Below, piece by piece: positions 1-64,000 of a stretch of 64,000 nucleotides of DNA. Each line of letters starts with the position of its first letter. Positions within the stretch are counted from its first letter, which is position 1. The DNA comes from Actinoplanes lobatus. Its GTDB lineage: Bacteria > Actinomycetota > Actinomycetes > Mycobacteriales > Micromonosporaceae. Position numbers and translations under genes: made by a program. Under the pieces are notes generated by a model. That model saw only the letters and a list, made by a program, of their open reading frames with translations. It was not told where the DNA came from and searched no databases. The stretch is taken from NCBI RefSeq assembly GCF_014205215.1, contig NZ_JACHNC010000001.1, forward strand, positions 7,126,501 through 7,190,500, written 5' to 3'.

Positions 1-544
1 CTCCAGCACCGTGATGAACTGCGGGCTGTCACCGCGCTGGCCCGCGGTCAGCACGATCGACAGCGGCTTCTGTCCTTGCTCGCAGCTCAGATGCAGTTTC
101 GTGGTCAACCCGCCCCGGGAACGACCCAGAGCATGATCGGCCGGCTCGACCGCGACGCCGCCCGGCGGCTCGACTTGAAGATCCCCCTACGCGTACCAGC
201 GGCATGCTGATGCGCTCGGGCCACCGTCGAGTCGATCGACACGTCCCACACGATCCGGCCGGCCTCGTCTGCCGCTGCCTGCAAGGCGGTCAGGATCCTC
301 GGCCACGTCCCGTCGCGTTGTCATCGGCGATACAGCGCATACGCGGCCGCCCAGGAGTCGTAACAGTCCGGGATGTCACGCCAGGGGGTGCCGGCCCGGA
401 TTCGCCACGGATCCCGTCGATGAGCTGCCGTTTCGTCCAGATCGGCGGACGTCCCGGACGACGTGGCACGGGCAGCAACGGCTCCAGGGCCGCCCATTGA
501 ACGTCGGTCAGGTCGTACCGCCTCGTCACCGCCAGGGTGGTCAC
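1..544 (-). pseudogene. IS5-family transposase, broken and running off the window edge
   Basis: Read on the minus strand from a GTG at 544, the N-terminus has the typical IS5-family opening (YDLTDVQWAALEPLLP, then RQLIDGIR). A one-base loss after that shifts the frame near 415. The next frame then carries a TGA where TGG is expected (about position 327), and a further frameshift near 185 is needed to reach the DDE-domain text GRSRGGLTTKLHL...GQRGDSPQF, which continues beyond base 1. With two frameshifts and one stop it cannot make an intact transposase. The gene lies just inside a 12-bp inverted repeat at 545-601. Family assignment is from recognised motifs; the C-terminal part is outside the window. 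Confidence 0.85.
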
Positions 545-601
545 GAGGTCTCCGGTGGTCTCCGGTTTTTCTTGGTCGTTAAGCCGTCTACCGGAGACCT
601 C
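545..601. repeat. 12-bp perfect inverted repeat beside the IS5 remnant
   Basis: GAGGTCTCCGGT at 545-556 is exactly complemented by ACCGGAGACCTC at 590-601. The left arm abuts the transposase start codon, so the pair could be an IS terminal structure or an operator of the element. Confidence 0.5.
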
Positions 602-672
602 GCTATTTATCGATCACCGACACGCCCGTGATCTCACCTGAACCATCGACTTCGATGCACGCCCTAGTTCGA

Positions 673-822
673 TTACCGCGTGGCGGACTGCCTCATCGTC
701 GCCGCGGCGGCCAGTACGTGCCCGACGACGTCCCCGACCACCAGCGCCACCCGCCCGTCGGCGAGAACGATCGCGTCGAAACCAGCGTGCCCTCCGCCGA
801 CCACCGACCTGACGTGCTCGTT
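673..822 (-). pseudogene. SpoIIE/PP2C phosphatase catalytic-core fragment
   Basis: A minus-strand open frame ending at a TAA (673-675) reads FDAIVLADGRVALVVGDVV then GHVLAAAATM. This closely matches the SpoIIE-type PP2C core (usual form: YDAF-LPDGRLALVIGDVVGHGLAAA), including the aspartates of that motif. Only about 45 residues survive and there is no start codon or rest of the domain. It is probably a relic of an anti-anti-sigma phosphatase. A different N-terminal SpoIIE-type relic lies at 42.6 kb. The rest of the 602-890 gap shows no gene. Confidence 0.5.
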
Positions 823-890
823 TCAGCTTCCCGTAGTGGGGAACCCGGAGACGGTGTCCGGACGCCAACCCCGTGCCGAGGAGCTTTCCG

Positions 891-1730
891 ATGGTCGACA
901 ACGAACCGCAGCAGCGGCCGCCCGGCAGCACGACCGCGATGCGCCGCAAACCGGATCACGGTGAGGAGAGCTATCGGGGTTCCAAGCGCCTCAACGGTAA
1001 GCGGGCGCTGATCACCGGGGGTGACAGCGGGATCGGCCGGGCGGTCGCCATCGCGTTCGCGCGCGAGGGCGCGGACGTCGCGATCTCCTATCTGAACGAG
1101 GACGACGACGCCAAGGAGACCGCGTCGCTGGTCTTGAAGGCCGGCCGGCGGGCGGTCCTGTTGCCCGGCGACCTGGCCCGCCGCGAGCGGTGCCGCGAAG
1201 TCGTCGACCAGACCGTGCAGACCCTCGGCGGCCTGGACGTGTTGGTCAACAACGCCGCGCACCAGATGACCTACCACTCGGTCGAGGAGATCCCGGACGA
1301 GGAGTGGGTCGGCACGTTCGACGTCAACATCACCGCGATGTTCCGGTTGGTCCAGGCCGCCCTGCCGCACCTGGGCGGGGGAGCGTCGATCATCAACACC
1401 AGCTCGGTCAACTACGACCAGCCGAAGCCGACGCTGCTGCCGTACGCGACCACCAAGGGAGCGATCGCGAACTTCACCGCCGGCCTGGCCCAGTTGCTCG
1501 GCGACCGGGGCATCCGGGTGAACGCGGTGGCGCCCGGCCCGATCTGGACGCCGCTGATCCCCTCGACGATGCCACCCGAGCAGGTCGCCGAGTTCGGCAA
1601 GAACACCCCGCTCGGTCGTCCGGGTGAGCCCCGTGAGGTCGCTCCCGTTTTCGTGCTGCTCGCTTCGGACGAGGCGAGCTACATGTCCGGGTCGGTCATC
1701 GCGGTCACCGGCGGGCGACCCATTCTCTGA
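891..1730 (+). CDS. SDR-family oxidoreductase (general-stress-protein-39/YhdG type)
   Basis: About 279-residue cytosolic NAD(P)-dependent short-chain dehydrogenase. The Rossmann glycine motif TGGDSGIG follows a ~40-residue polar N-terminal extension rich in Pro/Gln, typical of the YhdG/GSP39 subgroup. The NNA motif, the catalytic Ser in NTSS and the YATTK (YxxxK) motif are all present, and the C-terminus ends in VTGG. ATG 891 is chosen because GAGGAG lies 6-7 nt upstream; the frame is open earlier from 873. The substrate cannot be read from the sequence. The next gene begins 34 bp downstream and encodes a small stress-type protein, so the two may be co-transcribed. Confidence 0.9.
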   Translation: MVDNEPQQRPPGSTTAMRRKPDHGEESYRGSKRLNGKRALITGGDSGIGRAVAIAFAREGADVAISYLNEDDDAKETASLVLKAGRRAVLLPGDLARRERCREVVDQTVQTLGGLDVLVNNAAHQMTYHSVEEIPDEEWVGTFDVNITAMFRLVQAALPHLGGGASIINTSSVNYDQPKPTLLPYATTKGAIANFTAGLAQLLGDRGIRVNAVAPGPIWTPLIPSTMPPEQVAEFGKNTPLGRPGEPREVAPVFVLLASDEASYMSGSVIAVTGGRPIL

Positions 1731-1763
1731 CCCCGGTTCAGCAGCTCATTATTGGAGGCCACG

Positions 1764-2087
1764 ATGCCCGCGGGATCCAGCCCGAAGAGGGAACGCCAGT
1801 ACGAGCACATCAAGGACAGCGCCGAGAAACGTGGCGAGCCGCCCAAGCGGGCGAAAGAGATCGCCGCCCGTACCGTCAACAAGGAACGCGCCCGAGCGGG
1901 CGAGTCCAAGACGGCGAGCCGTAGCTCGCTGCAGGACGTGTCGTCCGGTCATCGGGGCGGGAAACGCTCGCACACCGGTGCGCAGGGCCCGACCAAGGAA
2001 CAGCTTTACAACGAGGCCAAGAAGCGTCACATCACCGGCCGGTCGACGATGACCAAAGCCCAGCTCCAACACGCACTGGCCCGCTGA
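1764..2087 (+). CDS. Small basic stress protein (plasmid-stabilisation-like, Rho-N-type C-terminus)
   Basis: 107 residues, highly charged and without membrane segment. The N-terminal half (SPKRERQYEHIKDS...KRGEPPKRAKEIAARTVNKE) matches small proteins often annotated in actinobacteria as plasmid stabilisation protein. The C-terminal part (GPTKEQLYNEAKKRHITGRS then MTKAQLQHAL) resembles the SAP/Rho-N-like helix pair that binds nucleic acids. GGAGG at 1754-1758 sets the ATG at 1764. It follows the SDR gene closely on the same strand. Function in plasmid maintenance is unproven; a DNA-associated stress role is inference. Confidence 0.75.
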   Translation: MPAGSSPKRERQYEHIKDSAEKRGEPPKRAKEIAARTVNKERARAGESKTASRSSLQDVSSGHRGGKRSHTGAQGPTKEQLYNEAKKRHITGRSTMTKAQLQHALAR

Positions 2088-2237
2088 ACGCGGCGGCGGG
2101 GCCGATCAGCCTTCGACGCCGGTGGCTGCGTGCGCGCTGCCCACCGGCTTCGACTGCGACGAGCCCCGTTGCCGCAGAAGGCGGATGCGTGGCCGGGGCG
2201 TCGGCAGACCTGGAACCCTGGCCGCCGCACACCACGA

Positions 2238-2348
2238 GATCTCGATCTGGTTGGTCCACGAGGCGTGGATCGGGGTGTGGACCATGACCGCGTTCGGGAA
2301 CCGTGCCGTGAGGCGGTCGATCGCGGCCTGACCACGGTGTGACGAGCA
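2238..2348 (-). pseudogene. IS630-family transposase fragment
   Basis: Minus-strand text CSSHRGQAAIDRLTARFPN followed by AVMVHTPIHASWTNQIEI is characteristic of the IS630 DDE domain (the usual sequence is VHTPVHASWLNQVEIYF). Downstream the match is lost and no start or catalytic glutamate region remains. A short relic. Confidence 0.7.
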
Positions 2349-2862
2349 CCGTAAGGCCACCGTGACCGCCGGCGCGGGCACCGGCAAACTCTAGCTCCCG
2401 ACCACGGCGAACGCCGGTCCACCCACTACTCCTGGTGGATGGGCCGGCGACTTTGTCGTGGGGGATCTCGGTCTCCCGTATCTGTTGTCGGCGGGCACCG
2501 GGAGGACCTCGGAGTCTCCGCCTCGGGCCTGTCATCCAGCTCAAGACCCGCGACAAAGGATCGAGGAGCGTCGCCGCGATGAACGAGCGCGGCCGCGACG
2601 CCCTCGCCCGGTCCTAGCACGTTCGAACTCTGGTTCGAAGGAGCCACCGCCGGCAAGGCCGACACCGAGACCGCGTGGACATGGTTCCTCCCGGTGAAGC
2701 GGGCAACGACATCCGGCGTACCCGGGCTTTGAGTGAACAAACGGGTCACCCGTCCACGGAGCCGGGCTCACCAGCGTCGAGCGGCGTCGAGCCGGAGCCG
2801 TGGCAGGTGATGGTCTACCGGCGCACCGCATGATCGCGGTCGCGGGCGGGTAATTCGCGGTC
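2349..2862. other. Intergenic stretch without a recognisable gene
   Basis: Short open frames on both strands have no recognised homology and no convincing ribosome site. It lies between an IS630 relic and tspO and is probably decayed insertion-sequence DNA. Confidence 0.4.
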
Positions 2863-3354
2863 GTGAGCAGCCATGCCGCCGACCGTTCCGGTCCCTCGCA
2901 CGGGTCCCTGTGGAGCCTGCTGGCGTTCGCCGCCGCGGTGGCGGCCGCCGCGCTGATCGGCGGCTTGGGCGTGTCCGGCACGGCGGCCGAGTACCAAACC
3001 CTCGACCAGCCGTCGTGGGCCCCGCCATCGTGGCTGTTCGGCCCAGTCTGGACGATTCTGTATGCGATGATCGCCGTCGCGGGCTGGCTGGTGTGGCGCC
3101 GGTCGGGCTGGGCGCCAGCGCTCACCGCGTACGCGATCCAGTTGGTACTGAACGCGCTCTGGACACCCATCTTCTTCGGCTTCGGCGAGTACGGGCTGGC
3201 CTTGATCGACATCGGGGCGCTGTGGGTGGCGATCGGGGTGACGGTGCTGCTCTTCCGTCCGATCTCAAGCCTGGCGGCCGGCCTGCTGCTGCCGTACTGG
3301 GGCTGGGTGACCTATGCGACCGCCCTGAACGCGGTGATCTGGCACGCCAACTGA
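2863..3354 (+). CDS. tspO: TspO/MBR-family membrane protein
   Basis: 163 residues with five hydrophobic segments (about residues 17-37, 55-75, 82-100, 105-125 and 132-155), the TspO topology. Family hallmarks are visible: YQTLDQPSWAPPSWLFGPVW in the first loop, WTILYAMIAVAGWLVW, LNALWTPIFFG, and the C-terminal YWGWVTYATALNAVIW. TspO proteins bind porphyrins and similar hydrophobic ligands and take part in stress or tetrapyrrole homeostasis. Start is GTG 2863, which gives the normal family length plus a short polar leader. No operon partner. Confidence 0.95.
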   Translation: MSSHAADRSGPSHGSLWSLLAFAAAVAAAALIGGLGVSGTAAEYQTLDQPSWAPPSWLFGPVWTILYAMIAVAGWLVWRRSGWAPALTAYAIQLVLNALWTPIFFGFGEYGLALIDIGALWVAIGVTVLLFRPISSLAAGLLLPYWGWVTYATALNAVIWHAN

Positions 3355-3873
3355 CCCGTACAGCGCTTGGACTTGTCGTCGCGAAGAGCTCAGTGCCGAC
3401 GGTGCGATCACGAAGGCGCCGTGCGGCGGGGAGCTGGCTTTTTGTGTTTGTCGATATTAATTCGTGCGTGGATGTACTAAAACACGTCTTTTTCCGGTAC
3501 GAGCGTACGGTTTCGCCTAGATCTCGTTGATCTTGCCGGCGACCGTTGTCTCTCGGTTGAATCCTCATGGCTGAGTCGCATCTCGGCCAGCGTCCTTCGG
3601 CGGGTGCTCGCCGGCCCGGATCCGTTACGCGGATTCCGCGAGTACGTCGAACGCGCCTGTGCCATGCGGGCCGGTGGCCGTGGCTTCACTGCCGCGCTGA
3701 CCATGACGTTCTCATCGCGAAGCAATTCGAGGCCGACCGTGCCCAGGTACCGCAGGTCGCGGCTTCAGGGGCTCAGTTTGAGGCAAATCCGGGTCATTTC
3801 AGGCAGCATCTTGTCAGACTGGAAGGTGAGCACGGCTCAGTGCCGCGCTGGGCACAGTGAGGAGCGCAGCGAC
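3355..3873. other. Promoter-bearing intergenic region upstream of the Asp23 operon
   Basis: No recognised gene. An unusually AT-rich patch at about 3441-3495 interrupts the GC-rich background and may hold a promoter. A frame open from 3604 runs into the Asp23 gene, but its N-terminal text has no homology and the GAGGAG at 3859-3864 points to ATG 3874 as the start. Confidence 0.4.
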
Positions 3874-4362
3874 ATGACGACCCAAACCACCAGGGCTGAT
3901 CCCGCTAGCCAACAGGCGGGCAAGGACTACAAGGCGGGCTCGGAGAAGGCGGTGGCCGCCCGGAACAAGCTCAACAACGACGAGGGCAAGATCAGCGTCG
4001 CGCAGGGTGTGGTCCAGAAGATTGCGGGCATGGCCTGTCGCGAGATGTCCGGGGTGCATTCCATGGGTACGGGCGGATCCCGGGCGTTCGGTGCCATTCG
4101 CGAACGGATACCGGGAAGCTCGGGCCCGAACGTTGCGCAGGGTGTCGGCGTTGAGGTCGGTGAGACGCAGGCGGCCATCGACTTGGACATCGTGGTGGAG
4201 TACGGCGTCAGCGTCGTGGAGCTGGGTCGCAGCATCCAGCGCAACGTCAAGACTTCGATCGAGCGGATGACGGGTCTCGAGGTCGTCGAGGTCAACGTCA
4301 ACGTGGACGATGTGAACCTGCCCGACACCGGCGACGAGCCTGAGCAGACACGGGTCTCATGA
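3874..4362 (+). CDS. Asp23/Gls24-family envelope stress protein
   Basis: About 162 residues. The family core (GKISVAQGVVQKIAGMACRE, later VGVEVGETQAAIDLDIVVEY, RNVKTSIERMTGLEVVEVNV) is complete, with a polar N-terminal tail of some 40 residues. Asp23 proteins are soluble and sit at the membrane through an AmaP-type anchor, protecting the cell envelope. This is the first gene of a tight seven-gene cluster (3.9-6.75 kb) holding a second Asp23 protein, small membrane proteins and an AmaP-like anchor. Its stop overlaps the next start as ATGA. GAGGAG lies 9 nt before ATG. Confidence 0.92.
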   Translation: MTTQTTRADPASQQAGKDYKAGSEKAVAARNKLNNDEGKISVAQGVVQKIAGMACREMSGVHSMGTGGSRAFGAIRERIPGSSGPNVAQGVGVEVGETQAAIDLDIVVEYGVSVVELGRSIQRNVKTSIERMTGLEVVEVNVNVDDVNLPDTGDEPEQTRVS

Positions 4363-4763
4363 CCGTGGCCGCCGCGACCCGCCTGGAGGACGCGCTGATC
4401 GACGGTGTCGACGCCGACGCGGTGGTGTCGGCTACGCGGGGCTGTCCGGACGTCGAGGATCTCTGTGGGGATCCGCTCGGCGATATCGCCACCTACTTGC
4501 CGGGTCGCCGGCTGCCGGGCGTGCGGATCGACCGGGAGGCCGTGCTGTTGCGGGTGCGCTCCCGCTGGAACGTCCCGGCGGCAACAGTCGCGTACGAAAT
4601 CCGCGGGGCCGTCGCGGGTCTGGCTCCCGGCCGACGGATCGACGTGACGATCGCCGACGTGAGCGACCCGCCGGCCCTGCCGACCGCGGCGGCGAACTCA
4701 GGCCCGGAGACGAAGCCGCAGAGGGGTGTCAGCCGCGCGCAACCACGGTCGAGAGGGCTTTGA
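4359..4763 (+). CDS. Asp23-operon accessory protein
   Basis: 134 residues, soluble. The central part (VRIDREAVLLRVRSRWNVP... then RRIDVTIADVSDP) has the alternating beta pattern and the 'rVnV.V.dv' ending of degenerate Asp23/Gls24 domains, and the N-terminus (LEDALIDGVDADAVVSATRG) looks helical. The last 35 residues are low-complexity. The start overlaps the preceding stop (ATGA) and its own stop overlaps the next start (TGATG), so translation is probably coupled. A divergent Asp23-like subunit is the best guess. Confidence 0.75.
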   Translation: MTVAAATRLEDALIDGVDADAVVSATRGCPDVEDLCGDPLGDIATYLPGRRLPGVRIDREAVLLRVRSRWNVPAATVAYEIRGAVAGLAPGRRIDVTIADVSDPPALPTAAANSGPETKPQRGVSRAQPRSRGL

Positions 4764-5008
4764 TGGACGACGGTTGGGCGCGGGAGCGCCGCGAGTTCAT
4801 CCGTAACCACCACCCTGACCGGGGCGGTGACGGGACCGAGTTCATCGCGGGTCTGGCCAGATACGACCGCATGGAGCCGCTGGAGCGGGCACAGGCACGT
4901 GGTGACCGGGGGGTACGCGTGGTGGTGGTGGCGCGCCGGTCGCTGTGGTCCCGGCTGAGGCACGCGTGGCGCGGCTGGCGTTGCCCGGCCCGGCCGCGGG
5001 TGCATTGA
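4763..5008 (+). CDS. Small J-domain-like protein in the Asp23 cluster
   Basis: 81 residues. Residues 8-27 contain REFIRNHHPDRGGDGTEF, which matches helix II, the HPD loop and the start of helix III of DnaJ J-domains. The rest of a full J-domain is missing, and the C-terminal half is Arg/Trp-rich (a basic patch at about residues 50-75) with no Gly/Phe or zinc modules. The TGATG overlap with the upstream gene fixes the start. A role in recruiting DnaK during envelope stress is inference; the domain may be too short to work. Confidence 0.65.
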   Translation: MDDGWARERREFIRNHHPDRGGDGTEFIAGLARYDRMEPLERAQARGDRGVRVVVVARRSLWSRLRHAWRGWRCPARPRVH

Positions 5009-5054
5009 CTGATTCGGGACTGGTCGTTGTGGATGGACGGGACAGTGAGCTGAC

Positions 5055-5237
5055 ATGACTCGTACGATCTTCGGTACCGCTGTGGGCCTCGCGCTGGGCA
5101 TGGCCCTGGCCTTCGGCAGCTTCGGGCAGATGCTCGTGGTGGCGTTGTTCATGGTTCTCGGCGGTGGTGTGGCCAAGGCTCTCAGCGGTGAGTTGGACCT
5201 GATGCCGTACATATCCGGACGGCGGAGCACCCGGTGA
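5055..5237 (+). CDS. DUF2273-like small membrane protein
   Basis: 60 residues with two hydrophobic helices (about 5-22 and 27-42: GTAVGLALGMALAFGSFGQ and LVVALFMVLGGGVAKAL) and a short polar tail. Such two-helix proteins of the DUF2273 type are regular partners of Asp23 and AmaP and help anchor them at the membrane. It overlaps the next gene by four bases (GTGA), supporting one operon. Confidence 0.8.
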   Translation: MTRTIFGTAVGLALGMALAFGSFGQMLVVALFMVLGGGVAKALSGELDLMPYISGRRSTR

Positions 5238-5614
5238 CCGCGACCGTTCCCGGGACGGTGCAGATCAGCGCTGCCGCCGTGGCGAAGCTGGCGGCCCAGC
5301 TCGCGTCTGAGGACCCCGACGTGGGCGGGACGGCCGGCCTCCTGGGTCGCACCGTGCCTGGCGGGCGTCAACTCGGCGCCCGGCAGACCAGTCTGACTTC
5401 ACTGCCGAAGGTGTCCGCGGAGGTCGACGGTGACCGTGTCTTCGTCGACCTCGCGATCAGCGTGCGGTGGCCTGCATCCGTGCCGCAGGTCACCACCGAC
5501 CTGCGGGAACGGCTGCAGAACAGGTTGGGCGCGTGGACCGGCCTGACCGTCGCGGAGGTCGACATCGCGGTCACCGGCCTGGTTGCCGACCAGCCCGGGC
5601 CGAGAGTCCGGTAA
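5234..5614 (+). CDS. Second Asp23/Gls24-family protein
   Basis: 126 residues from a GTG start overlapping the previous stop. The pattern VQISAAAVAKLAAQLASEDP, then VSAEVDGDRVFVDLAISVRW, then LTVAEVDIAVTGL follows the Asp23 fold order, shorter than the first copy. Two divergent Asp23 subunits next to DUF2273 and AmaP-like proteins suggest a hetero-oligomer at the membrane. Confidence 0.85.
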   Translation: MTATVPGTVQISAAAVAKLAAQLASEDPDVGGTAGLLGRTVPGGRQLGARQTSLTSLPKVSAEVDGDRVFVDLAISVRWPASVPQVTTDLRERLQNRLGAWTGLTVAEVDIAVTGLVADQPGPRVR

Positions 5615-5620
5615 GCCGCC

Positions 5621-6157
5621 ATGCGAATCACCAACCGCCTGCTGGCCGCGCTGTTCGCTCTCGCGCTCGCCGTCGGCGGGGTGATCCTGGTCGTCGAGGT
5701 CGTGGCGCACTGGACCGGCGCCGACCCGGTGGTGTTCGACTGGCCGGCCGTCTACGCGTGGGCGCGTCGCACCACCTGGAGCGCGACCCCCGTACGCCTC
5801 ATCAGCGTCATGCTTCTCCTCGTCGGCCTTGCGCTGTTGTGGGCGCAGCTCAAACCTCGCCGGTTCGGCCGGCTCGCGCTCGCGGTCGGTCACCCCGCCA
5901 CGGACGTCGCTGTCACCCGCCGGGGGGTGGCCCACTCGTTGGCCGCCGCGGTGAGCCGCGTCGAGGGCGTACACAACGCACACGTGGTCGTCAAACGAAA
6001 GAAGATCAAAGTCTCCGCTCGTACGTACGGTGGGCGCACGGCGGACGTGGCGCTCAGGCGCGAAGCGGTGACCCGCATGGCCCAGCAGCGCCTGGACGCA
6101 TTGCCGCTGCGCAGAAGGCCCACCCTGGCGGTACGTCTGTCGGCGAGGGCACGCTGA
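5621..6157 (+). CDS. DUF6286-type membrane protein of the Asp23 cluster
   Basis: 178 residues: a membrane segment at about 8-28, a second at about 60-80 (VRLISVMLLLVGLALLWAQL), then a cytosolic C-terminal domain of about 90 residues (VTRRGVAHSLAAAVSRVEGV, HVVVKRKKIKVSARTYG) with an Asp23-like beta pattern. This layout, two helices plus an Asp23-like tail, is that of AmaP-related anchors. It starts 6 bp after the upstream stop and overlaps the downstream start (TGATG). Confidence 0.8.
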   Translation: MRITNRLLAALFALALAVGGVILVVEVVAHWTGADPVVFDWPAVYAWARRTTWSATPVRLISVMLLLVGLALLWAQLKPRRFGRLALAVGHPATDVAVTRRGVAHSLAAAVSRVEGVHNAHVVVKRKKIKVSARTYGGRTADVALRREAVTRMAQQRLDALPLRRRPTLAVRLSARAR

Positions 6158-6750
6158 TGCACGCCGACCGCGCCAGTCGTGTCCTTCTGGGACTCATCGG
6201 CCTCACTCTCACGGCCGCCGGCGTTGCTAGCCTGCTGGCCGGCGGCGGCCGCCTCGGCGCCGACCTGCCCGACAGCCCGGTACTCGACTCCACGGTGATC
6301 CGCTTCGCGGCCGAAAACAGCACGTGGTGGTGGCCGGCCGTAGCGGCCACCGGTGTGGTCATGGCGCTGTTGGGCGGATGGTGGCTGCTCGCCGTCCTCT
6401 TCTCCACGGACCGAATCCACGGGGTCAGACTCGCAACGGACCCCACCGCCGGCGCGACCACCCTGACCAGCGGGGCCGTCAACCACGCCATTGACGCGGA
6501 GATCGAGGCCTACCGTGGCGTCCGGGCGGCAAACAGCAGGCTGCTCGGTACGCCCGAGGAACCCGAGCTTGCCGTCAACGTCACCGTCGATCAGTCAGCC
6601 GACATCGGAGCGTTGAGCCAGCGCATCGAGATCGGCGCCCTCACCCACGCGCGACAAGCCCTCGGCCGCCCCGACCTTCCGGCTGCATTGGACATCACCG
6701 TCAGCCGCCGCCCGGCAGGGCGGGTCGACCGGGCCTATCAGCTCCCTTGA
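6157..6750 (+). CDS. amaP: AmaP-like alkaline-shock membrane anchor
   Basis: 197 residues with two transmembrane helices (about 8-32 and 63-88) and a C-terminal soluble domain of about 100 residues, the organisation of AmaP, which tethers Asp23 to the membrane. ATG 6157 overlaps the preceding stop. Last gene of the operon; the following DNA carries an unrelated gene on the opposite strand. The assignment rests on topology and operon context more than on sequence identity. Confidence 0.75.
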   Translation: MHADRASRVLLGLIGLTLTAAGVASLLAGGGRLGADLPDSPVLDSTVIRFAAENSTWWWPAVAATGVVMALLGGWWLLAVLFSTDRIHGVRLATDPTAGATTLTSGAVNHAIDAEIEAYRGVRAANSRLLGTPEEPELAVNVTVDQSADIGALSQRIEIGALTHARQALGRPDLPAALDITVSRRPAGRVDRAYQLP

Positions 6751-6864
6751 GTACCTGCTCGGTGGTGGCATCGGCTCCTTCTCGGCAGGATGCCGTGGAC
6801 CGACATTCGGATTTTGTGGTGGCCGCTTCAAGGTCATCAGCATGGTTTCTGTCCGCGAGGGCCC

Positions 6865-7326
6865 CTACTGGGGTGGGGAGTGGCGTCGTCTGAGTAACCC
6901 GGCGAGCTCGACCTCGATGTTGTGCGCCCACAGCGCGCCGAGTACGCCCCAGCCGGGTGAGGTGGGGTTCGCCGCCGACGGGCCGGCTGGCCGGCTGTCC
7001 GCGACGCGTCGCTGGACGATCTCGTCGATCCACGCCATGACATCGGTGTCCGGATCGACATGGCATCCGGCGAGCCACCACACCTCGATGAAGGTGCCCG
7101 CGAGAATGCCCGCGACCCGATGCTGGTCCGACACCTGGCCACGCAGACCGGGCAACACCAGGCCCGAGCATTGGTCGAACAACTCGGCGAAAGCACCGCG
7201 ATCGTCGTCGGAGATCCGGCGAATCAGCCACCGTAGTTGCGCCGGGCCGTCGCGCGGGCTGGATGACGCGGATCCACGCAGAGGGCATGCCAGACAGAGA
7301 GGACTGCGATGAGTCGATGCTGACAC
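6865..7326 (-). CDS. ECF-like sigma factor region 2, lacking region 4 (possibly degenerate)
   Basis: From a GTG at 7326 the frame encodes 153 residues. Residues about 29-118 follow sigma-70 region 2 of SigK-type ECF factors: LIRRISDDDRGAFAELFDQ, SGLVLPGL, ILAGTFIEVWWLAG, and VMAWIDEIVQRRVADSR, which corresponds to the -10-recognition helix and its following arginine stretch. Region 4 is absent, and the C-terminus ends in unrelated text. The 3' end faces the Asp23 operon. It may be a relic or a sigma-like protein that binds core polymerase without -35 recognition. The start is uncertain, since the frame is open upstream to 7479. Confidence 0.5.
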   Translation of the reverse strand: MSASTHRSPLCLACPLRGSASSSPRDGPAQLRWLIRRISDDDRGAFAELFDQCSGLVLPGLRGQVSDQHRVAGILAGTFIEVWWLAGCHVDPDTDVMAWIDEIVQRRVADSRPAGPSAANPTSPGWGVLGALWAHNIEVELAGLLRRRHSPPQ

Positions 7327-7891
7327 CCGAACTCCCGGGGGGCGACGTGAAGACGTGCGCCGCCGGGTCTGGGACGACAGCCGCAAGCATGGGTCTCGCG
7401 CCACCGAAACGCTACGACAACACCGACATTCACCATAGGGGCGCCACGAACGAGTGATGATCGCCCACCTCCGTTCCATGCCGACATCCAGCAGGCCACC
7501 ACGGCCGGCAGGGTTGCGGCGGCGAGTTCACGAACCCGTTCCGCGTCAGTCCCGCGCAAGATCGGGCGGCCTGACTGTCGATACCTGCGACGCTCCTCAA
7601 CGGGATCTGCCCGATCCGGGTGGCGCCCGACGCGGACGCCGGCCAAACGCGCCGCGGTTTTCGCGTAGGCCCGGGACGTCATTTGATCGAGGTTTGCGAA
7701 TGGTGTGCGGCCGGGGTGGTTAGGGCGTAGGGTGAGCACGTCACTCCGGTCCCCGGTGGCGTCGTCCTGTAGGTGTTACGGACTCGCAGCCATCGGAGGG
7801 TCGACCATGAGCTGGCCCACACGATCGTTGATCGTTATCTGCCTGCCGGCTGCGGCCTGGTGTCAACATCGTCGCCGCCGTCGCTCCGCAA

Positions 7892-7998
7892 GATGGAACT
7901 CGCAGCCCGCCATCCGGTTGCTGTTCATGACCCGGGCGCAGATCGCCGAGCGGATCGGCGTGTCGCAGATGCAGGTCTCGCAGCTGCTGAACACACCC
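7892..7998 (+). pseudogene. SigB/SigF-type sigma factor region 4 remnant
   Basis: Plus-strand text IRLLFMTRAQIAERIGVSQM followed by QVSQLL matches the helix-turn-helix of SigF/SigB-type factors (usual form: LTQ-QIAERIGVSQMHVSRLL). The preceding sequence is scrambled between frames (a 'LAHTIVDRYLP' piece near 7815 is in another frame) and the C-terminus is replaced. A fragment only. The flanking 7327-7890 and 8082-8361 stretches show no other gene. Confidence 0.5.
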
Positions 7999-8047
7999 AT
8001 GTCGGTCCGCGTTTCATCAGTTCGTTTCCGGGGGTTCGGGGGGTAGT

Positions 8048-8081
8048 GGTGCCCCGGGCGGGGGGATTTGCCCGGGGCACC
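8048..8081. terminator. Strong GC hairpin (12-bp stem)
   Basis: GGTGCCCCGGGC at 8048-8059 pairs perfectly with GCCCGGGGCACC at 8070-8081 across a 10-nt G-rich loop. No U-run follows. It could end transcripts arriving from either side, between the sigma remnant and the STAS gene. Confidence 0.5.
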
Positions 8082-8361
8082 GCCACGCTTGTGCTGGGCG
8101 GTACCGGCACCGTGGGACCTCCTGGTCAGACCGGGGTTGGGTAGCTGCCCGTCCAAGAGGTGGCGCTCTGATCGTGGTACCGCGAGATCCCCAAATGTGT
8201 TCATGGCGAGTAATGTGCGGGGTGCTATCGCATCGACGTGCGCACCTTGTCGAGCCCGCAACGCCCGTCACCTTCGGGTCTGTTGCCTCCCCGGCCACGG
8301 GTCCAGACCCTGCCCGCCCTCGCATTCCCTGTCTGGACAAAGTCGTTGGGCTGGAGGAACC

Positions 8362-8811
8362 ATGCTCACCATCTATTCGCCGCAGACCCCGTCGGCGCAG
8401 TTGCGCATCGACACCAGCAACGTCATGCCGGGCCTCGTCCGGGTCGCCGTGGCCGGAGAGATCGACCTGTCGACCTCCGACGTACTGCACGCCGGGCTGC
8501 TCGCCGTGTTGTCTGCGCAGCTTCCTGAGCGAATCGAAGTTGACCTCGCCAAGGTCACCTTCATGGACTGTGGCGGACTCACCGTTCTCGTCGCCGCGGG
8601 CAAAGCCGCCGCCCGCACGGGATGCCAACTGCGGATCACGAACCCACAACCCATCATCCGTCGAGTCCTCGACCTGACCGGACTACTCGAAATCCTCACG
8701 GCCCGGTTCGATCAGACACTGCCCGTAGCGACCAGCTCCGCACCTGGATCCCCGATCGGACCCACCGCCAGGAACGTGACCCAGTCGGTCGACCTCCTGG
8801 CCTGCGTCTGA
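8362..8811 (+). CDS. STAS-domain anti-anti-sigma factor homologue
   Basis: 149 residues. The STAS fold runs from about 12 to 112: VRVAVAGEIDLSTSDVLHAG, IEVDLAKVTFMDCGGLTVLV, RTGCQLRITNP, RRVLDLTGL. It would bind an anti-sigma kinase to free a stress sigma factor. In SpoIIAA-type members the phosphorylated Ser lies in D-S-S-G; here the stretch is D-C-G-G, so that Ser is Gly and normal phospho-control looks impossible. GGAGGAA 8 nt upstream fixes ATG 8362. The last ~35 residues are low-complexity. Confidence 0.88.
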   Translation: MLTIYSPQTPSAQLRIDTSNVMPGLVRVAVAGEIDLSTSDVLHAGLLAVLSAQLPERIEVDLAKVTFMDCGGLTVLVAAGKAAARTGCQLRITNPQPIIRRVLDLTGLLEILTARFDQTLPVATSSAPGSPIGPTARNVTQSVDLLACV

Positions 8812-8971
8812 CCGAATCCCTCGGTACCTCGCCGGCCTGTCCACCAACCGCGACCGGGAGGCATGTACGCGTCCAGGCATCCTCGACATTCCCTGGTACT
8901 GAAAACGATCCGCGAGTTCAGGCGGAACTGTAAAAATATCGGCGGATCTCGATTTCTAGGGAGACGCTCAG

Positions 8972-9200
8972 ATGACGACCGAAGAGCCCGTGCCTACTAC
9001 GGACGCGGCCGGTGGGCCGGCGGCGGAGATCTCGGATGATCAGCTCGTCGCGATGCTGGTCGACCGGGCTCGTGGCAACGACCTGAAGCTGACCGGTGAG
9101 GGCGGGCTGTTGTAGCAGCTCACCAAGCGGCTCTTGGAGTCCGCTCTCGGGGGTGAGATCACCGATCACGTCGGTTTCGACAAGCACGACAACCCACACT
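8972..9200 (+). pseudogene. IS256-family transposase N-terminal fragment
   Basis: ATG 8972 opens a typical IS256 (Mutator-type) N-terminus: EISDDQLVAMLVDRARG, LKLTGEGGLL, then QLTKRLLESALGGEITDHVG. A TAG replaces the usual CAG in GLLQQLTK (near 9114). After about 70 codons the sequence switches abruptly to IS110 text near 9200. Broken by both a stop and truncation. Confidence 0.8.
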
Positions 9201-9686
9201 CTCGGTGTTTGCGGCCGGGCGATGATCGAAGCACTGATCGCCGGGGAACGCGACCCGCAGGTCCTCGCCGAACTCGCCCGTGCCCGGATGCGAGCGAAGA
9301 TTCCAGCCCTGCGTGACGCTCTGGTCGGCCGGTTCACCGACCATCACGCCTTTCTCTGCCGCATGGTGATCGACCGTATTGATGGCATCGCCGCGACAAT
9401 CGACGCGTCAACCAAACGGATCGACGAAGGGCTCCAGCCGCTGCAACCCGCAGTTACCCGGCTGAGCAGCATCCCGGCGATCGGCACCCGTCAAGCTCAG
9501 GTGATCCTCGCTGAGATCGGCACGGACATGGCCCGCTTCCCGACCGCAGGTCATCTGGCGTCCTGGGCGGGGATGTGTCCCGGCAACCACGAATCCGCCG
9601 GCAAGCACTACGGCGGCACGACCCGCAAAGGCGACTGGGTGCGTTCGTTCTTGAGTGAGCTGCTGGCTGGTTCGAAGGGTGGGTAG
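9201..9686 (+). pseudogene. IS110-family transposase C-terminal fragment
   Basis: The frame contains the IS110 (DEDD/Tnp-C) part: GRAMIEALIAGERDPQVLAE, FTDHHAFLCRMVIDRID, then the transposase_20 helix-hairpin signature LSSIPAIGTRQAQVILAEIG, and FPTAGHLASWAGMCPGNHES. The N-terminal RuvC-like half is missing, replaced by the IS256 piece, and the C-terminus stops early after WVRSFLSELLAG. Not functional. Confidence 0.85.
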
Positions 9687-10128
9687 CAGCTGTGGGCGAG
9701 AAAGGTTTCGTCGCAAGCTCGATGCCCGTCTGCGAGACGGGTGTGGAGCATCCCCGCGCCTACGAGCCGGATCGCGCGGTTACGCGGGATCCGGGAATAG
9801 CTGACGGCACGCGGCGAACCATGCATGCAGATCGCGCGTACCGTCGAGGGCGGATCGGTTCGTCAGCTGACTAGCCGGCCGGCGCTCATCGGGCGCGCTG
9901 CCCCAGACCTCGGTAGCCAGACGCGGCACTGCCGCGTCTGAGGGTCGAGCGGTGGCAACCAACCCCCACCTGTATGTCGTCTCGACGACGAGATGCGGCG
10001 GGTCGTGGGCATCAGCCCTCGCCACACAGGCTTCGGACGGAGCTGGCACATCAGCCGTTTGATCCGGTCGGGCGCTTCCGTGCCCGAAGGATCAGGGCGA
10101 CAGCCGATCCGTTGGAGGTCCAACGATC
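9687..10128. other. Intergenic DNA with a GC hairpin, no recognised gene
   Basis: The stretch holds an inverted repeat at 9767-9794 (CCGGATC...GATCCGG arms) and a smaller one at 9725-9741 (CCCGTCT/AGACGGG). Open frames here have no recognised homology. Confidence 0.35.
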
Positions 10129-10209
10129 ATGACCGTAACGACCGCCTACCCGGTGCGCGTGGATGCGCGTCTCGAGGCGACGGAAGGGTCGGACCTACCC
10201 ACCACCTGA
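10129..10209 (+). pseudogene. Start of a DUF4389-type gene, truncated
   Basis: A GGAGG ribosome site at 10114-10118 precedes ATG 10129. The 26-codon frame begins MTVTTAYPVRVDARLEA, like the N-terminus of actinobacterial DUF4389 membrane proteins (YPVRVdgrLd), then ends at TGA before any membrane helix. Probably a decayed gene; low certainty because it is short. Confidence 0.35.
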
Positions 10210-10256
10210 CCCGGCCGTCCGGCCGCGCCTCCACGTCATGAACGGAGATTCCCACC

Positions 10257-10679
10257 ATGAGACGCCTGACCTACCTACTGGCCATTCTGGCCACGGTTTT
10301 ATCCACCGCCCTGATACCCGCAGCAGCCTCCGCCTCCGGCCACCACGGGAACCGCAAGTGCGCCTCGGTGCAACCCGAGGCCGGCTTCTACGAGGGCGGG
10401 CGCGTCGGCACCGAGGTCCTCACCGTGCCGGACTCCCGCTGCCGCACCATCAGCGTGTCCCACATCGTAGACCCGGCCAACCCGTCCGACCGCTGCCAGA
10501 CCTTCCTCGTCGGGTTCTACCCGCCGGTCGACGGCAGCCTCACTTACACCGAACCGGTCACGGCGTGCGGCCGGCAACGCACCGTCCTGGCCCGCAACGT
10601 CCCTGACGGCACCGAGTACATCGTCCTGTACGACATCGACTACCTGGAGCAGCGAATCCATTTCCGAGTGCACCACTGA
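10257..10679 (+). CDS. Small secreted protein of unknown function
   Basis: 140 residues with a clear Sec signal peptide (about 1-27: basic MRRLTYLL, hydrophobic core, AAASAS cleavage region). The mature ~113 residues contain four Cys (CASVQPE, DSRCRT, SDRCQTF, VTACGRQ), enough for two disulfides, and alternate short beta-type stretches. I do not recognise the family. CGGAGA lies 10 nt before ATG. It stands alone between transposase fragments, suggesting it arrived or survived as cargo. Confidence 0.75.
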   Translation: MRRLTYLLAILATVLSTALIPAAASASGHHGNRKCASVQPEAGFYEGGRVGTEVLTVPDSRCRTISVSHIVDPANPSDRCQTFLVGFYPPVDGSLTYTEPVTACGRQRTVLARNVPDGTEYIVLYDIDYLEQRIHFRVHH

Positions 10680-10727
10680 CGCACACCGTTATTCGTACAG
10701 TCCCGTCGGCTGAGGACCATTTTCGAC

Positions 10728-10841
10728 TCAGAGCAGACTGTTGATGACGGAGGTCAGCAGGTGCCGCATCAGGTCGGGTGACGCGTCGGTCAGCGCTTGG
10801 CCGAGCAGGCCGGCAGGGTCGATGATGTGTGGTGCGGCCAT
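10728..10841 (-). pseudogene. IS256-family transposase, N-terminal 37 codons
   Basis: Minus-strand ATG 10841 gives 37 residues (IIDPAGLLGQALTDASPDLM, LLTSVINSLL) that match the start of another IS256-family transposase, then TGA and loss of homology. A likely element end lies just upstream at about 10945-10980, where the sequence (TTACACCACTATCAGGGACT) resembles IS256-group terminal repeats. Confidence 0.7.
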
Positions 10842-10992
10842 CGTGATGATTCCCTTTCGAGAGTTCCGTGAGACGTTCGCTCGAAAGATCACGCGATGGC
10901 CGCGCTCTATGCCGGACAGGCTGTCCGACGATCACGCCAACCGCGTTACACCACTATCAGGGACTCCACTTTGGCAAAACGGGCAGCCGCGT

Positions 10993-11739
10993 TCACCGCC
11001 GGTCCAGGAATGCCTGCATCGCCCGCTGAGCCTCCGGGCTGGCGAACAGCGCGGCCGAGCGCTGCGCGGCCTGCTCCCCGTCCCGGTCGATGCGGCTGAC
11101 CAGGTCGCTGGTGAGCAGCCGTTTGGTTTCTGCGAGTCCCTGCGGGCTGCCCTTGACCAGTTCGGTGAGGGCCTCGGCGACCGCGGCCGCCAGTTCGTCG
11201 TCCGGCACGCAGCGGGTGACCAGGCCGATAGCGGCGGCCTCGGCGGCGCCGAACGTGCGGCCGGACAGGAAGATGTCGGCCGCCGCCCGCGGTGCGAGGC
11301 GCGGCAGCAGACTCAACGAGATCGCAGACGGGGCGAGCCCGAGCCGCACTTCGGTGAGCGCGAACGTGACCGAGTCCGCGGCGATCACGATGTCGGCCGC
11401 GCCGACCAGACCGAGGCCGCCGGCGCGAACCGGGCCGGCCAACTCGACGACCACCGGCTTGGGCAAGGTGGCGATCTGCCGCTGGAGACGGACGATCTCA
11501 CGCGGCCCGTCACTGCTCAGACCCTGGCGCGCCTCGGCGAGATCGGCACCCGCGCAAAACACCCGCCCGCTGGACCGCACCAGGACGACACGCACATCAG
11601 GATCCTGCTCGGCAGCAGCCAAGCTACTGCTGAACTCGGCCATCAACTGCCTGCTCAGCGCGTTGCGGTTGTGCGGGCTGTCCAACGTGACCGTGACAAC
11701 GCCACCGGCGACGTTCGAATGGACAAGCGAAGAGGACAT
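10993..11739 (-). CDS. Enoyl-CoA hydratase/isomerase family protein
   Basis: 248 residues with the crotonase fold: VTVTLDSPHNRNALSRQLM, the oxyanion-hole motif VFCAGADLAEA, and VELAGPVRAGGLGLVGAADI, where crotonases usually have the second oxyanion glycine and catalytic Glu (here R-A-G-G-L-G-L). It would hydrate the enoyl-CoA made by the acyl-CoA dehydrogenase encoded just upstream, or act on a carboxylated enoyl-CoA. Start ATG 11739 lies 13 bp after the upstream stop. Last gene of a five-gene operon reading right to left from 18.15 kb. Confidence 0.9.
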   Translation of the reverse strand: MSSSLVHSNVAGGVVTVTLDSPHNRNALSRQLMAEFSSSLAAAEQDPDVRVVLVRSSGRVFCAGADLAEARQGLSSDGPREIVRLQRQIATLPKPVVVELAGPVRAGGLGLVGAADIVIAADSVTFALTEVRLGLAPSAISLSLLPRLAPRAAADIFLSGRTFGAAEAAAIGLVTRCVPDDELAAAVAEALTELVKGSPQGLAETKRLLTSDLVSRIDRDGEQAAQRSAALFASPEAQRAMQAFLDRR

Positions 11740-11752
11740 CGCGAGATCCCTA

Positions 11753-12913
11753 TCAGTACGAGCGAGGAAGCTTGAGGGAGAACTGGGCGATGAAGTTGAG
11801 CGCCATCTCACGGCTGACCGGCGCGATCCGGGACAGCCGTACGTTGGCCAGGGCTTGAACGAGGCCGTACTCGACGGCCAGCCCGTTGCCGCCGTGGGTT
11901 TGGATCGCCTGGTCGACCGCTTTGCAGGCCACTTCACCGGCGGCGTACTTGGCCATGTTCGCCGCCTCCCCGGCCGCTTGCAGATCACCCGCCGCGTCGA
12001 GTGCGGCGGCCTTCTGCGTCAGCAGGCGCGCCGCCTCGATCTCGACGTGGATCTGGGCCAGCGGATGGGCGATCGCCTGGTGCGTGCCGATCGGGGCACC
12101 CCAGACCTCGCGTTCTCTCGCGTAGTCGACGGCTTTGCGCAGCGCCCACCGGGCGGTGCCGGTGGCCTGCGACGCCGCCATGATCCGTTCCGGGTTGAGG
12201 CCGGCGAACAGCTGGTCGAGGCCGGCGTCCTCCCGGCCGACGAGCGCGTCGGCGGGCAGCCGGACGTCGTCGAAGAACAGGCTGAACTGCTTCTCGGGGG
12301 AGACCAGGCCGGTCTCGATCGGCTGGTGGACGAACCCGTGCGCGTCGGTGGGCACCATGAAGAGCGCGGGTTTGAGCTTGCCGGTACGCGCGTCCTCGGT
12401 ACGCCCGACCACCAGGACGTGACCGGCCTCGTCCACCCCGCTGATGTAGGTCTTACGGCCGGTCAGCACCCAGTCACTGCCGTCGCGGCGGGCCCGGGTG
12501 ATGATCTGGTGCGAGTTCGAGCCGGCATCCGGCTCGGTGATGCCGAAGGCGTAGCGGGCCTCACCGGTGGCCAGGCCCGGCAGCCACCGCTGTTTCTGCT
12601 CGTCGGTGCCGGAGCGGGCGATGATAGTGCCGACGATGGCCGGCGAGACGACCAGCAGCAGCAGGGGACAGCCGGCGGTCGCCAGCTCTTCCACGACAGC
12701 GGCGAGGTCACCGATGTCGCCGCCTCCTCCGCCGTACTCCTCGGGGATCGAGACGCCCAGGTAACCGGCTTTGGCGGCCTCGTCCCACAGTTCGGTGGTC
12801 TTGGCGCCGCGGGCCGCGGCCGCGTAGAAGTACGACTCGCCGTACCTGCGTCCGAGCTGGTGGACCGCAGCGCGCAGGTCGCGCCGTTCCTGAGACTCGA
12901 CGAAACTGTTCAA
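11753..12913 (-). CDS. Acyl-CoA dehydrogenase
   Basis: 386 residues, FAD-dependent. The three family blocks are present: N-terminal helices (LGVSIPEEYGGGGGDIGDLA), the middle domain with FGITEPDAGSNSHQI and GRKTYISG, and the C-terminal helical domain with THGGNGLAVEYGL. It oxidises an acyl-CoA to the 2-enoyl-CoA. The TTG start overlaps the stop of the biotin carboxylase gene (TTGA), so expression is probably coupled. Its substrate is likely a branched acyl-CoA, by analogy with LiuA or AtuD in comparable operons; this is inference. Confidence 0.9.
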   Translation of the reverse strand: MNSFVESQERRDLRAAVHQLGRRYGESYFYAAAARGAKTTELWDEAAKAGYLGVSIPEEYGGGGGDIGDLAAVVEELATAGCPLLLLVVSPAIVGTIIARSGTDEQKQRWLPGLATGEARYAFGITEPDAGSNSHQIITRARRDGSDWVLTGRKTYISGVDEAGHVLVVGRTEDARTGKLKPALFMVPTDAHGFVHQPIETGLVSPEKQFSLFFDDVRLPADALVGREDAGLDQLFAGLNPERIMAASQATGTARWALRKAVDYAREREVWGAPIGTHQAIAHPLAQIHVEIEAARLLTQKAAALDAAGDLQAAGEAANMAKYAAGEVACKAVDQAIQTHGGNGLAVEYGLVQALANVRLSRIAPVSREMALNFIAQFSLKLPRSY

Positions 12914-14838
12914 CGGTTCTCCTCGACGACCGAGATGACGGCGAGCACGGCGCCCGCGACGACCTGCCGGCCCACGCTCGCGGTGAGCGCGGTGACGGTG
13001 CCGTCGGTCGGCGCGGTGACGGTGTGCTGCATTTTCATGGCTTCCAGCACGACGATGGGGTCGCCCTTGCTGACCACGGCGCCCACGTCGACGGCAACCG
13101 CGGTGATCGCCGCCGGCATCGGCGCGAGCAGCGAGCCGTGGGCGACCGTTTCGGCCGGGTCGACGAAGGTGGGGATCAGCTCGAAACCGACGGACCCGGA
13201 CGGGCCGTCGACGTCGACCGCGGTGCCCGCGACGGTGACCCGGTAGGTTTCCCGGATCGGGCCGTCGCTCAGCACGACCTGGTTGCCGCGGGCGTCGATG
13301 ACGTCGACACCGGTGACGAAGTCCGACATCAGCCGGTGGCCGATCGACGTGTATGTCACGGCGTACTGCTGCTGGCCGCGCCGGTAGGTGCGCTGCCGGG
13401 GCTGGCTGGCGGCGTTGCGCCAGGCAGGCGGGATCCGGGTGAGCACCGGCGCTGCCGCGGCGGTCTGGGTGGCCTGCCCGATGGCGGCCGCCATCGCGGC
13501 CTTGGCGAGCCGCCGCGGATCGTCGCCGCCGGTCCACAGGTCGAGGCGCTCGTCGAGCAGGGTGGTGTGCATCCGCCCGGCCACGAACTCCTTGTCAGCG
13601 AGCACGGCACGCAGCAGGTCGAGGTTGGTGGTGATGCCGTGCAACCGTGCGCGGCGCAGGGTGTCGCCGAGCATCCGGATCGCGGTGTCGCGATCGTCGG
13701 CACAGGCGATGATCTTGGCGAGCATGGCGTCGTAGTGGACGCCGACGTCACTGCCGGCCTCGATCGCGGAGTCGACCCGTACGCCCGGATGTTCCGGCAC
13801 GTCGAAGATCCGGATGCGGCCGGTCTGCGGAGCGAATCCGGCGGCCGGGTCCTCGGCGTAGAGCCGCACTTCGATCGCGTGACCCGAGATCGCGGGAGCT
13901 TCGCCGGGCAGCGGCTTGCCCTCGGCGACGGCGATCTGGAGAGCGACCAGGTCGAGGCCGGTGACGCATTCGGTGACCGGGTGCTCGACCTGCAGGCGGG
14001 TGTTCATCTCGAGGAAGAAGATCTGGTCCTGGTCGACGAGGAACTCGACTGTTCCCGCTCCGCGGTATCCCGCCGCCTGCGCGGCGGCCCGGGCAAAGGC
14101 ATGCAACGCGGTACGGGTCTGATCGGGTAGATAGGGCGCGGGCGCCTCCTCGACCACCTTCTGATGGCGGCGCTGGATCGAGCAGTCACGGTCGCCCAGC
14201 ACCCAGACGGTGCCGTGCGTGTCGGCGAGGACCTGCACCTCGACGTGCCGTGCCGTCGGCAGGTACGGCTCGGCGAAGACGGTCCCGTCGCCGAACGCGG
14301 ACGCTGCCTCCGCCTCGGCCTCAGCGATCTGTTCGGCAAGCAGGTCGAGTGATTCCACGATCCGCATGCCCCGGCCACCCCCGCCTGCCGACGCCTTGAC
14401 CAGCAGCGGCAAGTCCGCCGCGGTGACGGTGGCGAGGTCGACCTCCAGAACCGGCACCCCGGCGGCGGCCATGACTCGTTTGGCGTCGACCTTGCTGCCC
14501 ATCGTCGCGATGGACGCAGGCTTCGGGCCGATCCAGGTGAGGCCGGCCGCCTCGACGGCGCTGGCGAAGGCGGCGCTCTCGGAGAGGAAACCGTAGCCGG
14601 GATGGATGGCGTCGGCGCCCGCCGCGCGTGCCGCCTCGATGATCAGGTCACCGCGCAGGTAGGTGTCGGCCGGCGCGCTGCCCGGCAGCCTGATCGCGGT
14701 GTCGGCGTCGGCGACGAACGGGGCGGAGGCATCAGCGTCGGAATGCACGGCAACGGTCGCGATGCCGAGAGCGCGACAGGTACGGAACACCCGGCGTGCG
14801 ATCTCTCCGCGGTTGGCGACCAGAATCCTGCGGATCAT
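12910..14838 (-). CDS. Acyl-CoA carboxylase alpha subunit (biotin carboxylase plus biotin carrier)
   Basis: 642 residues. Biotin carboxylase domain at about 1-445 with ILVANRGEIARRVFR, HPGYGFLSE, the glycine-rich ATP loop KASAGGGGRGMR, EVQVLAD and the catalytic FLEMNTRLQVEHPVTE. After a bridging region the biotinyl domain ends with VLEAMKMQHTV, whose MKM lysine is biotinylated. It charges biotin with CO2 for the carboxyltransferase encoded immediately upstream. ATG 14838 is preferred (AAAGGGGA upstream) over an in-frame GTG at 14853 that would overlap the previous stop. Length fits propionyl-, methylcrotonyl- or geranyl-CoA carboxylase alpha chains. Confidence 0.95.
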   Translation of the reverse strand: MIRRILVANRGEIARRVFRTCRALGIATVAVHSDADASAPFVADADTAIRLPGSAPADTYLRGDLIIEAARAAGADAIHPGYGFLSESAAFASAVEAAGLTWIGPKPASIATMGSKVDAKRVMAAAGVPVLEVDLATVTAADLPLLVKASAGGGGRGMRIVESLDLLAEQIAEAEAEAASAFGDGTVFAEPYLPTARHVEVQVLADTHGTVWVLGDRDCSIQRRHQKVVEEAPAPYLPDQTRTALHAFARAAAQAAGYRGAGTVEFLVDQDQIFFLEMNTRLQVEHPVTECVTGLDLVALQIAVAEGKPLPGEAPAISGHAIEVRLYAEDPAAGFAPQTGRIRIFDVPEHPGVRVDSAIEAGSDVGVHYDAMLAKIIACADDRDTAIRMLGDTLRRARLHGITTNLDLLRAVLADKEFVAGRMHTTLLDERLDLWTGGDDPRRLAKAAMAAAIGQATQTAAAAPVLTRIPPAWRNAASQPRQRTYRRGQQQYAVTYTSIGHRLMSDFVTGVDVIDARGNQVVLSDGPIRETYRVTVAGTAVDVDGPSGSVGFELIPTFVDPAETVAHGSLLAPMPAAITAVAVDVGAVVSKGDPIVVLEAMKMQHTVTAPTDGTVTALTASVGRQVVAGAVLAVISVVEENR

Positions 14839-14849
14839 CAGATCCCCTT

Positions 14850-16439
14850 TCACAGGCGGAAGACGCCGTAGCCACGGGCGCCGGCCACCGGCGCGCTGTG
14901 AATCGCCGAGAGGCAGATTCCGAGAATCGTGCGGGTGTCGCGGGGATCGATGACCCCGTCGTCATACCCCAGACCGGAGGTGAAGTAGGCCAGGGACTGT
15001 TCCTCGACCTGTTTCTCGACCATGGCGCGCATCGCGGCGTCACCCTGTTCGTCGAATGGCAGCCCACGGGCCGCGGCCGCCTGCTGGGAGACGATCGAGA
15101 TGACCCCGGCGAGCTGCGCTGGTCCCATCACCGCCGACTTGGCGCCGGTCCAGCTGAACATGAACCGCGGATCGTAGGCGCGCCCGCTCATGCCGTAGTT
15201 GCCGGCCCCGTACGAGGCACCCATCACCACCGACAGATGCGGGACGGTCGAGTTCGCCACCGCGTTGATCATCTGAGCGCCGTGTTTGATGATGCCGCCC
15301 TGCTCGTACTCGGCGCCGACCATGTAGCCGGTGGTGTTGTGCAGGAACAGCAGCGGTGTATCGCTCTGGTTGGCCAGCTGGATGAACTGGGCGGCCTTCT
15401 GCGCCTCCTGGCTGAACAGCACTCCCTGCGCGTTGGCGAGGATCCCGATCGGATAGCCGTGCAACTGCGCCCAGCCGGTCACCAGCGACGGCCCGTACAG
15501 CGGTTTGAACTCATCGAAGTCGCTGCCGTCGACGATGCGGCCGATGACCTCACGGGGATCGAACGGGACCTTCAGATCGGCCGGCACGATGCCGAGCAGG
15601 TCCTCGGTGTCCAGCTGCGGCTCGGCGTAGTTCGTCTGCGGAGCGGACCCGGCCTTGCGCCAGTTGAGCCGGCGCACGATGGACCGTCCGATCCGCAGCG
15701 CGTCGAGCTCGTCGACGGCCAGAAAGTCGGCCAGGCCGGACGTACGCGCGTGCATCTCCGCCCCGCCGAGCGACTCGTCGTCGGACTCCTCACCGGTGGC
15801 CATCTTGACCAGCGGCGGCCCGCCGAGGAAGACCTTGGCCCCACCCTTGACCATGACCGTGTAGTCGCTCATCCCCGGCACGTAGGCGCCACCGGCCGTG
15901 GAGTTGCCGAACACCAGAGCGATCGTGGGCCGGCGGTCGGCGCTGGCGGCGGTGAGGTTACGGAACACCGCGCCACCCGGGATGAAGATGTCCTTCTGGG
16001 TTTGCAGGTCCGCTCCGCCGGACTCGACAAGCGTGATGGTGGGCAGCCGGTTCTGCCCGGCGATCTGGTTGGCGCGGAAGATCTTGCGCACGGTCACCGG
16101 GTTGGACGCGCCACCCTTCACCGTGGGGTCATGGGCGATGATCATGCACTCCACGCCCTCGATCACACCCAGACCGGTGACCACCGAGCCGCCGACCGCG
16201 AAATCGGTTCCCCAGCCGGCCAGGACGCCGAGCTCGAGGAACGGCGAGTCCGGATCGATGAGCAGTTCGATCCGCTCCCGGGCGGTCAGCTTGCCGCGCC
16301 GGTGATGCCGCTCGACGGCCTTGGGGCCGCCTCCGGCCAGGGCTGCGGCCTGCTGCGCTGCGAGATCGGCGACGCGTTCCAGCATCACCTCCCGATTGGC
16401 GGCGTAGCCGGGCGAGGTCGCATCGACGCTGGTTTTCAC
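14850..16439 (-). CDS. Acyl-CoA carboxylase beta subunit (carboxyltransferase)
   Basis: 529 residues, a crotonase-fold carboxyltransferase. Typical text: RGKLTARERIELLIDPDSPF, VTGLGVIEGVECMIIAHDPT, TLVESGGADLQ, FGNSTAGGAYVPGMSDY, the C-terminal LLFLHNTTGYMVG, MGASYGAGNYGM and FMFSWTGAKSAVMG. The TGYMVG/SYGAGNYGM pair is the form in methylcrotonyl- and geranyl-CoA carboxylases rather than acetyl/propionyl enzymes (TPGF...GAY), so the substrate is probably a branched enoyl-CoA. The GTG start overlaps the upstream stop (GTGA). Confidence 0.94.
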   Translation of the reverse strand: MKTSVDATSPGYAANREVMLERVADLAAQQAAALAGGGPKAVERHHRRGKLTARERIELLIDPDSPFLELGVLAGWGTDFAVGGSVVTGLGVIEGVECMIIAHDPTVKGGASNPVTVRKIFRANQIAGQNRLPTITLVESGGADLQTQKDIFIPGGAVFRNLTAASADRRPTIALVFGNSTAGGAYVPGMSDYTVMVKGGAKVFLGGPPLVKMATGEESDDESLGGAEMHARTSGLADFLAVDELDALRIGRSIVRRLNWRKAGSAPQTNYAEPQLDTEDLLGIVPADLKVPFDPREVIGRIVDGSDFDEFKPLYGPSLVTGWAQLHGYPIGILANAQGVLFSQEAQKAAQFIQLANQSDTPLLFLHNTTGYMVGAEYEQGGIIKHGAQMINAVANSTVPHLSVVMGASYGAGNYGMSGRAYDPRFMFSWTGAKSAVMGPAQLAGVISIVSQQAAAARGLPFDEQGDAAMRAMVEKQVEEQSLAYFTSGLGYDDGVIDPRDTRTILGICLSAIHSAPVAGARGYGVFRL

Positions 16440-18145
16440 GCGAGAAGCTCCTTGGGCAGGTTCACGGTGCGTGCGCGCAGCCACTCGCCGACGGCCTTGG
16501 CCTGCGGGTCGAAACGGGTGGACGACGCGACACCGTCACCGAGAAGTCCGTCGATCACGATGTTGACCGCGCGGAGATTCGGCAGCGCGAAAACCTCGAT
16601 GCCGAGTCCCGCCGACTCCGGAAGCAGCCGGGAGACGACGGCCGGGGTCAGCCAGTCACGCAGCCACGCGTACGCTTCGGCCCGCCGGGGATGACCGACC
16701 GGGACCCAGACCCCCACGTTGGCCGTTCCGCCCTTGTCTCCGGACCGCGCAAACACCAAACGGCCCAACGGCACTTCGACTTCCAACCCTTCTCGGGTAC
16801 GCCCGAAGCCGGCCACCGTCTCCTCCGGCGGGTCCGCGGTAACCGGCGGCGGCGCGATGTCCACCGGCGTGCCGTCGGGCCGGATCACGACGTGGGGCAC
16901 CATCTCCTGGGGCAGATAGGCGGCACGGTAGATCCCGAACGGGGCCCCCGGGCCGGGCGGCGCGGTCACGTGGAAGCCCGGATAGGACGCGAGGGCCAGT
17001 TCTATGGCGGCGCTACTGAACGCGCGGCCCACCACAGCCGGATCAGGGTCCTTGACGCAGCAGCGCAGCACCGCTGAGGCCGCTGACTGGGTGGCGGGGT
17101 CGGCATGGTCGGTGCGTGCCAGGTCCCACACGATCTCCGCCGGCGGCCGGGCATCGAGTGCCTGCGTCATCTGCTGACGCACCCAGCTCGCCTTCTCCTC
17201 GATGTCCAGGCCGGTCAGGACGAACTCGACGGTGTTCCGCCACCCGCCGACACTGTTGAGGGCGATCTTCGTCGTCGGGGGAGGGGCGACACCGCGCACC
17301 GCGCTGACCCGCACCCGGTCGGGACCGGACTGCTGCAGCTCGACCGTGTCCAGGCACGCCGTCACGTCCGGATTGGCGTAGTGCGGCCCGGCCACCTCGT
17401 ACACCAGTTGCGCAGTGACCGTGTCGACCGTGACCGCGCCTCCGGTGCCGGGATGTTTGGTCACCACGGCGGTCCCGTCCGCGCTGAGCTCGGCGAGTGG
17501 AAAGCCCAGCGGGCGGGTGGTGTCGACCGTGGCGAAACCGGAGAAGTTGCCGCCGGTGGCCTGCGTGCCGCATTCGAGGATGTGACCGACGGCGACGCCG
17601 GCCGCCAGGCGGTCGAAGTCGGTGCGCTCCCAGCCGAACTCGGCGATCGCCGGTCCCAGCGTCAGCGCCGCGTCGGTGACGCGGCCGGTGACGACGATGT
17701 CGGCGCCGGCGTTGAGCGCTTCGGCGATCCCGAAGGCGCCGAGGTAGGCGTTGGCGGTCAGTGCCCCCGCCCAGCCGTGTGCCGCGGCCTCGCCGATCAG
17801 GTCGTCGCCCTGTACGTGGGCGACGGCGACCTCGATGCCCTGCTCCGCCGCCAGGGCTCGGATGGCCTGCGCGAGCCCGGCCGGGTTGAGTCCACCGGCG
17901 TTGGTCACGATCCGTACCCCGCGTTGCCGGGCCAGCGTGAGGCAGCCGGCGAGTTGCCGCAGGAAGGTCTTCGCGTAGCCGAGCGACGGGTCCTTCTGGC
18001 GGTCCTTGCCCAGGATGAGCATGGTCAGCTCGGCCAGGTAGTCCCCGGTCAGGTAGTCCAGCGGCCCGCCCTCGAGCATCTCGGACATCGCCGAGAAGCG
18101 GTCACCGTAGAAGCCCGAGCAGTTCCCGATGCGGATCGTACGCAT
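16436..18145 (-). CDS. AtuA-like acyclic terpene utilisation protein (DUF1446)
   Basis: About 569 residues. N-terminal DUF1446/AtuA domain: IRIGNCSGFYGDRFSAMSEM, GPLDYLTGDYLAELTM, TNAGGLNPAGLAQAIRALA, AGADIVVTGRVTDAALTLGP. A C-terminal part (RSGDKGGTANVGVWVPVG) matches the AtuA-associated segment often fused in actinobacteria. AtuA is required for growth on citronellol or geraniol in Pseudomonas, with unknown reaction. First gene of the operon. ATG 18145 is chosen since IRIGNCSGF is the conserved start; an ATG at 18169 is also in frame, only about 13 nt from the likely transcription start. Confidence 0.9.
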   Translation of the reverse strand: MRTIRIGNCSGFYGDRFSAMSEMLEGGPLDYLTGDYLAELTMLILGKDRQKDPSLGYAKTFLRQLAGCLTLARQRGVRIVTNAGGLNPAGLAQAIRALAAEQGIEVAVAHVQGDDLIGEAAAHGWAGALTANAYLGAFGIAEALNAGADIVVTGRVTDAALTLGPAIAEFGWERTDFDRLAAGVAVGHILECGTQATGGNFSGFATVDTTRPLGFPLAELSADGTAVVTKHPGTGGAVTVDTVTAQLVYEVAGPHYANPDVTACLDTVELQQSGPDRVRVSAVRGVAPPPTTKIALNSVGGWRNTVEFVLTGLDIEEKASWVRQQMTQALDARPPAEIVWDLARTDHADPATQSAASAVLRCCVKDPDPAVVGRAFSSAAIELALASYPGFHVTAPPGPGAPFGIYRAAYLPQEMVPHVVIRPDGTPVDIAPPPVTADPPEETVAGFGRTREGLEVEVPLGRLVFARSGDKGGTANVGVWVPVGHPRRAEAYAWLRDWLTPAVVSRLLPESAGLGIEVFALPNLRAVNIVIDGLLGDGVASSTRFDPQAKAVGEWLRARTVNLPKELLA

Positions 18146-18188
18146 TGTCTGGTTCAACACCTCGACCATGGAAGTAGTGGTGACCGCC

Positions 18189-18216
18189 ACACTAAACTTT
18201 CTGACAAAGTAGTCAA
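18189..18216 (-). promoter_or_regulatory. Promoter of the acyl-CoA catabolism operon
   Basis: On the minus strand TTGACT (18216-18211) and TAGTGT (18194-18189) are spaced by 16 bp, a good sigma-70-type promoter. It reads into the AtuA-like gene; transcription would start near 18182. Confidence 0.65.
18196..18210. promoter_or_regulatory. Putative TetR operator
   Basis: ACTTTCTGACAAAGT is a 15-bp palindrome with one mismatched pair. It occupies the spacer between -35 and -10 of the operon promoter and lies 24 bp upstream of the divergent tetR start, a position suited to repressing both genes. Confidence 0.65.
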
Positions 18217-18233
18217 GTAAGGGGAGGAGTCTG

Positions 18234-18884
18234 ATGGGACGAACCCGAACGAACCCCGCACCGACCGCACCGGCCACCGCCAAGGGCCGGCGAACCCACG
18301 ACGCGCTGATCGCCGCCGGCCGGGAGATCATCGAGGAGCACGGGTGGGCGGGATTCACCACCGAGGCCGTCACTCAGGCAGTCGGCGTCTCCTACGGGAC
18401 CTTCTACACCTACTTCGAGTCCAAAGACGATCTGCTGCGCAAGATCGTCCAAGCGGCCGCCGGCCAGATGATCACCGCGAGCCTGGTGCCGGACACCCCC
18501 GACGACCCGTACGCACGCATCGTCGAAGCGAACCGCCGATTCCTGGCCGCCAAAGGCAAAGCCGCCAAAGTGCTCCGAATGGTCGAGCATGGCGCCTACC
18601 TCGACGACAACCTGCGCAGCCTGCTCCTCGAGGTTCGTGAGTTCTACGTCGCCCGCAGCGAGGAAGGCATCCGCCGGCTGCAGGCAGCCGGGCTCGCCAA
18701 CCCCGATCTCGATCCCCGCCTGACCGCGATCGCACTCGGCGGCATGGTCGAGCAGGTAGCCGTGATCATCGACGAACTACGCGAACCCCTCGACACGGAG
18801 AAGATGGTCGACCATCTCTCCCGGCTCTGGGCGTCGGCCATCGGCCTCCGGATTCCCGACACCAAAACCCAGAACCCGGCGTAG
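18234..18884 (+). CDS. TetR-family regulator of the adjacent operon
   Basis: 216 residues. N-terminal TetR helix-turn-helix at about 20-66: THDALIAAGREIIEEHGWAG, FTTEAVTQAVGVSYGTFYTY and FESKDDLLRKIV. The C-terminal ligand domain is all-helical without recognised subfamily. GGGGAGGAG lies 5 nt before ATG. It diverges from the five-gene acyl-CoA operon over a short intergenic region carrying a palindrome inside the operon promoter, so it likely represses the operon until an acyl-CoA ligand binds. The ligand is unknown. Confidence 0.92.
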   Translation: MGRTRTNPAPTAPATAKGRRTHDALIAAGREIIEEHGWAGFTTEAVTQAVGVSYGTFYTYFESKDDLLRKIVQAAAGQMITASLVPDTPDDPYARIVEANRRFLAAKGKAAKVLRMVEHGAYLDDNLRSLLLEVREFYVARSEEGIRRLQAAGLANPDLDPRLTAIALGGMVEQVAVIIDELREPLDTEKMVDHLSRLWASAIGLRIPDTKTQNPA

Positions 18885-19016
18885 CCCAGTCGGGCTGTGG
18901 GCCAGTCCTGGAAGATCGCGGACTTGTCGAGGTAGCTGGGTGTCTGCGCGTCGAGCGGCGTACCACTGCCGGACAAGGTCGGCGAGATCGACCCCAACTC
19001 CTCGAACGGACTCGGC

Positions 19017-19070
19017 GGACTCCTCCACGAATACGAACATGCGGCTTGACCAGCATGGATGACATTCTCG
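19017..19070. repeat. Transposase/integrase-like tail, copy 1 of a dispersed repeat
   Basis: Plus-strand text LGGLLHEYEHAA then stop (19049), followed by GATGACATTCTCG, is closely repeated at 30839-30892 (LGGVLHEYEHAA, stop, GATGACATTCTCG). The two copies probably mark the same end of a mobile gene; the element could not be named with certainty. Confidence 0.5.
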
Positions 19071-19155
19071 ACAATCACCCGCACCTTCGCTGGCGGTTGT
19101 TCGAGCCGCCCTGCGGCTGGCACCCGTACGTGCAGGTCGCCGCGGCGCTGGGGCG

Positions 19156-19468
19156 TGCCGGTACGCGCGGCTGACCGACCCGGAGCTGGCGCTGGCGCAC
19201 GTGTTCGAGGTGCTCGACCTGATCATGGCCAGCTGGGAGTTCGGCCGGGTCCGAGTCGACGTGGACGCAGCCGGCCTGGCCCGGCAGCTGATCTCGACCG
19301 CCGCGTGGGTCCGCGCAGAAATGCCGCGGGAGCCGCCTCCTGTTGCCCGCGCAGGCACGGGAACTGATGCGCAGCAACGCCACCCGTGACGTGTACGACG
19401 GCACCGGCACCCGGGTCGTGGACGCGATCAATCCGGGCCGGGAGCTGCGCGAGTCGCTGGTCGCCTGA
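19156..19468 (+). pseudogene. Unrecognised gene remnant with a frameshift
   Basis: Two adjoining plus-strand frames read as one protein: ARLTDPELALAHVFEVLDLI, ASWEFGRVRVDVDAAGLARQ, then after a shift near 19340 ARELMRSNATRDVYDGTGTR and VVDAINPGRELRESLVA to the TGA at 19466. Codon use is strongly GC3-rich, as expected for real coding sequence. The family is not recognised. Confidence 0.45.
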
Positions 19469-19483
19469 ACTGGCACGGCGTAA

Positions 19484-19512
19484 CGGGCCGAACCCCGCCG
19501 GAATTCGGCCCG
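19484..19512. terminator. Hairpin terminator between converging genes
   Basis: CGGGCCGAA (19484-19492) pairs with TTCGGCCCG (19504-19512), a perfect 9-bp stem. It lies 13 bp beyond the end of the minus-strand ricin-like gene and just after the plus-strand remnant, so it could serve both. Confidence 0.6.
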
Positions 19513-19525
19513 ATACGCGGGAATG

Positions 19526-20134
19526 TCAGTGCCTGCCGCAGGGCGAGCAGGCCGGCGGGCCGGACGGGTGCTCCCAGTAGCGCCAAAGGTGCGCTGGCGG
19601 CACCGAGTCGTCGTTCCGCTCCGCGGTGTAGACCCGGTAGATGCCGGTGGAGTACGGGTCGTTGTGCGTGGCGCTCAGCACGTGGCCGTTGCCGAGCCGG
19701 CTGGTGATCCGGACCTTGTACGGCTCGGTGTAGTCGATGACGGTCCAGTCATGCCCTGGGTCGACGCTCCACACCGCGGCGTACGCGCCGAAGGTGCCCG
19801 CGCCGCCGCCGGCCGGCCTGGTCGAGTTGTTGCTCAGCTCCCAGACTTCGCCGCCGAAGTTCTGGTAGTTCCGGAAGTTGTCCCGGTAGGCGTAGTACCA
19901 CCACTGGGCCGGGGTGTTCGCGTTGCAGTTGGCAAGATAGACGCGCTTCGTTCCGGCGCCGCTCGGGGATTCCTCGTTGTTCATGCTGAGGCACTTCTCG
20001 TACGAGTCGTTCACAAGCATGTAGTAGCGGCCGGCGGGGGGTTCGGCGGCTGCCGGCGTTGCCGTGGCTGACAGGACAGCCGTGACGACGAGGGCGGCGG
20101 ACAGGAACCGGCGGAGTTGGGGGAGACGCTTCAT
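19526..20134 (-). CDS. Secreted ricin-type (beta-trefoil) lectin-like protein
   Basis: 202 residues. Signal peptide about 1-29 (basic MKRLPQLRR, hydrophobic core, ATPAAA cleavage). The mature part begins RYYMLVNDSYEKCLSMNNEE and has NCNANTPAQWWYYAY, VRITSRLGNGHVLSATHNDP and HLWRYWE, a beta-trefoil pattern with QWW/LW positions standing in for the QxW motifs. Ricin-B-like domains bind sugars. GAGGAG precedes ATG 20134; an upstream in-frame start would add 13 residues before the signal peptide. It is a lone gene with its own terminator. Confidence 0.7.
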   Translation of the reverse strand: MKRLPQLRRFLSAALVVTAVLSATATPAAAEPPAGRYYMLVNDSYEKCLSMNNEESPSGAGTKRVYLANCNANTPAQWWYYAYRDNFRNYQNFGGEVWELSNNSTRPAGGGAGTFGAYAAVWSVDPGHDWTVIDYTEPYKVRITSRLGNGHVLSATHNDPYSTGIYRVYTAERNDDSVPPAHLWRYWEHPSGPPACSPCGRH

Positions 20135-20279
20135 GGAACTCCTCAAGTCATCGCTGATCTTGACCTGATCCACATTGGTCTATCGGTCGGCGGGCCGCCG
20201 TCCCACTCGGGGTCCGCAAAATGAACATCCGGCGGCCTTCCGGTTGCTGGGGTGGCCGTCAGGGCGCTCGAAATGTCTC

Positions 20280-20679
20280 CATCAAACCCGGTGCGGAACA
20301 GTTTGACGGCCACCGGGCAGGCGGGAGCCCCTGAGTGCCTTGCCGTCGACGGCGATCACGGTCCGCTAGCGGCGCGGCCGTGCGGTCACCGGTGGCGTCC
20401 GGGAACGAAGCCGGCCGGCACCCCGCTGACCAGGGCGGCGTCTCGGCGGGTCAGCAGCCGCCACACCGTGCTGCTGGCCGGTACTCCCCGGGTGAATCCG
20501 AGCCGCTGCCGGTCCGCCTCGTCGAGGTCGTACAGCCAGTCGGTAATCGCGATGAACGAGGTGGCGCCGGCCAGGACCGCGCAGACCGCGACGGTCAACA
20601 CCGCGGGCAGGGGATACCGCACTCCTTGTCCGCAACGACATCGCACGCCGAAGGGCCGCCGCCTTTGTCGTGATGCCAT
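20280..20679 (-). pseudogene. ISAs1-family transposase, N-terminal remnant
   Basis: Minus-strand text GVRYPLPAVLTVAVCAVLAG, FIAITDWLYDLDEADRQRLG and GVPASSTVWRLLTRRDAAL is the DDE_Tnp_1-associated N-terminal domain of ISAs1 transposases. After a frameshift near 20385 the motif VIAVDGKALRGS appears, then homology ends by about 20280. The catalytic C-terminal half is absent. Confidence 0.8.
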
Positions 20680-20706
20680 GACAGCGGCCCCCGGTGGGTG
20701 GTGGTG

Positions 20707-22074
20707 TCAGCTACCGGTCGGGTACGGCTTGGCAGCCGCTGTCCCCAGGGTCATGAAGGCGGACAGGTTGCGACTCCAGAAAGATGCCATGCAGCTGTAC
20801 GCGGGGAAGAACCCACTGCAGGAGGAACTGCTGGGGCCGACCTCGATCGTGTATCCGGGCACACCCAGCGTGCCGTAGATCCAGTCGTCGGTGGCACCCG
20901 GCGCGAAGTAGTTCAGACCGCCGTCACCGTGCACGACCGTGTACTTGTTGGACTTGGCCATGTTCGTGGCGATCGTTTTGAGGTCGGTGTTGTTCGGCGC
21001 GAGCGAGTTCGTCCAGCCGTAGGGGTAGATGTTCAACTCGGCGTAACTATGCAGCGTGAGGAAGGTGCCGGTGGTGGCGGTCGTCGCCGCCGAGAAGTCG
21101 GCGGCCGGCTTGGTGTCGCGGTAGATGCTCGCCAGGAAGGTCTGAATGGCCCGCGTCTCCGGCTCGCTCCCGGCACTCGCACCGGGATAGGTCTCGGTGC
21201 ACTTGGTGCCCTGGTTGACGTCCCAGTGGTAACTCGAGTTCCGGTTGAGGTCGACCCCGAGCCCGGTGCCCGAGCACCCGTTGTCGTGGGCGTTCTTGCG
21301 CTGGGAGACGGGCCGCGTCGAGTTCGACGAGACGATGTCGACGCCGTCCGGGTTGGCGATCGGGATGACCCACAGCTCGGTCGTGTCCATCAGCGTCGTC
21401 ACGGCACCGACCTTGCCGTAGTTGGCCACCAGGTAGTCGATCCACATGTACGCGAGCTCACCGGTGGCCAGTTCGCGCGCGTGCATCTGGGCCATCAGCG
21501 TGAACTTCGGTTTCGAGCCGGTGGTGCTCAGCGCGCAGTCACCGGTGGTGATCTTCGTGATGCACAGGGCCTGGATGTCGTGACCGCCCCGGTTCTGGGT
21601 CTTCAGCCATGACTGGCCGATGGTCTTCAGGGCCGCCAGCTCCGGGTGGGCCGTCACGACCTGCTGGTTGTGGGTCTCGTGCGCGGCCGCGGTGTGATAG
21701 CCGCCGTAGTAGGTGTCGGCAGCGGCCTGCGCTGACACCGGCACCGGCTGGTAGAGCGGTCCGGTGTACCGCACGCTCAGGCCGTCGCGCAGTAGCCGCT
21801 GGGCTTGAGCCGCGGTCGCCAGGATCGGCACCCCGTCTCGCGACAGTCCTTCCATGACGTCGTAGCCGCGCTTGCTGAGGTTGTCGGCCAGCTCACCCAC
21901 GGCGGTGGTGGGCGAGGCCACCACCCAGTAGCCCGGTTCGCTTGTGTCCGGGCCGGCCGCGGTCGCGCTGCTGGGCATCATGAGCCCCGCAGAGATCAGC
22001 AGGAGCATCGTGGTCGTCACTGCGGCCAGCAGCCGGCGCGCCCGTGATCGCCGGAAATACGGGAACCTGGTCAT
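20707..22074 (-). CDS. Secreted M14 zinc carboxypeptidase
   Basis: 455 residues. Signal peptide (about 1-40, SRARRLLAAVTTTMLLLISA...SATAA). A pro-region of about 80 residues is followed by the catalytic domain with zinc ligands HARE (MHARELATGE) and the later His in TLHSYAELNIYPYGW, the substrate-binding NPDGVDIV and GVDLNRNSSYHW, and the catalytic Glu in YTIEVGP. It removes C-terminal residues from peptides outside the cell. ATG 22074 has GAGGTG just upstream. It sits among other secreted or degradative genes without an evident operon. Confidence 0.93.
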   Translation of the reverse strand: MTRFPYFRRSRARRLLAAVTTTMLLLISAGLMMPSSATAAGPDTSEPGYWVVASPTTAVGELADNLSKRGYDVMEGLSRDGVPILATAAQAQRLLRDGLSVRYTGPLYQPVPVSAQAAADTYYGGYHTAAAHETHNQQVVTAHPELAALKTIGQSWLKTQNRGGHDIQALCITKITTGDCALSTTGSKPKFTLMAQMHARELATGELAYMWIDYLVANYGKVGAVTTLMDTTELWVIPIANPDGVDIVSSNSTRPVSQRKNAHDNGCSGTGLGVDLNRNSSYHWDVNQGTKCTETYPGASAGSEPETRAIQTFLASIYRDTKPAADFSAATTATTGTFLTLHSYAELNIYPYGWTNSLAPNNTDLKTIATNMAKSNKYTVVHGDGGLNYFAPGATDDWIYGTLGVPGYTIEVGPSSSSCSGFFPAYSCMASFWSRNLSAFMTLGTAAAKPYPTGS

Positions 22075-22346
22075 CGGCACCTCGGTCGTGGGATGGCCGG
22101 TGTCACCGTGCACCGACCGCTACCGATTTACGTTCATCGATTCACCTTTGGCCGTCAACATGCCGATGTGGTCATATCCCCGCACAGCCAGGCGCGGGTG
22201 CCGGCGTCCACGGTGCAGCCGGCACCGGCGCCCCCAGGCCACCTCAGCGGACGAGGCGCAGGCGGCGCCGATCATGGCGAGTGTGATGACGCTGTCGCGT
22301 GTGGGACCGAGGAAGCCGAGTGCGGCCTCGCCCACTGCGCAGACCG

Positions 22347-23018
22347 CTACACCGGCCGGGACGGGTAACCGATCTCAGCGAGATCCTCCGCGAGATCGGC
22401 CACCACAAGATCGGGGTTCAAGCGGCGAACCAGGTCGTCGGTCAGCGGGTGCAGAGCGAAAAACCTACTGACTGCGTCCAGGTCAACAGCTGTCTCGTAG
22501 TAGTCCTCGGCGAAGCGCTGGTACGCCACCGGGATGCCCTCGACGAGAACCTGGAACAGCCTGGTAGCGCCATCGGGATCCTCGTCGACGGGAAATGCCA
22601 GATCCCCGGCATGCCACCGGTCATCGCTCCGCTGCCGCCACAGGCATACCGTCGCTTGCAACCTGCCGTTGAAGCTGAACGCTGGCTCGGCGACACAACC
22701 CGAGAAGACATCAGGCGTCCTGTCGACCAGCCCAGGCCATAACTCACCGTTGTTGTTGGCGGGACTCATCGGCGATTCGTGGTCGAAGCCCCGGATGAAC
22801 GCGCCAGCCGACGAGAACACGATCGACCAGGTATCTCCCGATCCGTTGCGCATCGAGGCCATCTGCTCTCCCGGCGCCCAACGCGAGTCAAACGAGTAGT
22901 ACCGGTACTCCCACTCCGGGCTCATGACCGCGTCCAGCATCGCCAACGCTCGGCACCGTTCGCGAAGCACCGCGATGTCCGGCAGGGCACGCACTACGTC
23001 ATGAACCGTCACCGGCAC
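22347..23018 (-). CDS. Hypothetical protein
   Basis: 223 residues, no signal peptide or membrane helix. The sequence (VVRALPDIAVLRERCRALAM, MSPEWEYRYYSFDSRWAPGE, GDTWSIVFSSAGAFIRGFDH, ESPMSPANNNGELWPGLVD) resembles a family widespread in actinomycetes of unknown function, often found near polymorphic-toxin immunity genes; I cannot name it. GC-rich codon use supports it as real. It is followed on the same strand by nothing obvious, and a 158-bp gap separates it from the next minus-strand gene upstream. Confidence 0.7.
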   Translation of the reverse strand: MPVTVHDVVRALPDIAVLRERCRALAMLDAVMSPEWEYRYYSFDSRWAPGEQMASMRNGSGDTWSIVFSSAGAFIRGFDHESPMSPANNNGELWPGLVDRTPDVFSGCVAEPAFSFNGRLQATVCLWRQRSDDRWHAGDLAFPVDEDPDGATRLFQVLVEGIPVAYQRFAEDYYETAVDLDAVSRFFALHPLTDDLVRRLNPDLVVADLAEDLAEIGYPSRPV

Positions 23019-23175
23019 ATCTAACCTCGATGAGCCTTTCGCACTGCCGCGACCCCAGCAATCTCACGAAGAGTCACTGCAGGTCACGACCATCAGCCCG
23101 AATACCAGACAGTCTGATTACACGATCCTGCCAGTCCGGCACCCCTCCTGGCCCTGACACCCACCCACCCCGGCG

Positions 23176-23559
23176 TCAGGCGTTAGCGGGACGGTAGTCC
23201 AAGCCCTCAGGAGAGGGCAGGAGGATGGCGGCATACCGACGGTCGTCGGCTATGTCGGCATCCTCGTCTACTTCGAAGCCGATCAGCGCACGCTGCAACG
23301 GCACATCACCGTGCACCACGGCAGCCACGTCGGCGAGCCAACGGTCGAGCGGGGCGCGCCAAGAAAGCGACTCGACACCGCTGTGCTCGTTGAAGGGATA
23401 GCCGCCGATTCTGCGGTCAACTCGGGCCAACGCGCCGAGCGGCAGGTCGAGATCCAGCTGGTCAACGTCCTCGTACCGAGACGAAAACCCGCCGCAGACG
23501 ACGCAGCCGCCGGACGGCAGCGTCAGCGTCCCTCGTAGGTGACCGTGCTCGATTGACAT
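23176..23559 (-). CDS. Hypothetical protein abutting an IS605-type element
   Basis: 127 residues, acidic and soluble: GTLTLPSGGCVVCGGFSSRY, DVDQLDLDLPLGALARVDRR, EVDEDADIADDRRYAAILLP. Family not recognised. Its ATG lies within a few bases of the right end of the IS605-type element (hairpin at 23562-23583), so the original N-terminus or promoter was probably displaced by the insertion and the present start may be artificial. Confidence 0.6.
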   Translation of the reverse strand: MSIEHGHLRGTLTLPSGGCVVCGGFSSRYEDVDQLDLDLPLGALARVDRRIGGYPFNEHSGVESLSWRAPLDRWLADVAAVVHGDVPLQRALIGFEVDEDADIADDRRYAAILLPSPEGLDYRPANA

Positions 23560-23561
23560 CC

Positions 23562-23583
23562 TCGCCGTCCTAAAGGACGGCGA
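23562..23583. repeat. Right-end hairpin and likely omega-RNA 3' region of the IS605-type element
   Basis: TCGCCGTCC-TAAA-GGACGGCGA forms a perfect 9-bp stem at the end of tnpB, overlapping its stop. In this family the right end is recognised by TnpA and lies within the guide (omega) RNA used by TnpB. Confidence 0.65.
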
Positions 23584-24805
23584 TTCCAGCCGCGCTGCGC
23601 GGGGCGCGCGCAGTGTTCTGGTGGGTTACCGCTTCACTGCGCGCTGCCGGGACGGATCCTGGTCTTACGTGCGCTCGACGGTCGTTTAGCCTGTCCGCCC
23701 GTCCGGCGGCCAGGATGTTGACGGCGGCGTTGACGTCCCGGTCATGGTGACTGCCGCAGGGGCAGTCCCACGCCCGGACGGTCAACGTCATCTTGTCGCT
23801 GATCCGGCCGCACGCCGAGCACATCCGGGTGGACGGGAACCACCGATCCACCCGGGCGAACGTACGCCCGTAACGGGCGGCCTTGTATTCCAGCATGGCG
23901 GTGAAGCTCGCCCATCCAGCGTCATAGACGCTCTTGGCCAGCCTCGTGCGGCCGAGTCCGGCAACGCACAGGTCCTCGACGTACACCGCTTGGTTGTCGC
24001 GGATGATCGCCGTGGACAGTTTGTGCTGCCAGTCGCGGCGGGTGTCGGCCACCCGCGTGTGAGCGCGGGCGACCTGGACGACCGCCTTCCTGCGACGGTT
24101 ACTGCCCTGGGTCTTGCGGGACAGGTTTTGCTGCAGCCGCTTGAGTTTGCGGGCGGCGCGGCGCAGGAACTTCGGGGCGGTCACCTTCGTGCCGTCGGAC
24201 ATGACCGCGAAGTGGGTCAGCCCCAGGTCGATGCCGACCTCGGACCCGATCGGCGGCAGGGTTTCGTCGTCGGCCGTGGTAACGACGAACGAGGCGAAAT
24301 ACCGGCCGGCCGCGTCCTTGATCACGGTAACCGAGGTCGGCTCGGACGGCAGGCTACGCGACCACCGCACCGCGATGTCGCCGATCTTCGGCAGACGTAG
24401 ACGGCCATTGTCGAGGACCTTGAACCGGGCGTTGCGGGTGAACCGGATCGCCTGCCGGTTGTCCTTACGAGACCGATACCGGGGTGGGCCGACCGTGCGG
24501 CCCTGGCGTTTACCGGACAGCGAGGTGAAAAAGTTGCGGTACGCGGAGTTCAGATCGGCGAGGGCCTGCTGCAACACCACCGCGGACACCTCACCCAGCC
24601 ACGCCCGCTGGTCGGTCTGCCTGGCCTCGGTGATGACCAGCTTCGACAGGTCGCTGTCGGAGATGTACTTCTCGCCCGCCTCACGGGCCTGCCGGCGCAG
24701 CCTGAGCCCGTCGTTGAACACCACCCGGGCGCACCCGAACGCTTGCGCCAGCGCGGTGCACTGGGTCGCGTCCGGATAGACCCGGTATTGGTAACGGAGC
24801 TGCAC
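23570..24805 (-). CDS. tnpB: RNA-guided nuclease TnpB (IS605 orfB)
   Basis: 411 residues. N-terminal OrfB helix-turn-helix (RYQYRVYPDATQCTALAQAF), then the RuvC-like domain with Asp in VGIDLGLTHFAVMSDG, Glu in AVYVEDL and Asp in HHDRDVNAAVNI. The zinc-ribbon CSACG...WDCPCG is complete. TnpB proteins cut DNA next to a TAM using an RNA made from the element's right end and help retain the transposon. It diverges from tnpA and looks fully functional by motif. The C-terminal 50 residues (RPGSVPAARSEAV...) are variable. Confidence 0.95.
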   Translation of the reverse strand: MQLRYQYRVYPDATQCTALAQAFGCARVVFNDGLRLRRQAREAGEKYISDSDLSKLVITEARQTDQRAWLGEVSAVVLQQALADLNSAYRNFFTSLSGKRQGRTVGPPRYRSRKDNRQAIRFTRNARFKVLDNGRLRLPKIGDIAVRWSRSLPSEPTSVTVIKDAAGRYFASFVVTTADDETLPPIGSEVGIDLGLTHFAVMSDGTKVTAPKFLRRAARKLKRLQQNLSRKTQGSNRRRKAVVQVARAHTRVADTRRDWQHKLSTAIIRDNQAVYVEDLCVAGLGRTRLAKSVYDAGWASFTAMLEYKAARYGRTFARVDRWFPSTRMCSACGRISDKMTLTVRAWDCPCGSHHDRDVNAAVNILAAGRADRLNDRRAHVRPGSVPAARSEAVTHQNTARAPRSAAGIAVL

Positions 24806-24829
24806 GATACCACCGTATCATGTTGGTCT

Positions 24830-25246
24830 ATGGCTGGACTTCAAGGAATCCGTACTGGCAGGCACTGCACTTTCGCGATGCATGTTCACTTGGTTTTCGT
24901 GACGAAGTTCCGGCATAAGGTGTTCACCGACCAGCATCTGACCCGGATGCAACAGATCATGCGGGACGTCTGCGCCGACTTCGAAGCGGAGCTGGTCGAG
25001 TTCAACGGCGAGAACAACCACGTCCACCTGCTGGTCAACTTCCCGCCCAAGATGGCCGTGGCCCGTCTGGTCAACAGCCTCAAAGGCGTATCCTCACGCC
25101 GCCTGCGGCAAGAGTTCCCCGACCTGGCACGCCACTACTACCGGGCGAACAAGCTCTGGTCGGGTTCGTACTTCGCCGGGTCCGTCGGCGGCGCCCCGCT
25201 GAGCGTTGTGAAACAGTACATCGAGCAGCAGAACCGTCCCGGTTAG
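24830..25246 (+). CDS. tnpA: IS200/IS605 Y1 transposase TnpA
   Basis: 138 residues. The HUH motif is present as NNHVHLLVNF, the N-terminal strand as AMHVHLVFVTKFRHKVF, and the catalytic tyrosine lies in VVKQYIEQQ near the C-terminus. It cuts and joins single-stranded element ends at the subterminal hairpins. Start ATG 24830 divides it from divergent tnpB by 24 bp, so the promoters overlap. All key residues are present, so this copy could drive transposition of related elements in the same genome. Confidence 0.95.
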   Translation: MAGLQGIRTGRHCTFAMHVHLVFVTKFRHKVFTDQHLTRMQQIMRDVCADFEAELVEFNGENNHVHLLVNFPPKMAVARLVNSLKGVSSRRLRQEFPDLARHYYRANKLWSGSYFAGSVGGAPLSVVKQYIEQQNRPG

Positions 25247-25281
25247 AGCACTGCTCGGGCCTTGACGGCCCTCCCAACGCG

Positions 25282-25306
25282 GGCCTTCACCCCCGGCTTG
25301 AAGGCC
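25282..25306. repeat. Left-end hairpin of the IS605-type element
   Basis: GGCCTTCA (25282-25289) pairs with TGAAGGCC (25299-25306). It lies 36 bp beyond the tnpA stop, where a left-end recognition hairpin is expected. Confidence 0.55.
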
Positions 25307-25309
25307 AGA

Positions 25310-25564
25310 GCACTGGCCCGCATTCCGGTAGCCGGCCGCGCCAGGCTCGACATCCACGAGTCCAGACGCGTCGACTCCGGATACTCGGCAGCCGTCGATG
25401 CCCGCTGCACGCCAGAGCGCCCGCGCGGCTCGGTCGAGGTTGTCGTCATTGACCGGGCCGAGAACCAGGTACAGCTCGTAGAAGCCGCCGGTCCAGTTCT
25501 CGCCGTCGTTCATGTCGTCTGCCTTCACGACATCAAGATCTTCGAACTGGGGGGTCAACGTCAC
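25310..25564 (-). pseudogene. Hypothetical gene truncated by the IS605-type insertion
   Basis: From GTG 25564 the minus-strand frame reads TLTPQFEDLDVVKADDMNDG, then GGFYELYLVLGPVNDDNLDR and AARALWRAAGIDGCRV, plausible coding text of an acidic soluble protein. Near 25310 it runs into the element end, so the C-terminus is lost. Family not recognised. Confidence 0.5.
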
Positions 25565-25709
25565 CCTATTTCCTCGCTGATCAACGCCGTTTGCGGCTGG
25601 TGACACGTTTGCCGGCACCTCTACGCGATCTGCGTGATTGATCTTGAGCAGCTCTCGGACATCCCGCTAGCCTTGCCTCACTGCGATCGCGACTCCCTGA
25701 GGAGAGGGC

Positions 25710-26105
25710 TTGCACGCCAAGATCAAGTGGCGAGGCGACGAAGATGGCCATCTCGTCACCTGCGATGAAGAGTTCCGGCACGCATTCTCGGAGGCAGAAC
25801 AGGATGCAGCCCGCCAGCCACTGATCGCTGTGGTCACTGTCGGCGATGGGGACTCGCTATCCATCGGGTTGGGTCGTGAGGTCTCGGTGTTGAGTTACGT
25901 GGGCGCATCCGGGAGCCCGCCGTACTTCAGCAGCCAAGGATCCGTGCGTGTGCGAGACGGCGAAGGCGTGGTGTTCCACTACTACGGGCACTGGTCGGAG
26001 TTCCCTCCGTCCGCTGCGGTGCCGGTAGAGGACGCCGTTGAAGCCGCTCACTATTTCTGCGAGCATGGCGAGTTATCCCCGCAGTTGGACTGGGTCGAGG
26101 TGTAG
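25710..26105 (+). CDS. Imm1-family immunity protein
   Basis: 131 residues. The central and C-terminal signature VLSYVGASGSPPYFSSQG, GEGVVFHYYGHWSEFPPSAA, VPVEDAVEAAHYFCEHGEL matches Imm1, which neutralises nucleic-acid deaminase toxins of polymorphic toxin systems. TTG 25710 has GAGGAGAGG directly upstream. No toxin gene is adjacent: upstream is a truncated gene and an IS605-type element, downstream a secreted protein on the other strand. It looks like an orphan immunity gene kept for protection against kin toxins. Confidence 0.8.
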   Translation: MHAKIKWRGDEDGHLVTCDEEFRHAFSEAEQDAARQPLIAVVTVGDGDSLSIGLGREVSVLSYVGASGSPPYFSSQGSVRVRDGEGVVFHYYGHWSEFPPSAAVPVEDAVEAAHYFCEHGELSPQLDWVEV

Positions 26106-26411
26106 GCCCACCCGCTTGCCGATGCGTGGCCCGCCAAGTCCTTCCTCACCCAGGCGGCCTAGTCCAGCGCAGGCTCCCCGCAAGATCGAGCAGCGTCACG
26201 GCTCAGCCGACATCGGTATCCGGGTCGCGCAGCGGCCTGAGCCGCTGCGCGCTCGACGGGGCGGGGAAGGTGTAATGCTAGTACGCATGTTCGATTGGCT
26301 GAGGCGGGTCCCGTGATCGGCTCTGTCACCCCACGTCATGAGACTCGGCATTAAGGTGCCGTTCAGGTGACCTTGCGGCTCTACGGGCTTCCGAGCGTGG
26401 GATGGGAGGAA
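26106..26411. other. Intergenic DNA without recognised gene
   Basis: Between the Imm1 gene and the convergent secreted-protein gene. Short frames only; no hairpin or known motif seen. Confidence 0.35.
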
Positions 26412-26783
26412 TCAGCAATACGCATAGTCTGCGCTGATGTCTTCCTCGATCCGAATATTGTCCCCCGAAATCCAGCCCTTAAGACTAGTGCCATCCCGTC
26501 GCACATACCACCAGGTATTGTTGTAGTCATTAACCACGTAGCAGCGGAGCCAAACCCTGTCGTAGCCGTAGACTTTGCCGACATTCGCGCAATCCGCGTA
26601 GTAAGCGTCCTTGAGATTCCAGGTGCCCGACTTTACGATCGCGGATCCGTCGCCGTTCGTGCTCGGGACATAACTAAAGCCGCACGCGGCGAATGCCGGC
26701 TGGGCCGTGGCGACGCCGAGTCCAGCAGTGAGCAATGTCGCAGCAATCCCTGCGCGCAATGCTCGGGCAATAGAAAAACGCAT
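26412..26783 (-). CDS. Small secreted SH3-like protein
   Basis: 123 residues. A Sec signal peptide (about 1-32, FSIARALRAGIAATLLTAGL, cleavage after AFA) is followed by a ~90-residue domain with YVPSTNGDGSAIVKSGTWNL, DRVWLRCYVVNDYNNTWWYV and RRDGTSLKGWISGDNI, the pattern of bacterial SH3-like cell-wall-binding domains (a final strand with GWI). Four Cys suggest disulfides. AAGGAG lies 8 nt before ATG 26783. AT content is higher than in neighbours, hinting at a separate origin. The 26784-27171 region upstream has no gene. Confidence 0.75.
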   Translation of the reverse strand: MRFSIARALRAGIAATLLTAGLGVATAQPAFAACGFSYVPSTNGDGSAIVKSGTWNLKDAYYADCANVGKVYGYDRVWLRCYVVNDYNNTWWYVRRDGTSLKGWISGDNIRIEEDISADYAYC

Positions 26784-27171
26784 CCTATGACTCCTTCCTT
26801 GCGGGGCCAAATGCCCCACAAATAGTCTTTCGTTTCGAGCGCCGCGTGAGTGCCGTGACGACCGGTGGCCGCATGTCCGCCACCCTGCTGCAGCGTTGCC
26901 GCCGCGGTGAGCGGGTGGCCGGAGCGACGGTAGCGCAGCCGACCGTGGCGTGGTCAACTAGCGGCCTGATCGGCCATACATTTCCGCATTTTTCGGGCTA
27001 CCGAAGACCTCACCCGATCCGCAGACGGCGAACCCGGACTAGCCAGGACATATCTAAATTATGTTCTCAAACCGCAGGTCATCTGGCTGGAAAGTCACCC
27101 ACGTCCTGGGGCTCCTCTATCATGCATGTCCATGAGACTTGACATTCCAGGCGGCCGAGCCAGGCCCCCAC

Positions 27172-27390
27172 TCAGTCGTTTATCGGCTTCCGCTTGTCGA
27201 GCAACTCCGGAAATGCTGTCTGGAGCACGCAGAATTCGTTATCCCATGGGTCGCGCATAATCCAGAAGTCGAAGCCGCGTGTTTGCTGGCGATCCCAACG
27301 TTTGGCCCCAAGCGACTCAAGACGACGAACCTCGGCTTCAAGCATCATCGGATTCAAGGTCGAGATGAATGCGTTCCTCAGCGGTGTTGT
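27172..27390 (-). pseudogene. VOC/glyoxalase-family C-terminal fragment
   Basis: Minus-strand text AEVRRLESLGAKRWDRQQTR then FWIMRDPWDNEFCVLQTAF is the end of a VOC-fold protein (usual DPEGNEFCV; the Glu is a metal ligand). The N-terminal half is cut off where an IS605-type element begins near 27391. Confidence 0.75.
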
Positions 27391-27395
27391 CAACT

Positions 27396-27417
27396 ACCCG
27401 CCCATGAATGGGTGGGT
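27396..27417. repeat. Right-end hairpin of the IS605-type element
   Basis: ACCCGCCCAT pairs with ATGGGTGGGT across GA, with one G-T pair. The equivalent at 44216-44237 confirms it as an element end and probable omega-RNA 3' segment. Confidence 0.6.
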
Positions 27418-27448
27418 TTGTGGATCTCTTCCCCCGCTGGCTGCGAGG

Positions 27449-28600
27449 TCAGGCCACGTGTGGGCGGCTGACTGCGCCCCAGCTCTCGGCACCGCGGTGG
27501 GCGATGTTGAGGGCCGCGTTGTGGTCGGCGTGGGCAACGACCCCGCGCGACCGGCAGGTGAAGGTTTCCTGGTTCGGCCGGTTGCGTTTGTCGCGGTGAC
27601 CGCACCGGTGACAGGTTTGCGAGGTGTAGCGGGGGTCCACTTGGACCAGCGGTACACCGGCCCGGCGGGCCTTGTACGCCACGTACGTGCCGAGTTGGTG
27701 GAACGACCATGAGGAGAGGGTGACCCGTTGGGGCTTTCTCAGCCGGACCCGGTCACGGATCCCCGTCAACTGTTCAACGGCGATACCGCGGCCGGTGCGT
27801 GCAGCCTCGGTCACGATGGTCTTGGCGATGATGTGATTCTGGTTCGCGGCGTGCCGCGCCTCCTTGCGACGGCGCCGGTGCAGCAGCCGTTTCGCGGACT
27901 GGCTGTTCTTGGCCTGCAACCGCTGCCGTAGCCGGGCCTGGCGGCGGCGATAGCCGTTGAGTTCGGCCCCGGCGTGCCGGGTGCCGTCGGAGTCGTAGGC
28001 GATGTTGACGATGCCCATATCAACACCGAGGAACCCGGCCGGCTCGATCAGCTCCGGTTCGGGCACCTCGATGGTGGCGTACAGGAACCACATGCCGTCA
28101 CGGTGCAGCAGATCGCATTCACCGACCGGCCGGGTCGCGACCGCTGTGAGCTGATCCGCCGAGCCGGTGAACGCCACGTTCTTGAGCCGCCCGGTTGTGG
28201 TCCAGATCGACACGGTCCGGGCGTCGTGCTGCCAGGACAGCATCCGCGCGTCGTACGGCTGTGCCGCATCCCAGCGAAACACGACCGGGCCGGCCTCGAC
28301 TCTGCGGCGGCGCCTGCTGCCGGGTCTGCCGTAACGGCCGGCTTTCAGGTTGGCCTGCAACGTCGTGTACGCGTCGCAGACCTTCTTGATCACATGCTGC
28401 GCGGCCTGCGCACCCAACCCGCAATCCGCTTTGACCGCCTGGTAGGAGTGTTTCCGCAGGTCATAGTTGCGGTAACAGCCGACGGTACGGGCGGTGGCGG
28501 CAACCTGGGACGCGGCGGTGTTGCAGGCCCGCAAAGTGGCCTCCAGCGCCGACGCCTGTACAGGCGTCGGCAGGAGCTTCACCTGCACCACCAGCTTCAC
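27449..28600 (-). CDS. tnpB: TnpB nuclease homologue with a damaged zinc ribbon
   Basis: 383 residues. The RuvC motifs are present: Asp in FLGVDMGIVNIAYDSDG, Glu in GIAVEQLTGI and Asp in VAHADHNAALNIA. The zinc ribbon reads CHRCGHRDKRN...FTCRSRG, so the fourth Cys (CRSCG in the sister protein at 44.3 kb) is Arg. Zinc binding is likely impaired, though the catalytic acids remain. The two proteins are clearly close paralogues along their whole length. It depends on a TnpA supplied elsewhere. Confidence 0.92.
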   Translation of the reverse strand: MKLVVQVKLLPTPVQASALEATLRACNTAASQVAATARTVGCYRNYDLRKHSYQAVKADCGLGAQAAQHVIKKVCDAYTTLQANLKAGRYGRPGSRRRRRVEAGPVVFRWDAAQPYDARMLSWQHDARTVSIWTTTGRLKNVAFTGSADQLTAVATRPVGECDLLHRDGMWFLYATIEVPEPELIEPAGFLGVDMGIVNIAYDSDGTRHAGAELNGYRRRQARLRQRLQAKNSQSAKRLLHRRRRKEARHAANQNHIIAKTIVTEAARTGRGIAVEQLTGIRDRVRLRKPQRVTLSSWSFHQLGTYVAYKARRAGVPLVQVDPRYTSQTCHRCGHRDKRNRPNQETFTCRSRGVVAHADHNAALNIAHRGAESWGAVSRPHVA

Positions 28601-28825
28601 GTCGATCAGTTTAGATACGACTATGTCACCCGAACAGACACTTTATCCCCGACGTTCGGGTACACAACGTCAGACCATCCACAACTGCATCAAGCCCGCC
28701 GCGAGCACCCGCGAGCACCCGTGGCACCTCACCGACCATGCGGCGGCCAACCCCTCAGCGTCGTCCGCGCGCACAGCGAAACCAGAACCGTCCAGGTGGG
28801 TGACGGCGTTCCTCCCGGCCGTGAA

Positions 28826-28948
28826 CGACTCCGTTGGGCAACTCGCAAACCGGACGCCGATTCCAGGCCCACCAAGGCTCTGGCCTCGGTCGAGCATCGA
28901 CGTTCATGCGCCCCGTCGCGACGGTTTGGTCATTTACCAACGGAGTCG
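28826..28948. mobile_element. 123-bp MITE-like insertion with perfect 12-bp terminal repeats
   Basis: CGACTCCGTTGG at the left end is exactly inverted at the right end, and matching positions continue to about 27 bp (including CAAACCG at positions 21-27 of each arm). It is bounded by TGAA on both sides (28822-28825 and 28949-28952). The sister element has one TGAA in the loop of the same hairpin (45890-45893), giving the empty site. No coding capacity. Confidence 0.8.
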
Positions 28949-29077
28949 TGAACGGCCGGGGTTCCCGCCTTATGGACTGCTGAACTCCGCGTCCCCCGGA
29001 AGAAGCCCGGGAAGGCATGGGACAGTGATGAGGCACTACGGCGCGTGCTGCGCCAGACGGCCGCGTCCGGGCGCTGG

Positions 29078-29166
29078 GCTTGTTCCTGGCGGATCCCCTC
29101 GACGTGCCGACCGAGGCGGTGGACTACGTCGCGGGGCAGGTCGGCGTGGCGGATCCGTCGGTGGGA
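29078..29166 (+). pseudogene. Tn3-family transposase N-terminal (DUF4158) fragment
   Basis: Plus-strand text LFLADPLDVPTEAVDYVAGQ then VGVADPSV matches the DUF4158 region at the start of Tn3 transposases (typically FLPDPTDVPPEVVDYLAEQLGIADPS). Sequence before and after is in other frames or unrelated. Confidence 0.65.
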
Positions 29167-29169
29167 GTT

Positions 29170-29216
29170 GTTCCACTTCCTTGGAACCGGAACGTTCCAA
29201 CCTTCGGAAGTGGAAC
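29170..29216. repeat. Nested double palindrome
   Basis: The outer arms GTTCCACTTCC (29170-29180) and GGAAGTGGAAC (29206-29216) enclose inner arms TTGGAAC (29181-29187) and GTTCCAA (29194-29200). All pairs are perfect, with a 5-nt bulge (29201-29205). It directly follows the Tn3 transposase remnant. Confidence 0.7.
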
Positions 29217-29308
29217 GGATGCGTCGCCAGGGAACGGGGTCAGAAGGGCGCGATCAGTTCGACGGCTCGGCGGGCAGCTTCCTGGGCGCCTTCACCCGGG
29301 AACCCTTC

Positions 29309-29333
29309 GTTGCTGCAAAGTATGTGCAGCAAC
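29309..29333. promoter_or_regulatory. 9-bp perfect inverted repeat upstream of the HEAT-repeat gene
   Basis: GTTGCTGCA (29309-29317) and TGCAGCAAC (29325-29333) flank a 7-nt AT-richer spacer, about 110 bp before GTG 29441. It may be an operator or a leader hairpin. Confidence 0.45.
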
Positions 29334-29440
29334 GTGCCAGCACGATCATTCGATGGCTGGCTGCGTGCGTCCGCTCACCGACGGTCAATCTTTGCGCAAT
29401 GATGTGGCACTCAAGATCAAACCGATTAGCATGCGTCCCC

Positions 29441-29998
29441 GTGACCACACCGGAAGACATCCTCGCCACCACCGCCTGGGGGGATCTGGAAGACGCCTAC
29501 GGTTCCGCGGAGGACCTGCCCGGCCTGTTGCAGCCGCTCCTCAACGGGGAGACGGCCGACTTCGCCGCGGCCATGCACACCCTGACCTGGAACCTGACCC
29601 ACCAGGGCAACCTCTACTCGGCCACCCTGCCGGCTGCGCGATACGTCGTCGCCGTCCTGACCGATCCGCGCACCAAGGCGGGCAAGGCGGCCATGCTGAG
29701 CTGGCTGAACGTGCTCGTCGGCAGCGCCATCGAGTTCGAGGAGTTCGACAACGAGCCGGACGCCGACGCCGTCCGCGAGGCGATCCCGTCCTTCTATCCG
29801 GCGGTCGCCGCCAACTTCGAACACACCAACCCGGTGGTACGGGTGGCCGCCCGCCGCGCCGCCCTCACCATGCTCGACCGCTCCGGCCTGGAGCACGAGC
29901 GCGCCGCGGCGGCCCCGCACCTGCTCGCCGAGCCCGAACTGCTGACCGACTCCGAACAGGGCGTGGTCCGCGCCGCCGTCGCCGGCTGGGAGGCCTGA
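29441..29998 (+). CDS. HEAT-repeat-like protein
   Basis: 185 residues, entirely alpha-helical and acidic. Helix pairs such as AMHTLTWNLTHQGNLYSATL, AARYVVAVLTDPRTKAGKAA, MLSWLNVLVG and VRVAARRAALTMLDRS resemble HEAT-like units, a scaffold for protein contacts. GTG 29441 is preferred because upstream codons in the frame belong to transposon debris. Actinomycetes have many such proteins of unknown role. No partner gene is adjacent: upstream is Tn3 debris, downstream a truncated ligase on the other strand. Confidence 0.7.
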   Translation: MTTPEDILATTAWGDLEDAYGSAEDLPGLLQPLLNGETADFAAAMHTLTWNLTHQGNLYSATLPAARYVVAVLTDPRTKAGKAAMLSWLNVLVGSAIEFEEFDNEPDADAVREAIPSFYPAVAANFEHTNPVVRVAARRAALTMLDRSGLEHERAAAAPHLLAEPELLTDSEQGVVRAAVAGWEA

Positions 29999-30028
29999 GC
30001 CAGGGCCGCGCGGTGGGCGTCCCGCACC

Positions 30029-30240
30029 TCAGCCCCTGATGGCGGGGTCCTGGCAGAGCGAGGCCAGATCGCCGTCGCGGAGGAGGTCCCGCATCGCCGC
30101 CCGGCGCACCTTGCCGCTGGTGGTCCGGAGCACCGTGCCGGGCCGGAGAAGCGTCACCATGCCGACACCGACCCCGAACTCCCGGCGGTGCGGCGGAAGT
30201 CGGCGGCCAGGATCCGCAGCCCTTCCTCGGGCATGATGGC
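30029..30240 (-). pseudogene. Fatty-acyl-AMP ligase (FadD/FAAL) C-terminal fragment
   Basis: Minus-strand text REFGVGVGMVTLLRPGTVLR, TTSGKVRRAAMRDLLRDGDL matches the end of FAAL enzymes, including the conserved catalytic-loop lysine (TTSGKV). A frameshift near 30185 separates the preceding helix (ILAADFRRTA). Upstream it is replaced by recombinase sequence on the other strand. Confidence 0.75.
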
Positions 30241-30670
30241 GGCGGCGCAGGATCCCGAGCCGGTGGTGAGCGAGCCGGTCCGGCAGGCGCGGGCCCGGCT
30301 GGCCGACTGCGACACGAAACTCGCCCAGTACCGGGCGGCCCTGGACTCGGGGGCGGCCCCTGTGGTGGTCACCGGCTGGATCAGCGAGGTCCAGAACCAG
30401 CGCAGGCGGGCCTCCGAGGTGCTGAACGCGCCCCGACCTCAGCGGACCGCGAGGATGAGCCCGGACCAGATCGCCGACATGGTCGGGCAACTCGGTGACA
30501 TCGTCACCGTGCTGGACGAGGCGGATCCCGAAGATCTGGCCGAGATCTACCGGCAACTCGGGCTCCGGCCGACGTATCATCCGGAAATGCAGAAAGTCCG
30601 CGTCCGGGCACAGCCTGTAGCGGACTCTCATGGGAAACCGTTGGTGTCCGAGGCCCAACACTCAGCTTGA
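30239..30670 (+). pseudogene. Large serine recombinase C-terminal fragment
   Basis: The frame contains RARLADCDTKLAQYRAALDS, GAAPVVVTGWISEVQNQRRR and LGLRPTYHPEMQKVRV, typical of the coiled-coil and end of actinobacterial site-specific serine recombinases. The catalytic resolvase domain and zinc ribbon are missing. The piece joins the FAAL fragment head-on near 30240, marking a recombination junction. Confidence 0.75.
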
Positions 30671-30781
30671 GCACACGGTTATTGCTTCGAAGTCGCTGGC
30701 TCGGAGGTAGCCGGTCGGTCCTCAGCCTCAGCGTCGCTGGGCCAAGCCAGCTCGGCGTTGGCGTTGCCGCTACCCGCCCCG

Positions 30782-30893
30782 ATCACCGACCCGGGCCGGC
30801 TGACCCGACTCGGCATCCGTCGTCGTGATCGCCTCGGTGGCGTCCTCCACGAGTACGAACACGCCGCCTAACCTGCCCGGATGACATTCTCGG
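30782..30893. repeat. Transposase/integrase-like tail, copy 2 of a dispersed repeat
   Basis: Plus-strand frame ends TRLGIRRRDRLGGVLHEYEH-AA with a TAA at 30869-30871, followed by GATGACATTCTCG. The last ~54 bp match 19017-19070. The rest of 30671-30970 holds no gene. Confidence 0.5.
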
Positions 30894-30970
30894 CAGTTAC
30901 GACGTCGTCGTCGGCGGTGCAGGGATCGGGTCTTTTCCAGGCCGCCCGAAACATCTGCCCACCTTCGACA

Positions 30971-31474
30971 CTACGGCTCGGCCGCGTCGTTCATCGCGCG
31001 CTGCTCGAGCAGAGCGTCGAGCAGATCAAGATCGTCGGGGGCCAGCCAGGTCTCCTCCAACGCGGCACCACCGGCCCGCCGGATCGCCGCCGTCAGCGGC
31101 CCGGCCCACAGATGCTCGATCAGGGCGACTGCCGCAGCGGAGCCGACCGGTACCGCCTCAGCCAGGGACCACACCGGCCTCCCGGCAGGATCGGCACCCA
31201 GCGACGGTTCCGCCGAGGAGGCCCCACCGGTAGGCGCTTCGGCATCGCTGTCCGGGTGGGCGAACAACGCGACAGCGATCCCGCCGAGCCCGGCATCGGC
31301 ACCGTCCGGTGCGGCCAGCGTTTCAAGGGTGCCGTCCGCCGCCCGCGAGACGAGCAACAGGTCGACCAGCCGCACAATCCCGGCATTCCGCAGCCGGGTG
31401 AACTCCGAGAGCACCTCGCCGGACAACGCCGGCCGGTCGAAGCCCACGACGAGAACCTGCACTGGTCCCCTCAT
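30971..31474 (-). CDS. DUF6325/DUF1269-type protein
   Basis: 167 residues. It opens GPVQVLVVGFDRPALSGEVL then SEFTRLRNAGIVRLVDLLLV, the usual start of this actinobacterial family, followed by a Gly/Ala-rich middle (GSAAAVALIEHLWAGPLTAA) and an acidic end. The start ATG overlaps the stop of the upstream SHOCT gene. The SHOCT plus DUF6325 pair is common in actinomycetes; function is unknown, perhaps membrane-associated signalling. Confidence 0.85.
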   Translation of the reverse strand: MRGPVQVLVVGFDRPALSGEVLSEFTRLRNAGIVRLVDLLLVSRAADGTLETLAAPDGADAGLGGIAVALFAHPDSDAEAPTGGASSAEPSLGADPAGRPVWSLAEAVPVGSAAAVALIEHLWAGPLTAAIRRAGGAALEETWLAPDDLDLLDALLEQRAMNDAAEP

Positions 31475-31725
31475 TGCTGCATCCGCGTACGCAGCGTGCG
31501 GTACTCCTCGGCGGTGATCACGCCGGAGTCGAGCAGGTGCTGCAGCGCATCCAACGGTTCCGCGGCCTGCCCCGCAGCAGGCGGCCGGGCATCCGGCGGC
31601 CGGGCAGCAGGCGGCGGCGTCGGGTGGGACGCGGCGTAGGCCTGCGCAGGCGTGAACCGGCCACCGTAGTAGGGCACGTTGCCGGTCATCCCGGCACGCA
31701 ACAACTGCCTGGGCACCAACAGCAT
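31471..31725 (-). CDS. SHOCT-domain small protein
   Basis: 84 residues. A short N-terminus (RQLLRAGMTGNVPYYGGRFT) leads to a Pro/Ala-rich linker and then the SHOCT motif LDALQHLLDSGVITAEEYRT. SHOCT modules are short C-terminal oligomerisation or contact segments. Four-base overlap with the DUF6325 gene indicates co-translation. A minus-strand frame ending at 31735, just upstream, has plausible codon use but no recognisable family. Confidence 0.85.
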   Translation of the reverse strand: MLLVPRQLLRAGMTGNVPYYGGRFTPAQAYAASHPTPPPAARPPDARPPAAGQAAEPLDALQHLLDSGVITAEEYRTLRTRMQQ

Positions 31726-31956
31726 CGGCCCTCCTCATCGACGAATCTCCAGCTGACCGGCCCCGGGCGGCAGCGCGTCCGCCCGGACCGCGGATGCCGG
31801 ACGGTCATCCATGATCGCCACGCCGACCGCCCACCATGCTGGCCCCCGCCGGACCTGGGCACATCCTTCGTGCAGGATGGTTCCCGCCGACACCCGCCCA
31901 GCCCGGAAACACCCTCGACATGGCCCGGCGGCGCCGTCCCTCATTTCAACCTGGCT

Positions 31957-32475
31957 GGACGTCTCGCCGGGTGAACCGGGCGAGACCGGCCCAGGTGAGC
32001 ATCGCCGCGGTGGCCATCATGATGATCAGCGGTGTCCACGTCATCTGCTCGGCGGGCAGGATCGGTGTGGCCGAGAACGGCAGCACGTCGAGCACCCAGC
32101 CCGGCAGGTGGAGTGTGTCACCGATCAGCCATGACGATGCAGAGGGCCGCGACGACGCCCCAGGTCACCGGGATCGCCACGCGTGGCAGATAGCCGAACA
32201 GCAGCACGGCGAGCCCGGTGAGCACCATGACGGCCGGCCAATAGACCAGAGCCGTCCCGGCGATCCGCAGGCCCTGCGAGGCGTCACCGATCGTGGCCCC
32301 GTACCCGACGCCGAGCAACCCGCCGCCCAGAGCGAGCAGTGCCGCAGCGCCGACCGTCGGGATCAGCAGGCGTTCGAGCACCCACCGGGTCCGCGACAGC
32401 GCGCCTGCCAGTTGCGGCTTGAGGATCCCGCTCGCCTCGTCCGCCCGCAGCTGCGTGGCGGACTGGATGGCGCTA
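31957..32475 (-). pseudogene. ABC-2-type permease, C-terminal half with a frameshift
   Basis: Minus-strand text RADEASGILKPQLAGALSRT, RWVLERLLIPTVGAAALLAL, GGGLLGVGYGATIGDAS and PVTWGVVAALCIVM is that of antibiotic-export ABC permeases. Near 32115 a shift moves the frame to GDTLHLPGWVLDVLPFSATP, ILPAEQMTWTPLIIMMATAA and a normal C-terminus. The N-terminal half is missing upstream of 32475. Confidence 0.75.
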
Positions 32476-32770
32476 CTGCGCCCTGATCACCGGGCCTGTC
32501 CGCATCGTCTGCCTTGAGCCGCGAGAACCGAACTTCCAGACGAGACCAGCTATCCGGATCTCCGAGGAAGGCGCCTCTTCTGCCGCAGACAATGCGCGCG
32601 TGGTCTCGTCTCTGCCCGTGCCCGGCGCGTCTGCCGGAAACTGGCTGTAGTCGCCGTTGATGACGCAGCGGCTGCTCCGTGGAGGCACTGCGCTGGAGCC
32701 AGAGGTTGAACGGCAGGCTCACCGTTGTTCGTCAGGGCTTCAGGCGCGGCTCCGGTGATGCCTCAGCCGA
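32476..32770. other. Junction region without a clear gene
   Basis: A minus-strand frame (about 32473-32688) has moderately plausible codon use (INGDYSQFPADAPGTGRDET) but no recognised family or ribosome site. Confidence 0.3.
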
Positions 32771-33271
32771 TCATCCGGCCGAGGCGGGCAGGTCGCGGGC
32801 GTTGAACCTGCCTCCCGCGTACGCCTGCAGCACGGCAGCCACTTGGGCGGGTGCCTCGCGAAGCTCGTCGATTTGGATCACCAGGCAGCCGGGGCGGTCG
32901 TCGCCCTTGCGGCGGTAGCCGAACTTGAAGCCGAGCTCGGCGCCCGGCACGGGCCAGATGATTAGGTGCGGGGCCGACGAAGGGTCGACGAAATGGACCC
33001 GTTCAATGCTGACCTCGGCCAGCGCAGCCCACGGAACGTCCGCGTTGAGGCCGTCGCAGCGGATGGAGAGGCCGGCTTCGCCCACAGCCAGCCGGAACGG
33101 GTGGCGGATGATCTGGTAGATCCGGGCGATGCCGAGGAAAGCGAGGATCGCACCCATCGCGTAGGCGATCCATGGCCCGAGGGTGAACTCGTAGCCGATG
33201 AGATTCAGCAGCGCAGGTAAGGCGAACAGCGCGACGCCGAGCAGGACGAGCAGAAGCGCCGTACGGAGCAT
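32771..33271 (-). CDS. Small membrane protein with PH-like C-terminal domain
   Basis: 166 residues: two hydrophobic helices (about 2-22, LRTALLLVLLGVALFALPAL, and 32-52, GPWIAYAMGAILAFLGIARI) and a cytosolic domain RLAVGEAGLSIRCDGLNADV, PWAALAEVSIERVHFVDP, PHLIIWPVPGAELG with the beta pattern of PH-like/YcxB-type domains. Role unknown. ATG 33271 gives the natural N-terminal helix; the upstream open frame lacks homology. The 33272-33615 gap holds no recognised gene. Confidence 0.65.
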   Translation of the reverse strand: MLRTALLLVLLGVALFALPALLNLIGYEFTLGPWIAYAMGAILAFLGIARIYQIIRHPFRLAVGEAGLSIRCDGLNADVPWAALAEVSIERVHFVDPSSAPHLIIWPVPGAELGFKFGYRRKGDDRPGCLVIQIDELREAPAQVAAVLQAYAGGRFNARDLPASAG

Positions 33272-33620
33272 TTTGCCGGTGTTGCGATGAAATTCCACAA
33301 GGATTCCAAGGGCTCGGGAGAAGCGGTGCTGGGACGGTAGCAGCATCGATGACCAGTGACAAGGTGTCAGGGGACCCTTGGCAGGGTCGTTGCGTAGTCG
33401 GGTAGCGGGGATCTGACCAGGGGATTTGATGGGTGACCGGCCTCTATGGAGGCGAAAGAAGCGGGTGAGGCTGTATCGGTGATCATGGACTTGCGACGCC
33501 TGGACCCCAAGTTCGGCGCGGCTGATGGTCATGCCGTCACGGTGAGGGTGACCAGGCCACCAATCAGGACATTCAGCACGCCACCAAGGTCGCAGACGTC
33601 CGCCAGGGTGGGCTCGCGCA

Positions 33621-33797
33621 TGGCTGAGCCAACGGCACCGCTGGAGATGGAAGGACGTCCGCCGCCAGTTCACCATGCCGAACGTCCGGTGGAAGCCAGT
33701 GACGGCCGACGGGATCGAGTTGTTCAACCTGGCCAAGGTGCCGATCACGCGGTACCAGTACCGGGGCGACAAGATCCCGAGCCTCTGGGCTGCCTGA
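33621..33797 (+). pseudogene. Group II intron maturase, C-terminal fragment
   Basis: 58 codons read WLSQRHRWRWKDVRRQF, VRWKPVTADGIELFNLAKVP, ITRYQYRGDKIPSLW then TGA. This is the typical end of bacterial group II intron proteins (LRRRHGWTWK..., PVTRYRWRGNTIPSPW). The reverse-transcriptase domain is absent. It is followed 22 bp later by the intron's domain V, in the normal order for an intron 3' end. Confidence 0.85.
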
Positions 33798-33819
33798 CAC
33801 CGACGGCAGACGCAGTGGA

Positions 33820-33920
33820 GAGCCCGTCACCGGGAGACTGGTACGGCGGGTTCGGCGAGCGGCATGGGAAACGGGCCTGAAGCAACTCCGGCACCGCGTC
33901 CCATGCCGACTTGGCTCGCC
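33820..33920 (+). ncRNA. Group II intron domains V and VI (3' end of intron)
   Basis: 33820-33853 is a 34-nt hairpin starting GAGCCCG and ending CGGGTTC, with the size and terminal sequence of domain V. Then 33854-33920 folds as domain VI: GGCGAGC (33854-33860) with GCTCGCC (33914-33920) and GGCATGGGA (33861-33869) with TCCCATGCC (33899-33907). A GACTT bulge (33908-33912) could hold the branch-point adenosine at 33909. Intron 5' parts are not seen nearby. Confidence 0.8.
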
Positions 33921-34141
33921 TTGGGGCTTCACCCGCTTCAACCGCCTCCACGGAGGCCACTCACCCCACGAAATACCTGGTCAGCAAGTCATGCCTCGAG
34001 AACGCAACAGCCCTGCGCACCACCATGATTGTCGAAGTCAATTTTCGACTCCTCTGCACGGATTTTCGAAGTCCTGTGCACTTGTGCTTGGCGGAGTTGG
34101 GCGGGGTCTCAGGGTCGGATCGTGAGACCCCGTTCCTGGGG

Positions 34142-34294
34142 CTAGCAGCCGATCGTCAGGTAGTCGCGCACCCAGTCGATGAGGGCGCGGGTGGTACCGG
34201 CGAGTAAACCGGTGATCATTGCGAGAGCGATTCGGGTGCGGTGCTCGTTGATATGGTCTCGGCGATGCTGTGGTCGGGCCATCGAATGCTCCAT
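34142..34294 (-). CDS. Small hypothetical protein divergent from the STAND gene
   Basis: 50 residues from ATG 34294 (or 46 from ATG 34282): a basic N-terminus (ARPQHRRDHINEHRTR) followed by a hydrophobic or amphipathic stretch (IALAMITGLLAGTTRALIDW). It could be a short membrane-anchored or membrane-active peptide. It diverges from the large ATPase gene over about 90 bp. I do not recognise the family; its codon use supports coding. Confidence 0.45.
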   Translation of the reverse strand: MEHSMARPQHRRDHINEHRTRIALAMITGLLAGTTRALIDWVRDYLTIGC

Positions 34295-34382
34295 CGGTGT
34301 CCGGAAGGTTGACGGCGAGGCTTGGTGCCGGCTTGCGTTTAGGGTCAAGCCGCCTGGCTGGTGCCAACCTCGGTGCCGATGA

Positions 34383-37300
34383 GTGACGACGAATGCGTTC
34401 ACGGGATGGGTGGGCCATGATGGACAGCCGATGACTACCGACGAGTCCCGACGGGGGATGCGGCCCAGCAGCCGGCCGGTGGAGCGGGCCGAGTTGCCCG
34501 CTGGGCCGTTGCGAGATCTGCGTGATGCTGTCTTTCTGTTGTACGGACAGGCAGGTTGTCCTCAGTTGGACGATCTGGCCACGACCGTCTCGGATGAGGA
34601 CAGCCTTCCGGGCTCGCCGAAGAAGGACGTGATCGGCAGGATCGTCAGCGGGGCCGGGTTGGCATCGCAGCAGGACACCGTAAGCGTGGCGGTCGCGTTG
34701 GCTCGTGCCGCCGACCGCGACGACGTCGCAGCAGTCGCGGAAGGCATCCGGCGGTTGTGGCAGACGGCGTGGATGGCACCCGCACCCCCGCAGCCGGTGA
34801 GGCTAGGACGGCCGGTTGGCGACTGTGACCCGCTGGTGCTGGAGGTGCATCGCTCGATCGAGGTTTCCGGCCACGGTGGCGTGTTGCCGGTGCTGCCGGC
34901 GTATGTCCGACGGGGTCATGACGAGCATCTGCGTCGGATCGCCGAAAAGGTGATCGGCGGCGGGGTGTCCGGGCTGGTGACGCTGGTGGGCGGGTCGTCA
35001 ACAGGTAAGACCCGGGCTTGTTGGGAGCTGGTGCAGTGCCTTGAGCAGCGGCAGCCGGGCCGGTGGTGGTTGTGGCATCCGTATGATCCGAGCCGCCCGG
35101 ACGCGGTGTTGGCGGATCTCGCTCGGGTCGGCCCGTACACGATCGTGTGGTTGAACGAGGCCCAGCTCTACCTCCAGCCGTCGGATGCCCGGCTGGGTGA
35201 GCGGATTGCGTCGGGGTTTCGCACCCTACTTCAGGATCATGAGCGGCAGCCGGTATTGATTCTGGCCACCGTGTGGCCGCGGTACTGGGACGAGTTGACT
35301 ACTCGACCCACCCCTGGGGACCCAGATCGGTACGCGCAGGCCCGGGATTTGATGGCCGGCAGCAGGGTAAGCGTGGCCGACGAGTTCACCCCGGCCGAAT
35401 TGGCCGGGTTAGGGGGTGCCGGGGTGGATCCCCGGGTACGGCAGGCCGCAGCCCACACGGAAGGTGGCCGGATCACCCAGTACCTGGCCGGCGCACCCGT
35501 TCTGGAGGATCGCTACCGGACCGCCCCGCCTGCTGCTTGCGCGATCATCCAGGTCGCCATGGATGCGCGCCGGCTCGGTCACCCATCCACGTTGCCGCAC
35601 ACGCTGCTGGAACAGGCAGTCCCCGGCTACCTTGACGACCACGACTGGGATGCGCTTGGTGAGGACTGGCTGGAACAAGCCCTGGTCTACACCGGCCGGC
35701 CGTGCAACGGCACCCGCGGGCCGCTGACCCGCATACGGCCCCGCCCCGGCCAGCCGACCGCCGACAGTGGGCCCTCCTACCGGCTTGCCGACTACCTGGA
35801 GCAGATCGGCCGCACCGAACGCGCGGCCGTGTTCCCGCCCGACAGCCTGTGGACTGCGTTAACCACGGGCGTTACGGACCCTGCCCTGCTGCGCGACCTC
35901 GGCGAGGCGGCTGAGAGGCGGAGCCGTTATCAGCACGCGATCCGGCTGTACACCCGATCCGCTGACCACGGCGACCCCGGTGCGCTGCGGAGTCTGGCCC
36001 GGTTGCGGAAGCGGGCCGGGGACTTGGCCGGTGCCGAAGCCCTTTACCGGCAGGCCGCCGATCGCGGCGACCCCGACGCGCTGCGGGTTTTGGCCGGGCT
36101 GCGGGAGCGGGCCGGGGACTTGGCCGGTGCCGAAGCCCTTTACCGGCAGGCCGCCGATCGCGGCCGCCCCGACGCGCTGCGGGTTTTGGCCCAGATGAGG
36201 GAGCGGGCCGGGGATCCGACCGGCGCTGAGGCCCTGGCGGTGCAGGCCGCTGACCGCGGCGACCCCGACGCGCTGCGGGTTTTGGCCCAGATGAGGGAGC
36301 GGGCCGGGGACCCAACCGGCGCCGAGGCCCTGTGCCAGGCGGCTGCCGACCGTGGTGACGCCTGGGCGCTGTGGGCTCTGATCTGGTCGCGCGAAGCCGC
36401 CGGAGACACTGCTGGCGCTGAGGCCCTGGCGGTGCAGGCCGCCGACCGTGGCAACACCTGGGCGCTGACGGTCTTGGCCCAGTTGCGGGAGTTGACCGGG
36501 GACCTGACCGGCACCCAAACCCTGTACCAGAAGGCTGCGGACTGCGGCGACATCGAGGCTCTGACGATCCTGGCCCAGGAGGTGATCCGGGACACCGGCG
36601 CCGAGGCCTTGGCAATGCCAGCCGCCGACCGCGGCAACACCTGGGTGCTGACGGTCTTGGCCCAGATCCGGGAGCTGACCGGGGATCTGACCAGCGCTCT
36701 AGCGCTGTACCAGACGGCTGCCGACTGCGGCGACCGCGATGCGCAGATTGTCCTGGCCCGGGAGAAGACCTGGACGCGGGCACTCCGTACCTGGTCCCGA
36801 GACACCGCCGCCGAGGCCCTGGCTACACAGGCCACCGACCGCGGCAACACCTGGGCGTTGGTGCTCCTGGAGTTGTCGCGGGGGACCTGGGACACAGGCG
36901 CTGAGGCCCTGGCGGTGCAGGCCACCGACCGCGGCGATCCCGACGCGCTGCGGCTCCTGGCTCAGATGCGAGAGCGGGCCGGTGACCCGACCGGCGCTGA
37001 GGCCCTGGCGGTGCAGGCCACCGACCGCGGCGATCCCGACGCGCTGCGGCTCCTGGCTCAGATGCGAGAGCGGGCCGGTGACCCGACCGGCGCTGAGGCC
37101 CTGGCAGTGCAGGCCGCTGACCGCGGCAACACCTGGGTGATGCAGAGCCTGGCCCGGTTACGGGAAGAGGCCGGGGACCTGGCCGGCGCCGAGGCCTTGG
37201 CAATGCGGATTGCCGACCGCGGCGACCCCGACGCGCTGCGGGTCTTGGCCAGGCTGCGGGAGAAGGCAGCGGACCTGGCGGGCGCCGAGGCCCTGTACCG

Positions 37301-37547
37301 GCAAGCCGCCGACTACGGCGACCCTGACGCGCTGCGGGCGCTGGCCCAGATGAGGGAGCGGGGCGGGGACACGACCGGCGCCGAGGCCCTGTACCGGCAG
37401 GCCGCCGACTACGACAGCGGCTGGGTACTGACGGATTTGGCCTGGTCGCAGGAGGAGGCCGGGAACACCGCGGGCGCTGATCGGATTTTGAGGTTTGGTC
37501 TGACTGGTTCTGGTGAGATTGCGACCGGGCTGGACTTCGGCTCGTAG
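34383..37547 (+). CDS. STAND-like P-loop ATPase with a long TPR/Sel1-like repeat array
   Basis: Up to 1054 residues. An N-terminal helical domain (about 37-130: LPAGPLRDLRDAVFLLYGQA, TVSVAVALARAADRD) resembles the HTH/effector-like domains on actinobacterial TPR proteins. The NTPase core follows with Walker A GGSSTGKTRACWE (about 203-216) and Walker B-like YTIVWLNEAQLYL, then a helical segment to about 510. From about 520 to 1030 about 16 units of roughly 32 residues (DRGDPDALRVLAQMRERAGD, PTGAEALAVQAA) form a superhelical sensor. No toxin-type domain is obvious. The start is uncertain: GTG 34383, ATG 34431 and ATG 34458 are in frame. NLR-like defence or signalling is inferred from the architecture. 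Confidence 0.85.
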   Translation: MTTNAFTGWVGHDGQPMTTDESRRGMRPSSRPVERAELPAGPLRDLRDAVFLLYGQAGCPQLDDLATTVSDEDSLPGSPKKDVIGRIVSGAGLASQQDTVSVAVALARAADRDDVAAVAEGIRRLWQTAWMAPAPPQPVRLGRPVGDCDPLVLEVHRSIEVSGHGGVLPVLPAYVRRGHDEHLRRIAEKVIGGGVSGLVTLVGGSSTGKTRACWELVQCLEQRQPGRWWLWHPYDPSRPDAVLADLARVGPYTIVWLNEAQLYLQPSDARLGERIASGFRTLLQDHERQPVLILATVWPRYWDELTTRPTPGDPDRYAQARDLMAGSRVSVADEFTPAELAGLGGAGVDPRVRQAAAHTEGGRITQYLAGAPVLEDRYRTAPPAACAIIQVAMDARRLGHPSTLPHTLLEQAVPGYLDDHDWDALGEDWLEQALVYTGRPCNGTRGPLTRIRPRPGQPTADSGPSYRLADYLEQIGRTERAAVFPPDSLWTALTTGVTDPALLRDLGEAAERRSRYQHAIRLYTRSADHGDPGALRSLARLRKRAGDLAGAEALYRQAADRGDPDALRVLAGLRERAGDLAGAEALYRQAADRGRPDALRVLAQMRERAGDPTGAEALAVQAADRGDPDALRVLAQMRERAGDPTGAEALCQAAADRGDAWALWALIWSREAAGDTAGAEALAVQAADRGNTWALTVLAQLRELTGDLTGTQTLYQKAADCGDIEALTILAQEVIRDTGAEALAMPAADRGNTWVLTVLAQIRELTGDLTSALALYQTAADCGDRDAQIVLAREKTWTRALRTWSRDTAAEALATQATDRGNTWALVLLELSRGTWDTGAEALAVQATDRGDPDALRLLAQMRERAGDPTGAEALAVQATDRGDPDALRLLAQMRERAGDPTGAEALAVQAADRGNTWVMQSLARLREEAGDLAGAEALAMRIADRGDPDALRVLARLREKAADLAGAEALYRQAADYGDPDALRALAQMRERGGDTTGAEALYRQAADYDSGWVLTDLAWSQEEAGNTAGADRILRFGLTGSGEIATGLDFGS

Positions 37548-37609
37548 ACCTCCGGACTTGTGCGCTGGGGTACGCCACTGCCACGCCGTGCCTGGAACCG
37601 AGGGACAAG

Positions 37610-37912
37610 TTGGACACCGGCGTAGTCTCGGCCACAGTGGCGTACGAACCGGAGGGCGTCCTCGATTGGCATGCGATCGATTGGCGTGCCCGCGAGGATC
37701 AGGTACGGCGTACGCGTCAGCGGATCCTCACGACGTCACGGGCGCAGGACACATGCGGGTCCGGAATGCACAGGTCGATGCTCCAGTTCCGGTCGAACAC
37801 GCTGCTGGCGGTGCGGCGGGTCACGGGGGCCGACGCGGGGCGTTTGGCGGCGGGCGTGGACGGCAGGATCGTTCCCGATGACCAGGACAAAGCCGTGCTG
37901 GCGCGCGGTTGA
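37610..37912 (+). pseudogene. Group II intron maturase, N-terminal fragment
   Basis: Text VLDWHAIDWRAREDQVRRTR, then FRSNTLLAVRRVTGADAGRL and AAGVDG corresponds to the start of group II intron reverse transcriptases (WNDIDW...VRRLRQRI, RVT-NKGKRTPGVDG). The middle (TSRAQDTCGSG) is altered and the frame ends at TGA soon after the first conserved block, so no RT domain follows. It is the complementary end of the type of protein whose C-terminus lies at 33.6 kb, but the order rules out one simple intron. Confidence 0.75.
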
Positions 37913-37933
37913 GCCTAATTGGAGGAGAATGAG

Positions 37934-38788
37934 ATGTCTGTTCCAGGGGCGCCGGATCAGGCTGGCGGTGGTGAGCCTGCGCGGTCGGTGCTATGGGTTG
38001 AGGTCTATCTCGACCAGGTCGACATGGCGGTGGGGCAGGCGTGGCACGGCCTCGCCGCGGAGGCGTTGACGCCGATGCTGCAACCGGCCGGTGCTCCCGC
38101 GTTCAGACGTCGTTACAGCGGTTTCCGCGACCCCGACGGTGACGGTTCGATGCACTCGGTTCGGGCCCGATCCTGGGCCGGGGTCCTGCTTCCGACCATG
38201 TCGCAGGCTCACGGTAGTTGGGGATACGGCGACGACCCGTCGCACGGCCCGCTCGACCTGGTCCAGCTCGGCGCCTTCCGGGAGAGTTCGGCCGCGCCAT
38301 TCATGCACCTGGAGATCCGGGCCGGCCTGGCCGACCCGGCCGCGATGCCCGAACTGGCCGACGCTCTGATCGGCGTGGTCCGGCAGATCGGGGAGCGTGC
38401 CGACGTGGCGTACGGGGAGATGTGTTCCCATCCGCTGCGCAGGCCGTGGACCACCCTCGACCGGGCGTTGCGCCGCCGGGACCGGGAGTCGTTGCCGCAG
38501 AGCCGGCAGGTTCTGCGCGGCTACGAGTGGGTCACGATGTGCCCGGCCGAGCTGGCGAAGTCGCTCGGCGAGGCCAAGGGTCTGCGGGACACCGGGGCCT
38601 TCGCCGAGGTCGTCGAGCTGGCGACGGGCGGTCTGCTGCTGCGGGCCACCCGGAGCCCGCTGGAGTACGACGACGCCGCGGTCCAGCGGGTCTTCGAGGC
38701 GGTGCGCCCGGTGCTGCCGCCGGGCCGGCCCCGGCATCTGGAGGTCGAGACGCTGCGGCACGTGGTGATGGCGGACGCGTCCGCCTGA
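37934..38788 (+). CDS. Unrecognised protein, possibly immunity-type (DUF3396-like)
   Basis: 284 residues, soluble, no signal peptide. N-terminal part: SVLWVEVYLDQVDMAVGQAW, PLDLVQLGAFRESSAAPFMH and LEIRAGLADPAAMPELADAL. C-terminal part: LRGYEWVTMCPAELAKSLGE, LRDTGAFAEVVELATGGLLL and RVFEAVRPVLPPG. The WVT-CP-EL-LG pattern recalls DUF3396-type immunity proteins, but this is tentative. GGAGGAG 7 nt upstream marks ATG 37934. It overlaps a following truncated gene (TGATG). It lies about 390 bp downstream of the STAND gene, separated by an intron fragment. Confidence 0.65.
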   Translation: MSVPGAPDQAGGGEPARSVLWVEVYLDQVDMAVGQAWHGLAAEALTPMLQPAGAPAFRRRYSGFRDPDGDGSMHSVRARSWAGVLLPTMSQAHGSWGYGDDPSHGPLDLVQLGAFRESSAAPFMHLEIRAGLADPAAMPELADALIGVVRQIGERADVAYGEMCSHPLRRPWTTLDRALRRRDRESLPQSRQVLRGYEWVTMCPAELAKSLGEAKGLRDTGAFAEVVELATGGLLLRATRSPLEYDDAAVQRVFEAVRPVLPPGRPRHLEVETLRHVVMADASA

Positions 38789-39068
38789 TGGGTGCTTCGA
38801 GCTGGTGGTACGTGACACCGTTCCACCCGGATCTCAACGTGGTGCTGCGGGACCTGCACGAGCGGGTGCTGGCGGATCATAGGTACTGCCTGGGTCGCTA
38901 CTCGAGCGGGCCTGCGTGCGCACCGAGCTGACCCGGATCGCGCGGCTGCCGAGCAGCACGGTTATCCCGCACGCTCAACGGCTTCCCGACGACGAGTGGG
39001 TTCAGCTGGTGCTCGGGCAGCTCACCGGCGTCAAGTCCGCGCTCGATCTACTCGTCCGCGGCGCATGA
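38788..39068 (+). pseudogene. Small gene in operon with the preceding one, frameshifted
   Basis: ATG 38788 overlaps the upstream stop. The first frame reads GASSWWYVTPFHPDLNVVLR, DLHERVLADHRYCLGRYSSG, and after a shift near 38915 the coding text continues as RTELTRIARLPSSTVIPHAQ, RLPDDEWVQLVLGQLTGVKS to TGA 39066. Together about 92 residues. Family not recognised; probably an accessory to the 284-residue protein. Confidence 0.5.
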
Positions 39069-39738
39069 CGACCATTGAGGGTGCGGACTGGGCCACCTAC
39101 GAAAGCGGCTGCGTGCGCGAGGAGACGCTGCGGATCACCCGGCTGCTGGACACCGTGCTCATCCCGCACCTGAAGGGCCATCCCGACGACGGGTGGAAGC
39201 TCCTCGAACCGCTGCTGCCGCCGCCGGCCAGCACCACACCAACGGGTAGGCATCCTGAGGCGTACCCGCGCCGCGAGATCGTGGACGGTATTCGCTACCT
39301 GGTCGACAACGGCTGCAAGTGGCGAGCCCTGCCCTCGGACGTTCCGCCTTTCAAGACCGTTTACGGGTTCTTCGCCCGCTGGGCCAAAGCGGGCGTGCTC
39401 GAGCACGTCCGTGACCAGCTGCGGCGCCGCATCCGCGTGGACGCCGGCCGGTACCCCCGCCCGGTCACCGCCATCATGGACTCCCCAAGCGTGAAAGCCG
39501 CCGAGACCGTCAGCCGGGACACCCGAGGATTCGACGGCGCGACGCTGATCAACGGCCGGAAGCGGACCTGATCGTCGACACGAAGGGCCTGTTGATGACG
39601 GTGAAGGTGACCCCGGCGGACGTCACCGACTGCGATGCCGCCCGCGACATGCTGCCTGAGCTGCGCAAGCACAACCCGGACCTGTCGTGGCGCCAGGAAC
39701 GCTGTCTGACCTGCTTCCGTCAGTTTCTCGGGCGGTAG
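39065..39738 (+). pseudogene. IS5-family transposase, frameshifted and truncated
   Basis: The conserved N-terminal block (DGWKLLEPLLPPPASTTPTG, YPRREIVDGIRYLVDNGCKW, RALPSDVPPFKTVYGFFARW) and the first DDE block (TAIMDSPSVKAAETVSRDTR, INGRKR) are present. A one-base loss near 39568 shifts the frame to LIVDTKGLLMTVKVTPADVT, DCDAARDMLPEL, after which the end is aberrant (CLTCFRQFLGR). The usual N-terminus is replaced by about 35 residues of other origin. Confidence 0.8.
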
Positions 39739-39831
39739 GGCGCCTAACGCGAGTGACTGGCGGGCTAATTCGTTGATGTTCGGTGTCTCCAGGACCCGGC
39801 GAGGCGGCGAGAAAATCTAGGTCTGAATCAC

Positions 39832-39859
39832 TAGACATTCCCGCCGGACCTGCTAGTGT
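39832..39859 (+). promoter_or_regulatory. Promoter reading toward the MerR/HspR-like gene
   Basis: TAGACA (39832-39837) and TAGTGT (39854-39859) with a 16-bp spacer fit a housekeeping promoter; the region also contains CACTAG/CTAGTG arms around the spacer. A start near 39866 would leave a leader of about 560 nt before ATG 40428. Confidence 0.55.
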
Positions 39860-39865
39860 TTCTCC

Positions 39866-40406
39866 CGTTGACAGCAGAGATCAGCTAAGACGCAGACGAA
39901 GCACGCCGAGCGTTAAGCAGGGCCCGGACCCTGTGCCGTGGCTCGCTCGGCACCGCAGCGGGAAGTAAGCATCTCCGCACGCGGTAAGGCAAGGCACATG
40001 GAAGTGGAACGTAAGACCCTGACGTAGTTCCAGGTCAGGGCAAGGCGGGCCGATGCTGGTTTCGGGGCTCGCCTGGCAGGACAGTTCGTCGCACGTGCAC
40101 GGGGCCATGAAGTCGCGTGGGGCTCCGACACCGGCGGACGGCACAACAAGTAGCACAGCAATCGGAAGCAGAGGAAAGGGAGGGCACGAACACCGTTGGA
40201 TCGCCCGTCGCTGGAACGCATTCGACTCCGGCGCGGACACCGCAGTTTCCATCGAACGAGAGGTGGTCTCCGGTCACGCTTATGCGGTCCTCGCACCCCT
40301 ACCGCCGACGGCGGCCAGGTGCGGATACGACAACCCGACGAACCAGTCGGTAGATGGTGTTTTGACCCCGTAACCCTGGGCCCCGGCGCTTTCTGCGCCG
40401 GGGCCC
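39866..40406 (+). ncRNA. Candidate structured leader or independent small RNA
   Basis: No convincing protein gene fills this stretch. It contains successive hairpins, e.g. CAGGG/CCCTG near 39917-39932, GTGCCG/CGGCAC just after, and CCCTGAC (40017-40023) with GTCAGGG (40034-40040). It ends at a perfect 12-bp stem-loop 21 nt before the MerR start. It could be a long regulated 5' leader or a separate noncoding RNA. A 106-codon frame (40053-40373) is open, but its third-position GC is low for this genome. Confidence 0.4.
40378..40406 (+). terminator. 12-bp hairpin just before the MerR-family gene
   Basis: GGGCCCCGGCGC (40378-40389) and GCGCCGGGGCCC (40395-40406) form a perfect stem with loop TTTCT. 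It ends 21 nt before ATG 40428, too close to be incidental: a terminator for the upstream RNA or an attenuator or thermosensor for the gene. Confidence 0.7.
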
Positions 40407-40427
40407 TCGTCATGGAGAGGAACCTGT

Positions 40428-40748
40428 ATGGCCCAACGCGACGACATGTTCGGCGACGATGACTACCCCGCCTACACGATGGGCCGCGCCGCGGAGATCA
40501 CCGGCGCCTCGCAGGACTTCCTGCGACGCCTCGACGAGGCGAAACTGATCACCCCGACCCGCTCGGCAGGCGGGCACCGCCGCTACTCCCGCCACCAGCT
40601 GCGCCTGGCCGCCCGGGCCCGGGAGATGGCCGAGCAGGGCACCGCCCTGGAAGCCGCCTGCCGGATCATCATCCTCGAAGACCAACTCGAAGAAGCCCTC
40701 CAGCACAACCAGGACCTCCAGCGCGAACGGCCAGCGGACTCCGTCTGA
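40428..40748 (+). CDS. MerR-family regulator (HspR-like)
   Basis: 106 residues. The winged-helix MerR N-terminus YTMGRAAEITGASQDFLRRL, DEAKLITPTRSAGGHRRYSR is followed by HQLRLAARAREMAEQGTALE and a coiled-coil (IIILEDQLEEALQHNQDLQR). This is the layout of HspR, the repressor of heat-shock genes in actinobacteria. GAGAGGAA precedes the ATG. It converges with the Hsp18-regulator gene and lies 0.8 kb from hsp20. A role in this heat-shock locus is inferred from family and place. Confidence 0.85.
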   Translation: MAQRDDMFGDDDYPAYTMGRAAEITGASQDFLRRLDEAKLITPTRSAGGHRRYSRHQLRLAARAREMAEQGTALEAACRIIILEDQLEEALQHNQDLQRERPADSV

Positions 40749-40805
40749 CTCACCGCCCGCACGCGATCCTTCTCCGCCACGAGAGGGACGTGAAGGTCGG
40801 CTCGG

Positions 40806-41462
40806 TCAGTCGGGCGCTCGGCGCTGATGCTCGCGCCCGCGCTGGGTGACGCGGCGGATCTGGTCGGCGTCATCGGTGACGCTGGCGACCCGCCCGGCGA
40901 GCGGGGCGTGCCGACTTTGCAGGTATGCGTGGGTATCACTGAGCAGCGGGAGCAGGGCGGCCGGATCACTGTCACCGAGGGCGTGGTGCAGCCGGTCGAG
41001 GCTGGCCTGAGCGTCGGGGCCGAGGTCGGTCAGGGCGGTGATCTGACCGGCGAGTTGCCGCAGGCCGGCGCCGTTGGTGCGGGCCCAGCCGGTGACCGCT
41101 CGAGCACCCGCGCGGCGGTCTCGTTCGGCGGCCACACGCTGGTCGGCGGTGGCGGTGGCGTCGTCCTGTTCGCTGCGGCGGATCCGCAGGTAGCGGCGTT
41201 CCGCCGCCTGGCGGCTGGTGACCCCCATCGCGGGGGCGAGTTCGGCCCAGGCGGCCCCGGCGGCACGGGCGGTGGCGATCAGCTGCGGCTCGCAGATGTC
41301 GAGGCGGTCACGCAGGTGGCGGAGCGCGATCAATGCGCTCAAGGCCGCCTGGCCGGACGTGGCGGTGGGCTCGGGACCAGTGGGTGCGGTCGGTCTGCTG
41401 CTGGTCGCGGCCAGGATCAGCGCGAGCGCGGCCTGCGCCTCGCGATGCTCGGGAACATCCAT
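40806..41462 (-). CDS. Putative Hsp18 transcriptional regulator
   Basis: 218 residues, helical. The N-terminal half (SALIALRHLRDRLDICEPQL, IATARAAGAAWAELAPAMGV, TSRQAAERRYLRIRR) contains a helix-turn-helix like those in actinobacterial proteins annotated as HSP18 transcriptional regulators. The C-terminal half is a helical dimerisation or sensing domain (ITALTDLGPDAQASLDRLHH). It is divergent from hsp20; the 117-bp intergenic region carries a RheA-type inverted repeat, so it likely represses hsp20 and itself, with heat relieving repression. Confidence 0.8.
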   Translation of the reverse strand: MDVPEHREAQAALALILAATSSRPTAPTGPEPTATSGQAALSALIALRHLRDRLDICEPQLIATARAAGAAWAELAPAMGVTSRQAAERRYLRIRRSEQDDATATADQRVAAERDRRAGARAVTGWARTNGAGLRQLAGQITALTDLGPDAQASLDRLHHALGDSDPAALLPLLSDTHAYLQSRHAPLAGRVASVTDDADQIRRVTQRGREHQRRAPD

Positions 41463-41497
41463 GCCCTACTCCGTCGTCTTTTGAGTGACGTTTCGCT

Positions 41498-41516
41498 TGT
41501 CGTCTTTCCGATGACA
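41498..41516. promoter_or_regulatory. RheA-type operator upstream of hsp20
   Basis: TGTCGTC-TTTCC-GATGACA differs at one base from TGTCATC-N5-GATGACA, the inverted repeat bound by the temperature-sensing repressor RheA at Streptomyces hsp18. It lies in the divergent intergenic region, 36 bp from the regulator start and 64 bp from hsp20. Confidence 0.75.
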
Positions 41517-41579
41517 TGCTACAACGGTGGGTAAGCGCATTGGCACCCAGTTGTTGAACAGATTTCGGAGGTGGAACCG

Positions 41580-42023
41580 ATGTTGGTGCGCACTGACCCG
41601 TTCCGGGAACTCGACCGGCTCACCCGGCAGATGTTCGGTGACCCCCAGCCCGGTACCTGGTCTCGGCCGGTCGCGATGCCGCTGGACGCGTACCGCACAG
41701 GCGACGAGTTCATCGTGGCGTTCGACCTGCCCGGCGTGACCCCGGACAGCATCGATGTCGACGTCGAGCGCAACGTGCTGACGGTCAAGGCCGAACGCCG
41801 GCCGCTGGACCTCGGCGACAACGCGCAGATGCAGACGTCGGAACGGCCGCTGGGCGTGTTCTCCCGCCAGCTGATCCTGTCCGACATGCTCGACAGCGAG
41901 CGCATCCAGGCCGGCTACGACAACGGTGTGCTCGTCCTGCGGATCCCGGTGCTGGAGAAGGCCAAGCCCCGCAAGGTCAACGTCGCGGTCAACACCAGCG
42001 AACCGGCCGCGATCAACGCCTGA
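41580..42023 (+). CDS. hsp18: Small heat-shock protein Hsp20/alpha-crystallin family
   Basis: 147 residues. The alpha-crystallin domain spans about 33-130: AYRTGDEFIVAFDLPGVTPD, SIDVDVERNVLTVKAERRPL, SERPLGVFSRQLILSDMLDS, IQAGYDNGVLVLRIPVLEKA, with the C-terminal LRIPV anchoring strand. It forms oligomers that hold unfolding proteins. GGAGGT 7 nt upstream fixes ATG 41580. A RheA-type operator lies in the promoter region, so control is probably heat-inducible derepression. Confidence 0.95.
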   Translation: MLVRTDPFRELDRLTRQMFGDPQPGTWSRPVAMPLDAYRTGDEFIVAFDLPGVTPDSIDVDVERNVLTVKAERRPLDLGDNAQMQTSERPLGVFSRQLILSDMLDSERIQAGYDNGVLVLRIPVLEKAKPRKVNVAVNTSEPAAINA

Positions 42024-42076
42024 CCCCAACCGTCCACCCGCCCCGGGCGGCGGGAAGCAGTCGTGCGGAGCCCGTC

Positions 42077-42358
42077 ATGAACTGCGAGATCACCGGCACC
42101 CCAGTGCCAGCAGCCGCAGCCGTGCAGGACGCGTTCATCGACCTGGTCTGTCAAGACGACGACCTGCTCCGCGCCGAGTTCGACGCACTGGTCGCCGCGT
42201 CCTGGCACACCCCGCCAGGCCCTCCTCCGCCGGCGCCGCCACGGCGGCCCCCGCCCGGGGCAGCCCACTCAGCCACACCCGCCATCCACACCGGACGGCC
42301 ATACACGGGCGGAACTCCCACACGGCGCCAGGACCGGCGGCAACGTGCCCCTCCGTGA
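42077..42358 (+). CDS. Small hypothetical protein downstream of hsp20
   Basis: 93 residues. N-terminal 40 residues (PVPAAAAVQDAFIDLVCQDD, DLLRAEFDALVAASWHTPPG) are helical and resemble small proteins found next to hsp20 genes in actinomycetes; the rest is Pro/Arg-rich and probably disordered. 53 bp after hsp20 on the same strand, so likely co-transcribed. Ends before a strong terminator at 42449-42481. Confidence 0.65.
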   Translation: MNCEITGTPVPAAAAVQDAFIDLVCQDDDLLRAEFDALVAASWHTPPGPPPPAPPRRPPPGAAHSATPAIHTGRPYTGGTPTRRQDRRQRAPP

Positions 42359-42448
42359 CACCGATGCGCCGCCACCATCCCCGACCATCAGGGAACAGTG
42401 AAGGGACGGTGACCACAGGAGGACGAAACAACCGAAACGAACCACGGC

Positions 42449-42481
42449 ACCAGGACCCCGGCCATTCGTCGGGGTCCTGGT
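42449..42481 (+). terminator. Terminator after the hsp20 operon
   Basis: ACCAGGACCCCG (42449-42460) and CGGGGTCCTGGT (42470-42481) form a perfect 12-bp stem with a 9-nt loop. Confidence 0.75.
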
Positions 42482-42581
42482 CCATGACCGATCCGAGTAC
42501 ATGAGCGGGCTGCACACTGCCGTGGGTGCAGCCCATCGCTTGCAGGTGAACCTCACCCCTGACCACGATGCGCAACCTCTG

Positions 42582-42872
42582 TCAACGACTGCTGCCGGAG
42601 CGTATGACCACGCCCCGGCATGGCGTCCGAGCTGCTATTTTAGGCCGGCCGGGCAGGGTGCCGTCGACAGCGATCGGATCCCTGGAAAGGGTGTCCGGAC
42701 CGGGCAGTGGCCGTGGATGTCGTGGTCCGTAGTCGACGAGATAGACGACCATTTCCTGAGCGTCGACCAGCGGCGCGAACCGCGTCGCCGCGGCCGCGAT
42801 GTCTTCGGGCCCGCCATGGTGCGACACCGTCAAAAGTTGATCGAGCAACTGCAGAAGATCGGCCACCAACAC
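42582..42872 (-). pseudogene. SpoIIE-type phosphatase N-terminal fragment
   Basis: Minus-strand text ADLLQLLDQLLTVSHHGGPE, DIAAAATRFAPLVDAQEMVV, YLVDYGPR and LPGPDTLSRDPIAVDGTLPG corresponds to the N-terminal GAF-like part of actinobacterial PP2C/SpoIIE phosphatases. The sequence after GTLPGR is lost, so no catalytic domain follows. Confidence 0.65.
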
Positions 42873-43357
42873 CTCCGCCTCACGTCGTGATCAGCGGCCG
42901 CGAGCACATGTCGATCAAGCATATGGTCCGGGACGCGCAACGCGCCGAACCGCGTACGTCGATGGGTGGTGTGCCGCCGCCCCGGTGATCATGGGCGCTG
43001 CGGGACCGGCAACGGCACCGGCCATATGATTGCCGCACTCGTCGGCCAGAACGCGTGGCCGGTATCGACGCGGCCAGCAGGGCTCCGATCCTGCTGCCCG
43101 CCGTCGACGGACTGCAGACGCCACGACCCTTGCCGGCAGATACTCCGCCGCGGTCTTCCTGTACGCCCCATGCTTCGGCCGGACCGGGTTCCTGGCACGG
43201 GAACTGGTCGACGAGGTCGCGTACACGATCGCCACGGTGTGACGCGCGAGCGGCGTCCGAGCTGTGTTCGCCTTTCGCATCCGCCGCCCGCCCCTTGCGT
43301 TGGCCGGAACCTGCTGGTCACACGTTCGCTACGCAGGCAGCCGGGTAACTGACAGTC
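42873..43357. other. Degenerate region without a clear gene
   Basis: A plus-strand frame ending at 43242 (AGRYSAAVFLYAPCFGRTGF, LARELVDEVAYTIATV) looks like the end of a real protein but is not recognised, and no start is evident. Confidence 0.35.
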
Positions 43358-43816
43358 ATGGCGAAGGTGACTCGTACGATGTGCGCCGCGGCCGAGCAGG
43401 TGTACGCGATCCTGGCCGACGGCTGGACCTACAGCGACTGGGTCGTCGGCACGGCCCATATCCGTGACGTTGACGCGTCGTGGCCACAGCCGGGCTCGCG
43501 ATTGCATCATAAGGTTGGTCCGTGGCCGCTCTCGATCAATGACACGTCGACCGTGACTGCCCTGACCCCGGGACGGGGACTCGCGCTGCGCGCCGGGATC
43601 TGGCCGCTCGGTGAGGCCGCTGTTCGTATCACGCTCGAGCCGACAAGCGCGGGCGAGACTCGGGTGACCATGTTCGAGGACTTTCAGGCGGGTCCGCTGC
43701 ACTGGCTCAAGAACAAGATCAACGACATGGTTCTGCACAGGCGCAACGTCGAAGCCCTGCGCCGGTTGGCCGAACTCGCCGAGCACTCCCGGCATACGAT
43801 CCGCTCCCGGCGCTGA
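43358..43816 (+). CDS. SRPBCC-family polyketide-cyclase-like protein
   Basis: 152 residues. It follows the START/SRPBCC pattern: RTMCAAAEQVYAILADGWTY, SDWVVGTAHIRDVDASWPQP, GSRLHHKVGPWPLSINDTST, EAAVRITLEPTSAGETRVTM and a C-terminal helix LHRRNVEALRRLAELAEHS. These proteins bind hydrophobic ligands in a deep cavity; the ligand here is unknown. It stands alone, followed by a truncated AraC gene on the other strand. Confidence 0.9.
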   Translation: MAKVTRTMCAAAEQVYAILADGWTYSDWVVGTAHIRDVDASWPQPGSRLHHKVGPWPLSINDTSTVTALTPGRGLALRAGIWPLGEAAVRITLEPTSAGETRVTMFEDFQAGPLHWLKNKINDMVLHRRNVEALRRLAELAEHSRHTIRSRR

Positions 43817-43876
43817 CCCGTCTCAGCGACAGGAGCGGTTGTCCGCCCGAGAAGGCCCTGGCAGCGGCCCGGGGGC

Positions 43877-44204
43877 TCATGCCGAGTGTGACCGGAACGT
43901 TCCGCGGTAGGCCTGCGGGGTGGTGCTCAGTCTCTGGGCGAAGTGATGCCGCAGGGTGGCCGCGCTGCTGAAGCCGGTCCGCTCGGCGATCGCGTCCATG
44001 CCGAGGTCGGAGTCCTCGAGCAGCTGGCGGGCGAGCAGCAGCCGCTGGTTGGTGAGCCAGTCGTGCGGGGTGGCGCCGGTCTCGTTGCGGAACTTGCGGG
44101 CGAACGTGCGCGGCGCCATGTGGGCGAACTCGGCCATCGTGTCGACGGTGTGCGGCTGGTCCAGCGTGCCGAGTACCTGGGTGAGCACCGGTTGCAGCGT
44201 CTCG
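43877..44204 (-). pseudogene. GlxA/AraC-family regulator, C-terminal DNA-binding half
   Basis: The minus-strand frame gives the full double helix-turn-helix domain: VLGTLDQPHTVDTMAEFAHM, APRTFARKFRNETGATPHDW, LTNQRLLLARQLLEDSDLGM, DAIAERTGFSSAATLRHHFA, QRLSTTPQAYRGTF. The DJ-1/PfpI-like sensor half is missing because the IS605-type element begins at about 44210. The matching other half is not found at the far side of the element, so a deletion accompanied or followed the insertion. Confidence 0.85.
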
Positions 44205-44266
44205 CAGTCAACTACCCGCCCATGAATGGGCGAGCTTGTGGATCTCTGCTCCCGCTGGCTGCGAGG

Positions 44267-45418
44267 TCAGGCCACGTACGGGCGGCTGACTGCGCCCCAG
44301 ACGTCGACACCACGCGCGGCGATGTTGACGGCAGCATTGACGTCCGCGTGGGCAACGACTCCACACGACCGGCAGATGAACGTGGCCTGGTCGGGCCGGT
44401 TCCTCTTGTCCCGGTGACCGCATGCCGAGCACGTCTGCGACGTGTACCGGGGATCGACCTGGACCAGAGGGATACCGGCCCGGCGGGCCTTGTAGGTCAA
44501 GAAGCCGCCGAGTTGGGCGAAGCTCCAAGAATGCAGTGCGGCCCGTTGGGGCTTGCGGAGCCGGACCCTGGCGCGGATCCCCGTCAGGTCTTCGACGGCG
44601 ATACCACGCGAGGTGCGTTCAGCCTCGGCCACAATGCTTTTCGAGATCACATGGTTGACGTTCGTAGCGTGCCGTGACTCCCGGCGGGCGCGTTTGACCA
44701 GCAGCCGGCGGGCGGATTCGGTCTTCTTGGCCTGCAACTTGGCGCGCAACCGGATCTGGCGGCGCCGGTACCGGTTCAGCTGTTCGCCCGCGTAGACGGT
44801 GCCGTCGGAGTCGGTGGCGATCTGCACGATGCCCAAATCCACACCGAGGAAACCAGCCGGTTCGACCGGGGTGGCCTCGGCGATCTCGACGGTCGCGTAG
44901 AGCAACCACATGCCGTCGCGGTGCACCAGATCGCATTCACCGACCGGCAACTCGGCGACGGCTTTGAGCTGGTCGGGAGAGCCGGTGTAGGCGATGTTCT
45001 TCATCCGGCCGGCCACGGTCCAGATCGACACCGTACGGGCGTCGTGCTGCCACGACAGCATCCGCGCGTCGTACGGCTGGGCGGCCTGCCACCGGAACCG
45101 GACCGGCTCGGTGGACACCCGCCGGTACCGCTTCGCATCCGGCGGGCCGTAGTTGCCGGCCCGCAGATTCGACGTGAGGGTCTTGTACGCGTCACAAACC
45201 TTCTTGATCACATGCTGGGCGGCCTGGGACCCGAGCCGATGATCGGCTTTGATGCCCGCGTACACATGCTTGCGCAGGTCGTAGTTGCGGTAGACCCGCG
45301 CCCGGCGGGCCACCTGAGCAACCTCGTTCGCGGCCGTGTTGCAAGCACGCAGGGTCGCCTCCAACATCGACGCCTGTTCGGCCGTCGGCTGAAGCTTCAC
45401 CTGCACCACCAGCTTCAC
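44267..45418 (-). CDS. tnpB: RNA-guided nuclease TnpB (IS605 orfB), second family member
   Basis: 383 residues, close paralogue of the copy at 27.4-28.6 kb. RuvC acids: Asp in FLGVDLGIVQIATDSDG, Glu in GIAVEDLTGI, Asp in VAHADVNAAVNIA. The zinc ribbon CSACGHRDKRN...FICRSCG is complete, unlike the sister. N-terminal KLVVQVKLQPTAEQASMLEA and conserved helices are intact. It should be able to act with an RNA from its right end. Confidence 0.95.
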   Translation of the reverse strand: MKLVVQVKLQPTAEQASMLEATLRACNTAANEVAQVARRARVYRNYDLRKHVYAGIKADHRLGSQAAQHVIKKVCDAYKTLTSNLRAGNYGPPDAKRYRRVSTEPVRFRWQAAQPYDARMLSWQHDARTVSIWTVAGRMKNIAYTGSPDQLKAVAELPVGECDLVHRDGMWLLYATVEIAEATPVEPAGFLGVDLGIVQIATDSDGTVYAGEQLNRYRRRQIRLRAKLQAKKTESARRLLVKRARRESRHATNVNHVISKSIVAEAERTSRGIAVEDLTGIRARVRLRKPQRAALHSWSFAQLGGFLTYKARRAGIPLVQVDPRYTSQTCSACGHRDKRNRPDQATFICRSCGVVAHADVNAAVNIAARGVDVWGAVSRPYVA

Positions 45419-45451
45419 CCCACCAGCCTACATACGGTCCAGGTCACCACA

Positions 45452-45871
45452 ATGGACCTACGGACCGGACAGGCCCAGAGGCCGCAACGTCGTCCACAAC
45501 CTGCATCCGCATTTGGTCCTCACCACCAAGTACCGGCGTGGGGCACTCACCGACCCGATCCCCACCCGCTACGAAGAGACCATGCGGAACGTGTGCGCCA
45601 ACCTCGGCGCCGAGTTACGCGAGTTCAACGGCGACGACGACCACGTCCACCTGCTCGTGCACCACCACCGACTGTCGCGTTGTCGAAGCTGGGCAACAGC
45701 CCCAACGGCGTCTCGTCACGCTGCCTGCGACAAGAACACGGCACCCATCTACGCCGCTACCTCCGCGGCGGCCACCTGTGGTCCCCGTCCTACCTCGCCG
45801 GATCCTGCGGCAGCGCACCGCTGACGGCCGTCACGGAATACATCGAAGGACAACAACGTCCCGCCAGGTGA
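45452..45871 (+). pseudogene. tnpA: IS200/IS605 tnpA, frameshifted
   Basis: First frame: RNVVHNLHPHLVLTTKYRRG, CANLGAELREFNGDDDHVHL-LVH with the HUH motif (DDHVHLLVH). After a shift near 45670 the rest follows: LSKLGNSPNGVSSRCLRQEH, LRGGHLWSPSYLAGSCG and the catalytic Tyr in TAVTEYIEGQQ. Active-site residues survive, but they are in two frames, so this copy is inactive unless frameshifting occurs. Confidence 0.85.
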
Positions 45872-45914
45872 CGGCTTTCCTCCCGGCCCTGAAGGGCCGG
45901 GGTTCCAGCCTTAC

Positions 45915-46545
45915 TCACTGCTGAATGAGCGCCTCTGCGATCACGCTGTGCCGGCCGGCCTCCGTGACGTTGTCGACGAACGACTTGTCGACTTTGAGGA
46001 TGTCGACCGGCACCGTCTGCAACAGGCCGAGTGACGAGTGCCCGGTGCCGAAATCGTCCAGCGCGATCCGTACGCCGAGCTTCCGCAGTTCGTGCAGCGT
46101 TGTCACAGCCTGGCCGCCCTCGAAGACGGCGGTCTCGGTGACCTCGACGGCGAGGCGCTGCGGGGGAAGTCCCGTCTCGGCCAGGATGCCCGCGACCGTC
46201 GTGGCGAATCCGGGCCGGGCGAGTTGACGGGCGGAGACGTTGACGCTGACCTTGTCGGGGCGCGCTGCCGCCGAGTTCGGCCCGCCACCGTGCCATCTGC
46301 CGGCAGGCCGTTCGCAGGATCCACGTACCGAGTTCGATGATGAGGCCGTTCTGCTCGGCCACCGGCACGAACTGCGCGGGACTGACCGTGCCCCGCTGTG
46401 GGTGTTCCCAGCGCACCAGCGCCTCGACAGCGGCGACACGGCCCTCCGGGAAGGCTACGATCGGCTGGTAGACGACCCGGAACTGGCCGGTGTCCAGCCC
46501 GATGCGCATCTCGGCGCGAGCTGGAAGATCGCGGAGATCATCCAC
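45915..46545 (-). pseudogene. EAL-domain (c-di-GMP phosphodiesterase) fragment
   Basis: Minus-strand text QFRVVYQPIVAFPEGRVAAV, EALVRWEHPQRGTVSPAQFV (the EALVRW motif) and, after a shift near 46265, VSVNVSARQLARPGFATTVA, LAVEVTETAVFEGG, IALDDFGTGHSSLGLLQTVP, VDILKVDKSFV shows a well-conserved EAL core. The C-terminus ends ALIQQ at the IS605-type left end, and the N-terminus is cut near 46520. Broken by one frameshift and two truncations. Confidence 0.85.
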
Positions 46546-46725
46546 GAGGCCGACATCGGCGACGAGAAGTTCGACGTTCCGGAAGCACCCGGTCTCGACG
46601 TGATCCTCCGCGGGCTGTCGATGATCGGCGACGACGAACAGACCCTCCAGCTCACCGGTCCGATGTTCGACGGCCTCTACGAGTGCCAGCGGCGCTCGCT
46701 GCTGCTCAACCGCCCGCCCGCCTGA
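46515..46725 (+). pseudogene. C-terminal fragment of an unrecognised protein
   Basis: Plus-strand frame GASWKIAEIIHEADIGDEKF, DVPEAPGLDVILRGLSMIGD, DEQTLQLTGPMFDGLYECQR to TGA 46725 has strong coding bias. It begins abruptly where the EAL fragment ends on the other strand, so it is a truncated gene. Family not recognised. Confidence 0.45.
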
Positions 46726-46806
46726 CGAGCGCCCGACCGACCCGATCCCGCATCAGAGCAGTGCGTCAGGCCGCCGATGGGCGGGCGACACGCCGGACCG
46801 CGCGGC

Positions 46807-48000
46807 TCAGGCGTCCCGGCGCGCGGCCACGGGAACCAGCGCCATCGCCGCCAGGAGGGTGATGCCGCCGAGAATCGCCGGGAACCGCCAGTCCAGGACC
46901 CATGCCCCGGCCAGCGGCGCCGCCGCACGGGCCAGCGCCATCGGCACGGCGGTCACGGCTACGACACCGGCGAACCGGGTCACGCCGAAGGTGTCGGCGA
47001 GGATGGACGGCCGGGCGACCACGCCGACGCCGTAGCCGGCGCCGAATGCCGCTGCGCAGAGCAGGGTCGCCGGGAGCCCGGCGCCGGCCAGGGGAAGGGC
47101 CAGCAGACCGAGAGCCTGCACCACGAACGCCACGGCGGTGACCTCGGTCATGCCGTAGCGGCGGGCCAGCGGGACCAGCACGAGCCGGGACAGGATCTGG
47201 GCCGAGCCGACCGCCAGCGGGATGGTGGCGGCGGTGGCTGGCGAGAACCCGATGTCGCGGAAATAGGTGACCATCATCAGCAGGAACGCCGTGACCGTGC
47301 CGGTCTGGGCCACGAAGGCGAACGACAGCAGCCAGAACGGCGGGCCGTACGGGACGCCGGGCCCGGAGGTGTCGTTGCCGGTCAGGGAGCGGACATGCTC
47401 CTGCCGGCCGGGAAGAGCCCACAGATGGATCGGGACGGCGATGACCGCCAGGCCGGCGGCGAGGGCGAGCAGGGTGGCCCGCCAGCCGAGATGCGCCTCG
47501 AGCCGGCCGACCAGGGGGTAGAAGCAGCTGGTGGCGAACCCGGTGACCATGGTGACCGCGACGATCGCGCCATCGCGGTGCCGGGGATCGAGTGCGACGA
47601 CCAGGACGGCGAAGGCTGCTTCGTAGGTGGACAGCGCCAGTGCCACCCCGATGGCGGCGAAGCACAGGTAGAGGCCGGTCACGCTGTGGACCTGGGACCA
47701 TCCGGCGACCGCGGCCGCACCGAGCGCGGATCCGGCGGTCATCGGCAGGCGGCCGCCGGCGCGGTCGAGCAGCCGGCCGACCGGGACGGCGGCGATGGCT
47801 CCGGTCAGTGTCGACACGGTGGCGGCCGCGGCGACGGTGGCCCGGGACTGACCGAGATCGGTGGACAGCGGAGTCAGCAGCACAGTGAAGGCCTGGATCA
47901 TCGCGCCGTAGCCGACGGTCTGGGTGACGGCGAGCAGCGCGACGAGCCGGTGCCGGGTGGCCGGGCCGGGCCGCCGTCCGACGGTGGCGGGGACGGTCAC
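46807..48000 (-). CDS. MFS transporter
   Basis: 397 residues with about 12 transmembrane helices. MFS signatures: VPVGRLLDRAGGRLPMTAGS between helices 2 and 3 (the GxxxDRxG/R motif), and GLYLCFAAIGVALALSTYEA. It may import or export a small organic compound. The GTG start overlaps the stop of the upstream flavoprotein gene (GTGA), so it shares that operon, which suggests transport of the organosulfur substrate or product. Ends before a truncated region. Confidence 0.9.
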   Translation of the reverse strand: MTVPATVGRRPGPATRHRLVALLAVTQTVGYGAMIQAFTVLLTPLSTDLGQSRATVAAAATVSTLTGAIAAVPVGRLLDRAGGRLPMTAGSALGAAAVAGWSQVHSVTGLYLCFAAIGVALALSTYEAAFAVLVVALDPRHRDGAIVAVTMVTGFATSCFYPLVGRLEAHLGWRATLLALAAGLAVIAVPIHLWALPGRQEHVRSLTGNDTSGPGVPYGPPFWLLSFAFVAQTGTVTAFLLMMVTYFRDIGFSPATAATIPLAVGSAQILSRLVLVPLARRYGMTEVTAVAFVVQALGLLALPLAGAGLPATLLCAAAFGAGYGVGVVARPSILADTFGVTRFAGVVAVTAVPMALARAAAPLAGAWVLDWRFPAILGGITLLAAMALVPVAARRDA

Positions 48001-49070
48001 GCGATGGGCGCGTCAGGCTCGGTGAGACCGGCTGTGCCGGCGCCTGCCAGGTGGGTCAGCTGCGCACGCCGTACCTGCGCGCTCTGACCCTGGACCAGGA
48101 TGAACAGCGCCGATCTTGCATGCAGTTGCGCGGTGTCGTCGCCCGTCAGTCCGCGCCCCGAGCGGGCGACGACGAGCGCTCGGGTCAGGGTGGCCAGGGC
48201 CTCGCCGCTGGCGACCTTGGTGGCCAGCCGTTCCTCGAGGCGGTAGGCGCCACCACCGTGGTCGGCCGCCTCGTCGGCCAGGCGGTAGGCGGTCTCGCGG
48301 ATCCGGTCGATCCGCGGGCGCCAGTGGGTGGCGACGTCTTGCGCGAGCGGGTCGGGGTGCCCGGTGAGTTCCCGCAGGACGGCCTCGGCCAGCCCGAAGT
48401 GGTGACCGCGCGCGTCGCTGGCGACGGCGAGATCGTCGAGCCGGGTCTGTTCCAGGCTCTTGCGGCTGATCACCAGCTCGTCGGGAACGAAGGCGTCGTC
48501 GAGGTGGACGCGTTCGGTGCGGCTTCCGTCCAGCACGGCCAGGCGCAGCGGTTCGGCGCGGCGGGTGCGCTCGCTGACCTCGACCAGCCCGGTGACCACG
48601 GTCGCGGTGCCGGAGTCGACGCCGGCGACGGTCAGCGCCTCGCTGAGGCCCCATCCGCTGACCCAGGAGATCGTTCCGCTGAGGATCCAGCCGCCGTCAG
48701 CGCGAGTGGCCGAGATGTAGCGGTGTGGGTAACCGCGGACGTCGCTGATCCCGGCGCCGATCAGGATTTCGCCGGTGACGGCCTTGCGGGCGAGCGCGGG
48801 CAGTGGCTGTCCGGCCCGGTCGGCGTCGGCGAGCCGGCCGGTGAGTGCGGCGTGCTGCGCCCAGACCAGCCAGGTGTTGAAGCACGCTGCGGAGATGATC
48901 TCGTGGATCAGGCGGTCGTCGTCGCGGCTCAGGCCCAGCTGTTCGAGCAGGCGTAGCTCACGCAGCGCGCTGATGCGTGCGGCGGTGACCCCGTCGCGTT
49001 CGGTCCGCAGCGCGTCCGGCCGCAGCACCTGATCTGCGTAGTCCCGGACCCGGCTCACGAAGCTCGTCAT
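47997..49070 (-). CDS. Acyl-CoA-dehydrogenase-type flavoprotein (organosulfur-related)
   Basis: 357 residues. The fold is that of acyl-CoA dehydrogenases (ISALRELRLLEQLGLSRDDD, GISDVRGYPHRYISATRADG, GWILSGTISWVSGWGL, then C-terminal helices), but the classic FAD-site ITEPxAGSD text is diverged. Such proteins near alkanesulfonate-type genes include DszC-like and SfnB-like monooxygenases. It diverges from the binding-protein gene at 49154 over an 83-bp region with a CTATA-N5-TATAG element. The next gene is an MFS transporter in the same operon. Confidence 0.75.
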   Translation of the reverse strand: MTSFVSRVRDYADQVLRPDALRTERDGVTAARISALRELRLLEQLGLSRDDDRLIHEIISAACFNTWLVWAQHAALTGRLADADRAGQPLPALARKAVTGEILIGAGISDVRGYPHRYISATRADGGWILSGTISWVSGWGLSEALTVAGVDSGTATVVTGLVEVSERTRRAEPLRLAVLDGSRTERVHLDDAFVPDELVISRKSLEQTRLDDLAVASDARGHHFGLAEAVLRELTGHPDPLAQDVATHWRPRIDRIRETAYRLADEAADHGGGAYRLEERLATKVASGEALATLTRALVVARSGRGLTGDDTAQLHARSALFILVQGQSAQVRRAQLTHLAGAGTAGLTEPDAPIA

Positions 49071-49114
49071 GCGCTACCGCCTACTTTCGACTGTCCTCAC
49101 AAAACCCATATCGG

Positions 49115-49129
49115 CTATTAATTCTATAG
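49115..49129. promoter_or_regulatory. Putative shared operator, site 1
   Basis: CTATTAATTCTATAG fits CTATA-N5-TATAG with one change. It lies between the divergent flavoprotein (49070) and binding-protein (49154) starts, in an AT-rich island. Confidence 0.55.
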
Positions 49130-49153
49130 GCCAAGTATGATTTACTCCAGGTC

Positions 49154-50794
49154 ATGAGCCCGACAAGACTCCGCACGCTGCTGGCTGTGAGCCTGGTGGC
49201 GACCCTGTTCACGGCCGCCTGCGGCGGTTCCGGTGGTGCACGGTCCGCGGCCTCCGGCGAACCGGTCCACGGCGGCACGCTCACCTTCTACGACCCGATC
49301 CAGTACGCCGCCTGGGTGCCCACCGCGTCGATCTGGTCCAACAGCAACGTCGCCGGCAACGTGGCCGAGCGCCTGATCTGGCAGGACCCGAAAACCGGTG
49401 ACTTCAAGCCCTGGCTCGCGCAGTCCTGGGAGATCAGCGACGACAAGCTGAGCTACACCTTCAAACTGCGCTCCGGCGTCACGTTCAGCAACGGCGACCC
49501 GCTCGACGCCGAGACCGTGAAACTCAACTTCGACCAGCACGGCCTCGGCGACGAGAAACTCGGCATCCCGAAGGACTCGTTCTGGACCGACTACGCCGGC
49601 ACCGACGTGGTCGACGCGCAGACGGTCAAGGTCCGGATCACCAAGCCGAACGCGGCGTTCCTGCAGATCATCTCCAACTACCGGGCCAGCTCCATCCTCG
49701 GCAAGCCGTTCCTCAAGCTCGACCTGGCCGGGCAGGGACAGCTCACCAACTGGGTCGCCACCGGCCCGTTCACCGTGGAGAAGGTCGACGGCACCACGGG
49801 GGTCACGCTCAAGCACCGCGACGACTACAACTGGGCGCCCGAGGGCTCGGCTCACCAGGGCAAGGCCTACCTGGAGCGGATCGTCTACAAGTCGGTGCCC
49901 GAAGCCAGCACCCGGGTCGGCGCGCTGCAGTCCGGCGAGGCGCAGATCTCCCGCAACATCGCGCCCTACGACGAGCAGACCATCGTCGACGGCGGCGGCA
50001 CCGTCATCGGCATCCCGGTCCAGGGCGAGGTCAACTCGCTGAAGATCCAGCTCGACACCGGCGCGCCCACCCAAGACGTGCAGGTCCGGCTCGCGCTGCA
50101 GGCGGCCACCGACCGTAACGAGATCAACAAGACGGTCCTGTCACCGAACTACCCGGTCCCGTCGAGCGCCCTGGTCAAGGGGACGCCGTTCCGGGGCGAC
50201 GCCTCGTCGTACCTCACCCATGACCTGGCCAAGGCCACCTCGCTGCTGGAGGCGGCCGGCTGGCGGGCGGGCGCCGACGGCATCCGGGTCAAGGACGCCG
50301 AACGGCTCGAGTTCGAGATCTGGGTCGCTCCGTACTACCAGGTCGCTCAGGCGGTGCTGGAACTACTGCAGGCGCAGTGGAAGAAGGCCGGCGTGGACCT
50401 GAGGATCCGCTCCGCGTCGCAAGCCGAGTACACCGCCGTCGAGGCCGCCGCCGCCAAGAGCACCGACGACGACTGGACCTTCGAGCAGGGCCAGACCTCG
50501 ACTGCCGAGGCGAACGTGCTGCGCGTCTCGCTCGGCGCCGCCCGCTACAACGCGCTGCGGTTCCTCACCCCCGACCCCACCCTGGAATCGCTGCTCGACG
50601 CACAGGCGGTCACCTTCGACCCGGCCCAGCGCAAGGCCGCCGTCCAGAAGGTCGAAGACCGGATCTTCGAGCAGGCCTACATCATCCCGCTGTACGACGA
50701 GACGCAGGTCTTCGGCCTGGCCCCGAGCGTGCACGGGTTCGCCACCGAGTCGACCGGCCGCACCTGGCTCTACGACACCTGGCTGGACGAGTAA
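49154..50794 (+). CDS. ABC importer substrate-binding lipoprotein (peptide/nickel type), system 1
   Basis: 546 residues. Lipoprotein signal: TRLRTLLAVSLVATLFTAAC with the lipobox TAAC (Cys about 23). The SBP_bac_5 domain follows: GGTLTFYDPIQYAAW, WQDPKTGDFKPWLAQSWEIS, LSYTFKLRSGVTFSNGDPLD, VATGPFTVEKVDG, and KATSLLEAAGWRAGADGIRV. It captures ligands outside the membrane for the two permeases that follow (3-bp gap). In this context the ligand is probably an organosulfur compound rather than a peptide; that is inference. Confidence 0.92.
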   Translation: MSPTRLRTLLAVSLVATLFTAACGGSGGARSAASGEPVHGGTLTFYDPIQYAAWVPTASIWSNSNVAGNVAERLIWQDPKTGDFKPWLAQSWEISDDKLSYTFKLRSGVTFSNGDPLDAETVKLNFDQHGLGDEKLGIPKDSFWTDYAGTDVVDAQTVKVRITKPNAAFLQIISNYRASSILGKPFLKLDLAGQGQLTNWVATGPFTVEKVDGTTGVTLKHRDDYNWAPEGSAHQGKAYLERIVYKSVPEASTRVGALQSGEAQISRNIAPYDEQTIVDGGGTVIGIPVQGEVNSLKIQLDTGAPTQDVQVRLALQAATDRNEINKTVLSPNYPVPSSALVKGTPFRGDASSYLTHDLAKATSLLEAAGWRAGADGIRVKDAERLEFEIWVAPYYQVAQAVLELLQAQWKKAGVDLRIRSASQAEYTAVEAAAAKSTDDDWTFEQGQTSTAEANVLRVSLGAARYNALRFLTPDPTLESLLDAQAVTFDPAQRKAAVQKVEDRIFEQAYIIPLYDETQVFGLAPSVHGFATESTGRTWLYDTWLDE

Positions 50795-50796
50795 CC

Positions 50797-51735
50797 ATGG
50801 GCCGCTACCTGATCAGGCGGCTGGGCCAGGCGCTGCTCGTCCTCTGGGCGGCCTACAGCCTGTCGTTCGTCCTGCTCAGCGCCCTGCCCGGGGATGCGAT
50901 CAGCAACCGGATCGCGTCCCCCGACTCGGGCCTGACCGGCGAGTCCGGAGCGGTGCTGCTGCGCTACTACGGACTGGACCAGCCACTCTGGGAACAGTAC
51001 CTGCGCGGCATCGGCCGGGCACTGCAGGGTGACCTGGGCCTGTCGCTGCACACCGCGCAGCCGGTGCGGGACCTGCTCGCCGACACGCTACCGAGCACCC
51101 TGGCGCTCACTGGCCTGGCCCTGGTCGTCGGGATCCTGCTGGCCGCGGTGATCGCCCTGGCGATCAACTACCTGCCGTCGGCCCGGGCGCGCGGCCTGTT
51201 CTCCGGTGTGCCCTCGCTGTTCGCCTCGGTACCCACGTTCGTGGTCGGCGTCCTGGCCCTGCAGTACCTCTCCTTCAAGGCCGGCCTGATCCCGTCGGTC
51301 GACGACGGCTCGCTGTCGGCCCTGCTAGCGCCGGCGGTCACGCTCGGGCTGGTGATCGCGGCGCCTCTGGCCCAGGTCTTCGCCGCCTCGATCCGGACCA
51401 CCCGGGCCCAGCCGTTCGTGCACGTGCTGCACGCCAAGGGCGCGGGGGAGGGCTACATCTTCGGCAAGGACGTGCTCCGCAACTCGTCGCTGCCGGTGCT
51501 CACCCTGCTCGGCCTGGCGTGCGGGGAGCTGATCGCCGGGTCGGTGGTGACCGAGTCGGTGTTCGCCCGCGACGGCGTCGGCAACCTGGTCGTCGGCGCG
51601 GTCAACACCCAGGACCTGCCCGTGGTGCAGGGCGTGGTGCTGCTGTCCACCGTGACGTACGTGCTGGTCAACCTGGCCGTCGACGTCGCCTTTCCGTTCA
51701 TCGACCCGCGTGTCCTGGTGGGAGCGACGTCATGA
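50797..51735 (+). CDS. ABC importer permease A (DppB type), system 1
   Basis: 312 residues, about six transmembrane helices. Hallmarks: RYLIRRLGQALLVLWAAYSL, LRYYGLDQPLWEQYLRGIGR, GDLGLSLHTAQPVRDLLADT, LPSTLALTGLAL, and the EAA loop AKGAGEGYIFGKDVLRNSSL before LIAGSVVTESVFARDGVGN. It forms half of the membrane channel. It starts 3 bp after the binding-protein stop and overlaps the next permease (ATGA). Confidence 0.93.
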   Translation: MGRYLIRRLGQALLVLWAAYSLSFVLLSALPGDAISNRIASPDSGLTGESGAVLLRYYGLDQPLWEQYLRGIGRALQGDLGLSLHTAQPVRDLLADTLPSTLALTGLALVVGILLAAVIALAINYLPSARARGLFSGVPSLFASVPTFVVGVLALQYLSFKAGLIPSVDDGSLSALLAPAVTLGLVIAAPLAQVFAASIRTTRAQPFVHVLHAKGAGEGYIFGKDVLRNSSLPVLTLLGLACGELIAGSVVTESVFARDGVGNLVVGAVNTQDLPVVQGVVLLSTVTYVLVNLAVDVAFPFIDPRVLVGATS

Positions 51736-52592
51736 CCCTGATCGCCGAGGCCGACGCGGAGACCCGCACCGCGCCACCACGCCGGCTGCCCCGGTCCATG
51801 GGCCACGTGAGCCTCTATCTCGCGGTGGCGGTGGTCATCGTCGCCCTTCTGTGGGCGATCGCCCCCGGCTTGTTCACCAGCCAAGACCCCCTCGCCGTGC
51901 AGCCGGCGCTGCGATTCCGGCCCCCGTCGGCCGAGCACTGGTTCGGCACCGATCAGCTGGGCCGTGATCTCTACACCCGGGTGGTCTACGGCGCGCGCGC
52001 CTCGCTGACCGGCGCCGGCGTGGCAGTCGCGCTCGCCGTGCTGCTCGGCGTGGTCCTGGGCACGACCGCCGGCTGGTTCGGTGGGGTCACCGACAGCATG
52101 ATCGGCCGCTGCATCGACGTCGTCCTGTCCATCCCCGGTTTCCTGTTCGCGATCACCATCGTCGTGCTACTGGGTTTCGGCATCCTGCAGGCCGCGGTGG
52201 CGGTGGGGCTCACCTCGTCGGCGACGTTCGCCCGGCTGATCCGCTCCGAGGTGCTCAAGGCCCGATCCAGCAACTACGTCGAGGCGGCGGTCACCAGCGG
52301 GGCGGGCACGTTCGCGATCCTGCGGCGGCACGTGCTGCCGAACTCGTTCACGGCGACGCTCGCCTTGATCACCGTCCAGTTCGGCATCGCGATCATCTGG
52401 ATCGCGTCGCTGAGTTTCCTCGGCCTGGGCGCGCAGCCACCGCAGCCGGAGTGGGGCCTGCTGGTCTCTGACGGGCGCAACTACATCGCCAGCCGCGGCT
52501 GGCTGACCCTGTGGCCCGGGCTGACCGTCGTCGCGGTCGTGCTGGCCACCAACCACATCTCCCATCACCTGGGCCGAAGGAGAACGGTTTAA
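51732..52592 (+). CDS. ABC importer permease C (DppC type), system 1
   Basis: 286 residues. Typical text: RPPSAEHWFGTDQLGRDLYT (the HxxGTDxxGRD motif), VVYGARASLTGAGVAVALAV, DVVLSIPGFLFAITIVVLLG, the EAA loop, and IWIASLSFLGLGAQPPQPEW. Partner of the preceding permease. Its stop codon lies at the very edge of an inserted tnpB element (ends GRRRTV, TAA at 52590), so the last one or two codons may differ from the original. The ATPase gene for this system begins 1.4 kb away, beyond the element. Confidence 0.92.
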   Translation: MTLIAEADAETRTAPPRRLPRSMGHVSLYLAVAVVIVALLWAIAPGLFTSQDPLAVQPALRFRPPSAEHWFGTDQLGRDLYTRVVYGARASLTGAGVAVALAVLLGVVLGTTAGWFGGVTDSMIGRCIDVVLSIPGFLFAITIVVLLGFGILQAAVAVGLTSSATFARLIRSEVLKARSSNYVEAAVTSGAGTFAILRRHVLPNSFTATLALITVQFGIAIIWIASLSFLGLGAQPPQPEWGLLVSDGRNYIASRGWLTLWPGLTVVAVVLATNHISHHLGRRRTV

Positions 52593-53818
52593 CGATCCCC
52601 ACGGATGAATCCGGGGGTTTTCCCTCCGGGGCCAGGCCCTGGATTCTCAGCTCGGACCGCACCTGATCCACCATCCCGGAAGGAGGCGATCAAATGTCTC
52701 ACGTCGTCGGCACTGGCACGGTCGCGTTCAGCCGTGGCGAGAATCCGTCTCGCGGCGTTGAGGTCACGGCAGGCGGTGTAACCGCAGGCTGTGCACTCGA
52801 AGATGCGTACGCCCAGTCCGAGGCGGTGATTGGCTCTCTCGCCGCACCCGGAGCAGGTCATCGTGGTGTAGGCGGGCGGCACCAGCACCACCTTCCGGCC
52901 CGCCCGCATGCCACGCTCGACAAGTTCTCGCTTGCACGCGCCGATCGCCGCGTCGGCGGCCTTACGGGCCATCCGCGACTTCGCCAGGAACTTCGGTTTG
53001 AAGTCCTCCACAGCGATCAAACTGTGATGCTCGGTGACGTTCTTCGCCCAGACCCGGGCGTCGTGGGTGTTCTGCCGAGCCGCCTTCTTCGCTACCCGGG
53101 CGGCCTGCCGTTTCGCGGTCTGGTAGCCCTTCGACTGCGGCTGCCCTCTCGGTCGGCGGCGGCGGGCCATCCTGCGCTGGGATTTGGCCAGTTCAGCAGC
53201 GCACCGTTTGCGATGTCCGAGGTGCGGAAGGTCGAACGCGGGATCGGTGGTGGTGGCGGTTACCTTCACACCCCAGTCGATGCCGATGCCGGGCAGGTCC
53301 GCCCCGGGTGTGGTGATCGTGTCCCGACGGACCACGAACGAGGCGTACCAATGCCCGAGGCTGTCACGGTAGACCCGCACGCTGGACGGTTCGGACGGCA
53401 GTTCCCGGGACCAGACGACCGGGATCGTAACCCTACCCGGCAGGCGAAGTCGGCCATCCTTGATCGAGAAGCCCCGAGTCGTGTACTCCAAGCTCGGCAA
53501 CGCGTTCTTGAGTCTCTTGACCTTCGGACGGCCCCGGCCCTTCACCGTGAACGAATGGTCCAGGGCGGTGCCGTAGGTGCGCAGCGTTTGCTGCTGGGCG
53601 ACCTGCGACCCGGCTCGCAGCCAGGCGTTACACCCGCGGGCGTCGGTCAGCAGCTTCGACAGCTTGCCGAACGTCGGCTTCCGGCCGGTCCTCTGCTGGT
53701 GGACGGCTTCGTTCCACAGCCACCGGCAGCGTCCCCACTCGTCGAGAAGTGCGGCCTCCGCGATGCGGCCGGGCCGCAGGCGGTAGGTGTAACGCACCGT
53801 CTCATCCACATCGGACAC
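52589..53818 (-). CDS. tnpB: RNA-guided nuclease TnpB inserted in the ABC operon
   Basis: About 409 residues from GTG 53818 (a TTG at 53836 is also open). RuvC acids: Asp in GIGIDWGVKVTATT, Glu in LIAVEDFKPKF, Asp in YTACRDLNAARRI. The zinc ribbon CSGCGERANHR...FECTACG is complete. It belongs to a different TnpB branch from the other three (N-terminus TVRYTYRLRPGRIAEAALLD). Its 3' end abuts the permease stop, and the right-end hairpin (52597-52618) may encode the omega-RNA end. Confidence 0.93.
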   Translation of the reverse strand: MSDVDETVRYTYRLRPGRIAEAALLDEWGRCRWLWNEAVHQQRTGRKPTFGKLSKLLTDARGCNAWLRAGSQVAQQQTLRTYGTALDHSFTVKGRGRPKVKRLKNALPSLEYTTRGFSIKDGRLRLPGRVTIPVVWSRELPSEPSSVRVYRDSLGHWYASFVVRRDTITTPGADLPGIGIDWGVKVTATTTDPAFDLPHLGHRKRCAAELAKSQRRMARRRRPRGQPQSKGYQTAKRQAARVAKKAARQNTHDARVWAKNVTEHHSLIAVEDFKPKFLAKSRMARKAADAAIGACKRELVERGMRAGRKVVLVPPAYTTMTCSGCGERANHRLGLGVRIFECTACGYTACRDLNAARRILATAERDRASADDVRHLIASFRDGGSGAVRAENPGPGPGGKTPGFIRGDR

Positions 53819-53985
53819 CCTACCCGCGAAGCCCAACGACCCTGGAGACCGTGAAGAGGCATGTGGAGAACCAGCGCAACGTCTGACCAGACGCCTATCC
53901 GCCTTGACGGCGAATGGGCTACCCCTGACCTGCTCCGCAGGCGATCCGTTTCCTCCCCACGGCTAAAGCCGGGGGTTTCCACGGA
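52593..53985. mobile_element. tnpB-only IS605-type element splitting an ABC operon
   Basis: The ends carry similar hairpins: CCCCACGGAT...ATCCGGGGG at about 52598-52618 and CCCCACGGCTAAAGCCGGGG at 53956-53975. A 15-codon trace of tnpA remains at 53839-53886. Removal would bring the permease stop close to the ATPase start, as in the intact parallel operon at 61.6 kb where these genes overlap. Confidence 0.8.
53839..53886 (+). pseudogene. tnpA: tnpA C-terminal scar
   Basis: Plus-strand codons TLETVKRHVENQRNV then TGA resemble the final helix of IS200 TnpA (VxxYIExQ). The catalytic Tyr position is His (CAT at 53860-53862). Everything upstream of tnpA is gone. Confidence 0.6.
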
Positions 53986-53994
53986 AGGCATTCG

Positions 53995-55593
53995 ATGACC
54001 CTGCTGGCCGTCGAGGACCTGACCGTCGGGTACCGGGGGCCGCGCGGCCTCAGCCCGGTCGTGCACCAGGTGTCCTTCCAGGTCGAGCCGGGGCAGGTGC
54101 TCGCCCTTGTCGGTGAGTCGGGCTCCGGCAAGACCACCATCGGGCACGCGATCCTCGGGCTGCTCCCGGGCAACGGCGAGGTGATCGGCGGCCGGATCCG
54201 GTTCCGTGACCAGGAGCTCACCGAACTGTCCGCCAAGGGCTGGCGGGACCTGCGCGGACGGGCGGTCAGCCTGATCCCGCAGGACCCGGGCGTCTCGCTG
54301 GACCCGGTCCGGCCGGTCGGCGCGCAGGTCGAGGATGTTCTGCTACTGCACACCGAGCTGGACGCGGCGGCCCGCCGCAAGCGGGTGCACGAGCTGTTCG
54401 GACAGGTCGGGTTCACCGACGTCGAGCGCCGCTACCGGCAATACCCGCACGAGCTCTCCGGGGGCATGCGGCAGCGGGTACTGATCGCCGCCGCCATCGC
54501 CGCCGACCCCGATCTGATCATCGCCGACGAGCCGACGTCGGGTCTGGACGCGACGGTGCAGAAGCAGGTGCTCGACCTGATCGACGAGTTGCGGGAACGC
54601 AGCGGCACGGCGGTGGTGCTGGTCACGCACGACCTCGGGGTGGCCGCCGACCGGTCCGACCTGATCGGGGTGGTGCAGGACGGCCGTCTCGTCGAGGGCG
54701 GGCCCACCTCCTCGGTGATCACGGCGCCGGTTCATCCGTACACCCGGAAGTTGCTCGACAGCGTGCCGTCCCGGGCCGCCCGGCCGGCGGTCGCCCGGGA
54801 ACCGGGAGGCACCGTGATCGAGGTGCGCGATCTGCGCAAGGTCTTCGGTGACGTGGCCGCGGTCGACGGGGCCTCGTTCGAGGTACGCGCGGGCGAGACC
54901 TTCTCCATCGTCGGCGAGTCCGGCAGTGGCAAGTCGACGACGGCTCGCATTCTGACCGGCCTGACCCGGGCCACCTCGGGCCGCGTGACCGTGCTCGGCA
55001 CCGACGCGACCACGCTGAGCCGCCGCGGGTTTCGGCCGCTGCGCCGCGACGTGCAGATCGTCTACCAGAACCCGTACTCGTCGTTCGACCCGCGTTTCGA
55101 CGTCTTCGACGTGGTCGAGGAGCCGCTGCGGTCGTTCGCGCCGGCCCGGCCGCCGTGGAGACGCCGGGCCGCGCACGAGGACCGGGTGATCGCCGCGCTG
55201 GAGGCGGCCGCGCTGCCGGCCGACTTCGCGAAACGCCACCCGCGTGAGCTGTCCGGCGGCCAGCGTCAGCGGGTCGCCCTCGCCCGCGCGCTGATCCTGG
55301 AGCCGAAGGTGGTGGTGCTGGACGAGCCGATCTCGGCGCTCGACGTGTCGGTCGCCGCGCAGATCCTGGCCCTGCTCCGGCAGTTGCAGCAGGAGCGCGG
55401 GCTCACCTACGTGTTCATCTCGCACGACCTGGCGGTGGTGCGGGCCATCTCGGACCGGGTGGCGGTCATGCGAAAGGGACGCATCGTGGAGCAGGGGCCG
55501 GTCGAGGACGTGTTCGGCAAACCGCAGCACGAGTACACGGTCGGCCTGCTCGACGCCATCGCCGGCCGTGAGCTGCTGGTCGGTGCCCGATGA
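53995..55593 (+). CDS. ABC importer ATPase, two fused domains (DppD-DppF type), system 1
   Basis: 532 residues with two complete nucleotide-binding domains. First: Walker A GESGSGKTTIGHA, signature LSGGMRQR, Walker B LIIADEPTSGLD. Second: GESGSGKSTTARI, LSGGQRQRVALAR, VVVLDEPISALD. Each has the oligopeptide-type C-terminal end (VHPYTRKLL; HEYTVGLLDAI). It powers the permeases encoded at 50.8-52.6 kb, from which it is separated by the tnpB element. GGAAGG lies 7 nt before ATG 53995, at the element border, so the ribosome site may partly derive from it. The stop overlaps the next start (ATGA). Confidence 0.94.
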   Translation: MTLLAVEDLTVGYRGPRGLSPVVHQVSFQVEPGQVLALVGESGSGKTTIGHAILGLLPGNGEVIGGRIRFRDQELTELSAKGWRDLRGRAVSLIPQDPGVSLDPVRPVGAQVEDVLLLHTELDAAARRKRVHELFGQVGFTDVERRYRQYPHELSGGMRQRVLIAAAIAADPDLIIADEPTSGLDATVQKQVLDLIDELRERSGTAVVLVTHDLGVAADRSDLIGVVQDGRLVEGGPTSSVITAPVHPYTRKLLDSVPSRAARPAVAREPGGTVIEVRDLRKVFGDVAAVDGASFEVRAGETFSIVGESGSGKSTTARILTGLTRATSGRVTVLGTDATTLSRRGFRPLRRDVQIVYQNPYSSFDPRFDVFDVVEEPLRSFAPARPPWRRRAAHEDRVIAALEAAALPADFAKRHPRELSGGQRQRVALARALILEPKVVVLDEPISALDVSVAAQILALLRQLQQERGLTYVFISHDLAVVRAISDRVAVMRKGRIVEQGPVEDVFGKPQHEYTVGLLDAIAGRELLVGAR

Positions 55594-56765
55594 GCGCCGA
55601 CCTTGCCGGGATCCGGGCGGTCCTGGCCGAGCTGGCCGAAGGCGCGGGGGAGCGGGACCGCACCGGCGAGCACCCGTACGCGCTGATCCGCAAGCTCGCC
55701 GACGCCGGGTTCGGGCGGCTTCGCGTGCCGCGTGAGTTCGGCGGCCACGACCTGACCCTGCCCGAACTGTTCGAGGTGCTGGCCGAGGCCGGGCAGGCCG
55801 ACTCCAACGTCCCGCAGATCTGGCGCGGCCACTTCACCACCACCGAGATTCTGCGGCGGGAGACCGACCGGGCGGTACGGGAGAAGTGGTTCCGCGCGAT
55901 CGGTGAGGGTGCGGTCTTCGGTAACGCTCAGTCGGAGCCGTCCGCGCTGGCCGCGGAGGGCGTGGTGACCCGGGTGCGAACCGGTGCCGACGGCCGCCGG
56001 CTGGTCAGTGGCACCAAGTTCTACTCGACCGGGGCCCGGTTCGCTGACTGGATCCGGGCCGCGGTCACCGACGACGACGGCGACCGTGGGTTCGTGGTGA
56101 TCTCGGCCCGGCATCCCGGGGTGAAGCACGTCGACGACTGGGACGGCATCGGTCAGCGGCAGACCGGCAGCGGCACCACGATCTTCACGGACGTGCCGGT
56201 CGAGGACCTCGGCGACGTCGGCCGCTACCGGGAGGCGCTGGCCGGGCTCGACTCGTTCGTCCAGATCGTGCACTTGGCCAACCTGGCCGGAATCGCCCGC
56301 AACCTGGTCGCCGAGACCGTCACCCTGGTCCGCCGGCGCACTCGGACCAGCCTGCACGGGCTGACCGAGTCCGCCGCCGAGGACCCCGAGGTGCTGGGCG
56401 TGATCGGCACCCTGCAGGCCCGGCGGCTGGTCGCCGACACGCTGCTGCGGCACGCCGCCGAACGCCTGGAGGCCGCGCACCGCGACGGCGACTTCACCCG
56501 GGCCTACCAGGACACCTCGACCGCACAGATCGCGTCGATCGAGGCCGTCCTGGACGCTGCGGCGATCGCCTTCGACGCCCTGGGCTCGTCGGCCGCCCGC
56601 AGCCCGGTGCACCTGGACCGGCACTGGCGCAACGCCCGCACGCTGGCCTCACACAACCCGGTGATCTACAAGCCGCGGGTGGTCGGCGACTACCTGGTCA
56701 ACGGCCGGGCGCCGGAGCCCGGCTATTACCGGGGCCGTCAGTCCCTGAGCAGCGGCAGCAGCTGA
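55590..56765 (+). CDS. DszC/SfnB-like flavin-dependent monooxygenase (acyl-CoA dehydrogenase fold)
   Basis: 391 residues. N-terminal helices ALIRKLADAGFGRLRVPREF, GGHDLTLPELFEVLAEAGQA, DSNVPQIWRGHFTTTEIL, then the beta domain RRLVSGTKFYSTGARFADWI, DDWDGIGQRQTGSGTTIFTD and C-terminal helices ending RNARTLASHNPVIYKPRVVG. This pattern, with HW-RNARTLASHNP, marks the DszC/SfnB branch, which oxygenates sulfur compounds with reduced FMN. Translationally coupled to the ATPase gene. The 3' end overlaps the convergent LLM gene by 28 bp. Confidence 0.88.
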   Translation: MSADLAGIRAVLAELAEGAGERDRTGEHPYALIRKLADAGFGRLRVPREFGGHDLTLPELFEVLAEAGQADSNVPQIWRGHFTTTEILRRETDRAVREKWFRAIGEGAVFGNAQSEPSALAAEGVVTRVRTGADGRRLVSGTKFYSTGARFADWIRAAVTDDDGDRGFVVISARHPGVKHVDDWDGIGQRQTGSGTTIFTDVPVEDLGDVGRYREALAGLDSFVQIVHLANLAGIARNLVAETVTLVRRRTRTSLHGLTESAAEDPEVLGVIGTLQARRLVADTLLRHAAERLEAAHRDGDFTRAYQDTSTAQIASIEAVLDAAAIAFDALGSSAARSPVHLDRHWRNARTLASHNPVIYKPRVVGDYLVNGRAPEPGYYRGRQSLSSGSS

Positions 56766-57784
56766 TCACCCTGCCGGCGGATCTCCGGGAGGTACGGCGT
56801 GTCGGACAGCACGAAGTGGGTGACGCCGAGACTCCGGTAGCGGCGCAGCGACTTCGCCACATCCTCGGCCGACCCGACCAGCCAGGTGGTGGCCGCGCCG
56901 CCACCACCGAATCTCCCGGGCGTGGTGTAGAGGTTGTCGTCGAGCACCTCGCCGCGGGCGGCCAGGTCGAGCAGCCGCTGCTGGCCGACCGCCTCGCGCC
57001 GCTGCAGGTCACGGGGCGAACCCTGGTTGCGGGCCATCTCGGCCACCTTGGCCTCGGCGTCGGCCCACGCCTGCTCGGTGGTGTCGCGGACCAGCGTGGT
57101 GATCCGCAACCCGAATTCCAGCGGCGCGTGCTCGCGGCCCAGTTCGGCGCTGAGCCGCTTGAGCCGGTCGATGCGCTCGCCGACGCCGTCGAGCGGCTCG
57201 CCCCAGAACAGCTGCACGTCGGCCTCGGTGGCGGCGACCCGCTCGGCCGCCTCGGACGCGCCGCCGAAGTAGAGCCGGGGCGGCTTCGCGATGCGTGGCG
57301 TGACGGTCGAGCCGGTCACCTGGAAGTGCTCGCCGGTGAAGGTGACGTTCTCCTCGGTCCACAACCGGCGGACCAGCCGCAGGAACTCGCGCGTGCGCCC
57401 GTACCGGTCGGCCTGGTCCTTCTCGCTGTCGCCGTAGGCGCCCAGGTCGTCCTTGCCGGAGACGATGTTGACCAGCACCCGGCCGCCGGTGAGGTGCTGC
57501 AGGGTGGCGGCCGCCGACGCGAAGTTGGCCGGCCGCCAGTAGCCCGGCCGAATGGCGATGAGCGGCTGGAACGTGGTGGTCCGGGCGGCCAGCGCGGTGG
57601 CCACGGTGAACGTGTCCGGCCGTCCCCAGCCGGTGCCGAGCAGCGCGCCGCCCCAGCCGTGCTCCTCCAGCGCGCGGGCCTGCCCGGTGAGCGTGTCGAG
57701 GCTGTTGTGGCCCTTCACCACATCGTCGCCGCGGTGTCCGGGCGTGACCTGGTTGGGGATGTACCAGAGGTATTCGCTGCTCAC
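56738..57784 (-). CDS. LLM-class alkanesulfonate monooxygenase (SsuD-like)
   Basis: 348 residues, TIM-barrel bacterial-luciferase-like. Motifs: EYLWYIPNQVTPGHRGDD, VATALAARTTTFQPLIAIRP, GYWRPANFASAAATLQHLTG, GRVLVNIVSGKDDLGAYGDS, PPRLYFGGASEAAERVAATE and VTHFVLSDTPYLPEIRRQGD. SsuD uses FMNH2 and O2 to release sulfite from alkanesulfonates. GTG start at 57784. A CTATA-N5-TATAR site lies 55 bp upstream, between this gene and the divergent binding-protein gene. No flavin reductase gene is seen in the window, so the reductase must be encoded elsewhere. Confidence 0.9.
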   Translation of the reverse strand: MSSEYLWYIPNQVTPGHRGDDVVKGHNSLDTLTGQARALEEHGWGGALLGTGWGRPDTFTVATALAARTTTFQPLIAIRPGYWRPANFASAAATLQHLTGGRVLVNIVSGKDDLGAYGDSEKDQADRYGRTREFLRLVRRLWTEENVTFTGEHFQVTGSTVTPRIAKPPRLYFGGASEAAERVAATEADVQLFWGEPLDGVGERIDRLKRLSAELGREHAPLEFGLRITTLVRDTTEQAWADAEAKVAEMARNQGSPRDLQRREAVGQQRLLDLAARGEVLDDNLYTTPGRFGGGGAATTWLVGSAEDVAKSLRRYRSLGVTHFVLSDTPYLPEIRRQGDQLLPLLRD

Positions 57785-57839
57785 GTAAGCCTCCTGGGCC
57801 TGTTGACGAACGGCGGCGGCGGTAAAAACCCTACTTAAC

Positions 57840-57854
57840 TTATAGGGCTTATAG
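57840..57854. promoter_or_regulatory. Putative shared operator, site 2
   Basis: TTATAGGGCTTATAG (complement CTATAAGCCCTATAA) fits CTATA-N5-TATAR. It lies 55 bp upstream of the LLM monooxygenase start. Confidence 0.5.
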
Positions 57855-57912
57855 GTCTTTGGTCTCCAGTGATCCGTCCTATGTCGCGGGACAGGGTGTT
57901 TTCCTACTGAAC

Positions 57913-57927
57913 CTATAGAGTTTATAG
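57913..57927. promoter_or_regulatory. Putative shared operator, site 3
   Basis: CTATAGAGTTTATAG is a perfect CTATA-N5-TATAG palindrome, 79 bp upstream of the second binding-protein gene. With the preceding C it shares 13 of 16 bases with the complement of site 1. Confidence 0.6.
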
Positions 57928-58006
57928 TCTAGCCAGACCGCGGCCGCCAGCCTGCCGCCGGCCGTCTCTCCTCGCCGCCCGACCCCGATCAAGCTGGGGG
58001 CAGACC

Positions 58007-59734
58007 ATGTCTGAACTTCGCAATTCCATCGAAAATGCCGAGTCCAACCGTCGACGATGGCCCTGGATCGCCGGCGCCGCGGTCCTCGCCGTCCTGCTCG
58101 CCGCCGGCATCGGGTTCGCCGTCACCCGCGGCGGCTCGGGCGCCGAAGCCGCCGGCGACGGTGACGGTGAACCGGTCCGCGGCGGCACCCTGCAGTTCGC
58201 TCTGATCGACTATCAGCGCAGCCCCGACCCCCACTGGGGCACCAACTACGCCGAATCGCTGATCGGCAACAACGTGACCGACAAACTCACCTGGCAGGAC
58301 CCGGACACCGGCGAGATCACCCCGTGGCTCGCCGAATCCTGGGAGTACAACACCGAACTCACCGAGTTCACCTTCCACCTGCGCAAGGACGTCACCTTCA
58401 GCGACGGCACGCCGTTCAACGCCGCCGCGGTCAAGGCGAACTTCGACCAGTACGTGCGCGGTGACCAGAAACTCGGCATCAACCCCAACGGCGCGGTCCT
58501 GCTGTCCGGCTACATCGAGACGAAGACGCCGGACGAGTACACCGCGGTGATCCGCTTCTCCACGCCCCTGGCCAGCTTCCTGCAGGCGTCCTCGTTCACC
58601 GCGAACTCGCAGCCCGGCTTCCTGTCACCGGCCACCCTGAAACTCTCCGACAAGGAGCGCACCGACCCGACCAAGGTGATCGGCACCGGCCCGTTCGTCT
58701 ACGAATCCTGGGAAGAGCAGGTCAAGACCGTCCTGGTCAAGCGCAAGGGCTACAACTGGGCCCCGCCGTCGCTCGACCACCAGGGCGAGGCCTACCTCGA
58801 CAAGGTCGTCTTCAACACCATCCCGGAGGCCAGCGTACGCACCGGTTCGCTCGCATCCGGCACCATCGACGCCACCCTCGACGTCGGCACCACCGACGAG
58901 AAGCCGCTCGCCGACCAGGGCTTCAAAATCATCTCGCGCAGCGTCTCGGGCACCGCCATCTACTTCAACTTCAACTCCCAGCTCTTCCCGACCGACGACA
59001 TCGCCGTCCGCAAGGCCATCCAGCTCGGCTGGGACCGCTCGGCGGTCGAGAAGACGGTGCTCACCGACTCCTACTCGATCGCCACGTCGGTGCTGAACAA
59101 GTCGGTGCAGGGCTACGTCGACTACAGCGGCTCGGTGCTCAAGCACGACCCGGAGCAGGCCAAGAAGCTGCTCGACGACGCCGGATGGAAACCCGGCGCG
59201 GACGGCATCCGGGCCAAGGACGGCAAGCGGCTGCAGGTCAAGCTGCTCGGCATCAGCAACCTGGTGGTCAACAAGCCAGCGTACGAGTCGGTTCAGCAGG
59301 ATCTGCAGAAGATCGGCGTGGACCTGCAGCTGACCGTGGTGCCGATCCCCGACTACGCGGCCCAGGTCGCCAAGGCGAAGACCGACTGGAACGTCACCGC
59401 CGCCAACCGGTCCCGCAACGACCCGGCCGCGCTGAACCTGGTCTACAACCCGAAACTGGGCAACAGCAGCTTCCTCACCCAGGGCGCCTCCACCGGCATC
59501 GACGTCGCCGAGGTCACCGCGGCGCTGGACAACCTCGAGACCACCCTGGACGCGACCAAGCGCGCCGCGTACGCCAAGACCGCGCAGGACCTGCTGGTGG
59601 AGAAGTACGCGCTGGTCAACCCGATCTACAACCCGTCGCAGGTGATCGCCCACGCCGACTACGTGCACGGCATCGTCTTCGACGCCCAGTCGCGCAACCA
59701 CTTCGTCAACGCCTGGAAGAGCAACGGCAAGTGA
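58007..59734 (+). CDS. ABC importer substrate-binding protein (peptide/nickel type), system 2
   Basis: 575 residues. N-terminal RRRWPWIAGAAVLAVLLAAG forms an uncleaved or signal-anchor helix (about 17-40); no lipobox Cys is present, unlike system 1. The SBP_bac_5 domain has GGTLQFALIDYQRSPDPHWG, WQDPDTGEITPWLAESWEYN, TFHLRKDVTFSDGTPFNAAA, GTGPFVYESWEEQ, KHDPEQAKKLLDDAGWKPGA. It feeds the downstream permeases (52-bp gap). It diverges from the LLM gene over a region with two putative operators. Confidence 0.92.
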   Translation: MSELRNSIENAESNRRRWPWIAGAAVLAVLLAAGIGFAVTRGGSGAEAAGDGDGEPVRGGTLQFALIDYQRSPDPHWGTNYAESLIGNNVTDKLTWQDPDTGEITPWLAESWEYNTELTEFTFHLRKDVTFSDGTPFNAAAVKANFDQYVRGDQKLGINPNGAVLLSGYIETKTPDEYTAVIRFSTPLASFLQASSFTANSQPGFLSPATLKLSDKERTDPTKVIGTGPFVYESWEEQVKTVLVKRKGYNWAPPSLDHQGEAYLDKVVFNTIPEASVRTGSLASGTIDATLDVGTTDEKPLADQGFKIISRSVSGTAIYFNFNSQLFPTDDIAVRKAIQLGWDRSAVEKTVLTDSYSIATSVLNKSVQGYVDYSGSVLKHDPEQAKKLLDDAGWKPGADGIRAKDGKRLQVKLLGISNLVVNKPAYESVQQDLQKIGVDLQLTVVPIPDYAAQVAKAKTDWNVTAANRSRNDPAALNLVYNPKLGNSSFLTQGASTGIDVAEVTAALDNLETTLDATKRAAYAKTAQDLLVEKYALVNPIYNPSQVIAHADYVHGIVFDAQSRNHFVNAWKSNGK

Positions 59735-59786
59735 CCGCCGGTGGCCGCCGGGCACACCGGCGGCCACCCCAGCAGAGGGGAGCGTC

Positions 59787-60740
59787 GTGCTTCGCTATGT
59801 AGCGCTGAAGGTCGGCCGGGCCCTGTTCGTGGTCTGGGCGGCATTCACCGTCACCTTCGTCCTGCTCTTCGTGCTGCCGGCGAACCCGGTGGACCTGCTG
59901 TTCGACCCCGCCGAGATCAACGCGATCCCGGACGAGGTCAAGGCGCAGGTAGCGGCGAACTACGGGTTCAACAAGCCGGTAGCGCTGCAGTACCTGGACC
60001 GGTTCGGGCACGCCCTCATCGGTGACTTCGGCAACTCGGTGCAGTCCGGCAAACCGGTCACCCATGCGATCCTCGAGGTGCTGCCCAGCACCCTGGTCCT
60101 CGCTTCCGGCGCGCTCGTGCTCGCCGTACTGATCGCCTTCGGGATCGCTCTCGTCGCGACCGCGACCCGGCGGCCCTGGCTGCGCAACCTCGTCGAAGCC
60201 CTGCCGTCCGGCGCGGTCTCGGTACCGGTCTTCCTCTCCGGCATCCTCGTCCTGCAGATCTTCTCGTTCCGGCTCGGCTGGTTCCCGTCCTTCGGCGACG
60301 ACGGCGTCAAGAGCCTGATCCTGCCGCTGATCACCCTCGCCATCCCGGTGGCCGGGCCGATCGCGCAACTGCTGGTGCGCAGCTTCGGCACCGAACTGCA
60401 CTCCGGTTACGTCACCACCAGCTGGGCCAAGGGCGCCACCCGCGGCAGCATCCTGGTGCGCGACGTATTCCGCAACGCCAGCCTGCCGGCGCTCACCATC
60501 GCCGGTGTCACCTTCGGCAACCTGATCGCCGGCTCGGTGATCACCGAGACGGTCTTCGCCCGCAAAGGCATCGGCCGGATGACCCAGACCGCGATCAACA
60601 CCCTCGACGTGCCCCTGGTCGCCGGAATCGTCGTGCTCGTCGCGGCCAGCTTCGCCCTGATCAACCTGGTCGTCGACCTGATCTACCCGGTCCTCGATCC
60701 ACGGTTGCGGGCCACCCTGACGACCGGAGGGACCGCATGA
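59787..60740 (+). CDS. ABC importer permease A (DppB type), system 2
   Basis: 317 residues, six predicted helices. RYVALKVGRALFVVWAAFTV, YGFNKPVALQYLDRFGHALI, GDFGNSVQSGKPVTHAILEV, LPSTLVLASGALVLAVL, then the EAA loop SWAKGATRGSILVRDVFRNA and LIAGSVITETVFARKGIGRM. GTG 59787 has AGAGGGGAG upstream. It overlaps the next permease gene (ATGA). Confidence 0.93.
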   Translation: MLRYVALKVGRALFVVWAAFTVTFVLLFVLPANPVDLLFDPAEINAIPDEVKAQVAANYGFNKPVALQYLDRFGHALIGDFGNSVQSGKPVTHAILEVLPSTLVLASGALVLAVLIAFGIALVATATRRPWLRNLVEALPSGAVSVPVFLSGILVLQIFSFRLGWFPSFGDDGVKSLILPLITLAIPVAGPIAQLLVRSFGTELHSGYVTTSWAKGATRGSILVRDVFRNASLPALTIAGVTFGNLIAGSVITETVFARKGIGRMTQTAINTLDVPLVAGIVVLVAASFALINLVVDLIYPVLDPRLRATLTTGGTA

Positions 60741-61600
60741 CCGCTCTGGCCACCGGCTGGGCCGAACCCGCCCGGATCCGCGCACACTCGCGCCGCCTCG
60801 GCGACCTGCTCCGGCAACCGGTCCTGGTCCTGTCCTGGATCGTCGTGCTGATCGTGATCGGCTGGGCGCTGTTCCCCGGCGTGTTCACCGACTACAGCCC
60901 CTATGCCGGGGACACCGGCGCCAGCTTCGCGCCCCCCAGCGCCGAGCACTGGTTCGGCACGGACCGGCTCGGCCGGGACCTGTTCGCGCGCAGTGTCTAC
61001 GGCGCCCGCACCACGCTCACCGCCACCCTGCTCGCCGTACTCATCGCCTTCGGCCTCGGCGCGGTCGTCGGCCTGGCCGCGGGCTTCGCCGGTGGCCTCG
61101 CCGACACCGCCATCATGCGGGTGGTCGACGTCTTCCTGGCCATCCCCAGCCTGCTGCTGGCCATGGTGATCGTCTCGGTGCTCGGCTACTCCACCAACAA
61201 CATCGCCCTGGCCGTCGGCATCTCCTCGATCGCCTCGTTCGCCCGGGTCATGCGGGCACAGGTGCTCACCGTGGTGAACCAGGACTACGTCCGGGCCGCC
61301 TACGGCCTGGGCGTCGGCCGGTTCGGCGTGATGATGCGCCACGTCGTACCCAACTCGCTGAGCTCGGTGATCGCGCTTGCCGCGCTGGAAGTCGGCACCG
61401 GCGTGCTCGCCGTCGCCTCGCTCGGCTTTCTCGGCTACGGCGCGCCGCCACCACAGCCGGAATGGGGGCTGCTCGTCGCCGAGGGCCGCGACTACGTGGC
61501 GGTTCACCCGTGGGCGTCCATCCTTCCCGGCCTGGCGCTGGCGGTCGTCGTCATCGCCACACACCGGATCAGCACCTCGTTGCGCAAGGAGAACCGCTGA
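60737..61600 (+). CDS. ABC importer permease C (DppC type), system 2
   Basis: 287 residues. FAPPSAEHWFGTDRLGRDLF, SVYGARTTLTATLLAVLIAF, VVDVFLAIPSLLLAMVIVSV, EAA loop DYVRAAYGLGVGRFGVMMRH, and ASLGFLGYGAPPPQPEWGLL. Its stop overlaps the start of the double ATPase (TGATG), the arrangement that system 1 lost through the tnpB insertion. Confidence 0.93.
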   Translation: MTALATGWAEPARIRAHSRRLGDLLRQPVLVLSWIVVLIVIGWALFPGVFTDYSPYAGDTGASFAPPSAEHWFGTDRLGRDLFARSVYGARTTLTATLLAVLIAFGLGAVVGLAAGFAGGLADTAIMRVVDVFLAIPSLLLAMVIVSVLGYSTNNIALAVGISSIASFARVMRAQVLTVVNQDYVRAAYGLGVGRFGVMMRHVVPNSLSSVIALAALEVGTGVLAVASLGFLGYGAPPPQPEWGLLVAEGRDYVAVHPWASILPGLALAVVVIATHRISTSLRKENR

Positions 61601-63207
61601 TGACCGACCCGCTGCTGCGCATCACCGACCTGGCCGTCGACTACCGCACCGGGCGCCGCGACTGGACCCCCGCGGTGCGCGGGGTGAGCCTGCACGTCGA
61701 GCCCGGCGAGTTCGTCTCGCTGGTCGGCGAGTCCGGTTCCGGCAAGACCACCCTCATCCAGGGCGCGCTCGGCCTGCTCCCGGCCGCCGCGCGAATCCGA
61801 TCCGGGTCGATCGAGTACTCCGACGTGGACGTGACCGGCTGGAACGACCGGCGGATGGCACTGGTGCGCGGCAACTACGTCGGCTTCATCCCGCAGGACC
61901 CGAACACCTCGCTCAACCCGGTCAAGAAGGTCGGTCAGCAGGTCGTCGAGGCGGTCCGTTTCAACCAGCCCAAGGGCGCCCCGGCCGCGCACTACCGGCA
62001 GGCCGCGCTGGAGAGCCTGCGCACCGCCGGGCTCGCCGACGCGGAGCGGGTGTTCGACCAGTACCCGCACCAGCTCAGCGGCGGTATGAAACAGCGCGCC
62101 CTGATCGCGATCGCGCTCGCCGGCCAGCCGAAGATCATCGTCGCGGACGAGCCCACCAGCGCCCTCGACGTCACCGTGCAGAAACGCATCCTGGACCACC
62201 TGGCCGGCCTGCGCGAGCAACTCGGCATCGGCATCCTGCTGGTCACCCACGACCTCGGCGTAGCGCTGGAGCGCAGCGACCGGATCCTGGTGATGCAGCA
62301 CGGCGAGATCATCGAACAGGGCTCGGTCACGCGCGTCCTGACGGACGCCACCAGCGAATACACGCGGCGGTTGCTCGCCGCGGCGCCGTCACAGCACGCC
62401 GGCCGCCTGCAACCCACCGACACGGTACGGGCGGACGGCTCCGGAGCCGTCGTGCTGCGCGCCACCGGCCTCACCAAGAACTACCGCGACCTGCGTGCGC
62501 TCGACGCGGCCGACCTGATCGTGCGGGAGGGCACCACCCATGCCATCGTGGGCGAGTCCGGTGCCGGCAAGTCCACACTCGCCGGCATCCTGGCCGGCTT
62601 CACCAGCGCCGACGCCGGCAGCGTGCAGCTACACGGCCGTGAGCTGACCGGCCTGAACCGCAAACAGCTGCGCGAGACCCGCCGGGACCTGCAGTTCGTC
62701 TTCCAGAACCCGTTCACCTCGCTCGACCCGCGATTCACCGTCCGCAAGCTGATCGCCGAACCACTGAAGGCGTTCGGCCTGCCCTACGGCGAGCGGGTCG
62801 GCGACCTGCTGCACGAGGTGGCGCTGAACGAGACGTACCTGAACCGGCTGCCGGCCCAGCTCTCCGGCGGCCAGCGCCAGCGTGTCGCCATCGCCCGGGC
62901 GCTCGCGCTGAACCCGAAGGTGCTGATCCTCGACGAGGCGGTCAGCGCCTTGGACGTGTCGGTGCAGGCACAGATCCTGCAACTGCTGGTCGATCTGCAG
63001 GCCGAACTCGGCCTCAGCTACGTCTTCGTCACCCACGACCTCGGGGTGGTGCGCCTGATCGCGGACGACGTGACCGTGATGAAGGACGGCCGCGTCGTCG
63101 AGACCGGAACGGTCGAGCAGGTGTTCGCCGCGCCCGCCCACGAATACACCCGCCAGCTGCTGGCGGCCGTCCCCGGCGCGGACCTGGTGCCCGCCGCGCA
63201 CAGCTAG
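61600..63207 (+). CDS. ABC importer ATPase, two fused domains, system 2
   Basis: 535 residues. First domain: GESGSGKTTLIQGALGLLP, LSGGMKQRALIAIALAG, KIIVADEPTSALDVTV. Second: GESGAGKSTLAGILAGF, LSGGQRQRVAIARALAL, VLILDEAVSALDVSVQAQIL, where the usual EP of Walker B is EA. It is likely still active since the catalytic Glu remains. Parallel in layout to the system 1 ATPase. Translationally coupled to the permease gene and followed 8 bp later by an LLM monooxygenase. Confidence 0.94.
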   Translation: MTDPLLRITDLAVDYRTGRRDWTPAVRGVSLHVEPGEFVSLVGESGSGKTTLIQGALGLLPAAARIRSGSIEYSDVDVTGWNDRRMALVRGNYVGFIPQDPNTSLNPVKKVGQQVVEAVRFNQPKGAPAAHYRQAALESLRTAGLADAERVFDQYPHQLSGGMKQRALIAIALAGQPKIIVADEPTSALDVTVQKRILDHLAGLREQLGIGILLVTHDLGVALERSDRILVMQHGEIIEQGSVTRVLTDATSEYTRRLLAAAPSQHAGRLQPTDTVRADGSGAVVLRATGLTKNYRDLRALDAADLIVREGTTHAIVGESGAGKSTLAGILAGFTSADAGSVQLHGRELTGLNRKQLRETRRDLQFVFQNPFTSLDPRFTVRKLIAEPLKAFGLPYGERVGDLLHEVALNETYLNRLPAQLSGGQRQRVAIARALALNPKVLILDEAVSALDVSVQAQILQLLVDLQAELGLSYVFVTHDLGVVRLIADDVTVMKDGRVVETGTVEQVFAAPAHEYTRQLLAAVPGADLVPAAHS

Positions 63208-63215
63208 GAGCGAGC

Positions 63216-64000
63216 GTGCTGCACATCAACGTCAACATCCTCAACGCCGGCGTCTTCGGCGGCTCGTGGCGTTTCCCGGGCACCGACGGCACCGCCGCCT
63301 ACCGCATCGAGCACTACACCGCGATCGCCAAGAAGGCCGAACAGGCCAAGCTCGACGCGGTCTTCCTGGCCGACGGGCCGGTGCTCGACCCGAGCGTACG
63401 GCACCGGCCCGGCAACAACCTGGAGCCGACCACGGTGCTGGCCCGCATCGCCGCACAGACCGAGCGGATCGGGCTGATCGGCACGCTGTCGTCGTCGTAC
63501 AACGATCCGGCCGAACTGGCCCGGCGCCTCGGCGACCTCGACCATGTCAGCGGCGGCCGGTTCGGCTGGAACGTGGTCACCACGGCGGGGCCGCTCGCGG
63601 CGCGCAACTTCGGCCGCACCGCCGAGCCCGAACACGGCTGGCGCTACCGGCGGGCGGCGGATGTCGCCGCCCACGTCGTTCGGGCCTGGGCCGGACGCGA
63701 CGACCTGGTCTCGCCGCAGGGCCGGCCGGTCGTGGTGCAGGCCGGCGGCTCCAGCGACGGGCGCCGGCTGGCCTCCCGCATCGGCGAGGTGATCTTCTCA
63801 GCGGATCAGGACCTCGGGCACGCCCGTGACTTCCGGGCCGAGATCCGCGCCGGAGCGGCCGCCTTCGGCCGGCGCCCGGAGGAGATCGTGGTCCTGCCCG
63901 GCCTGTCCACCGTGGTCGGCAGCACCGAGGCCGAGGCCAAGGCCCGCCGGGAGCTACTCGACGAGATCCTGCCGACGGCGTACGCCCGCGGCCGGCTCGC
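63216..64000 (+). CDS. LLM-class flavin monooxygenase (NtaA/DszA/SnaA type), partial at window end
   Basis: The first 261 residues are visible, from a GTG with AGGAG upstream. Text: INVNILNAGVFGGSWRFPGT, YTAIAKKAEQAKLDAVFLAD, EPTTVLARIAAQTERIGLIG, TLSSSYNDPAELARRLGDLD, HVSGGRFGWNVVTT, ARNFG. The family normally has about 40 residues (WEDDA...LDHKGEHFSVRGPL) between RYRRA and PQGRPV; here VRAWAGRDDLVSPQGRPVVV joins them directly, an internal deletion that keeps the frame. Such enzymes oxygenate sulfones, EDTA-like or pristinamycin substrates; in this cluster a sulfur compound is likely. Confidence 0.88.
   Translation, partial: MLHINVNILNAGVFGGSWRFPGTDGTAAYRIEHYTAIAKKAEQAKLDAVFLADGPVLDPSVRHRPGNNLEPTTVLARIAAQTERIGLIGTLSSSYNDPAELARRLGDLDHVSGGRFGWNVVTTAGPLAARNFGRTAEPEHGWRYRRAADVAAHVVRAWAGRDDLVSPQGRPVVVQAGGSSDGRRLASRIGEVIFSADQDLGHARDFRAEIRAGAAAFGRRPEEIVVLPGLSTVVGSTEAEAKARRELLDEILPTAYARGRL

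Follow-up and report, generated by a model that had tools for sequence, protein, structure and literature searches.

The window, the whole stretch of 64,000 nucleotides from Actinoplanes lobatus that was analysed, contains a pair of divergent genes with group II intron remnants on both sides (Table 1). The large NLR-like switch is one half of a two-gene unit of soil actinomycetes, and a tiny membrane-peptide gene, placed back-to-back with it, is the other.

Table 1. Features of the locus, with positions counted from the first nucleotide of the window
Feature	Position	Strand	Remarks
Group II intron 3' end (maturase C-terminus 33582-33797, then terminal intron DNA)	33582..33911	+	outside the unit
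Small membrane-peptide gene, family A, 46 aa	34142..34282	-	homologues beside N-domain genes; coding selection
Divergent intergenic region, 148 nt	34283..34430	.	candidate shared promoter/operator: SD-like motif, GC dyad, GTnnCGAY box
STAND-like switch protein, 1038 aa	34431..37547	+	N-domain, AAA_16-like P-loop core, 16 TPR units
N-domain, N1 type, about 119 aa	34431..34787	+	alignment; peptide tracks this part
Walker A motif GGSSTGKT	34989..35012	+	G-K invariant in alignment of 37 homologues
Walker-B-like stretch TIVWLNEAQ	35139..35165	+	glutamate kept in 90% or more of the 37 homologues
TPR array, 96-bp period, about 15-16 copies	35959..37409	+	TRF; Pfam TPR families
Group II intron maturase N-terminus	37610..37912	+	RVT_N E 2.3e-14; outside the unit
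284-289-aa neighbour gene	37919..38788	+	judged outside the unit

Genes and remnants at the locus

The first-pass annotation of this DNA described a 1054-residue protein with the plan of bacterial NLR-like sensors. The reading frame exists (34383-37547, plus strand, 1054 codons). The protein itself is likely shorter, because homologues begin at about M-(A/S/T)DES, which makes the ATG at 34431 the likely start. Both the P-loop and the Walker-B-like stretch were found. A loss of the Walker residues across the family, named beforehand as an argument against the reading, is not seen in the 37 homologous sequences, where the key residues are conserved. The expected number of about 16 TPR units was also right (16 units of 32 aa; 15.1 copies according to TRF). 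All 37 aligned cores give weak Pfam matches to AAA_16 (best E 2e-7), and that of the window protein falls below the curated cut-off. Related cores bear exchangeable N-domains, namely N1, N6, HTH_31 and PNP_UDP_1 (the last in P0077). The protein has the features of a STAND member: Walker A with a Walker B acidic residue, C-terminal repeats, and an exchangeable N-terminal domain. Together with a patchy distribution, the AAA_16-like core, the TPR array and the exchangeable N-domains support the NLR/STAND-like plan.

No known effector domain had been visible, and no enzymatic effector was found in the switch protein. Nor did Pfam reveal a caspase family in the window protein or in the partner proteins scanned. 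The N1 domain has no convincing match in Pfam or PDB profiles. Compared by profile with HTH-type N-domains, it reaches hhalign probabilities of 1-25%, so an HTH nature of N1 is weakly supported. The N-domains of another group match HTH_31 weakly in 8/10 cases (best E 4e-6), and 9/10 of these rows come from peptide loci.

The short divergent protein with a hydrophobic stretch is present as well. An alternative ATG upstream, at 34294, would give a peptide of 50 aa. The peptide begins with a basic N-tail, continues with a hydrophobic helix carrying GxxxG, and then has R-A and W; this helical part is conserved while the C-terminal tail varies. Over 78 rows, the best 18-residue window has a mean hydropathy of 1.64 and the mean net charge is +2.9. 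Hydropathy is below 1.6 in 41% of these rows, which counts against the explanation preferred below.

It is conceivable in principle that the peptide is not a gene, and that what is conserved is a divergent promoter region that is open by chance. The frame is short, high-GC genomes have many open frames, and pN/pS over whole peptides is just 0.72 in Micromonosporaceae. This explanation is extremely improbable and is already contradicted. In frame, pN/pS is 0.55 (helix block) and 0.51, compared with 0.83-1.86 out of frame, and nucleotide changes are concentrated at third codon positions. An SD-like motif precedes the peptide in 41/45 cases against 11% expected. In Streptomyces the gene can change its orientation and still keep its frame. 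Among the proteins predicted for the window's own contig the peptide is P0169, and at two of four plasmid loci RefSeq has a 40-aa CDS for it. The reading frame is under coding selection.

Two known families were considered for the peptide and rejected. None of 45 peptides matches EACC1 (PF19953 in Pfam) at E<=1, and hhalign gives a probability of 4-9%. Weak matches to DUF4235 occur in 17/45 (best E 2e-4) and are taken as a common membrane-helix pattern.

The intron remnants reported on both sides are real, with a maturase C-terminus before the unit and a reverse-transcriptase N-terminal domain after it. The C-terminus is 53% identical to that of two intact introns in the same genome, and the DNA at 33630-33911 is 70% identical to the 3' ends of those two introns. 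The RVT_N remnant has one significant match among four intron loci compared. Because this is a different intron (39%), the description of the fragments as mismatched is correct. Rfam found no intron above threshold in the whole window, and a search of 30000-42000 at E<=5 gave none either, so the further label "domain V/VI" rests on the DNA match and on the usual intron layout. It is plausible that the block between the remnants was moved.

The unrecognised 284-residue gene also exists, and Pfam gives nothing below E 0.1 for it. A search with its protein gave 21 proteins including itself, two of them with source names beginning "DUF3396 domain-contain". It was dropped as a partner or effector because it has no match (E<=1e-4) at the other loci compared, and it seems to be a neighbour unrelated to the unit. 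Downstream of 38800 there is a remnant of an IS4/5-type transposase (DUF4096). The region 39800-40420 was considered as an intron 5' end; this was not supported, and the region is instead a repeated conserved element.

Pairing of the peptide with the N-domain

The earlier suggestion that the effector is either the N-terminal domain or a neighbour pointed in the right direction: the 50-aa neighbour is a conserved partner, and the N-domain is the part that it tracks. In 354 genomes of the family, the peptide (E<=1e-6) lies within 600 bp of 31/35 N-domain matches of at least 80 bits, always on the opposite strand. These counts come from two separate scans, with at most 12 and 20 candidates scored per genome. 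Three of the 35 have no detected peptide, and one further peptide lies at 1.9 kb. Of the two neighbours proposed for a co-occurrence survey, the 50-aa gene recurs and the 284-aa gene has no match (E<=1e-4) at the other loci compared.

The same pairing is seen in another collection, 80 core homologues drawn from at least 464 relatives. A peptide profile made from Micromonosporaceae only finds the peptide near 27/45 carriers of the N-domain and near 0/35 others (Fisher p 1.2e-9). Twenty of the 80 loci are Micromonosporaceae, as judged by record titles, and several of them repeat loci behind this first profile. The count free of circularity is that outside the family, where the same profile gives 16/33 carriers and 0/27 others. 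With all peptide profiles the numbers are 37/45 and 0/35, which is partly circular because the Streptomyces and iterated profiles were built from loci that are counted. With all profiles, 8/45 carriers have no detected peptide; these and the 3/35 of the family scan count against the explanation preferred below.

The core-based scan places the peptide at loci of Streptomyces, Actinomadura, Kitasatospora and Nonomuraea, and it is present at 4/4 plasmid loci examined, from 84 matching records. A class-wide scan of 394 genomes, using a profile built from one family, found it in 6 genomes at E<=1e-4, including the window's own, with one convincing case outside the family (G536). Matches at L169, L172, L177, L179 and L181 adjoin genes without a P-loop or a contig edge. 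Those at L183, L194, L195 (beside a ClpC-like frame, by inspection) and L176 were set aside as false or unexplained.

The N-domain and the peptide also occur together on other proteins: NB-ARC (L103, L191), NACHT-HEAT (L184), NPHP3_N (L186) and FHA (L172). Since the peptide persists beside a HEAT-repeat protein and beside an FHA protein, it tracks the N-domain and not the TPRs. This bears on a quorum-sensing-like reading, in which the small gene would encode a secreted propeptide and its processed tail would be the ligand of the TPR domain. RRNPP receptors are HTH-TPR proteins, and the switch has 16 TPR units. A propeptide gene adjoining an intracellular receptor is also the RRNPP plan (PMC10075063). 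The reading is nevertheless decidedly improbable, as the pairing ignores the repeats and the peptide is conserved in its helix rather than in the tail.

Small hydrophobic partners are not restricted to N1. Among 35 core homologues without this domain, 20 have one of three other families of small divergent hydrophobic proteins (B, C and D, whose profiles were built from the loci in which they are counted). In the other 15, which bear other N-domains, no small membrane partner was seen, and this too counts against the preferred explanation. Families A, B and C have no profile similarity to each other; A against D reaches a probability of 14%, so D could be a remote branch of A. Family A was seen on AAA_16, NB-ARC, NACHT, NPHP3-like and FHA sensors. 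With a likelihood just short of even, actinomycete NLR-like proteins may follow a design in which the killing part is separate. Three or four small membrane families (A with GxxxG; B, C, D) would then stand back-to-back with the sensor, matched to the type of N-domain and exchanged as a cassette.

Possible control of the peptide by the switch

The promoter region between the two genes is conserved. Among 29 Micromonosporaceae pairs its length runs from 87 to 218 nt, with a median of 147 nt, and a GTnnCGAY box, defined after viewing the alignment, is present in 34/45 spacers against 3% of shuffles. The near-constant length and the box are kept regardless of core type. Across different proteins the peptide goes with the N-terminal end of the switch, a sign that it may be what the switch controls. 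On the preferred reading, the STAND switch would govern a membrane peptide dedicated to it, with the shared promoter as the probable route.

The model we tentatively prefer, at somewhat less than an even chance, is a sensor/effector unit in which the STAND switch senses a trigger and raises the output of the membrane peptide via the shared region, harming the cell. The TPR array would bind the trigger, and the STAND-type ATPase core would change state. Next, the N-domain, as the putative DNA-binding part, would act on the promoter region common to both genes, so that more of the 46-aa peptide is made. Inserted in the cytoplasmic membrane, the peptide would self-associate through its GxxxG helix and impair the membrane. 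Such damage may then arrest or kill the cell.

Orientation counts against control by a shared promoter in part of the loci: in 9/80, all from Streptomyces, the peptide gene is co-directional. Such a flip speaks for another model, that of a direct adaptor. NLR adaptors recruit effectors, and by analogy the N-domain would bind the peptide, so that the active STAND oligomer seeds its assembly in the membrane and the promoter only balances both products. N-domain type and peptide type change together, as cognate binding would predict. At locus L192, apparent membrane segments are fused to the N-domain and no separate peptide is seen, which fits direct contact better. However, direct binding would not require a conserved box and near-constant spacing beside any core, and HTH-like N-domains accompany other peptide partners. 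The adaptor model is considered rather unlikely.

Defence context and comparison with known systems

The switch is patchily distributed, being present in 39/354 family genomes at E<=1e-60 with at most 4 candidates scored per genome, and the locus is also found on Streptomyces plasmids. Phage records contain no match to the N-domain plus core. The interpretation in the first-pass annotation is partly supported overall, with a defence or conflict module, which it had named as a possibility, as a candidate role. A paralogue in the same genome sits beside Septu-, Mokosh- and Wadjet-type genes (PADLOC), and 2/4 plasmid loci adjoin defence genes. The survey for defence-island enrichment that it proposed gave none: a PADLOC neighbour scan found about 6/129 ORFs, compared with about 8/119 around 20 control regions that were hand-chosen, not random. 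These counts of distinct proteins are a reading of per-family tallies. The six of the case set include a reverse transcriptase and JetC from L009 and leave out the PtuA, PtuB, JetD and helicase genes of that locus. At E<=0.01, PADLOC models gave no hit for the switch protein of the window or its 50-aa peptide, nor for the 284-aa gene and the paralogue. An antiphage defence role for the pair is unproven.

These results also bear on the possibility of an ordinary developmental or stress regulator of the MalT-like kind, with the peptide as a small membrane component that does no harm and serves a regulated envelope process. The neighbours without defence enrichment and the switch protein without a PADLOC model would suit it, as would the host genomes, which are those of differentiating actinomycetes. 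It is improbable given the patchy presence in one family and on plasmids, the pair's occurrence on several NLR-like cores, and the company of the paralogue.

In many bacterial NLR-like proteins no effector can be seen. Should it be a separate membrane protein of 40-60 aa, a class of "orphan" STAND proteins would become testable; such small proteins are often omitted by annotation or left as "hypothetical protein". The cassette logic of cognate N-domain and peptide, if true, would offer a simple grouping of orphan STANDs. Small hydrophobic toxins are known mainly from type I toxin-antitoxin loci, and the model of a sensing switch, if true, would link them to NLR-like sensing.

Single-helix toxic peptides such as TisB and DinQ resemble the present peptide in size, single helix and proposed membrane action. 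DinQ is controlled by antisense RNAs (PMC3567139); here there is no Rfam family match, and a large switch protein is the proposed controller. The EACC1 "System 4" is likewise actinobacterial, with a single hydrophobic helix with small mid residues beside a large variable conflict protein. In this two-gene membrane system (Kaur 2020, PMC7159879), EACC1 has alpha/beta flanks, and its partner is mostly a caspase, whereas the peptides here lack the EACC1 domain and the partner is a STAND without caspase. The DUF397/HTH toxin-antitoxin-like pairs discussed in the same paper also couple a small protein gene to an HTH protein gene. DUF397 is described there with beta-strands; the present peptide is one hydrophobic helix, and its N-domain sits on a STAND switch. 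RRNPP pairs (PMC10075063) have in common with this locus a receptor gene and a small gene adjacent to it. They differ in that here the pairing follows the N-domain, an ATPase core is present and export is only putative.

With the bacterial NLR-like STAND NTPases (NACHT, NB-ARC, AAA_16-TPR), the locus shares the P-loop switch, the C-terminal repeats, the exchangeable N-domain and the accessory distribution. This group includes bNACHT and Avs. Unlike in them, the recurrent partner here is a separate, mostly divergent membrane peptide of 40-50 aa that follows the N-domain.

The switch protein and its surroundings

The large protein noted in the first-pass annotation is present, encoded by a single frame of the 10.4 Mb source genome. 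Since its homologues begin near M-ADES, a later start giving 1038 aa is likely, instead of the 1054 residues first counted. The plan of a P-loop core with TPR units stands: a Pfam scan returns TPR families and a sub-threshold AAA_16, which is weakly matched by 37 of 37 aligned cores. No PDB chain has sequence similarity to the protein.

The group II intron remnants reported on either side of the block are real and of two different kinds. The remnant of an intron 3' end is bracketed by an inverted repeat of 59 bp (76%). Elsewhere in the window, a stretch of about 600 nt has no obvious gene and closes with a GC-rich hairpin, after which a MerR-type gene follows. This stretch matches 21 of the 40 genomes searched, its own included, at 72-86% identity over long stretches, although one of the 21 gives just a short weak match; frequently it matches two or more places in the same genome. 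Rfam has no match for it, even at E<=5; it may be a structured RNA in several copies or a repeat element.

Coordinates of the features discussed, counted within the window unless another sequence is named
Feature	Sequence	Position	Strand
Window	source genome (G000), contig 1	7126501-7190500
Inverted repeat around intron 3' remnant	window	33413-33471 and 33926-33984
Small membrane peptide gene	window	34142-34282	-
Switch protein, open frame	window	34383-37547	+
Switch protein, likely start	window	34431	+
Stretch without obvious gene	window	39800-40420
Paralogue of switch protein	source genome, contig 1	10.26 Mb
Two peptide copies, ~2 kb apart	L187 (G086)	8662-8793 and 10618-10743
N1-like domain fused to FHA; divergent peptide	L172 (G202)	5761-6750 and 6803-6910
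N1 with apparent membrane segments	L192 (G199)	7475-8668

Pairing of the N-domain with a small membrane peptide

The short divergent protein beside the switch gene turns out to be an overlooked partner. A plainly related product is encoded by a short frame divergent upstream of the paralogue, which is 57-62% identical to the switch protein over the main matched part. Forty loci were taken from the host's own family, Micromonosporaceae; with the window and the paralogue added, and L103 lacking a core match, 41 loci carry the core. The same N-domain occurs in 25 of these and another N-domain in 16. A first profile, built from 16 peptides of N-domain loci, detects the peptide at 23 of these 25 loci (six of the 23 being neither seeds nor copies of seeds), and its best match in the other 16 loci has an E of 0.21. 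One of the 23, L073 (in G091), has its peptide on the 3' flank of the STAND gene rather than upstream.

The peptide follows the N-domain, as L103 keeps both, again divergent, on an NB-ARC-TPR core. The N-domain profile and the peptide profile were also each scanned on their own across the same 354 genomes, with up to 12 and 20 candidates scored per genome. A peptide match (E<=1e-6) lies within 600 bp of 31 of the 35 N-domain matches of at least 80 bits, always on the opposite strand (31/31); many loci also underlie the profiles, so this measures co-location, not discovery. One of the remaining four has a peptide 1.9 kb off, and three have none. Conversely, 32 of the 52 peptide matches at this threshold are those paired with N-domain matches. 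By inspection, 12 of the remaining 20 either overlap the frame of another P-loop gene or sit no more than 300 bp from one, in one case (L164) co-directionally. Of the last eight, one is a second copy beside one STAND gene (G086), one has a STAND gene 1.4 kb off (G081) and one is at a contig edge (G254); the other five adjoin genes that lack a P-loop, or are unexplained.

Ten partner proteins of peptide loci were scanned against Pfam. They match NB-ARC (L166, L103, L191), NACHT with HEAT (L184), NPHP3_N (L186), sub-threshold nSTAND5 with TPRs (L164) and FHA (L172), and three have no match. The FHA fusion reads as a sensor without an ATPase. At L192, where no separate peptide was found, a single 398-aa frame joins N1 to apparent membrane segments, possibly a natural fusion of N-domain and membrane partner. 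At L169 (G295) and L181 (G178), the peptide is divergent from frames of 421 and 435 aa that match no Pfam family; these frames begin in an HTH-like way, and their C-terminal part reads as phospholipase-D-like. Many genomes of the genus also encode an NB-ARC/AAA and TPR protein of about 950-980 aa with a distant N1-like domain (weak matches in the N-domain scan); no peptide was detected in two such loci, L197 and L198.

Evidence from beyond the family comes from a core alignment searched against 84,980 species, which gave at least 464 relatives, 80 of them analysed. The profile built from Micromonosporaceae alone finds a peptide near 27 of 45 N-domain carriers versus 0 of the 35 others (Fisher p 1.2e-9), and beyond Micromonosporaceae near 16 of 33 versus 0 of 27. 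All peptide profiles, partly built from these same loci, give 37 of 45 versus 0 of 35, leaving eight carriers without a peptide. In nine Streptomyces loci the peptide is co-directional, upstream of the switch gene. Streptomyces plasmids give 84 matching records, of which six cover 80% or more of the query. The first four of the 84 all carry N-domain and peptide, and RefSeq annotates the peptide in two of them as a 40-aa CDS, "hypothetical protein".

Coding evidence, spacers and further families

For 12 Micromonosporaceae sequences, pN/pS over the helix block is 0.55 in frame and 0.98 and 1.86 in the other two frames; seven Streptomyces sequences give 0.51, against 0.83 and 1.48. Whole Micromonosporaceae peptides, tail included, give 0.72 (66 pairs); two single pairs give 0.40 and 0.48. 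Of 45 divergent pairs, 41 have a Shine-Dalgarno-like motif ahead of the peptide, against an expectation of 11%; just 4 of the 45 have one ahead of the ATPase gene, suggesting that the ATPase mRNA may be leaderless. Across 29 Micromonosporaceae pairs the median spacer is 147 nt (range 87-218, interquartile range 141-149), and values are similar whether the core is AAA_16, NB-ARC, NACHT or NPHP3-like. A box reading GTnnCGAY, which was defined once the alignment had been viewed, is present in 34 of 45 spacers versus 3% of shuffles. Loci of one family share descent, so the coding and spacer counts are not independent events.

Many core homologues without this N-domain (N1) have small hydrophobic neighbours of other families. 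Clustering the frames upstream of 51 N1-less loci, some in the set twice, gives three families common to 13, 7 and 5 loci. Families B, C and D together account for 21 loci of the 80, all divergent (21/21). N6-type N-domains accompany B at six loci and C at two, and other types accompany B at one, C at five and D at six; the N1 type has one D match, L266, which like L249 (B) is weak. One of the four families adjoins the start of 58 of the 80 homologues, and none was found at 15 of the 35 N1-negative loci. Because the profiles come from the counted loci, the counts show that families B, C and D exist but say less about how frequent they are. Profile comparison finds no similarity among the peptide family (A), B and C; A against D reaches a probability of just 14%, so these two may be distantly related.

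Possible mechanism and function

Besides a basic tail, the peptide contains a single hydrophobic helix, with G, G, R and A invariant or nearly so and W commonly kept. These features fit a membrane peptide that would insert and self-associate through its helix. Being the constant part, the N-domain should be what recognises the peptide or its gene.

Control of the peptide promoter would be the first choice, in view of the near-constant length of the shared region, the box conserved within it and the weak matches to HTH_31 in 8 of 10 rows of another N-domain group, nine of the ten from peptide loci. Neither Pfam nor PDB recognises N1 itself, and its likeness to HTH-type N-domains is weak. Direct binding of the membrane peptide would be the second choice, favoured by the joint exchange of N-domain and peptide and by the fusion, at L192, of the N-domain with apparent membrane segments. 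The anatomy points to a membrane peptide controlled by a sensor.

A defence function is a guess. The core is accessory (39 of 354 genomes), and the paralogue sits among defence-type genes: its neighbours match the PADLOC models of Septu (PtuA, PtuB) and Wadjet (JetC3, JetD3), of a Mokosh-like helicase and of a reverse transcriptase, the last of which reads as a group II maturase. One plasmid locus lies beside cas genes and another next to genes for an ABC-three-component protein and a restriction endonuclease; at the other two no defence genes are seen. No enrichment of defence genes near homologues appeared: PADLOC matches at E<=1e-25 are no commoner among 129 neighbouring ORFs from 22 loci (about 6 distinct) than among 119 control ORFs from 20 regions picked by hand (about 8).

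Known names for comparison are MalT among regulators, TisB among single-helix toxic peptides, and Avs and bNACHT among bacterial NLR-like STAND proteins. Among the papers listed, few of them from subscription journals, none was recognised as describing STAND proteins that have a small membrane peptide as divergent partner. The nearest idea found there is EACC1 (PMC7159879).
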